From the IMG/VR virus record IMGVR_UViG_3300032193_000091, positions 1 to 57,002 of that record: a DNA stretch of 57,002 nucleotides; one strand, written 5' to 3'. Origin of the DNA: a virus. The notes below the pieces were generated by a model, which worked only from the letters and a program-made list of their open reading frames with translations, did no database searches and was not told where the DNA came from. Positions within the stretch are counted from its first letter, which is position 1. Every line of letters begins with the position of its first letter. This document shows, piece by piece, positions 1 to 57,002 of the stretch. The position numbers and the translations under genes are program-made.

Positions 1-481
1 GTTCATAGATCTCAGCAGTGATAGCATAGAATTGAATCTTACCAAACTGGAAGAACGGTTCTTCTTTACCAACAAACTTAATTTCGTAGATATCCTGTGT
101 CAATGGGAAGTACAATAAGTCTCCCTCATTGGGTCTACTAGTAACAGTGAGATTAGGACTATGCTCTGCCACTTCTTCATCCCAGCGTCTTGTAGACACG
201 CGGAAGATAATCTCATCTGTAATTCTCAAACCAAACTTACTGATGAACTCTGCATTGTCACCAAATCCAGTAACATTTTGCAGCAGCATTTCGATCTGGA
301 ATTGTTCTTGATACTTGGAGTATCTAACTTCATCCAGTGTGCTGTCTTGCAGAACTATCCTAGGGATATAGTATACATCTGAACCAAACAGTTTGATTTG
401 CTCGTCCACCAGATCCTGTACGAGATTCTGTTCGCCACTGTGACCTTGGTAGTATGTTGGAAAGTAGGGACTTGTAGGCAT
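1..481 (-). CDS. 14: Neck protein gp14, 3' end cut by window edge
   Basis: The minus-strand frame opens with ATG at 479-481 and stays open for 160 codons to the left edge, so the C-terminus is missing. The protein begins MPTSPYFPTYYQGHSGEQN and continues with a stretch on a viral linker (DEQIKLFGSDVYYIPR), which is the characteristic start of T4-like cyanophage gp14. In T4, gp14 joins gp13 to complete the head after packaging and form the site where the tail attaches. The gp13 stop lies one base upstream, so the two are probably co-translated from one late message. The identification is from recall of the family and the neighbour gp13. Confidence 0.88.
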   Translation of the reverse strand, partial: MPTSPYFPTYYQGHSGEQNLVQDLVDEQIKLFGSDVYYIPRIVLQDSTLDEVRYSKYQEQFQIEMLLQNVTGFGDNAEFISKFGLRITDEIIFRVSTRRWDEEVAEHSPNLTVTSRPNEGDLLYFPLTQDIYEIKFVGKEEPFFQFGKIQFYAITAEIYE

Positions 482-482
482 C

Positions 483-1283
483 TTATCCGATCATATCCAT
501 TGGTGGGATTGCATACTTGCTGAGAACTTCAGATTCGATCTTTTCGATCTCTGCAAGTGCGTCTGTGTAGATCTCTCTACCGTTGAGAGTAACACCGCCA
601 GGTAACTGGACGTTGTTATACTTAATCAAGTTCGTACCCCACTGTTTCTTCATGAGAGCAGTAGCATACTTTTTGACAAACATATCATTATACATCTCAG
701 TAGCGTCGGTTGGATCAATCATACGATGACACTCAATAAGGATGTTAGATCCGTTCTTGAGGAAGTCTTTATCGAGATCCATATAGAGACGATCACGACG
801 TGCTGTGTATCTGAACTGCTGGAATGATCCATTGTTAAGGACCATATCTAGAGTTTCTAGATACTGCTTAGTCATAAAATAGTTGAGGATATCAAGAGAT
901 CCGAATGCATACAGATCATTCAAGAACAACTGATACTCAACACCAAAAAGATTTGAACGGATTGAGTTGCTGACAAGACCAAATACTTTAGTAATACCAG
1001 TCACATGAGCTGGAATTGGAATGTAGTTAGTTGCTTCATTCCAATCGGTTGTACCATTACTAGTTGTTACGCTAGCAGCAAACCTTGCTTTATCGTCAGC
1101 AGTGATTTCGTGGTATAGGTAAGCACGCTCCATACCGTTATAGCAGTTCTCTTGGAAGAACTGAATGGTGTCATCAATAACGTTGTTTACCTGTTCGTCG
1201 TCAATGTTTACTTGCAGGACAGGCTCACCCAACTGTCTCTTACAATATGTTATGAGATCAGCTCTTGAGTTTGGAGATGCCAT
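483..1283 (-). CDS. 13: Neck protein gp13
   Basis: This 266-residue protein begins MASPNSRADLITYCKRQLGE and contains an N-terminal helical region with DDTIQFFQENCYNGMERAY, recognisable as T4-like gp13 of cyanophages. gp13 forms the neck with gp14 after DNA packaging and closes the portal vertex. I chose ATG at 1281-1283; an in-frame start four codons upstream lies in the U-tract of the upstream terminator and is less likely. The gene follows a terminator and a late promoter, so it starts the neck transcription unit and runs directly into gp14. Its length is close to the usual cyanophage size. Confidence 0.9.
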   Translation of the reverse strand: MASPNSRADLITYCKRQLGEPVLQVNIDDEQVNNVIDDTIQFFQENCYNGMERAYLYHEITADDKARFAASVTTSNGTTDWNEATNYIPIPAHVTGITKVFGLVSNSIRSNLFGVEYQLFLNDLYAFGSLDILNYFMTKQYLETLDMVLNNGSFQQFRYTARRDRLYMDLDKDFLKNGSNILIECHRMIDPTDATEMYNDMFVKKYATALMKKQWGTNLIKYNNVQLPGGVTLNGREIYTDALAEIEKIESEVLSKYAIPPMDMIG

Positions 1284-1290
1284 TACACAC

Positions 1291-1328
1291 AAAAAATCCC
1301 TTCTTACCTATTTAGGAAGAAGGGATTT
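1291..1328 (-). terminator. Rho-independent terminator between the 65-aa gene and gp13
   Basis: A perfect 12-bp stem pairs 1294-1305 with 1317-1328 around an 11-nt loop. On the minus strand it is followed by six U residues (1296-1291, three of them beyond the stem). It lies just after the stop at 1334 and would end transcripts coming from the fibre block. The late promoter at 1331-1338 sits immediately upstream, so new gp13 transcripts would start inside or just before the first stem arm. Confidence 0.85.
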
Positions 1329-1330
1329 AG

Positions 1331-1338
1331 TATTTATT
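1331..1338 (-). promoter_or_regulatory. T4-type late promoter for gp13-gp14
   Basis: The minus strand reads AATAAATA, matching the T4 late consensus TATAAATA in seven of eight bases. It lies 48 nt upstream of the gp13 ATG and overlaps the stop codon of the 65-aa gene. Late promoters in T4-like phages use the phage sigma factor gp55, and only this -10 octamer is needed. Confidence 0.65.
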
Positions 1339-1531
1339 CAGCAGGTGTTTCTGCTGGAACGTCTGGGTCTGACTCGCCTTCTAGAAGACCTAGAGTCTCC
1401 AGACCACCAATGAGTTTCAATTTGTATTCTTTTGCTTTGTCTAGATTCTTTTCTAGGTCTGCAATTTGCTTATCTGTTTCAGCAATTTGCTTTTCAAAAT
1501 TTTCTTTTAGTTGTGCTGGATCCATTGCCAT
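1334..1531 (-). CDS. Small coiled-coil protein, function unknown
   Basis: The protein has 65 residues starting MAMDPAQLKENFEKQIAETD. I chose ATG at 1529-1531 because AGGTGA lies five bases before it; a GTG start nine bases upstream would overlap that ribosome site. Residues 5 to 45 form a heptad-like helix rich in Lys, Glu and Leu, followed by a short acidic, proline-containing tail (VPAETPAE). The composition fits an oligomerising coiled coil. Small proteins of this kind often sit beside the neck genes of cyanophages. A chaperone or minor virion role would be a guess. Confidence 0.72.
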   Translation of the reverse strand: MAMDPAQLKENFEKQIAETDKQIADLEKNLDKAKEYKLKLIGGLETLGLLEGESDPDVPAETPAE

Positions 1532-1558
1532 TTTTATCACCTGGGAATAGTGTGTGTA

Positions 1559-2185
1559 TTATTTAGTGGGTAAAATTGTCATCATATTTGTGGAATGTGA
1601 CAGTGGAGTTGTGATAGTAAAATCAAACGCCATAGACCACCTTTCAAATGATGTCATATTTGCCCCAACACTATGTTTTAAATGAGATGGGAACAAATAT
1701 ATGTCACCTTTTCGGGGAATATAAGTAATCCTTTTACTGTTAAAAGAATTGTACTGATCGAAATGTATGTTAAAGAACTCTGTAAATGGATAGAAAGAGT
1801 GATCGATGAAAGTTAAAGGTCCTGCCTTCTCTGCTGGTTCTGGAATATCAATATAGAATATGCCACTTACCAAAGCATGGCAATGTGCGTGTTCGAAAGT
1901 GATATCTCCAGGATCATGCTTATTCACCCATGCACCATTACATGCATAAGTGTACTTTTTGTCAGCATGAAAGATCCAATCCATGTATCCTTTTACATGC
2001 TTGCCAATTTCTTCAATTAAGAGAGTGTACTTTTCTTTGTGTTCTATTCTAAGAAAAGATCCATTGTCAGAAGGACTTCTTACAACTGGTTCAGATTTTA
2101 GATCCAAATACACAGAGTCTGGAACACTCAGAGTTGACTTGTAAATTGGAGTAGCGAATGGCGAATCAACCTTATAATCTACCAT
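1559..2185 (-). CDS. 2-oxoglutarate/Fe(II)-dependent oxygenase, TIGR02466-like
   Basis: This 208-residue protein has the double-stranded beta-helix layout of phage 2OG-Fe(II) oxygenases. The segment EHAHCHALVSGIFYIDIP (residues 98-115) carries His99/101/103, candidate proximal iron ligands. GDIYLFPSHLKHSVGAN (160-176) carries His171, the likely distal ligand, and Arg182 in the following ERW is placed to bind 2-oxoglutarate. The family hydroxylates protein or small-molecule substrates; the substrate here is unknown. The start overlaps the stop of the upstream Cys-rich gene by seven bases, indicating translational coupling. Its place between adhesin and neck genes suggests late expression, perhaps acting on a virion component. 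Confidence 0.82.
   Translation of the reverse strand: MVDYKVDSPFATPIYKSTLSVPDSVYLDLKSEPVVRSPSDNGSFLRIEHKEKYTLLIEEIGKHVKGYMDWIFHADKKYTYACNGAWVNKHDPGDITFEHAHCHALVSGIFYIDIPEPAEKAGPLTFIDHSFYPFTEFFNIHFDQYNSFNSKRITYIPRKGDIYLFPSHLKHSVGANMTSFERWSMAFDFTITTPLSHSTNMMTILPTK
1560..1567 (-). promoter_or_regulatory. Late-promoter variant ACTAAATA
   Basis: The minus strand reads ACTAAATA, overlapping the stop codon of the oxygenase gene and 28 nt upstream of the 65-aa gene. It has C in place of the second-position A of NATAAATA. The same NCTAAATA form recurs at comparable positions at 3550, 14885, 28619, 30588 and 51100, which supports it as a real variant. Confidence 0.45.
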
Positions 2186-2361
2186 TTACCTAGAGGACAT
2201 GACATAGTTTTCAATTTGGTTTTGATAGGCATAAAGCACATGCATTTTTTGCATTGCTTTGAGGGTTTGATGAATTTGTCGCAGGACTTACAGATATCCA
2301 TTCTATCTGCTCTAACGTCCTCGTCAACCATAAATCCCTCTTCAAAAGGATTTGGTAGCAT
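2179..2361 (-). CDS. Six-cysteine, zinc-ribbon-like small protein
   Basis: This 60-residue protein has Cys24 and Cys27 (CKSC), Cys37, Cys40 and Cys42 (CKKCMC) and Cys55 in CPLGKW. The pattern of two paired cysteine knuckles plus a distal CP resembles the DUF6171-type metal-binding peptides common in T4-like cyanophages. It probably binds one zinc (or iron) ion. Function is unknown. It starts just after the glycine-rich adhesin stop and overlaps the oxygenase start, so the two are likely translated together. An in-frame internal Met at residue 11 is a possible alternative start. Confidence 0.8.
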   Translation of the reverse strand: MLPNPFEEGFMVDEDVRADRMDICKSCDKFIKPSKQCKKCMCFMPIKTKLKTMSCPLGKW

Positions 2362-2366
2362 AAAAT

Positions 2367-3518
2367 TTACTCACTCAACCATGTCATTTTAACATATCCA
2401 GCACCACCATAACCACCTTCGCCACCAGTGTTACCACCTGCAGTAGCAGAAGTGTTTCCAGTAGAAGCGTTATATGATCCACCGCCTCCACCGTGTGTGC
2501 TATATGAAGACCACTGACCTGCAGTACAACCGCCAGTGTATCCGCCCCCGCCACCAGGACCAGAGAGCTGACCTCCGCCACCTCCTCCAAATCCACCAGA
2601 GTTTGCAAGACCACCTGTTGTATAACAAGTGTTTCCTGTTCCTCCTTTAAGTCCACTACTAAAGCCTTTTCCGCCAATTGCGGTACTACAGTGAGTACCA
2701 CCATTAGCACCGTCACTTAGATATCCACCACCAGCGCCACCGTGATAGTTTCCATTAGAGTTTCCGCCTTCACCAACAGATGGTGCAGAAACAGTATACG
2801 CACATGTGAAACCTTGTACGCCCTGAGTAGTTTGTCCTCTAGCAATAGTAACGTCTCTAGTACATGAAGTTCCCCATGTGTTGCCAGCAGAACCACCTGC
2901 TGCACCAGCACACATCAATAGAGTTTCATTAGTTTCATCATAGATCCAAGTTGCTCCACCACCACCTGCTTCATTACCGTGAGGAGATGAATAGTCTCCG
3001 CCACCAGATCCAACAGCAAATGAAATTCTAGTGTCTTTTGTGATGTAGAATTCGCCAGAAATTTTTGCACCGTAAATATCAGTTAATCCTCTGTTCTGAC
3101 ATTTACCACCCCTTGCTCCACCAACTTCGAACTCATAGAGTCCATCTTTTGGCATAGCAACTGTTTGGAATCCTTCTCTTGATTGATAGAAGAATCTAAC
3201 ATTACCAGCTTGGGGAGTTTGGAAGATATATGCAGTTTGCATCTCTGCCAAGGTAGGACCTTCATTATCACCCTTCTCTACGATGGGTTTGAAAGTAAAT
3301 TCGTTATTCTCTCCAAGACTCCAAAGGTCATTACCAGTACCAATATTGGTTACCGCCCAGTTGTCAAAAGGACCTCTTACTTGTAGATAATTAATATCTG
3401 AATTATATACAATCATTCCTGCTTCCAAACCAGTCAAAGCATCAATCTCTGCCTGGGTTAAAACTGGGAACTTAAGAGGACCAGTTAAGTTAACTGTTTC
3501 TACTGTAATCGAAGACAT
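2367..3518 (-). CDS. Glycine-rich tail fibre/adhesin protein
   Basis: This 383-residue protein has two parts. Residues 1-75 contain the short fibre motif AGMIVYNSDINYLQVRG, shared with the 74-aa protein at 4154 and common in phage fibre tips. Residues 130-375 are extremely glycine-rich, with GGGGG clusters, four Cys residues and aromatic residues between them, ending GGAGYVKMTWLSE. The C-terminal half resembles glycine-rich domains of fibre adhesins such as the distal adhesin (gp38 type) of some T4-like phages, and the glycine-rich fold of ALK-type receptors. A host-receptor-binding role is inferred. Glycine codons strongly bias this region and create several long out-of-frame ORFs that are not genes. 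Confidence 0.8.
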   Translation of the reverse strand: MSSITVETVNLTGPLKFPVLTQAEIDALTGLEAGMIVYNSDINYLQVRGPFDNWAVTNIGTGNDLWSLGENNEFTFKPIVEKGDNEGPTLAEMQTAYIFQTPQAGNVRFFYQSREGFQTVAMPKDGLYEFEVGGARGGKCQNRGLTDIYGAKISGEFYITKDTRISFAVGSGGGDYSSPHGNEAGGGGATWIYDETNETLLMCAGAAGGSAGNTWGTSCTRDVTIARGQTTQGVQGFTCAYTVSAPSVGEGGNSNGNYHGGAGGGYLSDGANGGTHCSTAIGGKGFSSGLKGGTGNTCYTTGGLANSGGFGGGGGGQLSGPGGGGGYTGGCTAGQWSSYSTHGGGGGSYNASTGNTSATAGGNTGGEGGYGGAGYVKMTWLSE

Positions 3519-3545
3519 TTTGTATCAAGCTTAGTTTACTGGTTT

Positions 3546-4133
3546 TTAGTATTTAGGTGATTCGTCGGTATCAGATCCATCATTAATTCTGTCATCGCGA
3601 CTTAGTGCTAATGTGGGGTCTGCTTCATCTACCTCCAAAATCCAACGTTTTCCTTCCTCATCCCACGTAGCAGTATCTTTTACTCTATTATCTTCATAAT
3701 AAGCATCTGGTAATGGGATGGGAGCAAACCATTCAACACCATTCCACATCCATGATGGATATGGTTGCTCTGGCATTGGGACAGTTACATCTTCTGTATG
3801 TAAACTGTCGAAAGATGATTCTGAAGATGCAAATTCAAAGACATAATCTTCAAAAACATCTACCGTAAAATCATATGTCTCTAGAATTTGTTCTCCATTA
3901 TTGGTTGTGTATTCTTTTTTACCAATAGGGTATCTTCTTCTCAACAAAAGATCGCCAGTTTCTTTATTGAGAATCTTAATCCCAAAAGAAAGTTTATTGA
4001 AAGCAATCTCTGTCATTCCTTCACGAATGAAACCAATAGAAATTGTCAACTCTCTAACGGGTTTCATATCTTTTCTAACTTCCCACTTGCCTGTGGTTAA
4101 GTTATGAATAGCAACAATTCTACTTCTTTCCAT
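3546..4133 (-). CDS. Fibre-associated protein with PSWMWNG motif, unknown
   Basis: This 195-residue protein begins MERSRIVAIHNLTTGKWEV. Residues 1-100 look like a beta-rich domain, and residues 115-150 contain QPYPSWMWNGVEWFAPIPLP followed by a Trp-containing WDEEGKRW. The pattern of a tryptophan WNG motif, AP-P and a second Trp box recurs in small structural proteins of cyanophages next to tail-fibre genes, where it may bind the fibre or cap it. The tail is acidic (DDRINDGSDTDESPKY). Position between the giant fibre and the adhesin supports a structural or assembly role, but no specific function can be assigned. Confidence 0.72.
   Translation of the reverse strand: MERSRIVAIHNLTTGKWEVRKDMKPVRELTISIGFIREGMTEIAFNKLSFGIKILNKETGDLLLRRRYPIGKKEYTTNNGEQILETYDFTVDVFEDYVFEFASSESSFDSLHTEDVTVPMPEQPYPSWMWNGVEWFAPIPLPDAYYEDNRVKDTATWDEEGKRWILEVDEADPTLALSRDDRINDGSDTDESPKY
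3550..3557 (-). promoter_or_regulatory. Late-promoter variant CCTAAATA
   Basis: The minus strand reads CCTAAATA within the last codons of the 195-aa gene, 32 nt before the start of the glycine-rich adhesin. It matches the NCTAAATA variant seen elsewhere in this window. A dedicated promoter for a receptor-binding protein would be sensible, but the sequence also encodes Pro-Lys-Tyr, so chance is possible. Confidence 0.4.
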
Positions 4134-4153
4134 GATTGTATCCTAGTGTTTGT

Positions 4154-4378
4154 TTAAGCTACGAAAGTAACTTCAGTCCATTCAACTCCATCATAAAACT
4201 CCCATGCGCCATTGCCTCCATCAAGATCTGTATTCCAGATCATCACACCTTTCTTATCCTGATTAGGAGTAGAATTTCCGTATGGGAGTGCGTCTCTAGT
4301 CGCAGTCGTATACAGTGGAGCCTTTAAAGTATTGAGAATCTCAATATTGGCACAATTTAATACAGATCCTACAGACAT
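4154..4378 (-). CDS. Short fibre-tip-like structural protein
   Basis: This 74-residue protein contains GVMIWNTDLDGGNGAWEFYDGVEWTEV in its second half (split: GVMIWNTD, then WEFYDGVEW). This is the common small phage-fibre element of a beta-hairpin ending in a 'ydG.eW' turn. The N-terminal half of the adhesin at 2367 shares it. It may be a detached fibre domain or a trimerising cap. It has its own late promoter 23 nt upstream. Function is inferred from motif and position only. Confidence 0.68.
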   Translation of the reverse strand: MSVGSVLNCANIEILNTLKAPLYTTATRDALPYGNSTPNQDKKGVMIWNTDLDGGNGAWEFYDGVEWTEVTFVA

Positions 4379-4400
4379 TTTTCTTAAAGACGGATATAGT

Positions 4401-4408
4401 TATTTATG
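4401..4408 (-). promoter_or_regulatory. T4-type late promoter
   Basis: The minus strand reads CATAAATA, seven of eight bases of the T4 late consensus. It lies just beyond the stop of the 3478-aa fibre gene and 23 nt before the start of the 74-aa gene. It would drive the downstream small fibre genes independently of the giant one. Confidence 0.7.
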
Positions 4409-4410
4409 GT

Positions 4411-7400
4411 TTACAGAATAGTCCAACTAGAGTTATCACCGAACACAATGTTTACACCTGATACCATGGTAATTGGACCAGTTGATACGTTGGTGCTATT
4501 AGCGTCAATATTAACATCATACGCAATTTCAGTATTGTATGCTCTAATAATACCCTGTGAGTCTTGGTACTGCTTGACACCACCAATATATGTAGTACCA
4601 GTAACGTTGAAATCACCTTCAACATCGAGAGCATACCCAGGATCTTTATCGGTAGTGAATCCAATACCAACTCTAGATGCTCTGTAAATATCATCACCAT
4701 TAGGTGATTCAGTCCATCTGGATGTTACGAATGGTGCGTTATTCTGGAACAACTGACCGTTAACGTTCATGTCGCCATTGATATTGGCAACATAAAGTCT
4801 GATAGTAGAATCATCTGGATCAACACCTTGGAAAGCGTTGGTGTTGACTGCCATTCTATGAACGTCAACAGGAGTTGTACCTCCATTACCATCATCAACT
4901 TGTACCACATCTACGGTGAGAGCCATAGCTGGAATTGTTGGATTCCAATCAGTTCCACCTGCAGTCTGAGATGCACGAACAGTAAAGATATTATCGCCTA
5001 GGATATTGTTTCCGACTTCATAGTTTCTGAATCCAGAAGAACCTAGGAAGTACAATGGAGCACCACCGTTATCATCGGCATGTCCTAGTGTAATAGAATC
5101 TTTGATTCTTGTGTCGCCAGTAACATCTAGTTCGTATGCATCATCTGGTGTCATATTAACACCAACTTTACCGTTGCCAGTAATTGTTAGAGCATCAGAG
5201 AAGTTCTTTGTGCTGAAGCGCATTGCAACTGCAGTTGTCAGACCATTAAATAATTGATTGAAGTAAACATCACCAACGTTATTGTCATAGTGAATTTCAA
5301 ATCCTTCTGTAGTTGCGTCACCACCTTGACCTAAGAGTCTTAGTCTTGCATCGTGATCTGCACTCTGACTATAGATATCAACGATTACATCTTGTGCTTC
5401 ATCGTCAGTAACTGTTAGTTTAACTGTTGCAGGAGCAGTTGCAGCACCAATAGCAACAGAATCGTTGCTAGCATCAACGAAGAAAGTATCTGTGTTGACG
5501 GTAAAGTCAGTTCCAACTGTTGCATCTGCTAGTAGATTTGCTGTTCCACCAACACTCAAGGTTGCTGTGCCACTAATGTTGAGGTTACCAGTCATGGTAT
5601 CGCCACCCTTGAGAACGTTCAAGTTGGCAGAACCTTCGATAACTGCACCATTTGCAGTGTCAAGAGTAATAGTTCCACAAGAGAACTCTCCATCAGGACC
5701 ACGAAGAACAGCAGTCTCTGCAACATTCAGAGTTTGGAATGTGATGTTTCCTGCGTTCCAAATCTTATTACCATTGATGGAGAATCCATCAACAGTCTGT
5801 ACCTGAGCGTTTAGAGTACCAGAACCAGCAGTAGCGTTACCACCCTGTGCGACAAGAGCAACGTTGTAAGTTGCTGCAAGAGCAGAACTGTTAAAGTAAA
5901 TACCAGGAGATGATCCTGATCCATCTGTTCTACCAAGTCTTAGGTTACCTGTACCGCCATCACTTTCGAGTGTAGCAACATTAATTGTGTTACCCTCGTC
6001 AATGGTGAAGTCTTGGAAATCTTTTCTGTCAGTTGCAGAACCGATAGTTAGAGCACCTACGAAGTCACCAGTTGTAAGTCTACCAATGATAATTGTGTAG
6101 TCATTAGAGTTATCAACGGTATCGTTATTAACGATGATGTTGTCAATCTCGATTGTACCAGTACCTTGTCCCTGTGCGTTATAGAGGTTTACTGCCTCAC
6201 CAGGAACAAATGGGGAAGATGCAAGAACTAGACCAGAAATATAGATCTTATATCTTCTATCACCAGGGAAGTATCTAATTTCAATCTGATCTTGGAATGC
6301 GGTTTCATCAATAAAGTCTGGTAGTCTATTATCAGAAAGAGTTCCATAGTTAATATTGAGAGCGTTTTGATACCAAACACCTTGCTTGTTATCAAGTTTA
6401 TCTGCATCAAGTCCTGAATCAATACCATCGTTGAGTGCAGACCAGACTTTACCCCATGAACCGAATGATGTAACACCAGTTCCAGAACCACGGATATACA
6501 GGTTATCGTTATCAGTAAGTGCAAGTTGTCTTACACCACCGAATGAGGTATCGAAACTAGTACCACCTGCTCTGAAGGTAAGAACCATGTTCTTGGTTCC
6601 ACCATCATTAAGTAGGTTTGCACTGTTATTAATCGTGTTAGCAACAACACCACCAACGAAGTTGTCTGGAGTTGGGCTGGAAGTTGGGTTGTTAGTACCA
6701 GATGCCAGTCTCAAGGTATTACCAGACTGGTTAGCAATACTGATGTTGTATGTACCAGAGAGGCGATCTTCGCTCAATCTACCAGCACTAATGTTACTAG
6801 CATTGAGGTAGTAAGAACCTTGCTGACCGTCGAGAAGGTCAGCATCAAGACCAGAGTCAGCACCAACATTCAGTTCGACAGAACCATTACCCGATACACC
6901 GATGTTGAACTGAGATTTCTTGAATCTTGCAACACCAATAGTACCAAATAGGTCTGTAGAAATTGTTTGATCCGAAACTCTCTGGATGTCAACAGCAACG
7001 TTTGCATACTGTCTGTTGACTGTACTTACTTTAGCAAGTAAGATTAGACCAGATCCAGCACCAATCTCTGTTGGTGGAGTTGAAATTGTAAAGTCGCCAT
7101 CATAACCAGAACCAGAGGAAGTAATAGTAAGTTCAGTAATTGCACCACCAGCAACAACCAAGTTACACTTGAGACCGTTACCTGTACCACCAACTAGATC
7201 AATATCAAAGTATTGACCGTTTGTGAATCCTGTACCACCATTTGAAATAATTACAGAATCAACAAAGTTACCAGCGGTGAATGTTGACTCGAAGATCATT
7301 GGGGATGATCCTCTTTCAAATTCGACGATTGTTCCAGCAGGAATTGATGTTGTTACTGGATTGTTGATAGCAACAGTAGTCTCGCCGTCTACTGTTAGAA

Positions 7401-10400
7401 CACCAGTGATATTAGTGTTTGGTTGAATACCAACAATGTTGTCTAGTACCTCGTGACCGATCAGCGCATCTGCTAGAGTATTGAATATAAATTCGGAAGA
7501 TCCAGCATTTGCTGCAGAAATCAACTGTGCGAAATATCTTGTTTCAGCACCCTTAATAGATTGAACTGCAAGCGCCCAACTTGAGTCACCTCTTAGGAAG
7601 GTGTAAGAGTTTGCTGCTCCAGTCTGAGCGAGAACATCTGTACTGATAGGACCACCAGTAATCGAAACACCATCAACAACATTACTGGATAGAGATACCC
7701 AGTTAGCATCATTGAATGAAGAAGTGTTGACTGCTCTGTTAATATCAATGTCAACAGCAGGAATATCACTACTTTCAATTTGATCTGTATCTTCTAGTTT
7801 AATTCTGTTAACGATATTGCCATATAGTCTGCTTTCGATGAAAGCATTTGCAGTTGCCTGTGAACCACCACCCTGAGGTGCATCAATTACTACGGATGGT
7901 TGAGTGGTATAATTTAAACCACCTACGTATCCATTGAACTTAATTAATTCAACTAGAACAACTTCTCCATTGGCAACGGTAGCTTGTGCCTTTGCCTCAA
8001 TAGATCCAGATGCAGGATTACCACCAGAGATAGTAACAGTTGGTGGTGATGCCACCAGATAGTTCGTACCACCACTAGTCAACTGAATACTGTATACAAC
8101 ACCCTGTCTATATTCGGTTGCCTGCATACGACCACCAGAAATGCTACCAGTGAAGATGTCACCGATAGTAAATGACAGTGTTGGATCGACATCAAAGGAT
8201 ACAAACTGACTATCCAAATCATTGTTTAGAATATATGACGTGGATGTATCTTGCTCGATAGCAATGTCACCAGCAAGTGCTCCTTCAATCTCTAGTCTTG
8301 CATCTTCATCAGGAACAGTGTAGACTTCAAATGGTCTTAGTGCTGGGATCTGGTCCACAGAAATCTTACCAGAGTCGGTAAGTTGAACCAGTGCCTGAGG
8401 AACAGCGTTAGTTGAATATGGTTTGTTGATGTATGGACCAAGGTTGTTAGTGATATAATCTCTAACTGCCTTTTGAGTTGGGATTTTGCTGTTAGATGAG
8501 TTAGCACCGCCAAGAGTATTGGATGCGTCGAAACCAGTAACAACAACGTCTCCACCTTTCAGTTTCAAGAATTCAACTTCAGAGATGGTAACAGTACCCG
8601 TGAAGGTAATAGCACCAGTTCTGTTTTCAATCTTAGCGAATGTACCAACCTTGAAGTCACCAAGTTCGTCAGTACCAGAGACATATACACGACCATAGAG
8701 TTCAGAAACCTGTTCGTATGCTTCAATCTTAGTACCACCGTTCTCGGGTAGTGCGAGGTAGTTAGTACCAGAACCAGCAAATTCCCAAGTGTGTGAGGAA
8801 GAGTTAACGATAGAAGGTCTATGTAGTTTGATTGTTGCTCCAACAGGGGGAGTGCCTTCTTCCAAACCACTTGCTAGGTTTGTTAGGTTAACTGGTTCAC
8901 CAGTACCGTTATCAATAGTTAGATCCGCTGTGAAAGGAGGTCCCACAGTAACACCACTTACGGCATCTACGAAGAACTCAATATCTGTATTAGTGTTTCT
9001 ATATCCATCAAACTTACAGATATAGTGTTCTAGTGGTTCTCTTCCAAGTCCACTAACACGTAGAATAGTTCTGCCAGTTGGAGTTGCAGAGACATTGCTA
9101 ATTGTACCAATGTCAAACTCATAACACTCTCTTCTAAATCCAATAGAACGAAGAGCAAATGTACCAAAGTTTGTAGCGGAGTTGGTGATAGAGCAATAAC
9201 CACCAGTATCTGCTAGGACACCATCTTCGCAGAAGATAACGAAGACCGAAACCAACTGGGTGTATCCATCTTCGATAACCTTATAACCTGTACCACCAAA
9301 GGAAACGATGGTGAATGCAGATGCAACCATCGACTTACCCTGGTTGGGGAAGGATGCTGTTCCGTCTAGTTCTAGACCAGGGAAAGGACAGTTGGGTTGC
9401 TTGACCTTAGAACCATCGACCAGAGCACCACTACCACCAAGGAAGGAGATAACAGAAGAGTTCTGAGTATATGGTGATGCTTCAATGATTGGGTAATCAT
9501 CGTAGTTACCACGAATTGCCATTCGTGTATTGTTCTGATCGTAGATAAAGTTGTCTGGATATGTGATGATGTCAGTCTCATCCCAAAGAACACCAGTATT
9601 CTTTACAGTTTCTCCTGGCGCAATAGAAGTTTCAGAATCTGGATCTGCTGCATACTCCAGAATTCCGTCTAAGAGTCCAAACTCAGTATCAATAGTTGCT
9701 TCTACATTAGCGCAGATAGGAGCAGAAGGATAAAGAAGAATGTTCCAATCTTCAAACTTAGGAATTGGAGTGGTTGTTGCAACAGGATCGTAAATTAGAA
9801 TAGTGCCGTTCGTGAGAGACTCAACGTATGTGTGACTTACGCCAGCAGCACTTCCTGCATCACCAACATTAACAGTAACAGTAGTTACACCACTGTTTGA
9901 AGTTGCACTAATAACTTCTAAACTCTTACCATAGTTTCTGTCTGTTGGAGTAGGAGAAGCATGATTTCCGCCACCATTAGAAGAACAGCTAAATGTAATA
10001 GCACCCTCTTTGAAAGCAACTCTACCAGATGATGGGAATGTTTGTGCTGGATCTGCAAAAGAGAATGATAGAGCACCAGATGCAGAATCGTAAGATGCAA
10101 ATGAAGGAGTTATAGCAATGGAATTTCCATTACTCCAGTTCCTCATTGCAGCTTTTGCATAGAGTTCTACTCTCTCATATGCATAACGAGTTTCATCTAG
10201 TTTATCTGCATCGATACCAGTAAGTGCTAGACCTGTGTAGTATGCCTCAGCATTTGTTACAATACCTGAGTTTCCACCCAGTGCAAGGTCTCTGATTAGA
10301 CCTCCAAGAATAAAGTTGATATCACGACGACACTTTCTCTCATTAAGATCACTTAGATTAAGAGTAGGATATAGTGATTGAGTATCTAAGAATGCTTGAT

Positions 10401-13400
10401 CTGCAATGACATCTCTGTTTCTTGCAATCAAATATGCAGCATCTAGGTATGTTCCACTGGTGTTGTTAGCAACAACATCGATGAAGAGATATGTTAGAGT
10501 ATCAATAGCAGCTCTTACATCATTACAAGCATATCCGCTATTGTTTACTGTGCCATCTGCATTTAATAGTGCAGTGCTTGTGATTACTGTTGGATCAAAA
10601 TATCTTTCGACAGAAGAATATTCAGGAACATAAACTGGATCAGATGGAGTACCATACTCGGTTCTCCAGTTTCTCATTGCATAAGTTGCTAGAGTTCTAG
10701 CATACTCCATTGCACGAACTGTCTGAATAATCTCATTTTCTACATAATCAATCTTTGCACCAACAACGTATTTTTGACCTGCCTCGATGATGTTGTGGTT
10801 GGTTCCAAATTCTAGGTCTCTACAGAGAGCATTGAGGAAGTGTACGATATCCTGCTTACATTCCTCATCACTTACTGGAATATTGAAGCTTGGATAAACT
10901 TTAGTGCCATTGGAACACTCAACTTCCAGACCCGCAATCTTAACAATCTCATCCTCTGAAATTGTTGCAATTGGATTTACCGTACTAACGGTAGCAACTC
11001 CAGTTACAGCAGCATCATAATTGAAATCGTTAACAGTGTAATCAACACCATTGTATGTTACTGTTCCGCCAGTAACATATGTGTGCTCGAATCTAGATGG
11101 ACCGAGGAAAATATCAAAGGTAGAACCACCAACTTGAATTGCGTTAGCAACTGCTCTTCTAAACGTATGAGTTGATTGTGGTAAGTGCTTAACTGCTCCA
11201 GTTGTAGCACCAGCAAATGTATGTACTGCTCTAGGCTCATGCTTGATAGCATTGATATTTTCGTCGCCTGGTACAAATGTATGAACGGAAGTATCAGATG
11301 ATGTTCCTACATTAATAGTGAACGTTCCATCCTGTCTCTTCAATCCATTGCTGGTTGCAGAAACAAAAGTGTGTGCTGATAGATCAGTAGAAGTTCCAAC
11401 CTGAACGTCAAATGTATTTGAAGTTACATTGCTGATCTTCAACCATCTGCCGCTTGCATAATCATATGATCTTGGATATGTGTGCTGAGTAGCATTTCCA
11501 TCTAGATCACATGTAAAAGTAAGACTATTGTCTTCTAGTAAGATGTAATCATTCTGTTGGAATCCATGACTAGTAATACCAATCGTGGCTACTCCAGTTT
11601 CTGGATTGTAATCTGCTGATTCTACTGTGTGAGAATTGCTACCAACAGAAGTAATAGTGATAGACTTACCAGCATATGGATCAATTCCTGGTCTTGGGTA
11701 TGAGTGCTCTGTTTGGTTATTATCTAAAGCGCATGTGAATGTGAACGAATTGTCGTTAAGAACAACACTTCTGCCAACACCAAGACCATGCTGACCGACA
11801 GTAACAGTCAAGTCACCCGTAGAAGGATTGTAATCAGCAGCAGTAGGAGTGAAATATTCGTTCTCTCTAGATGCACCAATATTAACAGTAATTTCAGTGT
11901 CAGTTACTGCAGTAATTTTGGTTGACTTACCTGCATATGGATCAATTCCTGGACGTGGATATGTCTTTACAGAATCATTTCCATCCATCGTGCAAGTAAA
12001 GCTGATGGAGTTATCTGCAAATACAATACCTTCGCCAACACTCAGGGTGTGTGATCCAATGTTTAGAGTAATATCACCTGTTGATGGATCGTAATCAGCA
12101 GCAGAAGGAGTGAACTCTTGGTTAGGTCCAGATACTCCAACATTAACAGTAAACGTATTTGTTGTTACTGCATCAACGTTTAGAGTTCTGTTGCTAGCGT
12201 AGTGATGATCTTCTGGTGTAGCGTGTTCGGTTTTATCACCGTCCATGGAACAGGTAAAGATGATAGACTCATCTTGAATCCTGATTCCATCACCTACTTG
12301 CAATCCGTGGTTTGCAACAGTAAATACTGCCTCGCCAGTTGATGGATCATAAGTTGCATCAGTTGGAGTAAACTGCTGTGCTGGTGTACCACCAATATTG
12401 TATACAGCAAAATACTCTTTCTTAAACTCATCATTGACTCTTCCAACTACTTCATCTGCAATGAAGTCTCTGTTGTTACGAATAAACGTAACAGCGTCCT
12501 GGAATCTTCTTTCGACAGGAGTTGCTAGTGGGAAAGTGTTTGGTGAGTTTAGTAGCGATAGAGTAATAGACTTTGTATAAGACTTAACTGTTGCGTTTTG
12601 TCCTGGGTCAAAGTGCGAGTATGATTCGTCGCCTGGATCTACTGCTAATGCAGGGAACTTTTTAGGAATAACAAATCTTCTAGAGCGACCGTCAGCGTCC
12701 TCAAGAATTTTGTAGATTCTTTGATAACCGTTTAGAGCAGAACAATCGATTGGAGATGTTGGTAGACCTTCAATGAAAATTTCTTGTCCTTCTCTATAGT
12801 CATGAATATTAGTTCTACCGACTAGTTCATTGGTGTAAAGGACAACACCACCAAGATCCTCGGCATCACCAAACTGAGCGTTTTGGAAACCACCTGTAGC
12901 AATACTTGGATCGCCTTGTAGGGTAAAATCAATACGCTGAATAGGTAGAGGAGCACTATAGTTATCATCAACAGAAACAACCTCACCTTCTGCTCTAATT
13001 GATTTCAGTGCAGTGGTATCAATTTGGTTTTGTACGATTGATGCTTCTGAAATATCAATCGATGCTGCTACTTCAGTATCCCAACTAGGAGATCCTAAGA
13101 TAGGTACAACAGTGATATCCCAATATGTTGGTGAATTATCATCGTTGATTCCAGCAACTTCATAGAAACCTTCTGTGAAGTTTGTATCATTGGTATCATC
13201 TAGGTGAATGTAAGTTCCTGGTGGAATGAGAGCATCGGGATCATCCGTTGTACGGAAGATATTTTCGCCAGCAGTTTGTGTGATATTGAGGGAAATTGCA
13301 TTGCCCTTTGTACCAGTAATGATATATCTGTAACTCTCACCCTCTAGGAAAGAACCACTATTCAATGTAACGTCGATAGTACCAGTCAGATATGCATCTG

Positions 13401-14847
13401 CTCCAGAGGTAGTATCAAAGTTAACATCAATAATAGTTGCTCGCGAACCAGTGTTTAAACCAACAACCTCTAGACCTGCTTGTAGGTTCGAACCACCCGT
13501 GTTTTCTTGGAAGTCAACACGGAATTGATCTGGTCCAAAGATCTGATGTCCGACTGGGAAGAAAGTACCAAAGTCTCCGTTTACTTGGGAGTCTACTAGA
13601 AGTCTTTGCTTATCGTCAAAGACCATAGCAAAGTCCCAAGTGGCGACTGCATCTCCAACAGAGTCAATCTGATCTCGATACGTAACACCAATGATATAGT
13701 TCTTATCACCGAACTTCATGATGTGTTTGTTGGGATTCGCTGGTCTAATAATTACCAGACGAAGGTTGTCACCAACAATTGATGCGTCAGGTGGAATAGA
13801 GATTGGGTTATCTTCTACGTAATCACCACCAGAAACGATAATTGTTTCTTTAACACCAGGAGTAGTCCATGCCAACTGACATGCTTTCTTGATAGTTCTA
13901 ACTGGGTTTACAGCAGAACGACCGTCATTCTCATCGTTACCAATCTGCTGTGAAACGTAAATACGACCACCAACGTCATTCGTTGCTAGGTTAAGGACGT
14001 ATTCTGTAGTAGCAATCTTGTCTGATCTATCTCCCAATAGTGGTGTGATAGAACGTGGGTATACGCCTGCTTCTCCAGTATTATTGTAAGCAAATGCATT
14101 TTCGTCTTCTACACGGAAACCAATATGCTTAAACTGAACTTCTCCATTAAGTTCAATACCATCAGTATGTGTAGGAGCATCACTTCCAGTCTGTCCTGTA
14201 TTCAGTGCTTGATAAACATTAGCACCGAAGTATCTGTAGGAATTTTCCTGCAGGATAATATTGGAATCCCAAATGGTTCCAGTGTTGTTAACATAAGTCT
14301 TAAGGTTTGGACCTCTGAGAACTAGGTCAGGGGTAACAAAGTTGTCAATGTCTAGGTTTAGAACTCTCGCCGTGTCTGAAATGATAGACGTTGATGTTCT
14401 AATAGCACCGTTGATATCAAGTTCGAAGTCAACAGTATCAAGGAAAGCGTCAGCAGCAGCACCAAATCCGTTATCACTTGTAAAAGTGATTTCTGGCGGT
14501 TCTGTATAACCACTACCAGGCTCGTTAATAGCAACGTTGACTACTTGCCCGTTGAAGATAAAAGCAGTAGCAAGAGCTCTAACACCACCACCTGGAGGAG
14601 GAGCAATAGAAACTGCAGGAGCAATGGTATAACCAGAACCGCCAGCAGTAATGGTGATATTATTAACTCGCTGTCCCGTTCTGTTAATACCAACACGAGG
14701 CAATCCAGTGGTATCGTCTAGTAGAGTTCTTAGAATCTCTCGTTCACTAGAACCAGTACCACCTCTAATTGCTAGTTCATTATCCCCGATTAATTGAGGA
14801 GCAACGCCTCTAATTCTTTCTTTATCGGAATTGATATTAAAACTCAT
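4411..14847 (-). CDS. Giant 3478-residue tail fibre with split beta-helix and repeats
   Basis: The frame is open for 10.4 kb. Residues 65-125 hold two GGSGY-type beta repeats. From about residue 291 (GGRIYVSQQIGNDEN) there is a pectate-lyase-like beta-helix start ending near 420. It appears to resume at about residue 1796 (NSSVISFLGG, CSITNSATNFG), so roughly 1350 residues are inserted. The insert contains an array of about 75-86-residue repeats (from residue 826) and helical modules with conserved Cys, Trp and GGN motifs (from about 1290). The C-terminal 1200 residues are typical of long fibres, with paired SGLDADLLDG/SGLDADKLDN segments and MTGNLNISGT. No C-terminal chaperone motif was seen. 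It lies downstream of a late promoter. A long-fibre or tailspike role is well supported, but a T4 equivalent is not identified. Confidence 0.82.
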   Translation of the reverse strand: MSFNINSDKERIRGVAPQLIGDNELAIRGGTGSSEREILRTLLDDTTGLPRVGINRTGQRVNNITITAGGSGYTIAPAVSIAPPPGGGVRALATAFIFNGQVVNVAINEPGSGYTEPPEITFTSDNGFGAAADAFLDTVDFELDINGAIRTSTSIISDTARVLNLDIDNFVTPDLVLRGPNLKTYVNNTGTIWDSNIILQENSYRYFGANVYQALNTGQTGSDAPTHTDGIELNGEVQFKHIGFRVEDENAFAYNNTGEAGVYPRSITPLLGDRSDKIATTEYVLNLATNDVGGRIYVSQQIGNDENDGRSAVNPVRTIKKACQLAWTTPGVKETIIVSGGDYVEDNPISIPPDASIVGDNLRLVIIRPANPNKHIMKFGDKNYIIGVTYRDQIDSVGDAVATWDFAMVFDDKQRLLVDSQVNGDFGTFFPVGHQIFGPDQFRVDFQENTGGSNLQAGLEVVGLNTGSRATIIDVNFDTTSGADAYLTGTIDVTLNSGSFLEGESYRYIITGTKGNAISLNITQTAGENIFRTTDDPDALIPPGTYIHLDDTNDTNFTEGFYEVAGINDDNSPTYWDITVVPILGSPSWDTEVAASIDISEASIVQNQIDTTALKSIRAEGEVVSVDDNYSAPLPIQRIDFTLQGDPSIATGGFQNAQFGDAEDLGGVVLYTNELVGRTNIHDYREGQEIFIEGLPTSPIDCSALNGYQRIYKILEDADGRSRRFVIPKKFPALAVDPGDESYSHFDPGQNATVKSYTKSITLSLLNSPNTFPLATPVERRFQDAVTFIRNNRDFIADEVVGRVNDEFKKEYFAVYNIGGTPAQQFTPTDATYDPSTGEAVFTVANHGLQVGDGIRIQDESIIFTCSMDGDKTEHATPEDHHYASNRTLNVDAVTTNTFTVNVGVSGPNQEFTPSAADYDPSTGDITLNIGSHTLSVGEGIVFADNSISFTCTMDGNDSVKTYPRPGIDPYAGKSTKITAVTDTEITVNIGASRENEYFTPTAADYNPSTGDLTVTVGQHGLGVGRSVVLNDNSFTFTCALDNNQTEHSYPRPGIDPYAGKSITITSVGSNSHTVESADYNPETGVATIGITSHGFQQNDYILLEDNSLTFTCDLDGNATQHTYPRSYDYASGRWLKISNVTSNTFDVQVGTSTDLSAHTFVSATSNGLKRQDGTFTINVGTSSDTSVHTFVPGDENINAIKHEPRAVHTFAGATTGAVKHLPQSTHTFRRAVANAIQVGGSTFDIFLGPSRFEHTYVTGGTVTYNGVDYTVNDFNYDAAVTGVATVSTVNPIATISEDEIVKIAGLEVECSNGTKVYPSFNIPVSDEECKQDIVHFLNALCRDLEFGTNHNIIEAGQKYVVGAKIDYVENEIIQTVRAMEYARTLATYAMRNWRTEYGTPSDPVYVPEYSSVERYFDPTVITSTALLNADGTVNNSGYACNDVRAAIDTLTYLFIDVVANNTSGTYLDAAYLIARNRDVIADQAFLDTQSLYPTLNLSDLNERKCRRDINFILGGLIRDLALGGNSGIVTNAEAYYTGLALTGIDADKLDETRYAYERVELYAKAAMRNWSNGNSIAITPSFASYDSASGALSFSFADPAQTFPSSGRVAFKEGAITFSCSSNGGGNHASPTPTDRNYGKSLEVISATSNSGVTTVTVNVGDAGSAAGVSHTYVESLTNGTILIYDPVATTTPIPKFEDWNILLYPSAPICANVEATIDTEFGLLDGILEYAADPDSETSIAPGETVKNTGVLWDETDIITYPDNFIYDQNNTRMAIRGNYDDYPIIEASPYTQNSSVISFLGGSGALVDGSKVKQPNCPFPGLELDGTASFPNQGKSMVASAFTIVSFGGTGYKVIEDGYTQLVSVFVIFCEDGVLADTGGYCSITNSATNFGTFALRSIGFRRECYEFDIGTISNVSATPTGRTILRVSGLGREPLEHYICKFDGYRNTNTDIEFFVDAVSGVTVGPPFTADLTIDNGTGEPVNLTNLASGLEEGTPPVGATIKLHRPSIVNSSSHTWEFAGSGTNYLALPENGGTKIEAYEQVSELYGRVYVSGTDELGDFKVGTFAKIENRTGAITFTGTVTISEVEFLKLKGGDVVVTGFDASNTLGGANSSNSKIPTQKAVRDYITNNLGPYINKPYSTNAVPQALVQLTDSGKISVDQIPALRPFEVYTVPDEDARLEIEGALAGDIAIEQDTSTSYILNNDLDSQFVSFDVDPTLSFTIGDIFTGSISGGRMQATEYRQGVVYSIQLTSGGTNYLVASPPTVTISGGNPASGSIEAKAQATVANGEVVLVELIKFNGYVGGLNYTTQPSVVIDAPQGGGSQATANAFIESRLYGNIVNRIKLEDTDQIESSDIPAVDIDINRAVNTSSFNDANWVSLSSNVVDGVSITGGPISTDVLAQTGAANSYTFLRGDSSWALAVQSIKGAETRYFAQLISAANAGSSEFIFNTLADALIGHEVLDNIVGIQPNTNITGVLTVDGETTVAINNPVTTSIPAGTIVEFERGSSPMIFESTFTAGNFVDSVIISNGGTGFTNGQYFDIDLVGGTGNGLKCNLVVAGGAITELTITSSGSGYDGDFTISTPPTEIGAGSGLILLAKVSTVNRQYANVAVDIQRVSDQTISTDLFGTIGVARFKKSQFNIGVSGNGSVELNVGADSGLDADLLDGQQGSYYLNASNISAGRLSEDRLSGTYNISIANQSGNTLRLASGTNNPTSSPTPDNFVGGVVANTINNSANLLNDGGTKNMVLTFRAGGTSFDTSFGGVRQLALTDNDNLYIRGSGTGVTSFGSWGKVWSALNDGIDSGLDADKLDNKQGVWYQNALNINYGTLSDNRLPDFIDETAFQDQIEIRYFPGDRRYKIYISGLVLASSPFVPGEAVNLYNAQGQGTGTIEIDNIIVNNDTVDNSNDYTIIIGRLTTGDFVGALTIGSATDRKDFQDFTIDEGNTINVATLESDGGTGNLRLGRTDGSGSSPGIYFNSSALAATYNVALVAQGGNATAGSGTLNAQVQTVDGFSINGNKIWNAGNITFQTLNVAETAVLRGPDGEFSCGTITLDTANGAVIEGSANLNVLKGGDTMTGNLNISGTATLSVGGTANLLADATVGTDFTVNTDTFFVDASNDSVAIGAATAPATVKLTVTDDEAQDVIVDIYSQSADHDARLRLLGQGGDATTEGFEIHYDNNVGDVYFNQLFNGLTTAVAMRFSTKNFSDALTITGNGKVGVNMTPDDAYELDVTGDTRIKDSITLGHADDNGGAPLYFLGSSGFRNYEVGNNILGDNIFTVRASQTAGGTDWNPTIPAMALTVDVVQVDDGNGGTTPVDVHRMAVNTNAFQGVDPDDSTIRLYVANINGDMNVNGQLFQNNAPFVTSRWTESPNGDDIYRASRVGIGFTTDKDPGYALDVEGDFNVTGTTYIGGVKQYQDSQGIIRAYNTEIAYDVNIDANSTNVSTGPITMVSGVNIVFGDNSSWTIL
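11120..12375 (-). repeat. Array of about 75-86-residue protein repeats inside the giant fibre
   Basis: Successive units start near residues 826, 912, 998 and 1073. Each reads roughly FTPTxAxYDPSTG, then HGLxVG, DNSxTFTC, yPRpgidpYAGKS, and TVNVG. A decayed tail with several HTF motifs follows to about residue 1240. A fifth, isolated unit starts near residue 1582 (around 10100). Spacing is about 258, 258 and 226 nt. Each full unit keeps a Cys in FTC. The units probably form beta-sandwich domains strung along the fibre; copies differ enough that they are old rather than recent duplications. Confidence 0.8.
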
Positions 14848-14884
14848 GGTGCTTGCCTAGCTCCCGCCGTTATTTCCTCTGTTA

Positions 14885-14892
14885 TATTTAGC
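14885..14892 (-). promoter_or_regulatory. Late-promoter variant GCTAAATA before the giant fibre
   Basis: The minus strand reads GCTAAATA in the 46-nt gap between the 166-aa gene and the 3478-aa fibre, 38 nt upstream of the ATG. It is the only promoter-like element in that gap and belongs to the NCTAAATA group. Confidence 0.55.
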
Positions 14893-14893
14893 A

Positions 14894-15394
14894 TCAAGCC
14901 CACTCGATGCTTACGACTTCCGTTGCAGCAACCCACTTAATTTGGTTTGTAGTACCTGCAATATTTGTCGTGTAACTAAACTGATTTACTGATGATAGTG
15001 GAGAAATATCCCAATTTTGACCTTCTGGAACATCATCTTTGATAACAGTTGTCATCGTAGATAATACTGTTGTTGCACCCGCTGCCGTACATAGAACAGC
15101 AGTTTCCATCTTCAAAGAGTACACATTACCAAGTGGATCTGCACCCACAACAGTTCCTGTAATAAAACTCAGGGTGTTGTTTGTAAGAGGAATTTGTGAT
15201 CCTACATTGTCAATAGACAAAATAGCAGTACCAGCACCTCTTAAGATAAATCTGTGAATGTAACTATCCGTGAAATGAGAGTTCTTAATTTCCAAAGAGT
15301 TTAAATCTTTGGCATTTCTCAATTCATCAACTACCGTGGTTTTTCCGATGGAAAATCCACCCACAGAATCAAACTTATCTCTAGTTGTTGCCAT
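14894..15394 (-). CDS. Virion structural protein, 166 residues, unknown
   Basis: The protein begins MATTRDKFDSVGGFSIGKTT and is beta-rich throughout. It ends NQIKWVAATEVVSIEWA. It lies two bases downstream of the 1599-aa gene and before the giant fibre, an arrangement that I recall from cyanophage structural clusters. Small beta-rich proteins at this place are probably fibre connectors or baseplate decorations. I see no catalytic motif. The ATG at 15392-15394 follows AAGAAATAA, so it is probably coupled to translation of the preceding gene. Confidence 0.72.
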   Translation of the reverse strand: MATTRDKFDSVGGFSIGKTTVVDELRNAKDLNSLEIKNSHFTDSYIHRFILRGAGTAILSIDNVGSQIPLTNNTLSFITGTVVGADPLGNVYSLKMETAVLCTAAGATTVLSTMTTVIKDDVPEGQNWDISPLSSVNQFSYTTNIAGTTNQIKWVAATEVVSIEWA

Positions 15395-15396
15395 GT

Positions 15397-18300
15397 TTAT
15401 TTCTTAGTAATGTGTGAAACAATGGTTAGGTTTACAGTCTGTGTGTTTCCTACAGTAGCCCCTACTGTGATATTTAGTCTCACCACCCCAGCCGTGAGTT
15501 CGAACACTGGAGTAAATAGTGCTCCGTTGGTCTGGATGTTACCGTATTCAGTAAAGAATACATCTGCGCCATCATCTGTAACACCAAATTCAATGAACTC
15601 TTTTTCATTGTCATTTGTATTCTCTGCGATCAATACAATTTTTGCTCCTTTATTTGAAGCAGTTTCGTAAATATTGAATACTGCAGTATCAACAGTTCCT
15701 TTGGTGAGAACAGCATCTTCAGTCTTAACTCTGAGATCAGTAGTTTCAAATGTCTTCAGGTCTGCATCAAACAACTTAATGTTGGATGGAGTTCCTGTTC
15801 CAAAGGAAGTATTATAGAACAGATCACCATCATTAGACAGTGTTAGAACTGGATCTACATTAATACCACCAGAAAGACCAATCTTGAAATACTGCTTAGA
15901 TGTGTGTAAGAAAGTTGTATCTGCTGTGGTGTTGTCTAATGTTGTTGCAGCATTATCTAGAGTTAGCAGTGATGCTGTTAGTTCAAATTCATCACTAACT
16001 ACGGATCTTACAACATCAATATTTTCGAATGATAGTTGATTTTTGTTTAGAGTTAATGTTAGAATACCCTCATTGAAGAAGGTCAATGTATCTTCATCAG
16101 AACCAGCAGAAGACTCTGCTTTGATTTGAGTATCCTGGTCTACGTCTTTTACGCCACCAAGAGAACCCCAGTTAGCTCCATCGTATCCTTCAAACTGACT
16201 TGCAGATGTATTGAATCTCAAGGAACCTTGGATTGCACTACCTCTTTGGTTTACGTCACCAACAGGAACTGCAATACTAGTTGTTGCATCAATTTTAACT
16301 TTCTTGCCAGCAAGTGGTTGAATTACTACATCATTAATGTCTGTGCTGATGACATTATTTTTGAGTCTGAGATCACCACCAATAACAACAGGAATATCAC
16401 CAAATGGACCAATTCTTACTTGAGATACTTCATCGATTACAATTTCACCTACAGCAAGTTGAATCCATTTTAGAGTTGCATCACCGTTAGTAAAATCATC
16501 ACCAGACACATCAACTGGTGGGTTACCGCTGGTTCCAGTAGTACCAGATAGAACTACTTCATATACATTGTTTCTGTATCTTAAGTAGTTGCCAGTAAAT
16601 ACTGCTAGGTTTGCAACCCAGTTGCTGTAACTAACACCTACAGTGTTTGACGATTGAATCGTTTTAGCACCATCAAGAATTACATTGTCCTTTGTATTTC
16701 TAAATGCTAGAATATCATCGTTGTAATAATACAGTGTGTTATCATTAGCACCAGGAGATGCTTCTGCTTTAATGTAAGTATTGCCATCTAGGTCTCTTAC
16801 ACCACCAAGAGAAGACCATACACCAGATCCAGAAATATCACTATAACCTTCATACTGGTTTGAATCAGTATTAAATCTGATCGCTCCATTTTCTGCATAC
16901 AGAGTAGGTCTCTGACTATCAGTTCCTTTTGGAACTACAAATCCAGTTGAAGCGTCAACTTTAAGAAGTCTATCTGAGTATGGTTGAACGACTACGTTAT
17001 CATTCGACGTTGTTGAGATGATGTTATTTTTGATTTGAAGTCTATCGTTAGAATTGAATCTATCGATGACTTTGATCTCACCTTGTGACAGAATATTACC
17101 TGTAGAACCAGTAATAACTGCCTTGTCGGTAACATTAATGTTACCAGTAAAATTAGCGTTGATAGTTTGAATGCTAAGTCCATCACCAGAATCTCTTACT
17201 TGTGGAGTTTTAACATAAGTGCTACCCTCAACAAAAGGAGATGTAACTAAATTAGTTCCAGTGTAATCGGTGCTATTAATTTCTGTTGCATTAAGAATAG
17301 ATAGTGTAATCGTGCCAGTCTCTACATCAGCATAGATAGAATCTTCTGTGTTGATAGTAGCAGCAACAAATGTAGCACCAGAACCATAAGTTCTAGTGGC
17401 ACCCTGATTTACTGTAATTGCTACTTCATCACCATCGAATCCACCCATGTTTTCATGCTCTGACTCCGAACGACAGTAGTAATAGAGGGGATTTGGAGTC
17501 GATGAAGTAACATTTATAGTTACAAAATTAGAATCTCTAGTCACTCCATCTGTATATTCAACACCACGGAATTCTAGTTGTGTTTCTCCAGTTACAAGAG
17601 CGTTTTGACTAATCTCTAATGTAGTTCCATCTACAATAGAAGTAACAGTAGTGCCATTGACAACTCCTTGTCCTCCAAGCACGGTAATCACCATGCCTTC
17701 TGCAATAGAAGACGTATCATCAACGGTAACTTGATTTGATCCAGTAGTGATATTTACAATCTTTGTTACTCTACTGGGACTATATGGACCATCTGGGTAT
17801 TTGCTGAGAGCAAATTCGTGGCTTTGGTTGGTACTATCTGAAGTATCAAATACATATGAACTACCAGCATCTAAAGTGATCGATGGTTCAAATTGATTGT
17901 TGATAACAAATCTATGAGATTCTACTACCGTATCTGTAATAAAGGTAGAATTATCAGTTACTCTGGTAATTTCTTGTCCGCCATCTGTACTAAAATTAGA
18001 TCCTTCTAGTACGATATAATCGAAAGTACCTCCAGATTCTTTTACGAGAACAACTTCGAAAATATTATCACCGTCTAGAGTAAGTCTGTCTCCAACTGAG
18101 AACGTTCCTGAAGTGATTGCAGTAGTAAATGTGAGTTTTTGAATATCAACAACTCTTACCATGTATGTTGTTGGACTTACCAGATTAGTTGGATTAACTG
18201 AAAGTACATCAAACTGTTCGTATCCATTACCAGGATTGTTAATAGCAAGTCCAGTAATAGGTCCGAGATCATTTACAACATATGTAAAGTCTGTTGTTGG

Positions 18301-20196
18301 GTTTGCACCATATTCAGGTGTAAATGTCATAGTAGCAGAGCCTGGCTCATTGCTATCATCGGACATTGTTAGTGTATTTGTAGCATAATCAATCTCAGTA
18401 ATTGTAGCTCCACCAAACAAATCTGCATTACCACCAGTTTGTGTCACTGACATTCCTGGGAAAAGACCAGTAGTGTCAGTTACTTGAATTTGATCCGCAC
18501 CTTGGGATGTAGAATATTCAATAGGAGTGTTTGATTCAGATGTAGTAGCAGCGTTTGACAACGTGATAGTTGTAGCATTCACGACGGTAATAGTCGTTCC
18601 TGGATCTACGCTAGTAGATCCTTGGATTTCCATTCCATCAATAAGTTGAGCTGTGCTTGCAACTGTAGCAGTTGTACTACCTTCAGTTAGAGTTGTTTCA
18701 ACTGTAATATTACCAAATACAGTACCTTGAACTCCAGTAGTTTCGTCTGGTAGAATTAGTGTATCCCCAGGTTGATATCCAGTTCCTTGAATACTGAAAC
18801 TGAATTCACTTACAATACCAGGAATAGTGGTAACAGTAAACTCAAACCCACTGCCACCTACGTTTCCTAAGTCTGCTTGGTCGATAGATAGGACATCATT
18901 TTGTAGATATCCAATACCATTTTCGTTTGTATCTACCGATGTAACAACACCAGTGTACGTTGTTGTAGCACCCAAAGTATATTCAAATCCAGTTCCATTT
19001 GGAAGATTCAATTCTAGAACATCATTTGGGTTGTAATCTTCACCAATGTTTATAACATTGATGGTAGTTACATTACCATTTGAATCTACAGTAGCATCAC
19101 AAAGTAGTCCATTGCCATGCTCTCCTACTGTACCAGTTTGAACTGTGATAGTTGCACCCATGCCAGCATGAGCGGAGCAATCATATTTGATATCTCCAAT
19201 AGGAGCTCCTGGTTTGATGATAAGATCAATGAATCCAGTTCCATTTTGGGTTAGGAATGATCCTGGATCAAGAGCAGTATCATTTGTGTTTCTAAAGATT
19301 AAAGGATGACCGTCGTTTGAAGAATCCGAAATATTAAATCTATATGTGTTTCCAGCTGTGAGAGTTAATGCCTGTTGAGTAGTACCATCAATTTGATAAA
19401 CATTTGCTGGAGGTGGACTACCAGGATTTGAAACAGTAGTTACTACAAAAGTTTGCTGTGGGGAGTTGAAGAATGCTACTCCATTATTAATTCCTTCAGA
19501 GTATCCGCTACCAGCATTAGTGATAGATCCATTATAATTAACTTCACCAGTTACAGTAACCGTAGCCGTTTCTCCGCTACCACTACTAGAAATATTTGTG
19601 AAAGGAACGTTAGTGTATGTTCCTGGATAATATCCGCTACCACCGTCAGTAATAGCACCATCAACACCCTTTACAGTGAAAGAGCAGACTGCTCCAGTGC
19701 CACTACCACCCTCTAGATACTGGTCGTTATAAGTACCAAAGTCATAACCAGAACCTTCAGATGTGATATTTCCATTATACTCACTGACAGTAATATTTGC
19801 AGTTAAGTTATTACCAATACCACCAGTAATTGGAATATTGCTATAATTTCCTGGGTCATAGTTAAGACCAGGACTTGTAATAACAAGTTCCCCAACAACG
19901 TTCTTTTGGGTGATGATATCTTTAAATGAAACAAACGCTTCTGGTGAAAGATTAGTAAGTTTCTTGCCTGCAGCAACAAATCCTAAAACGCTATTATCTA
20001 CTCTATAAAATCCTAGTTGATTATCCGAAGTAAACGACAGAGCTGGATTGTCAACTGATCCATCACCAAGTTTTAGGATACCTGTTTGTAGGTCACTACC
20101 ACCTGCGTTGATACTAAAGATCTGGTCTGAGATTTCATTAATCTTTACCCTCTGCTGCTCGAAGGTATCAGTTCTAGCGACGTTGATTGCTGGCAT
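15397..20196 (-). CDS. gp9-like baseplate/fibre-connector protein, expanded to 1599 residues
   Basis: The N-terminus (MPAINVARTDTFEQQRVKIN, residues 1-20) resembles the short KIN-containing start shared by T4 gp9 and gp10. The last 110 residues follow the pattern of the T4 gp9 C-terminal domain: AVFNIYE, an AKIVLIA strand, FFTEYGNIQTN, then LNITVGATVG. T4 gp9 has under 300 residues and links long tail fibres to the baseplate. Between these ends are GSGY-type repeats (about 105-245), a cupredoxin-like domain (about 256-355) with HPL and CSAHAGM, further beta repeats, a second cupredoxin-like domain (about 756-933) with an insert, and a two-copy module (1053-1390). The gp9 relationship is inferred by eye and needs structural comparison. 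A virion role is secure. Confidence 0.72.
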   Translation of the reverse strand: MPAINVARTDTFEQQRVKINEISDQIFSINAGGSDLQTGILKLGDGSVDNPALSFTSDNQLGFYRVDNSVLGFVAAGKKLTNLSPEAFVSFKDIITQKNVVGELVITSPGLNYDPGNYSNIPITGGIGNNLTANITVSEYNGNITSEGSGYDFGTYNDQYLEGGSGTGAVCSFTVKGVDGAITDGGSGYYPGTYTNVPFTNISSSGSGETATVTVTGEVNYNGSITNAGSGYSEGINNGVAFFNSPQQTFVVTTVSNPGSPPPANVYQIDGTTQQALTLTAGNTYRFNISDSSNDGHPLIFRNTNDTALDPGSFLTQNGTGFIDLIIKPGAPIGDIKYDCSAHAGMGATITVQTGTVGEHGNGLLCDATVDSNGNVTTINVINIGEDYNPNDVLELNLPNGTGFEYTLGATTTYTGVVTSVDTNENGIGYLQNDVLSIDQADLGNVGGSGFEFTVTTIPGIVSEFSFSIQGTGYQPGDTLILPDETTGVQGTVFGNITVETTLTEGSTTATVASTAQLIDGMEIQGSTSVDPGTTITVVNATTITLSNAATTSESNTPIEYSTSQGADQIQVTDTTGLFPGMSVTQTGGNADLFGGATITEIDYATNTLTMSDDSNEPGSATMTFTPEYGANPTTDFTYVVNDLGPITGLAINNPGNGYEQFDVLSVNPTNLVSPTTYMVRVVDIQKLTFTTAITSGTFSVGDRLTLDGDNIFEVVLVKESGGTFDYIVLEGSNFSTDGGQEITRVTDNSTFITDTVVESHRFVINNQFEPSITLDAGSSYVFDTSDSTNQSHEFALSKYPDGPYSPSRVTKIVNITTGSNQVTVDDTSSIAEGMVITVLGGQGVVNGTTVTSIVDGTTLEISQNALVTGETQLEFRGVEYTDGVTRDSNFVTINVTSSTPNPLYYYCRSESEHENMGGFDGDEVAITVNQGATRTYGSGATFVAATINTEDSIYADVETGTITLSILNATEINSTDYTGTNLVTSPFVEGSTYVKTPQVRDSGDGLSIQTINANFTGNINVTDKAVITGSTGNILSQGEIKVIDRFNSNDRLQIKNNIISTTSNDNVVVQPYSDRLLKVDASTGFVVPKGTDSQRPTLYAENGAIRFNTDSNQYEGYSDISGSGVWSSLGGVRDLDGNTYIKAEASPGANDNTLYYYNDDILAFRNTKDNVILDGAKTIQSSNTVGVSYSNWVANLAVFTGNYLRYRNNVYEVVLSGTTGTSGNPPVDVSGDDFTNGDATLKWIQLAVGEIVIDEVSQVRIGPFGDIPVVIGGDLRLKNNVISTDINDVVIQPLAGKKVKIDATTSIAVPVGDVNQRGSAIQGSLRFNTSASQFEGYDGANWGSLGGVKDVDQDTQIKAESSAGSDEDTLTFFNEGILTLTLNKNQLSFENIDVVRSVVSDEFELTASLLTLDNAATTLDNTTADTTFLHTSKQYFKIGLSGGINVDPVLTLSNDGDLFYNTSFGTGTPSNIKLFDADLKTFETTDLRVKTEDAVLTKGTVDTAVFNIYETASNKGAKIVLIAENTNDNEKEFIEFGVTDDGADVFFTEYGNIQTNGALFTPVFELTAGVVRLNITVGATVGNTQTVNLTIVSHITKK
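16030..17045 (-). repeat. Two-copy protein module in the gp9-like protein
   Basis: Residues about 1053-1172 and 1276-1390 align: LQIKNNIIST with LRLKNNVIST, VVVQPYSDRLLKVDA with VVIQPLAGKKVKIDA, IRFNTDSNQYEGY with LRFNTSASQFEGY, SLGGVRDLDGNTYIKAEASPG with SLGGVKDVDQDTQIKAESSAG. The copies are separated by about 100 residues. They look like beta-rich fibre-shaft modules ending in a Trp-containing turn, and show internal duplication. Confidence 0.8.
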
Positions 20197-20389
20197 TTTC
20201 GATTAACTCTCGCAGTAAAGACTTGATTTCAGAAACTTCGTTCTTCAACATATTTATGTCTTCCAACGCGGAAGTTAGTGATTTTGATTTACGTCTCGCT
20301 TCAATGGCAGATTCGTCCAAATTAATGATGGCACCAGTGTTTTGGTCTCTTACGAGACCATTGTGCCCTGAGACTTTGATATAATCCAT
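20174..20389 (-). CDS. Small coiled-coil protein, 71 residues
   Basis: The protein begins MDYIKVSGHNGLVRDQNTGA. The first 25 residues form a conserved-looking cap with a RDxxTGAI element, common at the start of small T4-like phage proteins in this position. Residues 40-65 form a helix with heptad spacing (MLKNEVSEIKSLLRELIE). It overlaps the start of the gp9-like gene by 23 nt, and starts eight bases after the giant DUF4815 gene stop, so it is part of the same operon. An assembly or connector function is plausible but not shown. Confidence 0.75.
   Translation of the reverse strand: MDYIKVSGHNGLVRDQNTGAIINLDESAIEARRKSKSLTSALEDINMLKNEVSEIKSLLRELIENASNQRR
20251..20258 (-). promoter_or_regulatory. 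T4-type late promoter inside the 71-aa gene
   Basis: The minus strand reads CATAAATA, seven of eight consensus bases, located inside the coding region of the 71-aa protein and 55 nt upstream of the gp9-like gene. It would allow the gp9-like gene and downstream fibres to be transcribed separately from the DUF4815 gene. Confidence 0.6.
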
Positions 20390-20397
20390 ACGCGGAA

Positions 20398-23300
20398 TTA
20401 GAATGCAGCGACTGCTCTGATATCTTGAATCTTAGGAATGTATGCTGGATCTACACCCTTCATAACAATCTTAATAGCAAAGGATGAGAATTCTGGTAAA
20501 TTCTCTACGCTATACTTAAGATCTTGGTATGATGATTGCTTCTCGACAATACTAGAAATGCTATTGTCTGCTGTAGCAATTTCAAAGTTATCTGGTTCAC
20601 CAGACTCATTGAAGTAGAACCATTCAGAATCCCCAAAGTTCTCTTGACTAGATGCTCTCTTGTACTTATAAAGAACTTCGATATTGGAAATATCTGTAGT
20701 ATTTGCTAGGATGTGTACGTTAATTGCAGTAGCAGGACTTGCAATGTAAACTTCCTTAGTTACATACTTAGCAACAGAAGAACTATTCTTTGTAGAATCT
20801 TCAGAAACAAAGTCAATACCATCGGTATATGATACTCTAGAAACCTCTACCAAGAATGCTTCATCCTCAGGTTGAGTCGCATATGAGATAATATCTCCTA
20901 CGCGGAAAATATCAGGTTGCTGATCTGCAATGATATTGTTTCTGGTGTATAGATTCGCATCAACAATCTTAGCATTATAGTCGTCATTGATTGGTTGTGC
21001 GTCAACTCTTAGAGTCAGTTTTCTTTCTGCTCTATTCCAGATGATAGATCTTCCAGTAATCTTATTATCATATGTTTCAGTGATCTTAGATTCAACTGGA
21101 TTTCTAGCAGTAATAGTAATATCTTCACCTGCTGGTGATTGTGTAGAACTATTGATGATAGGTGTTACTAGAAGTGGGATAGAACCAACCGCACATGATC
21201 CAGTGAAGTCAGTATTGTTTGTAAACTGAGTAAACTCTAGAGGTTCATTTAGAGCAAATCCTTGCTTAGTTCTTACCTTGATCCAAACGTTATTACCTTC
21301 CACCTTAGCGACAGATCCTGTCGCTTGAGAAGTAGAACCCTTGACACTCTGGTTGTTGAAGATGCTTGGGGTCTCTTGACCTTCTGGGGTTGTGATGGCA
21401 ACAGTGAACTTATATACTGGATAGAATTCTAGAACCTGATCTCTTCTACCATATCTGTCTTCTTGACCTTCTGCATTTTCAATTCTGTTACTTACAGTCT
21501 TAACAGTACAGGATGAAAGATCAACAACTGGCGACAGATATGAACGATCTGAACTTAACGCCATCTTATAGGTTAATGACCTATCAATGTTGTTAAGAGT
21601 TTCATTGATATCAGAAGCAATAAACTTCTGGTTATCAAAGTAATGTGGTTCGTTGAGGAATGTTCTCTCAAACTCGGTTTGTGAATATGAAGTATAGTTA
21701 GTTGTTGAAGAATCAACAGGTACAACATTAGTTGTTTTTACTTCGGTATTGAGTGTGGTGCCAGTTACGGTTAGGTATTGTACTTGTGGATATAGAACTT
21801 CGTACTTTCTATTGTAAGTAGCGTACATGTTTGATCCTCCGCCAACTGCTGTCTTAGATGCAGACAGTGGAGATGCAATAGTATAATTATCGATACCAGA
21901 GTTGGTAACTTGATACAAGTTAGTGTTAAGCACCTCAGATGTTACGCCACCGACACTTTCACTTCCACGGAAGAAGACATATGAATGTCCCATTCCCTCA
22001 TATCCATTATCTCTATGATGTACTTTGAGAACTCTGTTATTATTCTTAAACAGAGTTGAAGTAGCAATAGAAGATGCAGTAGCATTGGTTTCAATAGAGT
22101 CTACTGACAGTGGTTCAAATCCAAGAGACTCGTTCTTGATTAGTAGTTCCGAAGGTCTGCTGATATCAAATTCTGCTCTGTATAGAGTGAACTTAATATC
22201 TTCAAAGTTATCTTCAGTCCAACTTTCAGTATTCTGTGACTTATAAACAGAACCCAAAGATGGTTGAGTGGTGATAACTGTACTGGTAGACAGATCTGTT
22301 TCACCTAGTCTAGAAGCCCACATCATATACTCATTTGAGTCGGTCTCGACTACCAGAGCATACTCAGTATCATTAGCAAGATATACAGGATAATCAAACT
22401 TGAAGTTGGTTGGAGTAGTGGACTCTGTGAGACCAACGAAATCGCTTGCTACACCCATTGTAACTGCGGGAGTATCAATATCAATCAATGTCTCTACTTC
22501 GCACCCTCCAGCGCCATTACCGATGCCTCTGATAACAACAGCAGGTGCTTCGGTGTATCCAAAACCAGGAATAGAAACTTCGGTGTTGTAGATCTTACCG
22601 CCCGATACATTTACTGTTGCTGTTGCAACAGATCCACCAGGAAGTTGAGGACTCTCGATGGTAAATACCGCACTATCATAGTTTTGACCTGGGTTTAGAA
22701 TTCTAATCTCGGATAGTTTTCCACTGTCCTTAGCAATTGTAAGAACTAGATTAGTACCACCTGTGTCATTAGCAAGAGTTACTGATGGGATAGTAAGTTG
22801 CTCGTTTGGCAAGAATGAACGACCGTTATGATTTTCTAGGACTAGAGTATAAACTTGTTCGTTAGTGAGAGAGAAGATACCATTGGAAGACGGTACTAAA
22901 TCAACACCATTCTTATCAACAATCTTTAAGATTGGACCAGAAGCAGCAGAACTGTTTCCAACAACATATTCTCCTTTTGTAACTAAGACATTGCCATTAG
23001 CATATACTTTCAGATATGTTTCTGGAGTAAGAACTCTTTCAGTTCCTGGAACAATGTTTTTGCCTGGTTTCTCAAAGTCTACGTTAGTAATATAAGTCTT
23101 GATTGGAATAGAAGAACTCTTCTTATTGAAGTATAGATCTACACCAGTAACAAACACACCACCATCATAGTTCTCGACTTTGAAAGTTTGTGCTAATGGG
23201 TTAGGTCTAATTGGATTATCAGTGTTGCTATCAACAAACTGAACGCCTTCGTTAGACTTAAAGTATGATGGTTTTGTTGAAATAATGCTGACAGGATTTT

Positions 23301-26300
23301 CTGGTAGAATACCTGTTGCATAATACTTGACTTCTGCGTATGTATCTACAGTAGACTTGTCGGCATCAACATCACTCGATGTAAATCTGAGTGTTAGAAC
23401 TCCAGTAGTAAATCGGATTTCTTCTGATGATTCATCATAATCTAGGGTTGATACATCACCACTCCATGTAGCATTTTTAGCAGGTGGTTTACCACCAGGG
23501 ATCAGAATAATACCACTAGCATTACCATTTGAATCTGTTACAACCTCACCATTAAATGCTGATAGTGAGTTGCCAGCAATACCACTATACCTCAGATCGG
23601 GATTAACCCAACGGTTGATATTTCTGCCTTCTAGGAATACATTGATCTTGGTATTTGGTTTTAGTCTTCTAATTACAAACTTAACCTCTTGTGATCTAGC
23701 AAAGAATTGAAGTGCTGTTCCAACAGAGTTTTCTCCAACAGACTTACTTTGAACTCCCTTAGCAAGTTCATTGTTCTGTGGTGCAATGTTAGAAGAACTT
23801 CCTACTGATGCTGCCTGAACTTCTGCAGAAGAACTGCTGCTGTTTAGTTCTCCAAGAGAATTAATTGCAGTGAAAGAAGGTGCTGTTCCAACCCAGTTTA
23901 CAATAAATGAATTGTATAGACTTGAGAAACTCTCCTTGACATCATCTTTTGCTAGGAAAATATTGTAGATACTAGTATTGGTATCTACAACCAGTGGAGC
24001 AACTGTCTGATCGTACCATTGATCGATAGCAGGAGAAATATCTCCATCACCAACATATTGGACGACTACAAAAGGATTTGGATTGATAGTCTTAGAAGCG
24101 AAATCGTTACCCAGCAATGAAAGTTCGCTATAAGGTAGAGTTACAATTCCATTTGTATTTGTATAACCAGATACTACTCTCTGGTCTTCTCTGGTATTGA
24201 CTTCTACCAACTTAACAGAATCTTCTTTAGACTGTGGTCTTAGGACTGACTGTCTGCTGTCAATCGAGCAGAGATAATCCTGAGAAGTTAGAGCACCAAC
24301 ACCATGAGTTTCGAAGTTATCAACAAAGAATCCAGACTTAAATCTGTCTAGACCGATTTCATCTTTAACTTGCATGTTGAGAGCTTGTTGCTCTAGGATG
24401 CTTAGAGTGGTATAATACTCAAGACGCTCAATACGCTTCTCTAGTTTACCGATGTCACGCATCGTGTAACGACGGTTGTCAACTGGAGTAATTCTTACAT
24501 CCTTTGTTGTCTTTGTAAAAGCAGGAATGTAGAGATAGAAGAGAGGAACTGCATCCTTGACAGGATCTGGTTTTGATGGATTGAGTGAAGAGTTTCCTTC
24601 CTTGACGATAAACTCCCCGTTCTTATTGAGGAAAATACCATCCATACGATCTAGGTACTGCTTCTGACTAAACTTAAACGTATATTCAAGGGTAGTATCT
24701 GGTGCTGGTGTAGCAGCAAATACAGAACCAATACCAGAGAAGTTACTTGAAGTTACTTCCAGAGATGCAGTATCTTGGAAACCAGCAAGAATGGTTTGAC
24801 TATTAACTTTAGGTCTAAAGTCAATAAGGTTTTTCAATTCTACTGTACCGAGAACTGATGATTCAAATGTTGGAATTTCTCCTTCTAAAACACCTGCTTC
24901 ATGTAGATATGAATCAATAGTACAGAAATCACCTTGTGAATGCTCGAAGTAATCAAATGCAATGACGATCTGACCTGCAGGAGATTCTGCTCCTGGTTTT
25001 AGATTAATTCTAGAAACGTCATATAGAGTATCTCTTTGACCGTTATCAAATGTAAATCTGCTGGTAATATCGGAACCAGAAACTAGATTACCTGCGCTAT
25101 CAATCTCTGGTGGAGCAGTTGTAGTTCCTTCGTAGACATACAGTAGTCTAAATGCATCAGAATATGATAGAATTTCTACTGCATCACTATCGTAGTCAGT
25201 TCCTCTGAATGGGATTACTCTATCACCAGCAGAATCTACAACAATTCTCTTATTTCTTACTGCAGTTTTGAGTCTTGGTTTTGCATTAGTGACTTCAATA
25301 GTTGCAGTCAACTTAAGAATAGGAGCTGTATATGTTTGCAACTCTTCTTCTGTTAGTGCTCCTGAGTTGAAATAATTTGTTGGTAGATTGAATGAAATGC
25401 TACCAGAAGTCAATCCACTGGAAGTATCTGTAGAAGATCTAATCTCAACTAGATCGGGATCGATGTATACGATATCACCTTCTGAAACTAGGTCTGCATC
25501 ATTCTGTTTAAGAACAGTTACAATGTAGTTGTTCTCATTGAAAGCAGTAAATCTCTGCGTACCGAATGGTAACTGTGCTGCAAATGTAATAAGACCACCA
25601 CCAGCAGAACCAGATGTTACAAAATCTCTTCTGAAGTTGTATACAATCTTTGTATCTTCTGGACTATTTACAATCTTAGAGATCGACCTACTACCAGTTG
25701 GGAATAGTAATGTTCCTCCGTTTGGATTTCCTAGTTTAGGACGGAATCTTACAACACTGGTTGCATCAACGTCACGATATAGTGTTTCGTCAATGTAGAT
25801 TCTTGACTTGGCAGATCCTTTCTGTTCTGTAGCATATTGAACGATTGCTCTAACTACATTATTTTCGGAATCTGAGAATTGAATCAGATCACCTTGCTGT
25901 AGAATAGAAGCTGCATTTGCACTGAAACTGGTAGACTCTAGGAACTTCGATCCCATCTTACCAAAGAATGTGAATGCAGTGACATCATATAGTTCACCAT
26001 ATTCTCTATCATCAATTAGAACATCTGCAGTGAAGTTATTAACACCACCAGATCCATAATTAGCACCAAGTGATTTTACATTATTTGGAGTGTAAGTGAC
26101 AACAGTATTCTTGTGTAGTACAGTATCCAGAACACATGCAGTCGTGATAGTTCCAGATGAAGTTGGAACTACTAGAGGTGGTTTTGTGTATACTGTGCTT
26201 ACTGCTGAGCGATCAAGAATATCAATTCTATAAATGGACTCTCCTACCTGACCGAAAGTAATTTGGGTCTCATCAAACTCAACACCATCAATTCTTAGTT

Positions 26301-28584
26301 TGGGATCGCTGTATCCAGCACCTCTTTCACTAACAATGAAGTGAGAAATAGTACCTTCTGTAGCAATCTTTGTTAGAACGCCATCCTCATCTTTTAGTGT
26401 TTCTCCTGGGAAGAATCTTCCTGAGATTGTTTTAACAAATAGTCTTCTTCCAAATGAATAGTTACCTGCTGCTGGACCTTCGATAACGCCATATGCACCA
26501 CTAGTCAATCCAAAGATATACTTACCAATACCATAAGATCCATCTGCTGGTTCTGTTTCTAATGTAATCTGTGTAAAGAACTGTGGGTCAAAGTATGACA
26601 CTCCAAAGATTGCATTGTATGCTTTAGATCCATCAGCAAGATTGCCCTGTGAAATAATCTTATCTAAATCACTATTGAATCCAGTTCCTCTATTTTTGAG
26701 GTAGAAGTTGCTTGGTTTTACTGTACCAATTACTGGAGTGATAGTATTACTATAATCGACAACTCTACCATAAGTAACAGAACCACTATCTTCCTTCTCG
26801 TCGCCTAGGGCATCTGCTTGAGTTAAGAATACTTTTCTATACTTTTCACCTGAACTCTCGTCATACTCAAGGAATGTTCTTTCCAAGTCTGCCTTGTTAC
26901 CGATGACAGTAACTTCTAGATATTGAGCTGAGAGATCATCGAGGTTATCATTCAACGCTGGTTTGAATACCTTTGTAAAAGATACAACATCAACATAGTC
27001 AACAACGTTAGTTCCTGCTCTACTTCTTACATACCAGAGTTTTGCAAAGTAGTTTGCACTCGCTGGATTTGTAAGATCGGATGGAACAACACCTGCAATA
27101 GGTAGATTGTCGTTGACAGTTTTGATCGTTAAAGTTTTAATCGCTTTATTTGGATCTACAAAACTACCTCTACGTGCTACTGAGGTTCTGTAATTTCCGT
27201 CTTCCTCGTTTCCATTAGTACCAATGTATCCATCATTATACACTGATGACAGATAAACTGTTGGATATGCGGTTAGTTCCGATCCTTCTTGGTTTAATGG
27301 AACACTACCAAAAACATTGGTAATAGTATAAGTTGGAAGACCTTTTGTCTTAAGTGTTACGTTATCAGTGCTAAGACTTTCTCTTGCCTTATTAACTTCG
27401 AGATACTTAGTCTCTTTGTTTACAATTTCGAAACCTCTGATATATGCTTTACCAGGACCAACGCTAGCGATCATCTTTCTAGATGCATCAGTAGACTCTA
27501 GTCCATTGTAAAGACCAAATTCATCAGCAGCGTAAATGCCATTGTTGCCATCTTGCTGGATGTAGTCTCGTACATCTACAGTGAAGTTGTCAACAACATA
27601 GTCACCACTTTCATCATATGTTCTTCTTGCAAGTGTCTGCTCGATGATGCTATAATCAGCAGCAGTTACTTTTCTTAGAATACTTCCTCTCTTTACAGTA
27701 ATCAACTGGATAAAGTTTTTATCCGTGATTGCATCTAGAGCAAACTCTTTTAATTGAAGAGAAATCTTTAATCTATGCGCTCCAGGTGCTGTGTAGTTTG
27801 AACTACCGATAGCATTATCATATAGAGAAGAATCTTCTTCTGGTGTTACAATCTCTTCTTTGATTGTAAATCCAACTTTTGCGGACGGTTTGTCGTAGTA
27901 TTCGTCGATAACGAGGAGATCTTCATCATTACGGACAAAGAATCCATTGACAAAATAGATGCCTTCTTCTACTTTAACACCAGAAGCAAATCCCATAGCG
28001 GGGCTACTGACATTAACTACATCTTTGGTGTCAGGATCTATGACTTCGATACTAGTTGGTAGAACACTACCATCTGTTCCTACAACCATTAGTGGTGTAT
28101 TGACACCATCGATGACTTCTAGAGTCTCACCTTGTCTAAAAGTAGACTCAGCGTTGGAGTTGCCACTGTTAACATAGTTAACATAAAGTGTATCAGCGGA
28201 AGTTTCTGTTGCCAGATTTGTTGCTAGTACGTTACCGATAACACCAGATGTTAGTCCACGAACCTGTAATCCTTTTAATTGAGTGATATCATACTTTTTG
28301 TATACGATATCATCACCCTCTGAAACTGCTACTTCAGATACAGAAGATAATTTTACATAATCTAATTTTGTATTAAGACCTACCTCACCAGGAATAACCA
28401 ATTCTCCCTGCTTAAATGCATATCTACCAAAGGACTCAATCTGGTTCTGAAGCAGAGATTGAATCTGAGAAAGTTCTCTACCTTGAATAGAGTATCCAGG
28501 ACGGAATAGAATCTTATAAAAATTCTTATTTGCGTCGAAGTCCTCGTAATAAGGATTTACATTAAGGTTAGTCTTTTGTGGCAT
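20398..28584 (-). CDS. Giant DUF4815-type virion protein, 2728 residues
   Basis: The N-terminus MPQKTNLNVNPYYEDFDANK and the following LFRPGYSIQGRELSQ, then QSFGRYAFKQG-like segment, are hallmarks of the DUF4815 structural family of T4-like cyanophages. The family's other landmark, RRYTMRDIGKLEKRIERLEY, with a helical stretch to RFKSGFFVDNF, lies at about residues 1365-1420. GSGY-type beta repeats occur at about 1960-2035. The rest is beta-rich with no catalytic motif. It is co-directional with gp8 and gp9-like neighbours and follows a late-promoter variant. Its position between gp8 and a gp9-like gene suggests a peripheral baseplate component. The frame is open throughout, without signs of decay. 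Confidence 0.85.
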   Translation of the reverse strand: MPQKTNLNVNPYYEDFDANKNFYKILFRPGYSIQGRELSQIQSLLQNQIESFGRYAFKQGELVIPGEVGLNTKLDYVKLSSVSEVAVSEGDDIVYKKYDITQLKGLQVRGLTSGVIGNVLATNLATETSADTLYVNYVNSGNSNAESTFRQGETLEVIDGVNTPLMVVGTDGSVLPTSIEVIDPDTKDVVNVSSPAMGFASGVKVEEGIYFVNGFFVRNDEDLLVIDEYYDKPSAKVGFTIKEEIVTPEEDSSLYDNAIGSSNYTAPGAHRLKISLQLKEFALDAITDKNFIQLITVKRGSILRKVTAADYSIIEQTLARRTYDESGDYVVDNFTVDVRDYIQQDGNNGIYAADEFGLYNGLESTDASRKMIASVGPGKAYIRGFEIVNKETKYLEVNKARESLSTDNVTLKTKGLPTYTITNVFGSVPLNQEGSELTAYPTVYLSSVYNDGYIGTNGNEEDGNYRTSVARRGSFVDPNKAIKTLTIKTVNDNLPIAGVVPSDLTNPASANYFAKLWYVRSRAGTNVVDYVDVVSFTKVFKPALNDNLDDLSAQYLEVTVIGNKADLERTFLEYDESSGEKYRKVFLTQADALGDEKEDSGSVTYGRVVDYSNTITPVIGTVKPSNFYLKNRGTGFNSDLDKIISQGNLADGSKAYNAIFGVSYFDPQFFTQITLETEPADGSYGIGKYIFGLTSGAYGVIEGPAAGNYSFGRRLFVKTISGRFFPGETLKDEDGVLTKIATEGTISHFIVSERGAGYSDPKLRIDGVEFDETQITFGQVGESIYRIDILDRSAVSTVYTKPPLVVPTSSGTITTACVLDTVLHKNTVVTYTPNNVKSLGANYGSGGVNNFTADVLIDDREYGELYDVTAFTFFGKMGSKFLESTSFSANAASILQQGDLIQFSDSENNVVRAIVQYATEQKGSAKSRIYIDETLYRDVDATSVVRFRPKLGNPNGGTLLFPTGSRSISKIVNSPEDTKIVYNFRRDFVTSGSAGGGLITFAAQLPFGTQRFTAFNENNYIVTVLKQNDADLVSEGDIVYIDPDLVEIRSSTDTSSGLTSGSISFNLPTNYFNSGALTEEELQTYTAPILKLTATIEVTNAKPRLKTAVRNKRIVVDSAGDRVIPFRGTDYDSDAVEILSYSDAFRLLYVYEGTTTAPPEIDSAGNLVSGSDITSRFTFDNGQRDTLYDVSRINLKPGAESPAGQIVIAFDYFEHSQGDFCTIDSYLHEAGVLEGEIPTFESSVLGTVELKNLIDFRPKVNSQTILAGFQDTASLEVTSSNFSGIGSVFAATPAPDTTLEYTFKFSQKQYLDRMDGIFLNKNGEFIVKEGNSSLNPSKPDPVKDAVPLFYLYIPAFTKTTKDVRITPVDNRRYTMRDIGKLEKRIERLEYYTTLSILEQQALNMQVKDEIGLDRFKSGFFVDNFETHGVGALTSQDYLCSIDSRQSVLRPQSKEDSVKLVEVNTREDQRVVSGYTNTNGIVTLPYSELSLLGNDFASKTINPNPFVVVQYVGDGDISPAIDQWYDQTVAPLVVDTNTSIYNIFLAKDDVKESFSSLYNSFIVNWVGTAPSFTAINSLGELNSSSSSAEVQAASVGSSSNIAPQNNELAKGVQSKSVGENSVGTALQFFARSQEVKFVIRRLKPNTKINVFLEGRNINRWVNPDLRYSGIAGNSLSAFNGEVVTDSNGNASGIILIPGGKPPAKNATWSGDVSTLDYDESSEEIRFTTGVLTLRFTSSDVDADKSTVDTYAEVKYYATGILPENPVSIISTKPSYFKSNEGVQFVDSNTDNPIRPNPLAQTFKVENYDGGVFVTGVDLYFNKKSSSIPIKTYITNVDFEKPGKNIVPGTERVLTPETYLKVYANGNVLVTKGEYVVGNSSAASGPILKIVDKNGVDLVPSSNGIFSLTNEQVYTLVLENHNGRSFLPNEQLTIPSVTLANDTGGTNLVLTIAKDSGKLSEIRILNPGQNYDSAVFTIESPQLPGGSVATATVNVSGGKIYNTEVSIPGFGYTEAPAVVIRGIGNGAGGCEVETLIDIDTPAVTMGVASDFVGLTESTTPTNFKFDYPVYLANDTEYALVVETDSNEYMMWASRLGETDLSTSTVITTQPSLGSVYKSQNTESWTEDNFEDIKFTLYRAEFDISRPSELLIKNESLGFEPLSVDSIETNATASSIATSTLFKNNNRVLKVHHRDNGYEGMGHSYVFFRGSESVGGVTSEVLNTNLYQVTNSGIDNYTIASPLSASKTAVGGGSNMYATYNRKYEVLYPQVQYLTVTGTTLNTEVKTTNVVPVDSSTTNYTSYSQTEFERTFLNEPHYFDNQKFIASDINETLNNIDRSLTYKMALSSDRSYLSPVVDLSSCTVKTVSNRIENAEGQEDRYGRRDQVLEFYPVYKFTVAITTPEGQETPSIFNNQSVKGSTSQATGSVAKVEGNNVWIKVRTKQGFALNEPLEFTQFTNNTDFTGSCAVGSIPLLVTPIINSSTQSPAGEDITITARNPVESKITETYDNKITGRSIIWNRAERKLTLRVDAQPINDDYNAKIVDANLYTRNNIIADQQPDIFRVGDIISYATQPEDEAFLVEVSRVSYTDGIDFVSEDSTKNSSSVAKYVTKEVYIASPATAINVHILANTTDISNIEVLYKYKRASSQENFGDSEWFYFNESGEPDNFEIATADNSISSIVEKQSSYQDLKYSVENLPEFSSFAIKIVMKGVDPAYIPKIQDIRAVAAF

Positions 28585-28618
28585 TGTACTCCGCCAAATA
28601 CTAGCATCTTGTCCCTAG

Positions 28619-28626
28619 TATTTAGT
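28619..28626 (-). promoter_or_regulatory. Late-promoter variant ACTAAATA before the DUF4815 gene
   Basis: The minus strand reads ACTAAATA, 35 nt upstream of the DUF4815 gene and directly after the gp8 terminator. A promoter is needed here because the terminator should isolate this gene from gp8 transcription, which makes this octamer a good candidate. Confidence 0.6.
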
Positions 28627-28632
28627 AGAGAT

Positions 28633-28660
28633 AAAAAAAATCCCCCGCTTTCGCGAGGGA
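28633..28660 (-). terminator. Strong rho-independent terminator after gp8
   Basis: On the minus strand an eight-pair stem (28653-28660 with 28641-28648, one G-U pair) encloses a GAAA tetraloop and is followed by eight U residues (28640-28633). It lies 22 nt past the gp8 stop. The layout is a textbook intrinsic terminator. Confidence 0.93.
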
Positions 28661-28681
28661 CTTAATAATCTGAGTTTTAGA

Positions 28682-30532
28682 TCAGAACTCGATAACGAGT
28701 TTGATGTCTTCAATCTGGTCGGGAGCACGAGTGATTAGACGACGGTTCTCAACGTAGATTACGTCACCTGAGTTGTTCTCGATCTCAGGAGCAGCAAGAC
28801 CTGAGTTGAATGTCTTACCTAGGAGTTCAGTTCCGTTAGCAAGTCCAGTCTCAACATCACCTGAAGCAGCAGATGTGTCACCAGTGATTGCGTTAGCAGA
28901 AGATTCGAATGCTCTTACAACACCTGAATCTAGGTGAGCTTCTACAGTTTGGATGTACTTAAGAACGCCTTCGCCAGCAATGTCATTGCCGTTGCCGTCC
29001 TTATCAAGAGTCCAGGAAACAACTGTTCCGTATGCAGTACCACCAGTTACGGTCTGCTGGATTCTCTCGTCAACGATGTAGTCAGCGTCTGCACCAGTGA
29101 CCTTGACTGCCTTAAGACCTGAAGCGGTATCTGCAGTTAGGAATGCAGTTGAACCCCACTGAAGAGGATCCTTAAGAATACCGATTCTACGGAAGTCGTT
29201 GTCAACTGGGAAGTCACCTGAACCCTCATCATAGGTGAGGCGAATGTTAGTCATTACGCGCTTACCGTTGAGTTCTACTTCGTGGTCTGAACCATGACCG
29301 CCTTGAGGAGGCATGACTGCTTGGAGTGAACCGTAAGCAGTGTTAGGTACGGTAGCAGTAGAAGATAGACCAGAGTTGGTGAATACGAAACCTTGCTCTA
29401 GGAGAACGTTACCATAGGTGTAACCTGAACCACGAGCAAACATTTCAGCAGAGGTGATTGCACCAGCAGCACTGGTGGTAAATCTTACGATAGCACCTGA
29501 ACCATCACCTTGAACCTCGGTGTAGAGGGTAGAGGATGCAGGAAGATCATCGCCAGCATCTTCGATTAGAACTACATCGAGAGCGCCGTCAACTGCTAGA
29601 CCTTCTACAGAAACTCTGGAAGGATTGCTTGACTCAACGATTGGCATGAAGTCCGATGAAAGGAACTTGATAACATCATCGGTTGGGATGGTATACATGT
29701 GCTTCCAGAGGTAGTTGCCACTTGGAGCGGACCAGATACCAGTTGAACCATCGTAGTTTGCACCATCGGTAGTTCTGGGTTGCTCTGCTTCTAGAACATC
29801 AACACCAGTTGGGTTCGAAGGAGTCTCACCATTATAGAGACACTTGAATACTTCGTAGTCAGAGTTCATTACATAGAACTTAGCGTCTGCAATTGAAGTA
29901 ACAGATGAAGAAGATACACCAGAGATACCTGTCTGACCGTTGCCAGATGCAGAGTAGTTAGGCTTCCACATGTCAAATCTTGGGTTGACAGAGGTGCTCC
30001 AGTTGTAACGACGGATTACTGTTCTTGCGTGCTGGGAATCAATTTTCTTAGCAGCAATAATCTCATCATAGAGAGAAAGCTTTTCGGTCTGGTTATCCAG
30101 AGGAGCAGGAGGATTGTCCTCGGTGCCGTAACGATAAACGCCAGTTTGTGCTCCTACGCTAGTGGAGATAGTTGAACCACCGTCTGCTGTTTCTCTGATG
30201 TCGGAACCTAAGGCAGGTGCAGAGTTAACTCCGCTTGCACCAAATACGTCGGTAAGAAGAAGAGCGTTATCGTAGATACCTGCAACAGTGGCACGGAAGG
30301 AGGTACTTGCATAATCACCAGCGGCAGTTCCTACAAAGATTTCTCTGCCAACTGTAAAGTTGTTCTGGAGCTTAGAGTGAATCTCTAAGTATGCGTACCA
30401 TCCTTGTGGGCGTCCCACAAAGAAATACATTCGAGAGCCGTCGCCAGCGGGATCGGCATCACTCTCTTGGAGTGATTCTAGGAATTGGCTCGCATTAAAA
30501 ATGCGAAACTTATCAGAGATAATAGCAGTCAT
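28682..30532 (-). CDS. 8: Baseplate wedge protein gp8
   Basis: The 616-residue protein begins MTAIISDKFRIFNASQFLES, contains MYFFVGRPQGW, a VIRRYNW and FDMWKPNYS core, YVMNSDYEVFKCLYNG, LWKHMYTIPTDDVIKF, and ends YVENRRLITRAPDQIEDIKL. The C-terminal segment matches the pattern of T4 gp8's end (MIYMENRPP... DQTEEINIL). T4 gp8 has about half this length; cyanophage versions are longer, with an inserted region around residues 340-540. gp8 is part of the wedge that binds gp7, gp10 and gp6. The gene follows gp7-like directly but has three late-promoter octamers and its own terminator, so it can be expressed alone. Confidence 0.92.
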   Translation of the reverse strand: MTAIISDKFRIFNASQFLESLQESDADPAGDGSRMYFFVGRPQGWYAYLEIHSKLQNNFTVGREIFVGTAAGDYASTSFRATVAGIYDNALLLTDVFGASGVNSAPALGSDIRETADGGSTISTSVGAQTGVYRYGTEDNPPAPLDNQTEKLSLYDEIIAAKKIDSQHARTVIRRYNWSTSVNPRFDMWKPNYSASGNGQTGISGVSSSSVTSIADAKFYVMNSDYEVFKCLYNGETPSNPTGVDVLEAEQPRTTDGANYDGSTGIWSAPSGNYLWKHMYTIPTDDVIKFLSSDFMPIVESSNPSRVSVEGLAVDGALDVVLIEDAGDDLPASSTLYTEVQGDGSGAIVRFTTSAAGAITSAEMFARGSGYTYGNVLLEQGFVFTNSGLSSTATVPNTAYGSLQAVMPPQGGHGSDHEVELNGKRVMTNIRLTYDEGSGDFPVDNDFRRIGILKDPLQWGSTAFLTADTASGLKAVKVTGADADYIVDERIQQTVTGGTAYGTVVSWTLDKDGNGNDIAGEGVLKYIQTVEAHLDSGVVRAFESSANAITGDTSAASGDVETGLANGTELLGKTFNSGLAAPEIENNSGDVIYVENRRLITRAPDQIEDIKLVIEF

Positions 30533-30569
30533 GGTTGTTCTTCCGACGTTGTGATTATTGTGCCAAAGT

Positions 30570-30595
30570 TATTTATATTTATACGATTATTTAGT
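30570..30595 (-). promoter_or_regulatory. Tandem late promoters for gp8
   Basis: The minus strand holds an ACTAAATA (30595-30588) and two overlapping perfect TATAAATA octamers (30583-30576 and 30577-30570, sharing two bases). The nearest lies 38 nt upstream of the gp8 ATG. This is the best match to the T4 late consensus in the window. Together with the terminator after gp8 it defines a one-gene late unit. Confidence 0.82.
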
Positions 30596-33500
30596 CAACC
30601 TCAATATTAATCATTTCATCACCTGCGGAGATGGTTGTTGGTCCACTGTAGACAGTACATCCATCGAAGGTTGTTCCAGTCTTGCTCGTATATTGGATAA
30701 TGGATCCTCCGCTTGTAAAGAGGTAACCAGAATCCAGGAAGTATTTAGTAGGTTCAGCACCTGGGTCTCCGCTGTTATCAACTGCAATTGTTCCGCTGAT
30801 GAGACCAGTCTGTGAAGTAATTGCAATTGCATTCTGAATAGATGGATTAGCGAGATTGAAGTAGTCACCGTTGATTGTGTAACTGGAGTTTGGACGATCT
30901 TCGAAGTCCGCAAGAGTCATTTGTGGGAACAATGCGGAGAATCTTTCGATAGAAACTCCAGATGCATTCGCGGAACCATCGTCATATCCAACATAATTCC
31001 AGTTTCTTAGGGTAGGTCCAGCATTACCTGTGGTATAATTACCTAGGTAATCTCCAGAACCACTAGAACCAAATAGTTGGTTGATAACATCAATTAGATC
31101 TCCGTCTCTCTGTAGGACATCATGATCGTCAGTGATATCTACAGAACCGCCATCTCTGGTTGGAACTGGGTCGCTGAGGAAGATCGATTCGACGAATCCA
31201 TCAACAACACCAGTTCCAGGATGGATTCTGAGTAGTTCTGTTGGACCGTTGTGTACGACTTCATGCTGAATGCTAATATGATGTAACTCTTCAACATGAT
31301 TGACTGTTGTTCTGACAACAGAGTCAGCGAAGATTCCAGACTCTTGTGGGCGGGTTGTGATTGCGTCTGCTTCGATAGAAGACGCGGAAACAGAAGAGAT
31401 TGTTGGAGCAAGACTGGAGCGAATCTGCTTATGGGAGACTTTCCAATCTGCCAATCTAACTGCAGACTTCTTGATATCGACTTTGATTTCAATGTTGTCG
31501 CGGGTGAGAGATTCGAACCTTGCTTCGGAGTTGATTGCACCCGCACCAGCAGCACCACCAGACTCAGTAACAATATTTGCCTGTACCGTAGCAAGAACGG
31601 TAGGTCTAACCTGAGACTTGATGATAGTCTTGGCAATCTTCCAGTCAACAATCTGTACGGCATCTTTCTTGATGTCCGCCTTGACTTCAGTTGCACCAAC
31701 ACTGAGGGAGTTGAAGGAAGCGATAGAATCCTTAGGAGCAATGCTAAGAGCATCACTGACAATAGAGATCTGTGAAGTAGATGTAACAGTAGGTGCGACC
31801 TGTGCCTTGACGATTGTCTGTGTAACCTTCCAATCAACCAGATTGATATCCGCTTTCTGAATCTCAAGTCTGTCTGGTTGCTTGTAGTAATACATTTCAC
31901 CAAACGCTGCCTCAGATGCCTGAGGAGCGATGCTGAGAGCCTCACTAATGATATCAACTCTATTGGTAGACGTAATAGAAGGTCTGAGAGTTGCCTTGAC
32001 GATTGTCTGCTCGACTCTCCAATCATATAGATTGATATCTGCCTTCTGAATCTCAAGTCTATCAGGTTGTGTATAATGTGTGAGACTATCAATAGAGACG
32101 AATGTCTCAGAAGGACGTGTTGTGATTGCCTCAGTCCTAGTGAGGAATGTTGTATTGGTGGAGACAATAGAAGGTCTAACTTGCGCCTTAACGATTGTTT
32201 GAGTGACCTTCCAGTCAACAATCTGAATTGCTTCCTTCTTAATATCTCTCTTGACAAGAGTTTCATTCCAAGCAAGAGATTCAATAGCAGAGAACGACTC
32301 TTTAGGAGCAATACTGATTGCTTCACTAATGATACTAATTTGTGAAGTAGAAGATACAGTAGGTCTGACAGTTGCCTTAGCGTAGATCTGGGTGATCTTA
32401 ACGTCGGGAACAACTGCTTCCTTCTTAATATCTTGCTCGATAAGAGTCTCTTTCCATGCAAGACTATCGAGTTTCTCAAACGAAGCGTATGGTTTGACAG
32501 TGACAGATTCAGAGAATACGTTGAGTAGAGTAACCTCTGTTGTGATTGCCTTATGAGCGGCAGCTGTGACAACTGTCTGAGTTACTACAGGAGCAGGGAA
32601 GAAGATGTCCTGTCTCTGCAGTTCACCGCGAATGATTGTTCTGTCTGCCTGTAGAGAAGAGAATAGTCCGATGACTTTTCTAGCACCAATATCAGTCTTA
32701 CGCTGAGTCTTAGCAGTGACATAAGATAGAGAGTCAATTGCTTGGACTGATTGAATCTGAGCGGTGATAACTCTTTCATTGAGAGTTGCTTTCTGCTCGA
32801 CACTAACTGGTGCTGGTTCAAACCACTTAGCAAATTCGTTATCTTCGTTGAACTTAACTTCAGAATCAATTTCCTTGACTCTGACAGATGCAACAGACTG
32901 AATAGCAGCAACACCACCAGAAACAACTTCAACTTTCTTAGGAATCTGCTTGAGGAATGTTCCTGCCAACCATGGTTTGGGTGTAGTGCCATCTACGCCT
33001 CTCTGTAGACTTAAGAATCTATCAGTGAGTTTACGGTAGTATCTGACGACCTCATCACCAATCATTAGGTAACCGTTCGTCTCAAACTTGCTAGTATCAG
33101 CAATGTATGCAACAGTATCTGTTGCGGTCATGTCTAGATCTAGGTAAGCACCAGTCTCATAGTAGTTGAAGTTTCCTAGAGAATCGTTGAAGATTCTCTT
33201 CTGTGACTGTGTGGTAAGTTTTCTTGCTGTTTGAGTGATAGAAACAGACTTGACGAAAGGAGTTCTGGTAGAAGCAATAGAAACATATTCGTTCTGACCC
33301 AAGAACATATCAACCAGATATGTCTGAACCTTCTTATTCTTAGTATCAGTAAACTTAGTGAGAGGTTGTACTACCCTAGCATCCAATCCTTCCTTGAAGT
33401 TACCGTCTTCTTCTACCTGAATGATTGCTGTAAGTGCCTTGAAGATTGCTCTTGGGGAATCTGCAATAATAGCAGAAGAAGTAAATGCCAGTGGAACTGG

Positions 33501-36500
33501 TAGACTTGCAATAGAAATTTCGGACGTAATAGTCCTGAGATCTGCATCTAATTTTGGTTGAATACCAATGGTAACTAGAGATACAGCAATGTCTCTTTCG
33601 ACTAAAATGTCGTATCCTCTTGCAACTACTGTCTTAGGAGCAGAGGTATATCCACTACCAGGATTGATTAAATCAACACTGAGGATGTGACCGCCAAGAG
33701 TTAGAACCTCTGCCTGTGCGCCACCACCATTGCCATCTTCAGGAATAAACTGAATGATTGGTGGTGTATAGTATTGATATGCTGTAGGTTGTGTGTTAGG
33801 ATTATAGTTACGCTGGTTCCACTCTAGTCTTTCAATTCTACCAGTGAGAACTTTGTTTCCATCTTCGTCCTCTACCGTCTCCATAATAGGAACAACACTT
33901 AGACCTGTTCCCTCGGTAGATCCGTTGTATGCTTCAACACCAACAATACCAAAGATGGAGTTATTAGATGGAATAGAATTGCTGTAATCCTTAGAGGTTA
34001 CAATGCTAGGAAGTGCAGAGATCTTCCTGTAAGCAGACTCACCATCAACTTTAATGGTATCACCACTGTTTAGTGGTAAGAAAGTCTTTCTGTAAGATCT
34101 ACCTAGTTTGGTAGCATTCCACTTGCCATTTCTATCTGCAAGACGAATTCTTCCTGTCTCGTCTGTAGTGATAGTTCTGTCAATTTGATTGACAACAATT
34201 TCTGTGGTAATTGAAGCATCAGCAATAGATGCTAGTAGTAGTCTATATCTTCCTGTAAATAATTGATTTGTTACAAGTTCGTGATATTGCGAAACAACAA
34301 ATCTTGCTTTAATAGTTACAATATCGCCATCTTCGCTGAAGATATATGGATCAATAATATCTCCTATAGGAGCATCATAAGCTGAACCATCGGATCTAGA
34401 TCCAATCGCTCTATATCCTGCATATCTCTTGTCTTGCATCCAAGAACTATATGATACATTATCATCATTCCTAGCAAGTTTATTAATTGCCTCGGTTGCA
34501 AAAGTTGTTGATTTATCGAGAGTGAATGTAATGTCACCTTGAATATAATAAGTGTTTGGTGAATAGTCGTAGATATTAAGGATCTGACCGACATCTCTAC
34601 CATAAAGCAGTCTCATGTCAACATCATTTTGTTCCGTGATTGGAACATTAAAGTAAATGTTAGGACCAGAAATGGTGTAACTATAACCTTCTCTCTGTAG
34701 GACACCATCGACAAAGACAAACAAGAACTCTTTCTCGTCGATCTTCTGGACTGAGCGATCCTCCATATCCAAGATTAGGAATGGACCAGATCTTACACCA
34801 TCTACTAAGTTGTAATCAATTGTAAGTCTCTTGTAATTACCAACGCCAAGACCTACAACTCTTTCAACTGCAGTTGGTTCGCCAATACTCTTGGCACCAA
34901 AATCTTGATCCCAGATAGGAGCAACATCAAATACAATCTTGTTAGGAATTACAGTTCTGTCAATATAATATGCATCGCCACCTGGGTAAGTTGCGTTATA
35001 CTTGGGTTGCTGTAATACGGCATTGATAGTGATGAAGAAGTCCTCATCTTCCTCAGAGTTAACTTCTGTGCCATCTTCCCAATAGAGTTCGAACTCTTTG
35101 GTTTCTCCGTCAACGTAATCAGGAAGAGACCTTGAAACTGATTCTTCATTGAGAATATCAGTAACATTAGCAAAGAGAGAATCTACTGAAGAAATGACAT
35201 CAGCACACTCACTATCTGGAAGCAGAGGATCTTCAATGATGTTATAATTTGTGTATACTCTCAGTGAAGTCCAGTTACCTTCACTGTTTAGATTTTGTGG
35301 TGTCGCATCAACATATCCAGTTCCGAAAGCAAGGATGTCCTTGACAATTTGAATGTAAGAACCCAGTGCTGACGCTACATTAGCACATGCTGGGACGAGA
35401 GAATCAATAGCAACGTCTGGATCTATAACAGGAGCAATGTTGGTATAAGTTCCTGCACCTAGACTGTTTCTCATTGCTAGTGTCATCTTCTCGACTAGCA
35501 AATCCCATGCAGCAATGGCCGCGGCAGTCTCTTCAACACTTCTATTAATATGTGTTAAAGTTTCTCCATAAGGATATCCTGCATTCGTATAATATAGTCT
35601 TCCAAATTCTACAACTTGCTCTGTACCACCAAACTTAAGATGATAGACAATTGCATCAATAAGATATCCTAGATCTCTAGCACATTTTTCGACGGTTGTC
35701 TGGAGAGTGTAGTTGTTGTAGATAGTAGCACTGACTTCTTCCTGCAAGTATGCTTTGTTTGCAGCAATTAGATTTGCAGCATCGTAGAAAGTACCAGTAT
35801 TAATACCACTGAAGTAGAATGTTGCAGTATCAGATCCAGAGAATGATGGAGGAACACTGAAGGTATCTCCATCATCAACAATAAATGTATCTCCTGGTTC
35901 TACCGCTGCCGTACTAGTTGGGCTAGTGGTATTACCATCAGTAGTTCCATCAAAAGTCGTAGTTCCCGCAGGAGCTCCACCTCCTCCACCAGAGTTAGAG
36001 AGTGCTGCTCTAGTCAGTGTAATTTGAATCTCACTGTCAATAGATGAGATTCTAGTGCCTTCTGGGAAAGCACCACCAGCACTGATAAGCATACCAACAG
36101 CAACGTTGTTGGTGTCTGCCATCGTCAGGATTCTAGATCCTTGAATGAAGTTGACATTGTTGACTACAATATCCCAGTTCCTGATTGCCAGTTTAGATAG
36201 ATTGGTGGCGTATCTAAAGATGTCAAGAGAAGGTACTTTATTATCAGTAATATAATCGTAACTATTATCTTCGTTAAAATATGATAGATAATCGACAGTC
36301 TTTACATTACCACCAAACCTTAGATCATGCTCGTATGCCTTGAGAATATTTCTCAGATCTGACTCATAACTAGACCCTTTGGTACTCCAGTCTAGTGTTG
36401 GATGAATCTCTTTACCGTAACCGATAGATTCTGAGATAATAAAGTCAAGGTTTCTTTCGATCTGATTAGCAGAATCCAACCACCTTCCGTTACGCTGGAA

Positions 36501-39500
36501 GATGTTTCTGATTTTTCTTAGATACCTGTCATTTGATGTGGTATCCTTGAATGCAAAATATCTGCCATAGAATTGCATTCCGTTGTATTCTGTTACATCA
36601 CCAAGTCTAGATCCAGTCAGTTTTTCACTATCACCAAGAGGTGCTTGTGCGAATACAATATCACTTCCATCAATTGTATATGCTACTCCTGGTTCTTGTA
36701 AGATTCCATCTAAGGTAATAAAGATATTGTTTACTTTTGCAGGAACAAAAGGATTATCAAAAGAATCTCTTAGTTGGAACCTAGTCGTACCAACGGTTTT
36801 GATATTTGCTCCAGTATAAGCAGTATCATTAATATCAACACCATCAAAGGAATTCTTTGCATACCATGGTTTGCCATCATCAAGAACATCATCATAGAAT
36901 CCAGGAGTTGGATTGTATACTCTAATAGTATATGCTCTGAATTCATTGAAGTTGAATTCTGAAGATGCGATGGCACCAGGACCTCTTCTGACCCTATTAT
37001 TTTCTATCTTCTGAATAGACTGAGTAACAACCCTTTGCTTAATGTCACTAGTAATAGTATTGACTTCTGGGTTCCAAAGTTGTATAATAGAAGCTTTGCC
37101 AGATCTAGGCATCTTGGCAGGCATTCTTGTATTAGCATCAGTCTCGATATCAACCTGACCGAACAGTTTAAAACCAGCAGGGTGTGTAGTTGACTTGATT
37201 AAGTCTCTCCACTGATCGATTGGAGTTCTAGACTTGACAACATAGGAATAATCCTGATAGAAGAAACTATCAGTTATTCTTTGTGATCTGTCACTAACTT
37301 TACCTCTAGCAGAATTATAGAATCCAGCATTGTCATAAGATGATGTGATATTCTCAGTTAGTGTACTAGAGTATACTGCCTTTACAGCAGCTCTATTCGT
37401 TGGATTGCTGACACTGACAATAGGGAAATTATTCCTTACAATCCCTTGCAGTTGCTTGAGTTTCAGTAAATTCGTTCCAACCTTAAATTCGCTAACTACT
37501 GCTCGGAAGACTTCTCTTCCTGCTGAATTAGTTTGTGTTACAACCTCTCCTTTTTGGAATCTACCAATAGTTTCCGTTGAAGATGGTCTCTTCAGTGCAA
37601 CAGTAAAATGAGAAGTAAAACTAGATGCTACAGTTTTATCTAAGTGGAAGGCACCACCGTTGCGAATAATCTTAATGCTCTGAGGTACACCAATAGTATT
37701 ACTATCAACATACAACTCAGTATCAGATTCAATGATCTCTACTGTTGGTTTGTATGTGTATCCTTTTCCTGCATTCTCTACAGCAATAATAGAAATCTTA
37801 CCATTAGTTACACTTGGTTTGAATCTAGCACCCTGTCCGTCTCCGTCAGTAATTACAACAACTGGATTGGTGTAATTTGATCCACCTTCAGTTACAGTTA
37901 TGCCAGTGATAACTTGTACTTTTTCGTCATACTCTACTTCAGCAGTTGCTTTGTATGTTGGGGTGATATCTACACCAGTAATTACAGGAACTTTCTTATA
38001 GTTAAGTCCAAGGTTAGTTACCTTAATAGTATTGATTTCTCCAATAGAGAAAGCACCTTTTGATGTGTATGTAATAACCCCTGATCCATCCCACAGAGGT
38101 TTGGAATCGACGTTGTATACAATTCTTGTAGGTGTTACATAAATTACAGTCTTCTCGCCTTGTAGAGGATCTGTGATGAGTTCTAGATATGCATCATCAG
38201 ACGTTACAACACCGTTCTTATCAAAATAGTAGAATGTTGTAAAATCAGTTCCTACCTTGGTATCATACTGGTTCTCGGCAATCCTAGGACCAAAACCAAA
38301 TTTAACTTCAGTAAATGCCCCTTCGTTTCCAGGAAGAGTGGTGGATGCAAGTTTCTCTTCTGTGATAAGATTGTATGCTCTACTTGGACTTAAGTCGAAA
38401 TAAGTTCCAGTTAGAGATGAGTGTGAAGTATCGAACTTGTAACGATAGAATTCCTGAATCTGAATATTTGGATTAGGAGTGAATACAATATTATCTTCAG
38501 AAATTTCAAACTTAAAGTTAGGAGATTCAATACTAGAAACAGTTACAAGTCTTGCTGGTGTGCTGCCATCAAAGAACGTGCTGCTATTCTGAACTGAAGT
38601 AGCGGTATTTCTCTCAATACCATAATTGTAAACCAGGATTACTGATTGAGTGTCTCTATCATAAGTTAATACTTTTCCTGATGTTGATAGTCCACCAACT
38701 TGGAAGTTTTCTGGGAAGTTATATTGTGCTTTATATAAAGTTACTGCTTGACCGTCGTAGTGATTCGTATCTTCAGAACCTTCAATGCCACGATTGACAG
38801 TAACCTCTGTTGGACTATCAATAGAAGTTACTTCTAGAATCTCAGATCCAATTTTAATCAGATCACCAATTGCAAGACCAGTGGTGCTCTTTAGTACAAG
38901 GTTTCTCTTTCCTTCTGCAAACCCAACGTGATCGACGTAGATAGAAAGTCTGGCAGTGCTTCTAGAAGCAGATGATCTGAAAAGGGATTCATCATCGACA
39001 GAAAGATAATCACCTTTTCTGTATCCAGTTCCTTTGTTGGTAATATCAACAGTAGCAACAGTAGCAGATACTGTTGCAACAATCTCTAAACCTGTGCTAG
39101 TTACCAATCCATCATTATCAAACACTTTAATGTAGTCTGGAAGGTCATCATTAGTGATGACAAATGATCCTCCAACGTAATTGTATCCAGGTGTTTTTAC
39201 ATAAACTTTATTACCTACAATTTCGCCATTATTAATTGTAAATGATGCAACCAACCCCTCACCGTCACCACCAGAAATAACAATATTATTGTAAACGCCA
39301 TCGCGGTATCCAGAGTGAGTTCCTTGGACCTGCAAATCAGATACAACATTGTTTTTGACAACGATAGTTGCAGTTGCACCAGTTCCAGATCCGCCAGTTA
39401 GTGCTACATCAGCGTATGTGTCAGGAGCATAATCTGCTCCACCGTTTAGAATTTGGAATGCTCCAATACCAGTGTCAGAAATTTCTGATTCGTATTCTGG

Positions 39501-42500
39501 TGTTTTGAGAACTACATTTTGATATAGTCTCTTTCTAACATAATAGTCTTTTGTCTTGATAGAATCATCTGGTCTAATATCAACTGTGATTTTATCATCA
39601 ATGCCTAGACCATGTGGATTTGAAGTCTCAATCAACGCAACACTTTGATTAACCTCAAATGGTTCTAAGTTATCACTAAGTGAAGTGAGGACTACTGGTT
39701 TAGATCCAGAAGTGTTGAAGAAGTCAGAAGACTGTAGGAAGTAATCACCACCAATTTCTTCTGCAATACCATCACCAGTTGGTTCGTTTGCATTAGAAGT
39801 AAATTCTTGTCCTACTTGGAACTGTAGTCCAGCACCAATCTGATCCCAGTTGGTGTCTCCAAGTTCTACAATTCTGTATTGTTTATTTGGTAGAATAGAA
39901 GTTGCTGTAATTCTACCCTGGTTGAGGGGAACCCAATCACCCTCTGTTACTTTAATCTCTACTGTATTCTGACTGCTGGTTCCATTTAGAATTTCACCCT
40001 TTGCTACAGCTGGGTTAACACCATCAGTTAGACTAAGGATTGCTCCTTTGGTGTATGAACTCTTCTGGTCGAGTAGAATGAAGAAGGTTTTGATGTCAGC
40101 AGAAAATGTTCCAGTATTGTCAAATGTACCAATAACATCCTTTAGAACAATTTGATTGTCGTTTCTGACTTCACCAACAATAACACCAGATGCATTGGAA
40201 GATGGTTGTCTTAGAGTATCATCTTCAAATAGATAAGCATTTTGAATAGTAGTTAACTTGACTACCTTATTTTCATAACTGTCAATATATTCTACAGGTT
40301 GTCCCTTGACAGATTCAACTAATGCTTCTGCCTGAAATCCATCTGTGCCTTTATTGTCAAAGTACAGTTTTGAATTGACAGAAAATACGTTTGCAGATCT
40401 CTCAACAGTTACATTGTCAACTGTGCCTGGTTTTACGCTACCAATCTCTGCAATGACACCTTCGCCATTTCCAGGCATACCCAATTCATTGAGTCTTCTG
40501 GATTTTTTGGGAATGTCGTTCTGGTTAATATTCGAATTGTAATTACTATCCACTGGTAGTGAATAGAAGTTCTTCCCTAAAATGTATGGGAATTGCGGTA
40601 CTTGATCGCTATTAATAGTAGTGAAATAAGCATAAACTCCCTCTGGAAAATCGGGGGTAACGCAAAATCGTCCATTGTTTTCGTCTAGTGAACCATTCTT
40701 GTGTCTATAGGTGTAATCATTTGTGAATGTACCTAAAGGATATTGATTTGTTCCAGGTCCTCCACGCCTGGTAGCGTTGAGAACGTAACTGGATGTCATA
40801 CGAGCAATACCAGTAGTGGCATCTAGTGGATCCTCAAATCCATAAGGACCATAGATTGGATTGCCGTCATAAGCAAAACCAATAATTGGTGAGTGGGTTA
40901 GACTACCAGTCTCTTGGTTGTTAGCAGTAATATTGTCATTCAGGGCATATCTGAATGCCTTTGGATTTGCAAATTGTCCGTAACCATACTCATATGAAAT
41001 ATTGAAGTTCTCAAAGACATAACCATTCTGGTCGTCCATTACAGACTTATACTTCTCATATCTGTTGAAGTTCCACTCTGTTAGTTCAACTTGTGCCTTT
41101 GCACCAGAACCAACAGGAATGATATCAACTCTCACTGTATTCTGATTGTAGAATACACCTTCGGCATTCTTTTCAAATCCAGTAATTCTTCCGTCAACAT
41201 CAACGATAGCAGTAAAGTCTGCAAAACGACCTTTACCATTATTGTCAGTGATTCTTACAGTTGGTGGAGAAGAATAGAACTCACCAGCATTATCGATAAT
41301 CAAACTGGTTACTTTATCACCAGTTACAACTGCACGAACAATAGCACCTCTACCAGAAGTTACCTCAATCGTTGGTACAACAGGAAATACCTTTTGTGAA
41401 GTTACAGTATAACTTTCAATAACTGATCCTGATAGATTTGCTTGTACCAGATCAGGAACACCATCAACTAGAACAAATGGTGGTTTAGCATATCCTGAAC
41501 CTTGCTCTACAACAGATACAGATTCTAAATTTCCATATCTGACACTTTCTTCGTCTTTGTATCCATATAGACGAACACCATTAAGCAGAAGTCCAACTTC
41601 TGATTTTGGAGTGGCATACTTCTCAGTAGTCTTAATCGCTTCTTTTCTAAGAATACGAAGAAGTTTCTGATCTTTAATTGGTTGATTATCTAGAACACCT
41701 TCTTTAAAGATTTCATATGAAGGAAAACTAGATGATGTGATATAATAGTATTGATCGTCTGCAAAAATAGCAGATACATCACTTGAAACTGAAGACAGTT
41801 GTGCCTCAAGAGTTGGTTTAGTTGGAATCTTGATGGGAAGATTATTATTCAGGATCCATCTGTAAATGTTAGATCCCGTCTGAGTGATCTTATTGTCAGC
41901 AGTCTGGAAACCAGGAATAGAGATTTGAACCTTATCGTTTGGATATGAATAAGGTTGAGCGTCAGTAATCTGGAAATCGTAGACTACACCTAGGGTTACG
42001 AGTTCTACATTAGCACCCTTGATGATAACTGGTTTGTATACAGGCGTACCTTCTTCATGAGTATAGGTAATGTCGCCTCGTCTCTCAATAGTAAATTGAG
42101 TTACATTCTTGTCATTGAAGGAGATGACTTCTTCTCCAATCAAAATCTCACCTTTTTCTTTCCATCCAATAGTAGAGAACACATTAACTCTCTTACCAAT
42201 ACCTGTTGTATTAGAAAGAGTCTTAGTGAGACTAGTTTTCGTAGAGATGGCAAATTCACCAGTTACGGTCTCTGGTGCGAGAACTAGATTGACGATTGCT
42301 TCTCCATCTGCAGTAATGTCACCAATTACATTGTCTACAGTAGCAGAGACATATCCATACTCTGCGGTCTCTTCCTGTACTACTACATTACCAATCAGAT
42401 CATTAACATCACCACTAATCACCTTTACTTTTAGAGCATAGATGTTAGTCCAGTCAGAATCGGAAGACTTAAGGGTGAAATCTGTTGGGTTGTATACCTC

Positions 42501-43163
42501 TGGTTTTTCCTTAGCATCCTTGGAGATGATGGTGTTGAAGATGAACTTAATCGAACTCTTCGTACCCTTTGCCTTATAGAACTTATTAATGTTCTTGATA
42601 AGAGTTCTTTTGTCAACTTCACCCTTAAGATACTTCTCTGGGAAAGAACCTAAGTATTGCGATTCAAAATTCTTGACAAATGCATACAGGAAAAGGTTAC
42701 TAACGTTGTAAACCTTTGCACCATAATTATGACTTGCTGCATCTGTGCTTGTAAAAGTGCTAGACTCATACAAGTCGCCTAGCGATGTATTGCCGCTTAC
42801 TCCTCTGTGGCAATTTCTAAATTCTGTTTCTGTTCTAGTCTCATAGAACATGATCTCATCATTGATTCTGATGTAACCATTCTTCTCTGGGAATGAAGAT
42901 GCATCATCAACAACGATGATTGTTTCAGTAGCATTAACTGTTACTGATAGTTCTGTATACTGCTTTAGAAGACTTTTCTCATAATAATCGATATCAGCGT
43001 ACTTCTGGATATTGTTGATAATATCCAAAGTGCCACCTTGCACCTCCTGTGCTTCATAATACTTCTCTACAAACTTGCTAAAAAGTTCGTATTCAGAAGA
43101 AATGAATTCAGGAAGCTGCGACTCAATTAGAGTTGAAATTCTCTTAGTCTTTACAGCAGGCAT
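30591..43163 (-). CDS. 7: Giant gp7-like baseplate wedge protein, 4190 residues
   Basis: The gene lies between gp6 and gp8, the T4 gp7 position. Two separated segments resemble the C-terminal part of T4 gp7: residues about 183-260 (VDKRTLIKNINKFYKAKGTK, then SIKFIFNTI, DLIGNVVVQEETAEYGYV), and about 1967-2005 (YSYVVKSRTPIDQW, STTHPAGFKLFG). They are close together in T4 gp7, so about 1700 residues appear to have been inserted between them. The insert includes a YHYH-type domain (about 756-860), repeated RIND/IGDE-Y-RG modules, and many GSGY beta repeats. Beyond 2005 lie helical Cys/Trp modules (about 2215-2600) and seven about 65-residue repeats (3522-3955). gp7 organises the T4 wedge. Homology is inferred by eye; the virion role is firm. 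Confidence 0.75.
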   Translation of the reverse strand: MPAVKTKRISTLIESQLPEFISSEYELFSKFVEKYYEAQEVQGGTLDIINNIQKYADIDYYEKSLLKQYTELSVTVNATETIIVVDDASSFPEKNGYIRINDEIMFYETRTETEFRNCHRGVSGNTSLGDLYESSTFTSTDAASHNYGAKVYNVSNLFLYAFVKNFESQYLGSFPEKYLKGEVDKRTLIKNINKFYKAKGTKSSIKFIFNTIISKDAKEKPEVYNPTDFTLKSSDSDWTNIYALKVKVISGDVNDLIGNVVVQEETAEYGYVSATVDNVIGDITADGEAIVNLVLAPETVTGEFAISTKTSLTKTLSNTTGIGKRVNVFSTIGWKEKGEILIGEEVISFNDKNVTQFTIERRGDITYTHEEGTPVYKPVIIKGANVELVTLGVVYDFQITDAQPYSYPNDKVQISIPGFQTADNKITQTGSNIYRWILNNNLPIKIPTKPTLEAQLSSVSSDVSAIFADDQYYYITSSSFPSYEIFKEGVLDNQPIKDQKLLRILRKEAIKTTEKYATPKSEVGLLLNGVRLYGYKDEESVRYGNLESVSVVEQGSGYAKPPFVLVDGVPDLVQANLSGSVIESYTVTSQKVFPVVPTIEVTSGRGAIVRAVVTGDKVTSLIIDNAGEFYSSPPTVRITDNNGKGRFADFTAIVDVDGRITGFEKNAEGVFYNQNTVRVDIIPVGSGAKAQVELTEWNFNRYEKYKSVMDDQNGYVFENFNISYEYGYGQFANPKAFRYALNDNITANNQETGSLTHSPIIGFAYDGNPIYGPYGFEDPLDATTGIARMTSSYVLNATRRGGPGTNQYPLGTFTNDYTYRHKNGSLDENNGRFCVTPDFPEGVYAYFTTINSDQVPQFPYILGKNFYSLPVDSNYNSNINQNDIPKKSRRLNELGMPGNGEGVIAEIGSVKPGTVDNVTVERSANVFSVNSKLYFDNKGTDGFQAEALVESVKGQPVEYIDSYENKVVKLTTIQNAYLFEDDTLRQPSSNASGVIVGEVRNDNQIVLKDVIGTFDNTGTFSADIKTFFILLDQKSSYTKGAILSLTDGVNPAVAKGEILNGTSSQNTVEIKVTEGDWVPLNQGRITATSILPNKQYRIVELGDTNWDQIGAGLQFQVGQEFTSNANEPTGDGIAEEIGGDYFLQSSDFFNTSGSKPVVLTSLSDNLEPFEVNQSVALIETSNPHGLGIDDKITVDIRPDDSIKTKDYYVRKRLYQNVVLKTPEYESEISDTGIGAFQILNGGADYAPDTYADVALTGGSGTGATATIVVKNNVVSDLQVQGTHSGYRDGVYNNIVISGGDGEGLVASFTINNGEIVGNKVYVKTPGYNYVGGSFVITNDDLPDYIKVFDNDGLVTSTGLEIVATVSATVATVDITNKGTGYRKGDYLSVDDESLFRSSASRSTARLSIYVDHVGFAEGKRNLVLKSTTGLAIGDLIKIGSEILEVTSIDSPTEVTVNRGIEGSEDTNHYDGQAVTLYKAQYNFPENFQVGGLSTSGKVLTYDRDTQSVILVYNYGIERNTATSVQNSSTFFDGSTPARLVTVSSIESPNFKFEISEDNIVFTPNPNIQIQEFYRYKFDTSHSSLTGTYFDLSPSRAYNLITEEKLASTTLPGNEGAFTEVKFGFGPRIAENQYDTKVGTDFTTFYYFDKNGVVTSDDAYLELITDPLQGEKTVIYVTPTRIVYNVDSKPLWDGSGVITYTSKGAFSIGEINTIKVTNLGLNYKKVPVITGVDITPTYKATAEVEYDEKVQVITGITVTEGGSNYTNPVVVITDGDGQGARFKPSVTNGKISIIAVENAGKGYTYKPTVEIIESDTELYVDSNTIGVPQSIKIIRNGGAFHLDKTVASSFTSHFTVALKRPSSTETIGRFQKGEVVTQTNSAGREVFRAVVSEFKVGTNLLKLKQLQGIVRNNFPIVSVSNPTNRAAVKAVYSSTLTENITSSYDNAGFYNSARGKVSDRSQRITDSFFYQDYSYVVKSRTPIDQWRDLIKSTTHPAGFKLFGQVDIETDANTRMPAKMPRSGKASIIQLWNPEVNTITSDIKQRVVTQSIQKIENNRVRRGPGAIASSEFNFNEFRAYTIRVYNPTPGFYDDVLDDGKPWYAKNSFDGVDINDTAYTGANIKTVGTTRFQLRDSFDNPFVPAKVNNIFITLDGILQEPGVAYTIDGSDIVFAQAPLGDSEKLTGSRLGDVTEYNGMQFYGRYFAFKDTTSNDRYLRKIRNIFQRNGRWLDSANQIERNLDFIISESIGYGKEIHPTLDWSTKGSSYESDLRNILKAYEHDLRFGGNVKTVDYLSYFNEDNSYDYITDNKVPSLDIFRYATNLSKLAIRNWDIVVNNVNFIQGSRILTMADTNNVAVGMLISAGGAFPEGTRISSIDSEIQITLTRAALSNSGGGGGAPAGTTTFDGTTDGNTTSPTSTAAVEPGDTFIVDDGDTFSVPPSFSGSDTATFYFSGINTGTFYDAANLIAANKAYLQEEVSATIYNNYTLQTTVEKCARDLGYLIDAIVYHLKFGGTEQVVEFGRLYYTNAGYPYGETLTHINRSVEETAAAIAAWDLLVEKMTLAMRNSLGAGTYTNIAPVIDPDVAIDSLVPACANVASALGSYIQIVKDILAFGTGYVDATPQNLNSEGNWTSLRVYTNYNIIEDPLLPDSECADVISSVDSLFANVTDILNEESVSRSLPDYVDGETKEFELYWEDGTEVNSEEDEDFFITINAVLQQPKYNATYPGGDAYYIDRTVIPNKIVFDVAPIWDQDFGAKSIGEPTAVERVVGLGVGNYKRLTIDYNLVDGVRSGPFLILDMEDRSVQKIDEKEFLFVFVDGVLQREGYSYTISGPNIYFNVPITEQNDVDMRLLYGRDVGQILNIYDYSPNTYYIQGDITFTLDKSTTFATEAINKLARNDDNVSYSSWMQDKRYAGYRAIGSRSDGSAYDAPIGDIIDPYIFSEDGDIVTIKARFVVSQYHELVTNQLFTGRYRLLLASIADASITTEIVVNQIDRTITTDETGRIRLADRNGKWNATKLGRSYRKTFLPLNSGDTIKVDGESAYRKISALPSIVTSKDYSNSIPSNNSIFGIVGVEAYNGSTEGTGLSVVPIMETVEDEDGNKVLTGRIERLEWNQRNYNPNTQPTAYQYYTPPIIQFIPEDGNGGGAQAEVLTLGGHILSVDLINPGSGYTSAPKTVVARGYDILVERDIAVSLVTIGIQPKLDADLRTITSEISIASLPVPLAFTSSAIIADSPRAIFKALTAIIQVEEDGNFKEGLDARVVQPLTKFTDTKNKKVQTYLVDMFLGQNEYVSIASTRTPFVKSVSITQTARKLTTQSQKRIFNDSLGNFNYYETGAYLDLDMTATDTVAYIADTSKFETNGYLMIGDEVVRYYRKLTDRFLSLQRGVDGTTPKPWLAGTFLKQIPKKVEVVSGGVAAIQSVASVRVKEIDSEVKFNEDNEFAKWFEPAPVSVEQKATLNERVITAQIQSVQAIDSLSYVTAKTQRKTDIGARKVIGLFSSLQADRTIIRGELQRQDIFFPAPVVTQTVVTAAAHKAITTEVTLLNVFSESVTVKPYASFEKLDSLAWKETLIEQDIKKEAVVPDVKITQIYAKATVRPTVSSTSQISIISEAISIAPKESFSAIESLAWNETLVKRDIKKEAIQIVDWKVTQTIVKAQVRPSIVSTNTTFLTRTEAITTRPSETFVSIDSLTHYTQPDRLEIQKADINLYDWRVEQTIVKATLRPSITSTNRVDIISEALSIAPQASEAAFGEMYYYKQPDRLEIQKADINLVDWKVTQTIVKAQVAPTVTSTSQISIVSDALSIAPKDSIASFNSLSVGATEVKADIKKDAVQIVDWKIAKTIIKSQVRPTVLATVQANIVTESGGAAGAGAINSEARFESLTRDNIEIKVDIKKSAVRLADWKVSHKQIRSSLAPTISSVSASSIEADAITTRPQESGIFADSVVRTTVNHVEELHHISIQHEVVHNGPTELLRIHPGTGVVDGFVESIFLSDPVPTRDGGSVDITDDHDVLQRDGDLIDVINQLFGSSGSGDYLGNYTTGNAGPTLRNWNYVGYDDGSANASGVSIERFSALFPQMTLADFEDRPNSSYTINGDYFNLANPSIQNAIAITSQTGLISGTIAVDNSGDPGAEPTKYFLDSGYLFTSGGSIIQYTSKTGTTFDGCTVYSGPTTISAGDEMINIEVD
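31300..32600 (-). repeat. Seven about 65-residue tandem repeats in the gp7-like C-terminus
   Basis: Units begin with DWKVTQTIVKAQVRP or a close variant, continue with a Ser/Thr-rich strand, an EAISIAPK or EAITTRPS segment, and end in a charged DIKKEAIQIV or EIQKADINLV helix. Six clear units are preceded by one degenerate unit (PVVTQTVVTAAAHK) and trail off after VNHVEELHH. Unit length is 62-66 residues, about 190 nt. The alternation of charged helix and strand suggests a repeated, rod-like or coiled-coil-linked structure. Repetition also produces a false 477-residue ORF in another frame. Confidence 0.88.
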
Positions 43164-43167
43164 TTAC

Positions 43168-44964
43168 TTACTCTTTGTATGCAGTGAACGAGGAATTAGC
43201 AACGTCAACGTCAAGATAAACCTCGCGGAGTGCCTTGATATCATTAGAAAGTGGTTTCACAGTAACTGAGATACGGTTATCAAAATAACTACCTTTGATG
43301 ATAGTTAAATTATACATCTTGAGCTCACCTCTATCATAGTCAATATCACCGACTTCCTTGTCTAGAACGACTTTTTCACCTGTTGCGGTATCTAGTCTAT
43401 ATAGGACAATTTTGCCATCCCTATCTTCGAGATAGACATCAAAATTAGGATATTCAGTAACTCTAAACCCTGTTGTAGAAAGGGTTGCACCATCGCAGTC
43501 TTTATCGAAGGAATTCTGGAAACAAACTTCGTAATAGAACGTAGAATTCAACTGTGGATAGAAATCTTTTCTCATTCTGACTGAAGTCAAGTTAGAGTTA
43601 ATCGATCTGTCTGCATCATCGATTACACCAGTAAATTTACTGTGTCTAAACTTACCGTTGAACTTCTCAGTGTCTGATGTGTCGATATAGTCTTGTACCG
43701 ATCCAATAACTTTGTCACGGATCTGTGTTGGTGTCTGATCTGTCTTACCACCATTATAATAAATCTTACTTTCCATCTCAACATACAGTACAGATGGATC
43801 TACGATCACTGGGGTAACAGAAGCAACTGAATATTTCTTCAGTTCATCAACAATTTGCTTTTTGGTAACACTTGTTACATAAGTAGCATCCTTCGGTTTC
43901 AGTACAATGAATACTCTGCCATACTGAGGAGGATCTGCTTCTTCACCGCCGTAGATAATGATATCACTGGTAGCAGGATAGATCTTTCTGATGATAGATC
44001 CGTAGTCATTTGATGTTACTGCTCTATCTTGTGATCCATATGCTTTAGGAGCGTTAAACTTGATCTTACTAATAGACTCCAGTCCTTCGCCTCCAGAGGC
44101 AGGAACAGTCGAATCGATAGTTATATCAAAAGAGTTAGGAGAGACCCCTTGTGGGTTCTCCAGGACGCCAGAGAAGACGAATGTACGTACACTATTGCTC
44201 TCTGGACCAGAAGTGGTTAGGTAAGACACTTCTACTCTCGCACCATTGTCAAGTTTCTTGCCTAACACACCATCGCCAAAAACTAGTTCGTATCTTTCAT
44301 CTTCGATCTCGTCTAGAAAGAATACTTTAGAATCTTGATCTACATCTAGAATATTATCTGATACTAGATATGGTTCACTGAACGATCCACCAGTAGGGAA
44401 TACTTTTGCTCTTACTGTATTGGTGTCAATGTTCTGGTTGTCAAGAATAAACCTTTGTGACTTCAGTGATGTGTTAACAGTGTAAGTGTTTGTTAGAAGA
44501 GTTCCTTCATATACAGGAACTTCTTCGAAAATTGCTCTTTGATTTGATACTTGTGCCTTTACATCATCAAGAACAACATATTGATATGTTGTATTGTCAT
44601 ATGACGCAACAAATCCTGTTCCTTTCTTCAGTAGGAGTTCAGTATCAGTTGTTGCGTTATTGTAATTGACTGTAAAGTCAATATAAGCAACGGGAGCTGT
44701 GATGCTCTTGGGTCTGTAACCCAGTTGCTTTGCCAGAGCAACCACATTGTCCCTCAGGGTGGCAGAATCAATGAATAGTTCATTGACTACCATGTTAGTG
44801 TTAAACGCCGTATAGTAGGTGTTATAGGCGAGTGTGTCGATCAGCGTTGATAACGCAGATCCTTCAAAGTCATAGTCAGTAAAATCTGACTGCGCTCTAA
44901 GGTACTCCTTCAGAGCAGACTTGATATCTTCAAAGTCTAAATTAGCAACTTGAGTGTATGGCAT
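43168..44964 (-). CDS. 6: Baseplate wedge protein gp6
   Basis: This 598-residue protein begins MPYTQVANLDFEDIKSALKE and includes DFEGSALSTLIDTLAYNTYY and LFIDSATLRDNVVALAKQLGY, the unmistakable N-terminal region of T4-like gp6 (also the baseplate J-like family). gp6 forms the wedge ring joining neighbouring wedges and drives the baseplate change on infection. The start overlaps the gp25 stop (TAATG), and the gp7-like gene begins two bases past its own stop, giving a gp25-gp6-gp7 operon as in other T4-like cyanophages. Length is near the family norm. Confidence 0.94.
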   Translation of the reverse strand: MPYTQVANLDFEDIKSALKEYLRAQSDFTDYDFEGSALSTLIDTLAYNTYYTAFNTNMVVNELFIDSATLRDNVVALAKQLGYRPKSITAPVAYIDFTVNYNNATTDTELLLKKGTGFVASYDNTTYQYVVLDDVKAQVSNQRAIFEEVPVYEGTLLTNTYTVNTSLKSQRFILDNQNIDTNTVRAKVFPTGGSFSEPYLVSDNILDVDQDSKVFFLDEIEDERYELVFGDGVLGKKLDNGARVEVSYLTTSGPESNSVRTFVFSGVLENPQGVSPNSFDITIDSTVPASGGEGLESISKIKFNAPKAYGSQDRAVTSNDYGSIIRKIYPATSDIIIYGGEEADPPQYGRVFIVLKPKDATYVTSVTKKQIVDELKKYSVASVTPVIVDPSVLYVEMESKIYYNGGKTDQTPTQIRDKVIGSVQDYIDTSDTEKFNGKFRHSKFTGVIDDADRSINSNLTSVRMRKDFYPQLNSTFYYEVCFQNSFDKDCDGATLSTTGFRVTEYPNFDVYLEDRDGKIVLYRLDTATGEKVVLDKEVGDIDYDRGELKMYNLTIIKGSYFDNRISVTVKPLSNDIKALREVYLDVDVANSSFTAYKE

Positions 44965-45356
44965 TATCGAGTACGCTCTAGGAAGAGTTCTACATTTACA
45001 GGTGCATCATCCCTGCCTACAATAAAGTAACTCAACTCAACATCATATCCGTTATCCAACTCATTTGGAGTGCAGCGGATGTTGTCAACAGTAATCCTAG
45101 GTTCATACTTAGCAAGACAATTAGAAATCTCACCTCGGATAAGACCAGCACTACCATAATCTAGAGGTTCGAACAACATTCTAGTAATGTTCGATCCTAG
45201 ATCAGGACGAAATGGACGTTCTCCCTTTACAGTAAGAAGCAAGGCAGTAATCGACTGAGCGATAGCTGCCTTGTCTTTCACCTGTACTAGATCATCTGAT
45301 ACAGGATGCTTCTTAAATGTAACACTCAGATCTTTAAATGTCTGAAAGGAAGGCAT
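44964..45356 (-). CDS. 25: Baseplate wedge protein gp25
   Basis: This 130-residue protein has the gp25-like (lysozyme-like baseplate) core: KGERPFRPDLGSNITRMLFE (residues 49-68) and CLAKYEPRITVDNIR (about 87-101). T4 gp25 nucleates the sheath on the baseplate through its EPR-containing core. It starts 24 nt downstream of a late promoter and overlaps gp6 by a TAATG junction. The length matches the family. Confidence 0.95.
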   Translation of the reverse strand: MPSFQTFKDLSVTFKKHPVSDDLVQVKDKAAIAQSITALLLTVKGERPFRPDLGSNITRMLFEPLDYGSAGLIRGEISNCLAKYEPRITVDNIRCTPNELDNGYDVELSYFIVGRDDAPVNVELFLERTR

Positions 45357-45379
45357 TTAGGCACAGCATGGGCTGTTTT

Positions 45380-45387
45380 TATTTATT
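45380..45387 (-). promoter_or_regulatory. T4-type late promoter before gp25
   Basis: The minus strand reads AATAAATA, seven of eight consensus bases, touching the stop of the 72-aa gene and 24 nt upstream of the gp25 ATG. It would drive the gp25-gp6-gp7 operon. Confidence 0.75.
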
Positions 45388-45605
45388 CACTCCGTCCAAC
45401 GCTCTACGAAATCATCAAACCCACCTTTACCTCCACACGGGCGATCTAGGCGATTCTCTGGTACAGGATATAGTTCTTCCTTTTTCTGGTCTCTGCGCCT
45501 CTTCGAAGCAGCAGCAAGATACCTATCACTGTCAGTTTCAGTGATTAGTGTCATGCCCTCATCGATGAAACTTTGACTTTTATCTACTTTATGGTGATTA
45601 CCCAT
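45387..45605 (-). CDS. Unknown small protein, 72 residues
   Basis: The protein begins MGNHHKVDKSQSFIDEGMTL. ATG at 45603-45605 overlaps the TAA of the upstream 170-aa gene, so I chose it over a longer frame opening upstream that would run through that gene. Residues 31-45 are strongly basic and then acidic (KRRRDQKKEEL), and the C-terminus holds CGGKGGFDDFVERWTE. The single Cys, aromatic-acidic end looks like a docking tail. No family is recognised. A role in late morphogenesis is suggested only by position just before gp25. Confidence 0.65.
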   Translation of the reverse strand: MGNHHKVDKSQSFIDEGMTLITETDSDRYLAAASKRRRDQKKEELYPVPENRLDRPCGGKGGFDDFVERWTE

Positions 45606-46110
45606 AGTATCTCCAGTGATTGTTTGGTCTTTCCCACCAGAAGTGAAGATCTTCCACTTCATCATTATAATACAGTGACACAAGGTCACTCTTATATTTA
45701 CTACCAATGTTTTCGCAAAGACTTAGTGTGTAGTAATTCTTCGGAACAAACTGTTCCATTACATTGGTAATCCAAGTGTAGTTCCCACCTCTGATGACAC
45801 CTGCCTCACACAAGACAAAGTTATCCCAATCTAGGACTAGATCAGCAAACTGAACCGAGAAGTTGACTTCGTAGTTAACTCTAGATTCATCTGGAAATGG
45901 TACATTGACTGCTTCAATGTGGTAACACTCCCCACCCTTTGATAAAGCATGAGACAAGTGCTGTGTGACAATTCCAGAATAGTCTGGTGACACACATAAG
46001 AAGCATGTCTTAGCAGGATCAATATCCCACTTTGCCATTTGAATTTGATACACCATCTGTTGGATGAGTGCCATCTCTTTGTCTTGTGAGATAAACAGGA
46101 GATCTTTCAT
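45598..46110 (-). CDS. Conserved unknown protein, 170 residues
   Basis: The protein begins MKDLLFISQDKEMALIQQMV and includes CFLCVSPDYSGIVTQHLSHA and, at about residues 97-117, DNFVLCEAGVIRGGNYTWI. Alternating strands and helices suggest a Rossmann- or phosphoribosyltransferase-like fold, with the latter segment at the place of a nucleotide loop, but no catalytic signature is secure. It starts within four bases of the upstream oxygenase stop and overlaps the next small gene, as in other cyanophage baseplate clusters, where its function is unknown. Confidence 0.72.
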   Translation of the reverse strand: MKDLLFISQDKEMALIQQMVYQIQMAKWDIDPAKTCFLCVSPDYSGIVTQHLSHALSKGGECYHIEAVNVPFPDESRVNYEVNFSVQFADLVLDWDNFVLCEAGVIRGGNYTWITNVMEQFVPKNYYTLSLCENIGSKYKSDLVSLYYNDEVEDLHFWWERPNNHWRYYG

Positions 46111-46673
46111 CGTTCAATCATCATGTTGAAGGACAGGATAATTCTTTCCTTATCGCTCTGATTCACTTCAGTATAGTGATTACAGGCAGCAGGGAAGATA
46201 ATTAGAGAACCTTCAGTAATCTCATCGGGTTGATGTGTCATTGTCAATCCTTTCATGAAATCTCCAAAGGGAGAGACAAATGTTGTTGGAGTATGAACTT
46301 CTGGGTCAAACTCAATGAATAGCACTGCGCTATACCCAACAGAACCATGATTATGCACTGTATGGTTCATGCCATACATTGACCTTTCAAACCACCACCA
46401 CTGAGGGTGAATACTAGTACAACCAACAGCATCACCAAAACGATTGATATCACTTTCGATAATATCAACGACTGGTTGAAAACTCTCTTTTTCTTCTTTG
46501 TTGTAATTTGTAAGTACGTTATCCTTTAGGGACAACTCTTTCTGCTTATACAGTTCAAGGAGTTTTGGTTTTTTAAGATCCCAGTCCCGAATCTGCAACT
46601 TGAAGATCGGAACTGAGAACATTGGATATGCTTTGACATCCTCCTCGACTGCAGGAGTCGAGACCTCACTCAT
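46107..46673 (-). CDS. 2-oxoglutarate/Fe(II)-dependent oxygenase, TIGR02466-like
   Basis: This 188-residue protein carries the family's core: WWWFERSMYGMNHTVHNHG (residues 92-110) with His107 and His109 as likely proximal iron ligands, GSLIIFPAACNHYTEVN (155-171) with distal His166, and KERIILSFNM with Arg177 to bind 2-oxoglutarate. N-terminal residues 15-30 (YPMFSVPIFKLQI) fit the usual start. It is the second of three such enzymes in the window and lies within the baseplate operon. Its substrate is unknown. ATG overlaps the TGA of the 48-aa gene. Confidence 0.82.
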   Translation of the reverse strand: MSEVSTPAVEEDVKAYPMFSVPIFKLQIRDWDLKKPKLLELYKQKELSLKDNVLTNYNKEEKESFQPVVDIIESDINRFGDAVGCTSIHPQWWWFERSMYGMNHTVHNHGSVGYSAVLFIEFDPEVHTPTTFVSPFGDFMKGLTMTHQPDEITEGSLIIFPAACNHYTEVNQSDKERIILSFNMMIER

Positions 46674-46816
46674 CGTCCTTGACCCCGATAACGCTTCTTA
46701 GCACCGTTACGAGAGGTTGCAGACAACTTGGTATGCTGTGATTTACCCTGGCGAGTCTTTTTTGGGGTAGAATCAATCATCTTACCGCCCATCAGACCAA
46801 CTTTGCTTCGTGCCAT
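46670..46816 (-). CDS. Small basic protein, 48 residues, unknown
   Basis: The frame runs from ATG at 46814-46816 to TGA at 46670-46672, overlapping the oxygenase start. The sequence starts MARSKVGLMGGKMIDSTPKK, continues TRQGKSQHTKLSATSRNG, and ends with KKRYRGQGR. It has 14 Lys/Arg and no acidic residue except one Asp. I recall near-identical small proteins at this spot in cyanophage genomes. The low complexity but conserved order suggests nucleic-acid binding or a scaffold-like role; neither is proven. It is too short for ordinary gene finders. Confidence 0.82.
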   Translation of the reverse strand: MARSKVGLMGGKMIDSTPKKTRQGKSQHTKLSATSRNGAKKRYRGQGR

Positions 46817-46845
46817 AATTTAACTCAATTGACTTGTTTATTTTA

Positions 46846-47184
46846 CTAGATAGGTCCTTGACTGTCAACTGTAACGGTAAACGCTCCAGCAGACGCTACA
46901 ACCCCTGCAGGACCGACAGGAGAGGTTAGAAGACTTCCAATGACTGCCATCGGTGTCCCGTTCACCATAACGGTTGGAGAACCCGTGGAGATCACGTCAC
47001 TATGCAAGTCTGGCGGTACAGGAAGTGCCGCAAAATGTGGCACAGTAGTATCACCTACCTTATGGACGTTCCTACCGTTGATGATAACATTAGGGGATGC
47101 ACCAATGTATCCAACAGGAGACCAGGGACCATGACCTGTAGTCATATCCCATGGTGTATACAATGCGGGAGTATTAGACAACAT
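46846..47184 (-). CDS. PAAR-repeat baseplate spike tip protein
   Basis: This 112-residue protein has the PAAR pattern: TGHGPWSPVGYIGASPNVI (residues 16-34), NGRNVHKVGDTTVPH (36-50), a third His61, and a repeated GSPTVMVNGTPMAVIGS (68-84). PAAR proteins cap the central spike with a sharp zinc-bound cone (His18, 41, 50 and 61 are candidate ligands), as T4 gp5.4 does. It starts 25 nt after a late promoter and overlaps the preceding gene by 11 nt. The gp5 hub itself is not in the window. Confidence 0.88.
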   Translation of the reverse strand: MLSNTPALYTPWDMTTGHGPWSPVGYIGASPNVIINGRNVHKVGDTTVPHFAALPVPPDLHSDVISTGSPTVMVNGTPMAVIGSLLTSPVGPAGVVASAGAFTVTVDSQGPI

Positions 47185-48040
47185 TGAGTGGTACAGGAAC
47201 CTTTGGAGTATTTATTCCGTACTCCAACCGCTTAATCGCCGCATCCTGATCGTTCTGTACGGTCATATGCGCTGTGAAAGGAAAAGTGCCCGCGCTACTG
47301 ACAATCACTATGTCAAAGAACACTCTCAACTTCATAATGTCACTAGGTTTGTAACTAATAATATCGGAGCAACGCTTTAACCACTCCTCCATAACTGCAG
47401 CATCATACATATTCGCATCCACTGCAGTTAAGGGATAGAAGTTCTCGGCGCTTATGCTGCTGGGATACTTCTTAACTAACATCGAAGGATCAAACAATTC
47501 CCCCGCTGCTTCCTTCTTCTCAATAACTTCTAAAGTCTCGTAAAACACCCCTGCTCCCGAAACCTTGACAATGGCATTGGGTAATCTCAGTAACCATTCC
47601 CTATCATGGAAGTTACGTTCGCTGAAATACCCCTGTATCGTCACCAGAGGCGTCGGACCAGGGGAGGATGTACTATTCAGCACAAATGGTTCTAAGTACA
47701 GTGGTGCCGCCCACAGGGGACTCACAGGGATTTCAAAGTCGGTGTCAAAACTTCTGGTGGTATCAAATGTTGGAAGGGGTTCCTCCAATAAGCAGTAAGA
47801 TGGACCGTTCACTGTGAGACTTGTGATAACCTCATTCGGAAGTGTTGGGATAGCACTCACCTCTAACGCAAAAAACTGATAAGGTTTTACATACGTTGGT
47901 TCTGCGTCTGGAATGAGGTCTACAGTCGGTTTGAACTCATATGTACCAGCGGGCACTAGAAGCGTCTCCAGGGACCTCACAGCACTCGCTGGTAGAGGAT
48001 ATAGTCCTACTTCGAATCCATCTGTTAATACTGCTGCCAT
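47174..48040 (-). CDS. Unknown virion-cluster protein, 288 residues
   Basis: The protein begins MAAVLTDGFEVGLYPLPASA and is beta-rich with long proline- and threonine-containing loops; residues about 105-125 include AAPLYLEPFVLN. It ends PKVPVPLNVV. It lies immediately upstream of the PAAR tip gene and overlaps it, and its start overlaps the stop of the coiled-coil gene (TAATG). This organisation suggests it is part of the spike or hub, or a chaperone for the tip. No family recognised. Confidence 0.68.
   Translation of the reverse strand: MAAVLTDGFEVGLYPLPASAVRSLETLLVPAGTYEFKPTVDLIPDAEPTYVKPYQFFALEVSAIPTLPNEVITSLTVNGPSYCLLEEPLPTFDTTRSFDTDFEIPVSPLWAAPLYLEPFVLNSTSSPGPTPLVTIQGYFSERNFHDREWLLRLPNAIVKVSGAGVFYETLEVIEKKEAAGELFDPSMLVKKYPSSISAENFYPLTAVDANMYDAAVMEEWLKRCSDIISYKPSDIMKLRVFFDIVIVSSAGTFPFTAHMTVQNDQDAAIKRLEYGINTPKVPVPLNVV
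47209..47216 (-). promoter_or_regulatory. T4-type late promoter before the PAAR gene
   Basis: The minus strand reads AATAAATA, seven of eight consensus bases, inside the end of the 288-aa gene and 25 nt upstream of the PAAR gene ATG. The spacing equals that of the gp25 promoter. Confidence 0.68.
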
Positions 48041-48270
48041 TAGACTGCCCTAGCGACCCTTAGCAAATCTTTTTTAATCCCTTCTACATTATTGTGAAGA
48101 TAGTCTAAAGTATCTGACAGTGTTTCGTACTCATTCGCCTCGGGGCGACGGTACGCTAGTGTCGGTCTCTCCAAGTTCGACACCCGTACTTCCAGACTCT
48201 CCAATCTCTGTAACAGCACTAGGAGTTTTTCCTCCAAGCTTGTCGGTTGCTGCTCTGACGACGTTTCCAT
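48040..48270 (-). CDS. Small coiled-coil protein, 76 residues
   Basis: The protein begins METSSEQQPTSLEEKLLVLL. Residues 12-34 (EEKLLVLLQRLESLEVRVSN) and 48-74 form two amphipathic helices. The start is preceded by AGGAG nine bases upstream. Its first 140 nt overlap the end of the 84-aa gene in another frame, and both frames look coding. The stop overlaps the next gene (TAATG). A trimerising helix for a spike or fibre is plausible. Confidence 0.65.
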   Translation of the reverse strand: METSSEQQPTSLEEKLLVLLQRLESLEVRVSNLERPTLAYRRPEANEYETLSDTLDYLHNNVEGIKKDLLRVARAV

Positions 48271-48385
48271 TATTTGAATCTCCTCTCATGAATGATTCCG
48301 CTGCCTTCGTTTCGAACTCATCGCAAAATGCATCAAAGTTACTTAGAATGGCATCGAAGTTTTCAAAATCAACTTTCTGGGGCAT
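48131..48385 (-). CDS. Unknown small acidic protein, 84 residues, overlapping
   Basis: The protein begins MPQKVDFENFDAILSNFDAF. Residues 1-33 are a convincing acidic helix (FDAFCDEFETKAAESFMRGD), while residues 38-84, which overlap the 76-aa coiled-coil gene, are Ser/Gly/Thr-rich and less protein-like. The ATG lies 42 nt after a late promoter and would be the first gene of the baseplate unit. Either both genes are real with a long overlap, or the C-terminal half is incidental read-through before a stop. Confidence 0.55.
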   Translation of the reverse strand: MPQKVDFENFDAILSNFDAFCDEFETKAAESFMRGDSNNGNVVRAATDKLGGKTPSAVTEIGESGSTGVELGETDTSVPSPRGE

Positions 48386-48427
48386 TTTTTTCTGGCGGAA
48401 TTTTTTTATAACGGGACTTTACAACAA

Positions 48428-48435
48428 TATTTATC
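48428..48435 (-). promoter_or_regulatory. T4-type late promoter of the baseplate unit
   Basis: The minus strand reads GATAAATA, seven of eight consensus bases, 42 nt upstream of the 84-aa gene in a 176-nt intergenic region. It is the boundary between the accessory small-gene block and the structural block, and probably the main late start for the baseplate genes. Confidence 0.72.
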
Positions 48436-48513
48436 GGTCGTCTGGATACTTTTGTAGGTTAGGAAGGACCCGCACTTTTGGAAACCGCTTGGCGACCCTA
48501 TCTAACATTTAAG

Positions 48514-48533
48514 GGGGACAATTAACTGTCCCC
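48514..48533 (-). terminator. Possible terminator at the end of the accessory block
   Basis: A seven-pair GC-rich stem (48514-48520 with 48527-48533, GGGGACA/TGTCCCC) encloses a six-base loop. The following minus-strand sequence is CTTAAATG rather than a run of U, so termination may be weak. It sits 29 nt past the stop at 48562. It could stop accessory-block transcripts before the late promoter. Confidence 0.45.
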
Positions 48534-48561
48534 AGTGTTATCTACTGTGTGTCGCTAAGTG

Positions 48562-48894
48562 TCACTCATCGTCACCTAATTCCCACAGCATTTCGTTCAT
48601 CTCATCTGCATCGATTGCAGGATCATTCCATGCAACGCCATCGCCAGTCTTGCCGAGGAAACTACCAATCTGTCCCTCCATCATGCACCGCACAAACTTA
48701 TCCCAAGGCGTCTCCAATCCTTCTCTGTAGATTACACATGCCTTAGCAGTGTTGTAGAGAAACTCATCATTGTTGATCCAGAGAGATGCATTCCAGGTCT
48801 CGTAATTCGCCCAACCATTGTAAGTGTCACTGATAGGCACAACGGTGGCGTCAGGGTTAACGTCTTGCCACTGTTGCAGGAGGGTGTCAGTCAT
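48562..48894 (-). CDS. DUF7249-like protein
   Basis: This 110-residue protein contains NGWANYETWNASLWINNDEF (residues 26-45), the signature motif of a small protein family (DUF7249 as I recall it) found in many phages and some plasmids. The rest is helical and acidic (PAIDADEMNEMLWELGDDE at the end). Function unknown. It is the last gene of the accessory block before the late promoter. Confidence 0.78.
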   Translation of the reverse strand: MTDTLLQQWQDVNPDATVVPISDTYNGWANYETWNASLWINNDEFLYNTAKACVIYREGLETPWDKFVRCMMEGQIGSFLGKTGDGVAWNDPAIDADEMNEMLWELGDDE

Positions 48895-48932
48895 GTGATG
48901 AATGTGTGTGTGGTTAGTGTAGAGAAATGGGG

Positions 48933-49139
48933 TCAGCGACCGTACCCATAGCGGCGGGCGTCTCGCTCGTAACGGCGGCGGTCGTAGTCCTCTGCCGTGA
49001 AGTTGTCGTCAAAGTCGCCATCCCATGCCATGGGTTGCCCTGCCCTGCCCGTGAACGTGGCGAAGGTGGCACGGTGGCAGAACTGACGATCGTGGAGGTC
49101 CTGTGCCATGAGATAGTCAGAAGGTCGTTTGTTTGTCAT
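48933..49139 (-). CDS. Unknown small protein, Arg/Asp/Tyr-rich C-terminus
   Basis: The protein begins MTNKRPSDYLMAQDLHDRQF (68 residues). ATG at 49137-49139 was preferred over a longer frame that runs into the upstream gene's 3' flank. The C-terminus is highly charged with alternating Arg, Asp and Tyr (DRRRYERDARRYGYGR). A TATACT -10 element lies seven to twelve bases upstream. GC content is higher than in the structural genes. No family recognised. Confidence 0.65.
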   Translation of the reverse strand: MTNKRPSDYLMAQDLHDRQFCHRATFATFTGRAGQPMAWDGDFDDNFTAEDYDRRRYERDARRYGYGR

Positions 49140-49145
49140 GTGCCT

Positions 49146-49151
49146 AGTATA
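49146..49151 (-). promoter_or_regulatory. Candidate -10 box TATACT
   Basis: The minus strand reads TATACT seven bases upstream of the 68-aa gene. It directly follows CTGACCCCT, a combination that recurs before other accessory genes. No good -35 match was found, so this is weak. Confidence 0.4.
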
Positions 49152-49194
49152 AGGGGTCAGCAGTGGGGAATGGGGGTGATGCTGTGCCAGTTCC

Positions 49195-49410
49195 TCAATC
49201 GAACAGCAGGGCAGCGATTGCCTCAATGCCTGCCTCTTCTGCTTTGACGCTGACCCATGGCATGGGGTCACCCTTAGCGGGGCACTTCCAGATCACGGCA
49301 TCAACGCCTAGGGCAGCGGCGAGGGAATAGGCGTGGGACATATCGGTCGCCCACTCGCAACCGTGAGGGTCAAAACGTCCGAACGATTTCGGTTGTACTG
49401 CGATTGCCAT
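49195..49410 (-). CDS. Unknown small protein, 71 residues
   Basis: The protein begins MAIAVQPKSFGRFDPHGCEW. Helix-rich with Ala (HAYSLAAALGVDAVIWKC) and ends EAGIEAIAALLFD. It follows a strong vegetative promoter (TTGGCA-16 bp-TATAAT) 24 nt upstream and is followed by the repeated GGAACTGGCACAG element. Function unknown. Confidence 0.7.
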   Translation of the reverse strand: MAIAVQPKSFGRFDPHGCEWATDMSHAYSLAAALGVDAVIWKCPAKGDPMPWVSVKAEEAGIEAIAALLFD

Positions 49411-49433
49411 GTGTGGTTCGTTTCGTTCCCTTA

Positions 49434-49461
49434 ATTATAAGGGCACGGATGCCCCTGCCAA
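49434..49461 (-). promoter_or_regulatory. Strong host-type promoter TTGGCA-16-TATAAT
   Basis: On the minus strand TTGGCA (49461-49456) and a perfect TATAAT (49439-49434) are separated by 16 bp. The -10 starts 24 nt upstream of the 71-aa gene. This is a good bacterial sigma-70-type promoter, expected for early phage genes. Confidence 0.75.
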
Positions 49462-49550
49462 GGAGTTCATAGGACAGTTCGACAATTGGACTTCTGCCGA
49501 CGACGGGAAGCGACGGCATGGTGTAGTGTGCCACGGTCTGCCATAGTTAA

Positions 49551-49576
49551 CAACAAAGGGGGAACGATTGTCCCCC
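49551..49576 (-). terminator. Probable terminator after the 118-aa gene
   Basis: On the minus strand a six-pair GC-rich stem (GGGGGA, 49576-49571, with TCCCCC, 49563-49558) encloses a seven-base loop and is followed by TTTGTTG. It sits 13 nt past the stop of the gene at 49589. The remaining 49411-49550 interval holds the promoter above and no credible ORF longer than 25 codons. Confidence 0.6.
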
Positions 49577-49588
49577 CTCGGTGAACTA

Positions 49589-49945
49589 TCAGGCGAGCAG
49601 ATCTTGAGAAGTAAGGGCACCAAGTCGCATTCCAGAGCGAAACTCAGTGACGAAGAATTCAGTGCCATTGTAGAGACGAATGAACCACTGATAGTTCTTC
49701 TGGAATACACCTTCGCCTGCAATACCATGCTCAGTCAGAATAGCATTGAGGCGAGACTTTGTGGTGTTGGACTGCCAACCACCGTCGTAAAGTTTGATGC
49801 CATTGTCATCAACCTCAGCAATCAGATTGCCATGGAGACGCACATAGGAAACGCCGTCAATTGTCTCAACGGAAGTGTTTGCTTTGGACCAATACTCATT
49901 GTTGTTGCTGATAGCGACGTTCATGAGTTGTTCGATCTTACGCAT
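49589..49945 (-). CDS. Conserved cyanophage protein of unknown function, 118 residues
   Basis: The protein begins MRKIEQLMNVAISNNNEYWS. ATG at 49943-49945 starts the conserved core; the longer upstream frame lies in the promoter region. The centre has VRLHGNLIAEVDDNGIKLYD and GGWQSNTTKSRLNAIL, and the C-terminal part VFQKNYQWFIRLYN. This N-terminal MRKIE and the GGWQSNTTKSRLNAIL block are well conserved in my recall of phage and cyanophage small proteins, but no function is known. It is probably monocistronic, with a TATAAT box upstream and a terminator downstream. Confidence 0.8.
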   Translation of the reverse strand: MRKIEQLMNVAISNNNEYWSKANTSVETIDGVSYVRLHGNLIAEVDDNGIKLYDGGWQSNTTKSRLNAILTEHGIAGEGVFQKNYQWFIRLYNGTEFFVTEFRSGMRLGALTSQDLLA

Positions 49946-49976
49946 GGAGTGAAAGCGGTTTGTTTGAACTGAAGTT

Positions 49977-49982
49977 ATTATA
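49977..49982 (-). promoter_or_regulatory. -10 box TATAAT upstream of the 118-aa gene
   Basis: The minus strand carries a perfect TATAAT, 32 nt before the ATG at 49945, following CTGACCC. The -35 region is weak. The repeated GGAACTGGCACAG motif lies about 30 nt further upstream. Confidence 0.55.
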
Positions 49983-50034
49983 GGCACAGGGTCAGCGAGA
50001 ATGCTGGGGTCACTGTGCCAGTTCCCCAAGTGGT

Positions 50035-50196
50035 TTAGTCGTAGGGGAAGAATGATGACGTGGTGCTAGATGTTGTGTAGGGGATATCACTCTCCCCACC
50101 AAACATTTCATAGTAGAGTTCACTGAAGATAGCGAAATCATCTGGTGTTTCGCTATTCCAAACTTTGAGGATTTCAGCGTAGTTCATGTCAGTCAT
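50035..50196 (-). CDS. Unknown small protein, 53 residues
   Basis: The protein begins MTDMNYAEILKVWNSETPDD and ends with Ser/Thr-rich SSTTSSFFPYD. The chosen ATG (50194-50196) overlaps the stop of the upstream 40-aa gene by eight bases; an ATG three codons later (MNYAE) is also possible. No family recognised. Confidence 0.6.
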   Translation of the reverse strand: MTDMNYAEILKVWNSETPDDFAIFSELYYEMFGGESDIPYTTSSTTSSFFPYD

Positions 50197-50311
50197 CGAG
50201 CAAAGGATCGTCTTTTTCAATGTCATCTTGCATGTCAGGTGGCATCATCTCTCGATCATCAATATCGAGATCGAAGATCTCACCAGGCATGTCCTGAATT
50301 TCATCCCACAT
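50189..50311 (-). CDS. Very small acidic protein, 40 residues
   Basis: The frame runs from ATG at 50309-50311 to TGA at 50189-50191. The sequence begins MWDEIQDMPGEIFDLDIDDR and ends EKDDPLLDD, with 16 Asp/Glu of 40 residues. It starts two bases past the stop of the preceding gene and overlaps the next gene. Small acidic phage proteins often mimic DNA or bind host enzymes, but nothing here proves that. Confidence 0.6.
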   Translation of the reverse strand: MWDEIQDMPGEIFDLDIDDREMMPPDMQDDIEKDDPLLDD

Positions 50312-50313
50312 AA

Positions 50314-50478
50314 TCAGTTACCGTTGAGAAAATCTGCCATTGCTTCCTGATACTCTTCGAAGGTAGCGAAGCGATCAGCGAAGCGGGAAGGCACCTTACC
50401 CGTGCTGGGTGATGCCTTGGGGAGGTCTCGCCCCTTAGCGAGGATCTGTTGCTCGTAAACGTTGTGGTTTTTTTCCAT
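50314..50478 (-). CDS. Unknown small protein, 54 residues
   Basis: The protein begins MEKNHNVYEQQILAKGRDLP and ends FATFEEYQEAMADFLNGN. ATG at 50476-50478 was preferred; a longer frame would run through the promoter at 50485-50513. The middle is Pro/Ser/Lys-rich (KASPSTGKVPSRFADR). No family recognised. Confidence 0.65.
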   Translation of the reverse strand: MEKNHNVYEQQILAKGRDLPKASPSTGKVPSRFADRFATFEEYQEAMADFLNGN

Positions 50479-50484
50479 GTGTCT

Positions 50485-50513
50485 ACAATACACGGTTTGA
50501 GGGGCAGTGCCAA
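50485..50513 (-). promoter_or_regulatory. Promoter TTGGCA-17-TATTGT
   Basis: On the minus strand TTGGCA (50513-50508) and TATTGT (50490-50485), separated by 17 bp, with TG next to the -10. It lies directly before the 54-aa gene and could drive the three-gene set down to 50035. Confidence 0.6.
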
Positions 50514-50565
50514 AATCGTGTGCCACCTGTTCGATCGTCCACTCGCGGCCGACCAGTTTGTAACA

Positions 50566-50823
50566 CTAACTCTGTGTGGTGTAGTCTACATCGAAGGGGA
50601 CAACACATTCACCCGCTTCAATATCATCTAGGATGATACGGTAGTCTATACTTTGGATGCAAAATCCTGCAGATGATGTTAACTCCTCAATCAAATCATC
50701 TTCATCATCTGCTTCCCAAAATGTTCCGATATAATCTTCATAGATCTCAAGTTGTTGTGAAGGTGATAACTCAAAGTTGTCATCTTCAAAATCAAACTGA
50801 ATCGAGGTAATTTGGAATTGCAT
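50566..50823 (-). CDS. Unknown acidic protein, 85 residues
   Basis: The protein begins MQFQITSIQFDFEDDNFELS. More than a quarter of the residues are Asp or Glu (FWEADDEDDLIEELTSS in the middle, DDIEAGECVVPFDVDYTTQS at the end). Cyanophage genomes hold many such small acidic, possibly host-targeted or DNA-mimicking proteins. It follows a terminator 18 nt upstream and is not recognisable further. Confidence 0.7.
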   Translation of the reverse strand: MQFQITSIQFDFEDDNFELSPSQQLEIYEDYIGTFWEADDEDDLIEELTSSAGFCIQSIDYRIILDDIEAGECVVPFDVDYTTQS

Positions 50824-50840
50824 TGTTGTTAGTTAGAGAA

Positions 50841-50880
50841 AGAAAAATCCCGAACATGTATACATTACACGATCGGGATT
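50841..50880 (-). terminator. Rho-independent terminator
   Basis: An eight-pair stem (50873-50880 with 50846-50853, AATCCCGA/TCGGGATT) with a 19-base loop is followed on the minus strand by TTTCTTTC. It sits 25 nt past the stop of the 52-aa gene. Confidence 0.75.
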
Positions 50881-50905
50881 ATTAATCAAGTGTTATTGTG
50901 CCAGT

Positions 50906-51064
50906 TCAATAAGTGTCATCATACTCATTGACTTCTCGTTTAAACTTCGCTACCTTCTTTTTAGTTTGTCTGCGAATATTCTTCACTTCATAACCAAAGT
51001 CTTCGAAATCATCATCGAATTGTTGATACCTTTGGTTTTCGGATTGATTGTAACGCTTACCCAT
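50906..51064 (-). CDS. Very small charged protein, 52 residues
   Basis: The frame runs from ATG at 51062-51064 to TGA at 50906-50908. The protein begins MGKRYNQSENQRYQQFDDDF and later has IRRQTKKKVAKFKREV before EYDDTY. Acidic and basic patches alternate. A late-promoter variant lies 36 nt upstream and a terminator 25 nt past the stop. The GAACTGGCACA element follows the stop directly. Function unknown. Confidence 0.65.
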   Translation of the reverse strand: MGKRYNQSENQRYQQFDDDFEDFGYEVKNIRRQTKKKVAKFKREVNEYDDTY

Positions 51065-51098
51065 GATTTGCTGTTGATTGTTGTATCAAACTGTGTGA

Positions 51099-51329
51099 TT
51101 ATTTAGTTACAGCAACTAGTTCACCTTGTTTGATACAACTATTGACTAGTTTACCCATTGATTCTTCATTCTCAATGGTTTTACTTACTTTTTCAATGAA
51201 TTCTTCAGTATTTTGACAAATAAACTCGTATTCTTTGTCAATATTACTCTTATAAGTGATATATACACTCTTTTCTTCTACTTTTAACTCATTAATAGCA
51301 GTAGAGTCTTTGATTTCAATGGTTTTCAT
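51099..51329 (-). CDS. Unknown small protein, 76 residues, possibly KTSC-like
   Basis: The protein begins MKTIEIKDSTAINELKVEEK. The segment KSVYITYKSNIDKEYEFICQ has the beta-strand, 'Y' and charged-turn order of KTSC-type small domains, but without a clear signature. Low GC and high Lys/Glu content match the flanking AT-rich region. Its start is preceded by a 379-nt intergenic region. Confidence 0.65.
   Translation of the reverse strand: MKTIEIKDSTAINELKVEEKSVYITYKSNIDKEYEFICQNTEEFIEKVSKTIENEESMGKLVNSCIKQGELVAVTK
51100..51107 (-). promoter_or_regulatory. Late-promoter variant ACTAAATA in the accessory block
   Basis: The minus strand reads ACTAAATA, overlapping the stop codon of the 76-aa gene and 36 nt upstream of the 52-aa gene. 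If real, this small gene is expressed late unlike its neighbours. TAA-containing stop codons make chance matches likely. Confidence 0.4.
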
Positions 51330-51708
51330 TGATTTGTGTGTTAATGTGCGTTATTTAAAGTTTAAAAAAGAAAAACTCTTAAAAATTAAGAATTCTCAGT
51401 TTTATAACTTTTTAAAAAAGTCGTTTTTTTGACTTTTTAAGAATTTGAGAAATCCCCCAAATCCATGAATGTAGTATACAGTGCTTTCGAGGGTTTCTGA
51501 GGGGTCTCTGTGCCACTAGAAGCACTGTCACACCCTCGGTTGACTTTCGAGTGGTAGCGTGCTAAGCCAACATCTCCAGCGCACCTTACCCCCATTTAAT
51601 CAACCTTTTTTTATTATTGATTCTCAACTAGACTATCTTATTGAGAACCATTGGTATGACTAGCGCGGAAGCACCTTGAAAACCTTATTGATTCTCAATA
51701 GCAAGTGG
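51330..51708 (-). other. Repeat-rich AT-rich intergenic region next to the homing endonuclease
   Basis: No convincing gene is present. It holds two direct copies of TTATTGATTCTCAA (51614-51627 and 51685-51698), the first of which can pair with TTGAGAA at 51641-51647; an AT-rich eight-pair hairpin (51415-51422 with 51431-51438, T-rich loop); a CTTAA/TTAAG mini-hairpin at 51378-51390; a TATACT box on the minus strand at 51478-51473; and the repeated TGTGCCA motif at 51509-51515. The whole block could be the non-coding scar around the endonuclease insertion or its target-proximal DNA. Confidence 0.6.
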
Positions 51709-52716
51709 TTACTTGTCTATGTACTCCCATACGTGATTATATGCATGTTTTGTTTGAAATTGGATGTGTCTAGTGATGTTACCAGAAGCAGATCTATCAC
51801 CTTCTCCTTTGAGATAGTATGATGCATTAGATATTGATTCAAACTCTACAACTTCATTAGTGTGTATGTGTGTACCACGTACTGGTTTTGCTTTAACTAG
51901 TTTAGATAGTTGTGAGATCTCTTTTGCTTTCTCACTAGTAAGACCATTTCTTTCTGCTCTTGTAAATGGTGATGTTGCATCATTCTTTGATCTAAAGCAA
52001 TACCATCCCTTTGCTTGTAGTTTGTTTGAGTTGGGTGAATTAAGTGAGTGAAATATAGAGTTATTTTGTTTTCTATCACCTAGGATTGCTTCTGCTGCAT
52101 CTGCTTGTGATTTAAAGTATCGCTTCTCATTTGTTGTTGGATTGATAGCATAGATGCCACCTCTACGATTAACACGATTGTTTACTTCTTTTAGTGGTTC
52201 ACCTTGCCAACTCCAACGATGACCTGATGATTGAAATGTTGTACCTTTGATACATGCTTTTACAGCACCACGTTCAGATAGTGTTGGATCTCTTCCTAAT
52301 ACTGTACGTAGGGCAACACCAGTTGTTGGGTATGTTGTTAGGTATCTACCTTCTAGATCATAACAATCTACTGGTTTAGAGTATGGATGATTACCCCAGT
52401 ATTTGGGTGGTTTCTTAATACCATCACCACCTAGGGTAATATTATATCCATAGTTGTACGTATCGTATTCTTGAATGTAATGTCTTTCTCTATCATTTAC
52501 TACTTCATCGGGGCATTCTTCAATGAGAGTAAAGATAAAAGAATCTGCACCATACTTACGAATTGCTCGTAGTATAGGCATTGACTGTGCTTGCTTATTG
52601 TTTAGTCTTGCTGTGTTCTTATGTTCTTTCCAGCGATCGAATGGATTATGTTTAGTTGTCTTACCAATGTACTTCTTATCGTTAGCAAGATTTGTTATCA
52701 AATATATGTGCGCCAT
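51709..52716 (-). CDS. GIY-YIG homing endonuclease with NUMOD-like repeats
   Basis: The protein has 335 residues from ATG at 52714-52716 (MAHIYLITNLANDKKYIGKT). Residues 3-95 form the GIY-YIG nuclease: IYLI and KKYIGKT at the start, an Arg in RWKEH, the catalytic Glu in RERHYIQ, and YNITLGGDG at the end. Residues about 110-335 hold three degenerate NUMOD1-like DNA-binding repeats (PVDCYDLEG, IYAINPTTNEKRYFKS, VRGTHIHTNEVVEF) each with an aromatic GHRW/GWYCF/NHVWEY end. Such endonucleases cut a target DNA and spread into it. There is no intron evidence: it lies between intact genes, four bases from the upstream stop, so it is free-standing (T4 Seg type). Confidence 0.88.
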   Translation of the reverse strand: MAHIYLITNLANDKKYIGKTTKHNPFDRWKEHKNTARLNNKQAQSMPILRAIRKYGADSFIFTLIEECPDEVVNDRERHYIQEYDTYNYGYNITLGGDGIKKPPKYWGNHPYSKPVDCYDLEGRYLTTYPTTGVALRTVLGRDPTLSERGAVKACIKGTTFQSSGHRWSWQGEPLKEVNNRVNRRGGIYAINPTTNEKRYFKSQADAAEAILGDRKQNNSIFHSLNSPNSNKLQAKGWYCFRSKNDATSPFTRAERNGLTSEKAKEISQLSKLVKAKPVRGTHIHTNEVVEFESISNASYYLKGEGDRSASGNITRHIQFQTKHAYNHVWEYIDK

Positions 52717-52720
52717 ACTA

Positions 52721-53272
52721 TTATTTTTTGAATTGACACCATCCTGTTGCAATGAACTTGGTTGATGTTGTTGGTGTTACCCCTTTATGTGGGTGAGTCC
52801 AGTATGCAGGCCATACTGCCATCATACCTTGTCTTGCACGTAGTTTCATATTTTGAAACGGAAACTCCGTGCCTTCATTACAATCATTGAGATAGATCAT
52901 CCATGCTATATGTCTAAGTGGATGATAGGATGAGTATTCACAATGTGGGGAGAAATAACCTTCACCTTCATTATAACGTTGAATGTTATAGTAGTGGCAT
53001 ATCTCCCACGGTTCAATTTGTTCTAGGAAGTGATATTTATTGACGTAGTTCTGTATACCTTTAACAACAGCAGGATAGATGAAAGAATTGTATTGAATGA
53101 ATTGAGTTTCAAAGAAGTTAAGATGAAGATCAGTAGAGCGTTTAAACTCTAGGTTGACTTCATCATGATTGATTGCACCAGGGACTGTGCGCTTATCCTT
53201 TTGGAATAAGGCACAACAGGTAGCAGCATCCTGCTTCTCCATTACATTATAAATCTCAATCATTGCTGACAT
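52721..53272 (-). CDS. Prolyl-4-hydroxylase-like 2OG-Fe(II) oxygenase
   Basis: This 183-residue protein has FSPHCEYSS (residues 107-115) with His110 and Glu112 in place of the usual HxD, a strand HIAWMIYLND, GTEFPFQN, the turn KLRARQGMMAVWPAYW (about 143-158), distal His160/162 in THPHKGV, and Lys172 in TKFIATGW to bind 2-oxoglutarate. The HxE variant is common in phage members as I recall. The enzyme would hydroxylate a protein or peptide target; the substrate is unknown. It lies directly upstream of the homing endonuclease and begins three bases past the next gene's stop. Confidence 0.82.
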   Translation of the reverse strand: MSAMIEIYNVMEKQDAATCCALFQKDKRTVPGAINHDEVNLEFKRSTDLHLNFFETQFIQYNSFIYPAVVKGIQNYVNKYHFLEQIEPWEICHYYNIQRYNEGEGYFSPHCEYSSYHPLRHIAWMIYLNDCNEGTEFPFQNMKLRARQGMMAVWPAYWTHPHKGVTPTTSTKFIATGWCQFKK

Positions 53273-53275
53273 ATT

Positions 53276-53611
53276 CTATCTCTCATCATTATTCCAGAAC
53301 TTTAGATTTGCTTCTAGCAGTGCTTCAGTGACATCTTCTTTGAATGAGCGTCGTGGGATAAAGATATCATCTTCATCTTGTTTATACTCTGGGTATTGTT
53401 CTTTGAATGTGTATTCTACATCATAGATGAGCGATTGTGTGATGTCATTGAGAACTTCTAGTGTTTGTGGTTGAAGTGTTTCCCACATATATCCAGGGAA
53501 CATATCATCCTTGACACGATCTAGCAATGCTTTCTTACATTGCCAACGTGCATCAAAGAGAGATGTAAATGCTTCCCAGTCTTCGTTAGATTTAAAATTA
53601 GGAATTGTCAT
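53276..53611 (-). CDS. Unknown protein, 111 residues
   Basis: The protein begins MTIPNFKSNEDWEAFTSLFD. It is helical and charged, with DARWQCKKALLDRVKDDM and a C-terminal EALLEANLKFWNNDER. It overlaps the start of the 63-aa gene's end by 14 nt. No family recognised; the same small set of neighbours suggests a cyanophage-conserved hypothetical. Confidence 0.7.
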   Translation of the reverse strand: MTIPNFKSNEDWEAFTSLFDARWQCKKALLDRVKDDMFPGYMWETLQPQTLEVLNDITQSLIYDVEYTFKEQYPEYKQDEDDIFIPRRSFKEDVTEALLEANLKFWNNDER

Positions 53612-53789
53612 CAGGATTACTCTTCTTAGATGGGATGAGTTGGTATGCTAGTCTATCACGTAATAGATTAATACGCTCTTCATCATATTGTTGAAAGTTT
53701 GTGTGTTTATCTACTTTCTTGTAATGATGAAGGGCGTTGAGGATGATCGTGTAATCTTCTAGTGAAAGCGTGAACGTTTGACCTTCCAT
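53598..53789 (-). CDS. Unknown protein, 63 residues
   Basis: The protein begins MEGQTFTLSLEDYTIILNAL and ends SNPDDNS. FTLSLEDYTIILNALHHYKK is typical of small conserved cyanophage proteins. It overlaps the membrane micro-ORF upstream and the 111-aa gene downstream. Confidence 0.68.
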   Translation of the reverse strand: MEGQTFTLSLEDYTIILNALHHYKKVDKHTNFQQYDEERINLLRDRLAYQLIPSKKSNPDDNS

Positions 53790-53848
53790 GTCATTTCAAG
53801 TGTAATAGTGAGTAGTATAATGAAGAATATGATGAAGATGGTACTCAT
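53759..53848 (-). CDS. Membrane micro-ORF, 29 residues
   Basis: The frame runs from ATG at 53846-53848 to TAG at 53759-53761. The sequence MSTIFIIFFIILLTITLEM is followed by TWKVKRSRFH: one hydrophobic helix of about 15 residues and a basic tail, as expected for an inner-membrane peptide with the positive end inside. Its start overlaps the stop of the preceding gene (ATGA) and its end overlaps the next by 31 nt. It could be a chance frame, but the ATGA junction and hydrophobicity favour a real one. Confidence 0.42.
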   Translation of the reverse strand: MSTIFIIFFIILLTITLEMTWKVKRSRFH

Positions 53849-53982
53849 TGATGTGCTAGTTTGTATAGTTCATCTAAGATTGGTTTTAATTCATCATATC
53901 GTGCGTTGTTGAGATGTTGTAGAGCACGTTCTTGTTCTTTACGGACGATTGCTTCTACTTCTTGCCATTGACGTTGGTTCAT
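53845..53982 (-). CDS. Very small protein, 45 residues
   Basis: The frame runs from ATG at 53980-53982 to TGA at 53845-53847. The sequence begins MNQRQWQEVEAIVRKEQERA and ends LDELYKLAHQ. It is one amphipathic helix with heptad spacing. ATG overlaps the stop of the preceding gene and TGA overlaps the next start, so the three genes are probably translated in series. Function unknown. Confidence 0.62.
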   Translation of the reverse strand: MNQRQWQEVEAIVRKEQERALQHLNNARYDELKPILDELYKLAHQ

Positions 53983-54218
53983 GTGAAGTTCCTGAGTGAA
54001 TGGTATACTGCTTCAATATGCATGTTCCCGTGTATATATCCTGCCACGATGATAGCAATAGCGAAGAAGAAACAAGCGGCAAGTGATAGTACAAGAGGGA
54101 CAGTAGGATTAGCTACCTGTGTATTGGTAGCATTTGTATTGTGGTTGGTATCGATCGATGTACTTTTGGGCGTGTTCGATACATGTGAACCAGCATCGTT
54201 TTCCTTCTGATTTGTCAT
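53979..54218 (-). CDS. Small single-pass membrane protein
   Basis: The chosen ATG (54216-54218) overlaps the stop of the AbrB-like gene (TGATG) and gives 79 residues. The N-terminal 35 residues are Asn/Thr/Ser-rich; residues about 37-60 (NPTVPLVLSLAACFFFAIAI plus IVAGY) form one membrane helix. The C-terminus (HIEAVYHSLRNFT) overlaps the next ATG. The N-terminal half lies over another open frame at 54109-54279, so the true start could be later, but no in-frame start codon exists between. Confidence 0.58.
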   Translation of the reverse strand: MTNQKENDAGSHVSNTPKSTSIDTNHNTNATNTQVANPTVPLVLSLAACFFFAIAIIVAGYIHGNMHIEAVYHSLRNFT

Positions 54219-54279
54219 CAAGGAAAATAGGGAAAGTTGGATGGTGGGGAAACAACTCGCTCTTTCGTGAGTTTAACAC
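54109..54279 (-). CDS. Possible overlapping ORF, GTG start, 56 residues
   Basis: This frame overlaps the AbrB-like gene and the membrane-protein gene. From GTG at 54277-54279 it reads VLNSRKSELFPHHPTFPIFL and ends with FTCIEHAQKYIDRY and YKCYQYTGS. Trp, Cys and aromatic content look protein-like, in contrast to the Lys/Ser/Thr-rich upstream part of the same frame, which is a shadow of the AbrB gene. It could be a separate gene, or be reached by a +1 frameshift from the AbrB-like gene. It may equally be a chance frame. Confidence 0.35.
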   Translation of the reverse strand: MLNSRKSELFPHHPTFPIFLDDKSEGKRCWFTCIEHAQKYIDRYQPQYKCYQYTGS

Positions 54280-54622
54280 CTTGATCCCAGGATCCTTCTG
54301 CTTCTGGCGAGAACGAGTAGAGGTACGCTTCGTATTGTTGGTCGAAGTCTTTGTACTCTTTGCCTTCGGACTCGCTTTCGAGGTACTCTTTGATTGCTTC
54401 TTCTTTGACTGTGTACCAGTCGTAGTCAGCGATTGTTGGTTCTTCTTTAGTGCTGCTTGAGTCTTTGACCTTGGTGAGGATGATTTTGCCTTGGGAGATA
54501 CTCCAGCAGAGTTCGTCACCTTCTTGCCAGTTGAGCGTTTTGAGGATGTGGTTGGGGATTTCGATGTAGTAGTCTTCCGTGTCGGCATACTGTTGAACCT
54601 CAGTGATGAACTTACTTGACAT
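54218..54622 (-). CDS. AbrB/SpoVT-like DNA-binding protein
   Basis: This 134-residue protein begins MSSKFITEVQQYADTEDYYI. Residues 18-52 (YYIEIPNHILKTLNWQEGDE, then LCWSISQGKIILTKV) match the swapped-hairpin AbrB/MazE-type domain with the usual 'IP..il..l.w.eGD.l.w' order. The remaining acidic region (DWYTVKEEAIKEYLESES) is helical, and the last residues (PPSNFPYFP) look poorly conserved. AbrB domains bind DNA as dimers, so it may regulate phage or host genes. The start overlaps the HEGWH protein stop by 11 nt. Confidence 0.72.
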   Translation of the reverse strand: MSSKFITEVQQYADTEDYYIEIPNHILKTLNWQEGDELCWSISQGKIILTKVKDSSSTKEEPTIADYDWYTVKEEAIKEYLESESEGKEYKDFDQQYEAYLYSFSPEAEGSWDQGVKLTKERVVSPPSNFPYFP

Positions 54623-55286
54623 AATTATTCTCCTTCAACCATTGATATGTCAAGGGAGTAGGATTATATACTTCCCACATATTACCAGCGGCACATGCAT
54701 TTAGTGCTTTTTGCGTCATTCCATCTGTTCTACCCGCCCATCCTGCTTCTGCCTCCCAGGGCACAGCAGATTTAGGATATGTACGCTCTGCCATGACACG
54801 CCAGACCATAGGAACAGATTCCTCAGGCATAATAATAGCAATCATGTTATTCTTGATGCTACCTGCCATACAGTCTTGTGCTGCGTGCCAACCCTCATGA
54901 CGCATTACTTGCATCAAATAATGAGGTTTATCCATGTACTTCTTATTCAAATAGAAGTTGTTGGAGACAGTATGGTACACACCACGATGCCCTGGTGGGA
55001 AATAACGCTCATCAGCAAGGTAGACTTTACTACCAATTTGATTGAGTGTCATCAGTAGAGTATTGAACTCTGGAGCATTTGATGTGTAACGCTCTGGGTT
55101 CTCATATTGTGAAGAGATGTCGAGCATGGAATGGACTTCCTCAACATCTTTGGTACACTCACGGAGCAACATACACCCCATTGCGTCCATGGTGTTGTAT
55201 CCTTTGGTAATCTTACCTGGCTTAGCATATGCTACTGTGCCGAGACTAACAGCAGTGAGGAGCGCAAGGAGTGTTTGTTTCATCAT
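54612..55286 (-). CDS. Exported protein with HEGWH zincin-like motif
   Basis: This 224-residue protein has a clear signal peptide (MMKQTLLALLTAVSLGTVAY, cut after AYA at residue 21). HEGWH (residues 130-134) in RHEGWHAAQDC fits the HExxH zinc-binding helix of metallopeptidases, and E178 or E180 in PWEAEAGWA could be the third ligand. It has seven Cys, so disulfides outside the cytoplasm are possible. The ATG at 55286 overlaps the upstream stop (ATGA), choosing the first of two Met. It may act on the host envelope or periplasm, but no substrate is known. I recall similar proteins in marine cyanophages. Confidence 0.76.
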   Translation of the reverse strand: MMKQTLLALLTAVSLGTVAYAKPGKITKGYNTMDAMGCMLLRECTKDVEEVHSMLDISSQYENPERYTSNAPEFNTLLMTLNQIGSKVYLADERYFPPGHRGVYHTVSNNFYLNKKYMDKPHYLMQVMRHEGWHAAQDCMAGSIKNNMIAIIMPEESVPMVWRVMAERTYPKSAVPWEAEAGWAGRTDGMTQKALNACAAGNMWEVYNPTPLTYQWLKENNYVK

Positions 55287-55432
55287 GATTGGATTGGTTC
55301 AGTCTTACGTTTTTCTTGAATTGCAGCAAATAGTTCTGCTTGACGTGCGTCATCCTGATCTACAACTGCTTGCATGAAGTCAGTGACTAGTTGACGCATC
55401 TCATCAGAGATCGAAGGTTGTTCTGAGCTCAT
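55283..55432 (-). CDS. Very small protein, 49 residues
   Basis: The frame runs from ATG at 55430-55432 to TGA at 55283-55285. The sequence begins MSSEQPSISDEMRQLVTDFM and ends EKRKTEPIQS. One long helix is predicted. It overlaps the gene upstream by 29 nt and shares an ATGA junction with the exported protein gene. Function unknown. Confidence 0.62.
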   Translation of the reverse strand: MSSEQPSISDEMRQLVTDFMQAVVDQDDARQAELFAAIQEKRKTEPIQS

Positions 55433-55619
55433 CGTAGTTTGTGTAAAGGGTTTCTTCTGACTCGTAGTTTTCAGGATCTAACCACTCGAACCACTCATCT
55501 GCAAAGCAGATAGCATCGTCGTGACGATCTTCAGCAATGAGTTCACGGAAATGTTCTACAACCCACTCACAAATTTCATCACGTTGTTCGGAAATGCGAA
55601 GTGCGTCAAGGTTATTCAT
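55404..55619 (-). CDS. Unknown protein, 71 residues
   Basis: The protein begins MNNLDALRISEQRDEICEWV. Acidic and Trp-containing (DEWFEWLDPENYESEETLYT). It starts within the ATGA overlap of the upstream gene. The pattern of ATGA-linked small acidic genes here suggests one polycistronic message. No family recognised. Confidence 0.68.
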   Translation of the reverse strand: MNNLDALRISEQRDEICEWVVEHFRELIAEDRHDDAICFADEWFEWLDPENYESEETLYTNYDELRTTFDL

Positions 55620-55864
55620 AGTTTTTTGAGGAAGAGAACGTTGGCGAGGTGATCGTATTCAATAAATTCTACATCACGAGGGAGTAGAGAGACTGCTGCT
55701 GCCGCAAAGTCGTTAGGAAACTTCTTAAACAAGCGCCAGAACTTCTCAACACCATCATAATCTAGATCTTCGTGCGGAAGGACACGAACTTCATACTCTC
55801 CACGAGTGTAACGATTGGGGAATGGATTGATGAACTCGCGGATATGCTCTTGGAGCAAATTCAT
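55616..55864 (-). CDS. Unknown protein, 82 residues
   Basis: The protein begins MNLLQEHIREFINPFPNRYT. Includes FWRLFKKFPNDFAAAAVSLL and ends DHLANVLFLKKL. Overlaps both neighbours by four bases (ATGA). No family recognised. Confidence 0.68.
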   Translation of the reverse strand: MNLLQEHIREFINPFPNRYTRGEYEVRVLPHEDLDYDGVEKFWRLFKKFPNDFAAAAVSLLPRDVEFIEYDHLANVLFLKKL

Positions 55865-56091
55865 TTGACAAATACCTCATCAGTATGTTCGGTGTGTAGC
55901 ATTGCTGCTTGCTTCAAATAGTAGCACATGTGTGCCACATACTCAACATCTTCTTCATTAGGATCGAAATCAAATGAATTATCCCAATCAGGATTACCAT
56001 TTTCATCGACAGGCGCACCAAATGGTACGTCATCACAATCTAGAGCGAACGCGGTATCATCAGCAACAAGATAGAACTGAGGAGCGGACAT
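55861..56091 (-). CDS. Unknown acidic protein, 76 residues
   Basis: The protein begins MSAPQFYLVADDTAFALDCD. Central part is very acidic (DWDNSFDFDPNEEDVEYVAH). It is the first gene after a strong promoter and starts the ATGA-linked set down to 54612. No family recognised. Confidence 0.7.
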   Translation of the reverse strand: MSAPQFYLVADDTAFALDCDDVPFGAPVDENGNPDWDNSFDFDPNEEDVEYVAHMCYYLKQAAMLHTEHTDEVFVK

Positions 56092-56113
56092 TGGTTTGAA
56101 GCGAAGGAACTAC

Positions 56114-56142
56114 AGTGTACTATGTATGGGGCAGATTGTCAA
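56114..56142 (-). promoter_or_regulatory. Strong promoter TTGACA-17-TACACT
   Basis: On the minus strand a perfect TTGACA (56142-56137) and TACACT (56119-56114) are separated by 17 bp; the -35 overlaps the stop of the 140-aa gene. It probably drives the operon from 56091 towards 53.6 kb. Confidence 0.75.
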
Positions 56143-56561
56143 CGCATGTAGAGATAACCACCCGCCCAATCTGCATTCTCCAGCAACCACTCACGATCTT
56201 TAATCAGGCAGAGGTTGAAGCGAACGTGCTTAGCAGGTGCTTTGAATGATGCTGCCTTGTAGACTTCACCAGTCTTCTTATCTACGAAAGCGTGAACGCT
56301 ACGGGAGGGAGGACGATTGTTGTTGGGAACCTCCATGATGATCTTGTGGTATTTGCGACCAGACTCGATCACGAACTTGTAGGATGGTGCTTCATACTTA
56401 CCACCAATCGTGCCCTTGTTACGGGACCTGAAGTTGTGCTCCAGTGCATCACACAGCATCAGAGTCCACTTGCGGATGTTGAGTTGGATCTCGTTACGAG
56501 CGTCCTGGGTAGCGCAGAAGTCAGCGAAGGTCTTAGAGGTGGGGTTGGGAAGGGAGATCAT
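56139..56561 (-). CDS. Conserved phage protein, 140 residues, unknown
   Basis: The protein begins MISLPNPTSKTFADFCATQD. The C-terminal half contains SVHAFVDKKTGEVYKAASFK and a following APAKHVRFNL, a block conserved in many cyanophage and other marine phage proteins (DUF7717-type as I recall). It has a beta-hairpin flavour with a conserved Asp-Lys-Lys-Thr-Gly-Glu turn. Function unknown. A TATACT box lies upstream (56589-56584). Confidence 0.8.
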   Translation of the reverse strand: MISLPNPTSKTFADFCATQDARNEIQLNIRKWTLMLCDALEHNFRSRNKGTIGGKYEAPSYKFVIESGRKYHKIIMEVPNNNRPPSRSVHAFVDKKTGEVYKAASFKAPAKHVRFNLCLIKDREWLLENADWAGGYLYMR

Positions 56562-56583
56562 GGTCTCTTGTGTTGATGAACTT

Positions 56584-56589
56584 AGTATA
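56584..56589 (-). promoter_or_regulatory. -10 box TATACT
   Basis: The minus strand reads TATACT, 23 nt before the 140-aa gene and just after CTGACCCC. No convincing -35 was found. The same order of TGACCCC then TATACT occurs before the gene at 48933. Confidence 0.45.
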
Positions 56590-56602
56590 GGGTAAGATGG
56601 GG

Positions 56603-56842
56603 TCAGTTGACGACCATCTCGGTCACTTCTTCAGCTGGCACACGGGAGACAGTCAGGCGACGGAAGTTATAGTTGCGCCATTGCTCGCAAGACTCAGTGG
56701 TAACACGATTGTGCTGACGATCCATGCCCTTGGCGGTCTTGCACTTGCGCTCCTTGCGGAAGAACACGATAGGGTGCTGAGGGCTCTCAGCGAAGTCGAT
56801 CTCGATGCGGTAGAAGGAGTGCTTCACGGTTTGGACGGTCAT
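56603..56842 (-). CDS. Unknown small basic protein, 79 residues
   Basis: The protein begins MTVQTVKHSFYRIEIDFAES. It includes FFRKERKCKTAKGMDRQHNR and ends RVPAEEVTEMVVN. Basic centre with acidic end. A promoter (TTGGAA-16-TATACT) lies 26 nt upstream. No family recognised. Confidence 0.68.
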   Translation of the reverse strand: MTVQTVKHSFYRIEIDFAESPQHPIVFFRKERKCKTAKGMDRQHNRVTTESCEQWRNYNFRRLTVSRVPAEEVTEMVVN

Positions 56843-56867
56843 GTGGTGTTCCCTTGACGACTTCTGT

Positions 56868-56895
56868 AGTATAGGGCTCAGGAGAGCAGTTCCAA
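56868..56895 (-). promoter_or_regulatory. Promoter TTGGAA-16-TATACT
   Basis: On the minus strand TTGGAA (56895-56890) and TATACT (56873-56868) are separated by 16 bp. The -35 lies inside the preceding gene's last codons. It would drive the 79-aa gene. Confidence 0.6.
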
Positions 56896-57002
56896 GGTCT
56901 CCTGTGACAGTTCTTCCATTGGCATGTTCTTCTCCATCTCGATCACATCGTATTCTTCTTCGATCTGTTCCAGGAGCCAGCGGTCGAGCATTACTTCAGA
57001 AA
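56878..57002 (-). CDS. Unknown small acidic protein, 5' end uncertain
   Basis: The frame is open from the right window edge to TGA at 56878-56880. An ATG at 56989-56991 would give 37 residues (MLDRWLLEQIEEEYDVIEME); alternatively, it is the C-terminus of a longer gene starting outside the window. The residue pattern is acidic and helical. No family recognised. Confidence 0.5.
   Translation of the reverse strand, partial: SEVMLDRWLLEQIEEEYDVIEMEKNMPMEELSQETLELLS

Follow-up and report, generated by a model that had tools for sequence, protein, structure and literature searches.

A giant gp7-like protein with a split core in a cyanophage-like marine virus

In the model tail of T4, gp7 is one of the central proteins of the baseplate wedge. 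In a marine, cyanophage-like virus represented by a 57 kb IMG/VR fragment (IMGVR_UViG_3300032193_000091; its full 57,002 nt are the window analysed here), the place between gp6 and gp8 is occupied by an open reading frame (ORF) for a protein of 4190 residues. Is this giant a gp7, and if so, where do its additional residues lie?

A giant reading frame between gp6 and gp8

A sequence-only reading had located the 4190-residue ORF at 30591-43163, with no strand given, and proposed that it encodes a gp7-like protein enlarged by an internal insertion. The ORF was confirmed on the minus strand; it has an ATG start and a stop codon and encodes a protein of 460 kDa. Its neighbours, with gp6 before and gp8 after it, are:

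44964-45356, minus strand: gp25, by position only (synteny: g25 is in the same place in S-RSM4)
43168-44964, minus strand: gp6, 4 bases upstream of the giant ORF (phrog_219, E 2.8e-211; Pfam gp6 domains)
28682-30532, minus strand: gp8, directly downstream of the giant ORF (phrog_438, E 4.2e-162; PF09215)
20398-28584, minus strand: VrlC homologue (DUF4815), encoded separately behind gp8 (PF16075; blastp to HTVC008M VrlC, E 7e-128)

The same order recurs at loci that encode short relatives of the window protein: gp6 precedes the gene in 75 of 75 testable cases, and gp8 follows it in 62 of the 66 that can be tested. The nearest named relative, a protein of S-RSM4 labelled 'strucutural protein' (CAR63348.1, 3515 aa), also lies between g6 and g8 and shares two long blocks with the window protein at 69% and 55% identity; it is not named gp7, yet the gp7 core is present.

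Profile and structure matches to the T4 gp7 core

The segments that suggested gp7 were found where the sequence-only reading had put them (about residues 183 and 1984): VDKRTLIKNINKFYKAKGTK at residue 183 and WRDLIKSTTHPAGF at residue 1985. Their resemblance to the C-terminal region of T4 gp7 stood up to controls. Against six Straboviridae gp7s, a profile of the N part of the core reached a probability of 96.9 and one of the C part 64.7, in the T4 order; decoys (99 gp7 alignments with shuffled columns and a single reversed one) reached at most 8.0 and 1.5, respectively, and single T4 gp6, gp8, gp9, gp10, and gp11 sequences 1.5 at most. The N profile was built from 9 of 13 non-Straboviridae proteins in the gp7 place (phiM7, Melnitz-2, P-SSM4, and P-HM2 omitted) and the C profile from 12 of the 13 (phiM7 omitted). 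Profiles made from giants only gave 88.6% over 34 columns (N) and 33.1% over 32 columns (C), with 60 decoys at or below 1.6. Thus both segments match gp7, where the lack of any gp7 profile match had been named as evidence against the idea. A better match to another family over the whole length had been named as well; phrog_4406 spans residues 4-3698 and touches this condition in a formal sense only, as the S-RSM4 protein, itself labelled just a structural protein, has the gp7 core.

Short relatives connect the giant to T4 more firmly. Their profile, led by a 490-aa protein, aligns with T4 gp7 643-896 over 247 columns (99.1%, E 1.7e-18; maximum of 60 reversed or shuffled controls, 1.56), including domain V, which in T4 corresponds to PF21427 at 766-861. 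The giant family in turn aligns with the short relatives (hhalign) over residues 6-281 (99.8%, E 4.5e-28) and 1939-2016 (99.5%, E 3.8e-23), and the two core blocks are separated by ~36 residues in the 490-aa relative versus ~1657 in the window protein. All six scanned short relatives (phiM7 unscanned) exceed the curated cut-off of 27 bits for PF23786 (Baseplate_wedge), below which the window protein stays at 16.3 bits (E 0.0071). The core profiles place the first break identically in seven of seven giants compared, and the N profile also matches all six Straboviridae gp7s. A widened pattern for the C motif missed D483, Acj61, phiM7, Mendera, and P-HM2, and the positions in P-HM2 and Mendera were set by hand; the core profile found the C part in all of these proteins, weakly in D483 and Acj61.

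Direct comparisons with T4 are fainter. In a PDB profile search gp7 took ranks 1 and 2 among 177,635 sequences with E values of only 0.008 and 0.010; the C core profile reached only E 0.11 against T4 gp7 and a plain HMM of T4 gp7 641-760 only E 4.1 against the window. A single-sequence PDB search with the window protein returned nothing usable (best E 0.67), and a sequence HMM of T4 gp7 761-861 alone did not find the protein. Of 14 non-Straboviridae proteins searched with T4 gp7 1-640, none gave a match at E ≤5, and in the window protein neither a profile of T4 gp7 900-1032 nor domain VI (PF21456, in a profile built on six sequences) was found. The parts of the window protein, in order from its N terminus, are:

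42981-43148, minus strand: first helical stretch of the gp7 core (residues 6-61; T4 gp7 from ~643)
42690-42980, minus strand: insertion 1, a small beta module (residues 62-158; a gap in short relatives)
42459-42689, minus strand: second helical stretch of the gp7 core, bearing the KGT motif (residues 159-235; T4 gp7 ~720-758; profile matches)
42252-42458, minus strand: gp7 domain V-like part (residues 236-304; model fit to gp7 domain V)
42030-42251, minus strand: insertion 2, an IGDE-type beta module (residues 305-378)
37353-41984, minus strand: probable insertion 3, large (~1540 residues, ~394-1937, the lower limit being approximate), containing GSGY-like modules and one YHYH-family domain
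40602-41084, minus strand: YHYH-family domain, PF14240 (residues 695-854; Pfam E 1.1e-29), namesake motif absent
37116-37352, minus strand: C segment of the gp7 core, containing YQDYSY...HPAGF (residues 1938-2016; T4 ~856-896)
30594-37115, minus strand: C-terminal extension (residues 2017-4190, ~2170 residues), pieces of which resemble neighbouring tail ORFs
31588-32463, minus strand: array of ~63-residue repeats (189/192-nt spacing)

Structure comparison (VIA) places the model of residues 236-393 on gp7 763-843, in 9f4a (Z 8.8, 2.5 Å, 77 aligned) and in 5iv5 (Z 8.4, 2.3 Å, 76 aligned); these domain V matches have middling Z scores and rank 5 and 6. With the model of the 490-aa relative, Foldseek gave three matches at E ≤0.001, all three to gp7, the chain being deduced from entry, length, and residue range, and VIA gave Z 8.2-10.3 against gp7. 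The model itself is weak (pLDDT 50.5, pTM 0.24; TM-scores of ~0.15 and rmsd of 23-27 Å against gp7). For the window model of residues 1-960, in which the core helices have pLDDT <50, Foldseek returned nothing at E ≤0.001.

Profiles with controls, structure comparison, and gene order thus support both gp7 homology and enlargement by insertion. The gp7 core of the window protein keeps the T4 order, is opened at fixed places, and is followed by a long C-terminal extension.

Insertions, extension, and alternative origins

The proposed enlargement from within is supported by the short relatives; the single insertion originally envisaged is in fact at least two, and a third is probable. The model of insertion 1 resembles phage VP1 (9in6_M; Z 10.5, 2.2 Å, 77 aligned) and GP4 (8jov_1; Z 10.1, 4.3 Å, 81 aligned). 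Insertion 2, whose strands are confidently modelled, resembles 9n71_A (Z 9.1, 1.9 Å, 69 aligned) and, judging from the aligned ranges, apparently lies inside domain V. Of the YHYH, GSGY, and IGDE modules expected between the core segments, PF14240, GSGY-like strings at four places (555, 1378, 1760, and 1799, by pattern), and an IGDE-like string at 342 were found; the literal string YHYH occurs nowhere in the window protein, and YAYF stands at 94 of 95 pattern-matched places. Further GSGY-like strings (2263, 3021, and 3169) and, under the strict pattern, a second IGDE-like string (3368) lie behind the C segment, in the extension that had been put at a further ~2000 residues and comprises ~2170. 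Its repeat array (residues 3490-3909) has no blastp match in S-RSM4. PMC7824862 describes the YHYH domain as a predicted metal-dependent hydrolase; an enzyme role is doubtful here, as the namesake motif is missing, and we make no ligand claim because the presumed place of the motif disagreed with a Deinococcus YHYH protein.

Could the gp7-like core be a borrowed anchor on a peripheral virion protein or tail fibre, the true wedge protein being encoded by another gene such as VrlC? A 2020 study (PMC7029224) reports that cyano- and pelagimyophages lack gp7 and that VrlC appears to take its place. The PHROG family that matches the whole length is labelled no more than 'virion structural protein', and modules of the window protein are similar to neighbouring tail ORFs. 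However, parts of the gp7 core flank the break in the order known from T4, directly behind gp6. VrlC as a replacement of gp7 is rejected, since its homologue has a gene of its own behind gp8 and occurs together with the gp7 core in HTVC008M as well as in the window; PF16075 is not among the Pfam matches of the window protein up to E 1. The core found here contradicts the 2020 statement that gp7 is absent, and we regard a borrowed anchor as improbable.

Fusion of two formerly separate genes, rather than the opening of one core, is slightly less probable still. Only the end state is visible, but single-gene relatives of many intermediate spacings argue against it: the distance from the KGT to the C motif is 145-1006 residues in 64 complete viral-contig relatives and ~120 in T4. 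The shortest ORF counted as complete (L115, 442 aa) stops before the C motif although the match continues, and may be broken; the shortest relative with both motifs has 482 aa. A chimeric contig or assembly error, conceivable for a 57 kb fragment, can practically be dismissed in view of the S-RSM4 orthologue in the same place, the alignment of 59 relatives, some near-identical to each other, over residues 1-960 (60-93% identity, 0-7 gaps), and purifying selection in core and inserts across residues 1-2784 (dN/dS 0.05-0.23 in pieces of insertion 3). Beyond residue 2784, support comes from similarity to S-RSM4 and other cyanophages.

A proposed wedge and its counterparts in other phages

T4 gp7 is a monomer present in six copies per tail. 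The window protein is very probably its orthologue, with a core split by inserts. The two halves would reunite on folding and join two gp6 chains to build the core of the wedge, from which inserts and extension would reach the rim as loops and provide built-in docking and host-contact modules. The protein may thereby act as the scaffold for a decorated baseplate that the sequence-only reading envisaged. Six copies would bring ~2.8 MDa of gp7 to each baseplate, versus ~0.7 MDa in T4. The long form presumably derived from a short one. A bolder and rather doubtful extension is that the cyanomyophage gp7 core serves as a standing insertion platform, whose fixed breaks accept modules of ~0.1-2.7 thousand residues; a single polypeptide in each wedge would then do the work of the separate pin and short-fibre proteins of T4, making host contact swappable and leaving assembly untouched.

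If gp7 opens at fixed places, reaches ~7 times its T4 length, and stays in the virion, the cyanomyophage baseplate would be built on the T4 core; if the enlargement is true, much of its rim would be encoded in cis. The core profile allows unnamed 'structural proteins' to be identified as gp7. The split core may be a reason why the gene has remained unnamed in some cyanophages. It appeared in no title or abstract opening searched; subscription journals were thinly covered, so the anatomy may already be published.

T4 gp7 (1032 aa; PDB 5IV5, 5HX2) and the giants share the core at ~643-896, its order, and its place behind gp6. In T4 this core lacks a large insertion, and domain VI is present that was undetected in the giants. 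Residues 1-640 of T4 gp7 likewise have no counterpart detected in the giants, which are therefore not assigned to the T4 (Straboviridae) subtype.

Other cyanophage giants already carry the name gp7, in S-SM2 (4156 aa), P-HM2 (4454 aa), and P-SSM4 (7312 aa), whereas that of S-SCSM1 (4120 aa) is labelled 'baseplate wedge subunit'. The 6619-aa giant of S-SZBM1, a 'virion structural protein' in RefSeq, is a 'baseplate wedge initiator' in PMC9146016, which reports its detection in virions by mass spectrometry (71 peptides); it shares core and gene place with the window protein. Common to the named giants and the window protein are the split core, the first break, and the position directly behind gp6, but the lengths and contents of the inserts differ: the first break holds ~610 residues in P-SSM4 and S-SZBM1 versus ~100 in the window. 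In P-SSM4, S-SCSM1, and S-SZBM1 the gene after the giant is not annotated gp8. The core profile of the window protein recurs, with smaller inserts, in short proteins in the gp7 place, namely those of Mendera (503 aa), RHph_I1_18 (528 aa; next gene not named gp8), SRB7757 (586 aa; without annotation), Cr30 (767 aa), Melnitz-2 (896 aa), phiM7 (1006 aa), and HTVC008M (1016 aa).

A parallel to the proposed role of the inserts comes from Vibrio phage XM1, likened here by description, not by sequence. According to PMC10457771, XM1 gp17 (242 aa), given there as the T4 gp7 orthologue, belongs to a wedge of the (gp6)2-gp7 type, and the tailspike density holds a loop and the C terminus of this gp7 counterpart. 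In this very small protein, a loop and a tail carry the spike, much as is proposed for the inserts of the window protein.

Gene place and profile evidence for gp7

The giant protein of this 57-kb virus fragment is encoded in the place of gp7, the T4 baseplate wedge protein, on the following locus:

43168-44964: gp6, profile match, 4 bases before the giant's start
30591-43163, minus strand: giant gp7 ORF, 4190 aa, 460 kDa, open from ATG to stop
28682-30532: gp8, profile match, next after the giant ORF

By tblastn, 491 of 50,697 phage records, mostly from Synechococcus phages, match residues 1-2100, and 60 records cover this stretch to at least 80%. The nearest named relative comes from Synechococcus phage S-RSM4, where the equivalent position, between g6 and g8, encodes a 'strucutural protein' of 3515 aa. 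A PDB profile search (177,635 sequences) with six N-terminal sequences placed gp7 at ranks 1 and 2 at modest E (0.0081 and 0.010); rank 3 had E 0.11. We compared profiles of the N segment (KGT motif, around residue 183; 9 proteins) and the C segment (HPAGF, ~1938-2016; 12 proteins) with six Straboviridae gp7s using hhalign. They matched at T4 641-754 (96.9%) and 856-887 (64.7%), respectively; decoys (one reversed and 99 shuffled alignments) reached at most 8.0 and 1.5, and T4 gp6, gp8, gp9, gp10, and gp11 at most 1.5. T4 gp7 alone as target gave 95.1 (N) and 42.7 (C). Giants-only profiles gave shorter and weaker matches, with N at 88.6% over 34 columns, C at 33.1% over 32, and no decoy above 1.6.

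Compact proteins in the gp7 place served as a bridge. The query for a scan of viral contigs was a 528-aa protein from Rhizobium phage RHph_I1_18, and the best 80 of 168 relatives were kept. In 68 of these 80 the stop codon lies inside the contig, at lengths of 442-1676 aa; the shortest of them may be broken. All 75 kept relatives with at least 900 bases upstream have gp6 within 1.8 kb on that side, and 62 of the 66 testable have gp8 no more than 2.5 kb downstream. With a 490-aa protein (L130) as lead sequence, 22 of the 80 were aligned; this alignment matched T4 gp7 643-896 over 247 columns (99.1%, E 1.7e-18; controls, one reversed and 59 shuffled, at most 1.56), and the window-led giant family matched the 490-aa profile over residues 6-281 (99.8%, E 4.5e-28; window ~61-160 a gap) and 1939-2016 (99.5%, E 3.8e-23), all E-values being for a single comparison rather than database-scaled.

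Anatomy and models of the split core

Core HMMs cut from the bridge alignment were run on 20 proteins, with E-values scaled to a set of 1000. All 20 are matched by the N profile, which is split at one common place (about profile columns 56-68) in 7/7 giants, namely the window protein and those of S-RSM4, S-SM2, S-SCSM1, P-HM2, P-SSM4, and S-SZBM1; in HTVC008M and Melnitz-2 the split comes slightly earlier (~41-47). The first insert has ~100 residues in five giants and ~610 in P-SSM4 and S-SZBM1, and ~1520-2750 residues separate the end of the N match from the C segment in giants. The spacer between the two core blocks is ~1657 residues in the window, in contrast to ~36 in the 490-aa protein. 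Among 64 of the 68 complete relatives, KGT and the C motif (found by pattern) lie 145-1006 residues apart, with KGT set at position 95 wherever its pattern failed. The C profile finds 14/14 non-Straboviridae proteins at E <=6.1e-12 and the six Straboviridae gp7s weakly (E 0.0007-0.16). An HMM of T4 gp7 1-640 matched 0 of the 14 non-Straboviridae proteins, and one of 900-1032 had no match in the window.

Over residues 1-960, 59 viral-contig relatives of sufficient length, some near-identical to one another, align with 0-7 gaps and 60-93% identity. dN/dS against four relatives (two close together, two with dS near saturation) is 0-0.35 in both core and inserts across the segments covering residues 1-2784, one segment being without a value. 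The sequence-only reading, that gp7 was enlarged by an internal insertion, is borne out in essence. The identity and order of the core, its break points, and its gene place are shown, and residues 1-2784 are under selection. The long forms were probably derived from short ones.

A model of the 490-aa relative (22 rows) is weak (pLDDT 50.5, pTM 0.24). Its Foldseek hits at E <=0.001 are three chains only (1e-8, 2e-8, 2.3e-6; next 0.08), called gp7 from entry, length, and range; TM-scores to them are ~0.15, so the overall gp7 arrangement is not reproduced. VIA-align gave Z 10.3 to 5iv5 (rmsd 17.7 Å, 154 aligned), 10.2 to 9f4a (14.3 Å, 135), and 8.2 to 5hx2 (3.0 Å, 79), the following row having 5.8. 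The model of window residues 1-960 (44 rows) has pLDDT 57.6, with core helices below 50, and no Foldseek hit at E 0.001. Its residues 236-393 align to gp7 763-843 at ranks 5 and 6 (Z 8.8, 2.5 Å, 77 aligned; Z 8.4, 2.3 Å, 76), although by the tool's own caution middling Z may reflect merely a common arrangement. Residues 62-158 and 305-378 fit small beta modules from other phage structural proteins. Since the fit takes in only ~77 of the 158 residues of 236-393, the aligned ranges suggest that the second module sits inside domain V.

Inserted domains and shared modules

Further features lie within and near the giant ORF:

40602-41084, minus strand: YHYH-family domain PF14240 (Pfam match), residues 695-854
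35052-36491, minus strand: (R/S)DL...A..(H/Y)(D/H)L(R/K)FGG-like motif module, residues 2225-2704, two copies near 2268 and 2496
31588-32463, minus strand: array of ~63-residue repeats near the C-terminus
4411-14847, 15397-20196, 20398-28584, minus strand: neighbour ORFs of 3478, 1599, and 2728 aa

PF14240 is also present in S-SCSM1 and P-HM2. YHYH domains are predicted to bind zinc via histidines and an aspartate and may be hydrolases (PMC7824862). The literal string YHYH is absent from the giant ORF; of 95 places matched by pattern at the loci examined, 94 have YAYF in this segment and one has YVYF. Alignment with a Deinococcus YHYH protein puts that protein's intact motif at another site of the domain, so the giant's domain is suspected to have lost its activity.

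The repeat array may serve as a stalk of variable length; S-RSM4's orthologue shows no match to it. All three neighbour ORFs have modules in common with giant gp7 (blastp), as if parts had been exchanged between tail genes; the module of residues 2225-2704 matches the tail fibre ORF (3478 aa) at repeated places. PHROG families 4406, 701, 3465, and 460 match the giant baseplate protein yet bear the categories 'head and packaging' or 'head closure', perhaps carried over via shared modules.

Giant gp7 among known baseplates

T4 gp7 is described as a monomer with six copies per tail (PMC3004832). In XM1, the gp7 counterpart and two gp6-like chains make up the wedge scaffold, and a tailspike is bound via a loop and the C-terminus of that counterpart (PMC10457771). 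By analogy, the giant's core parts would pack together, complex with gp6, and do the wedge job; the inserts and C-terminal extension would form a rim, with the inserts peripheral and contacting the host.

A published statement holds that pelagi- and cyanomyophages are without gp7, VrlC apparently being its substitute (PMC7029224). In the window, the homologue of HTVC008M VrlC is ORF 20398-28584, located behind gp8, and HTVC008M also carries the gp7 core. The two genes therefore coexist, which contradicts absence of gp7 or its replacement by VrlC.

Outside cyanophages, gp7, gp10, and gp12 are reported as divergent enough for up to nine clusters (PMC3037559). The name gp7 is already in GenBank/RefSeq for S-SM2 (4156 aa), P-SSM4 (7312 aa), and P-HM2 (4454 aa). 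S-SZBM1_208, a 'baseplate wedge initiator' of 724 kDa and 6619 aa, is listed with 71 peptides and 13.5% coverage (PMC9146016); the S-SZBM1 gene behind gp6 encodes exactly 6619 aa, with a split core. Giant gp7 is a kind of object already on record; added here are the anatomy of its split core and the contradiction of the statement that gp7 is absent.
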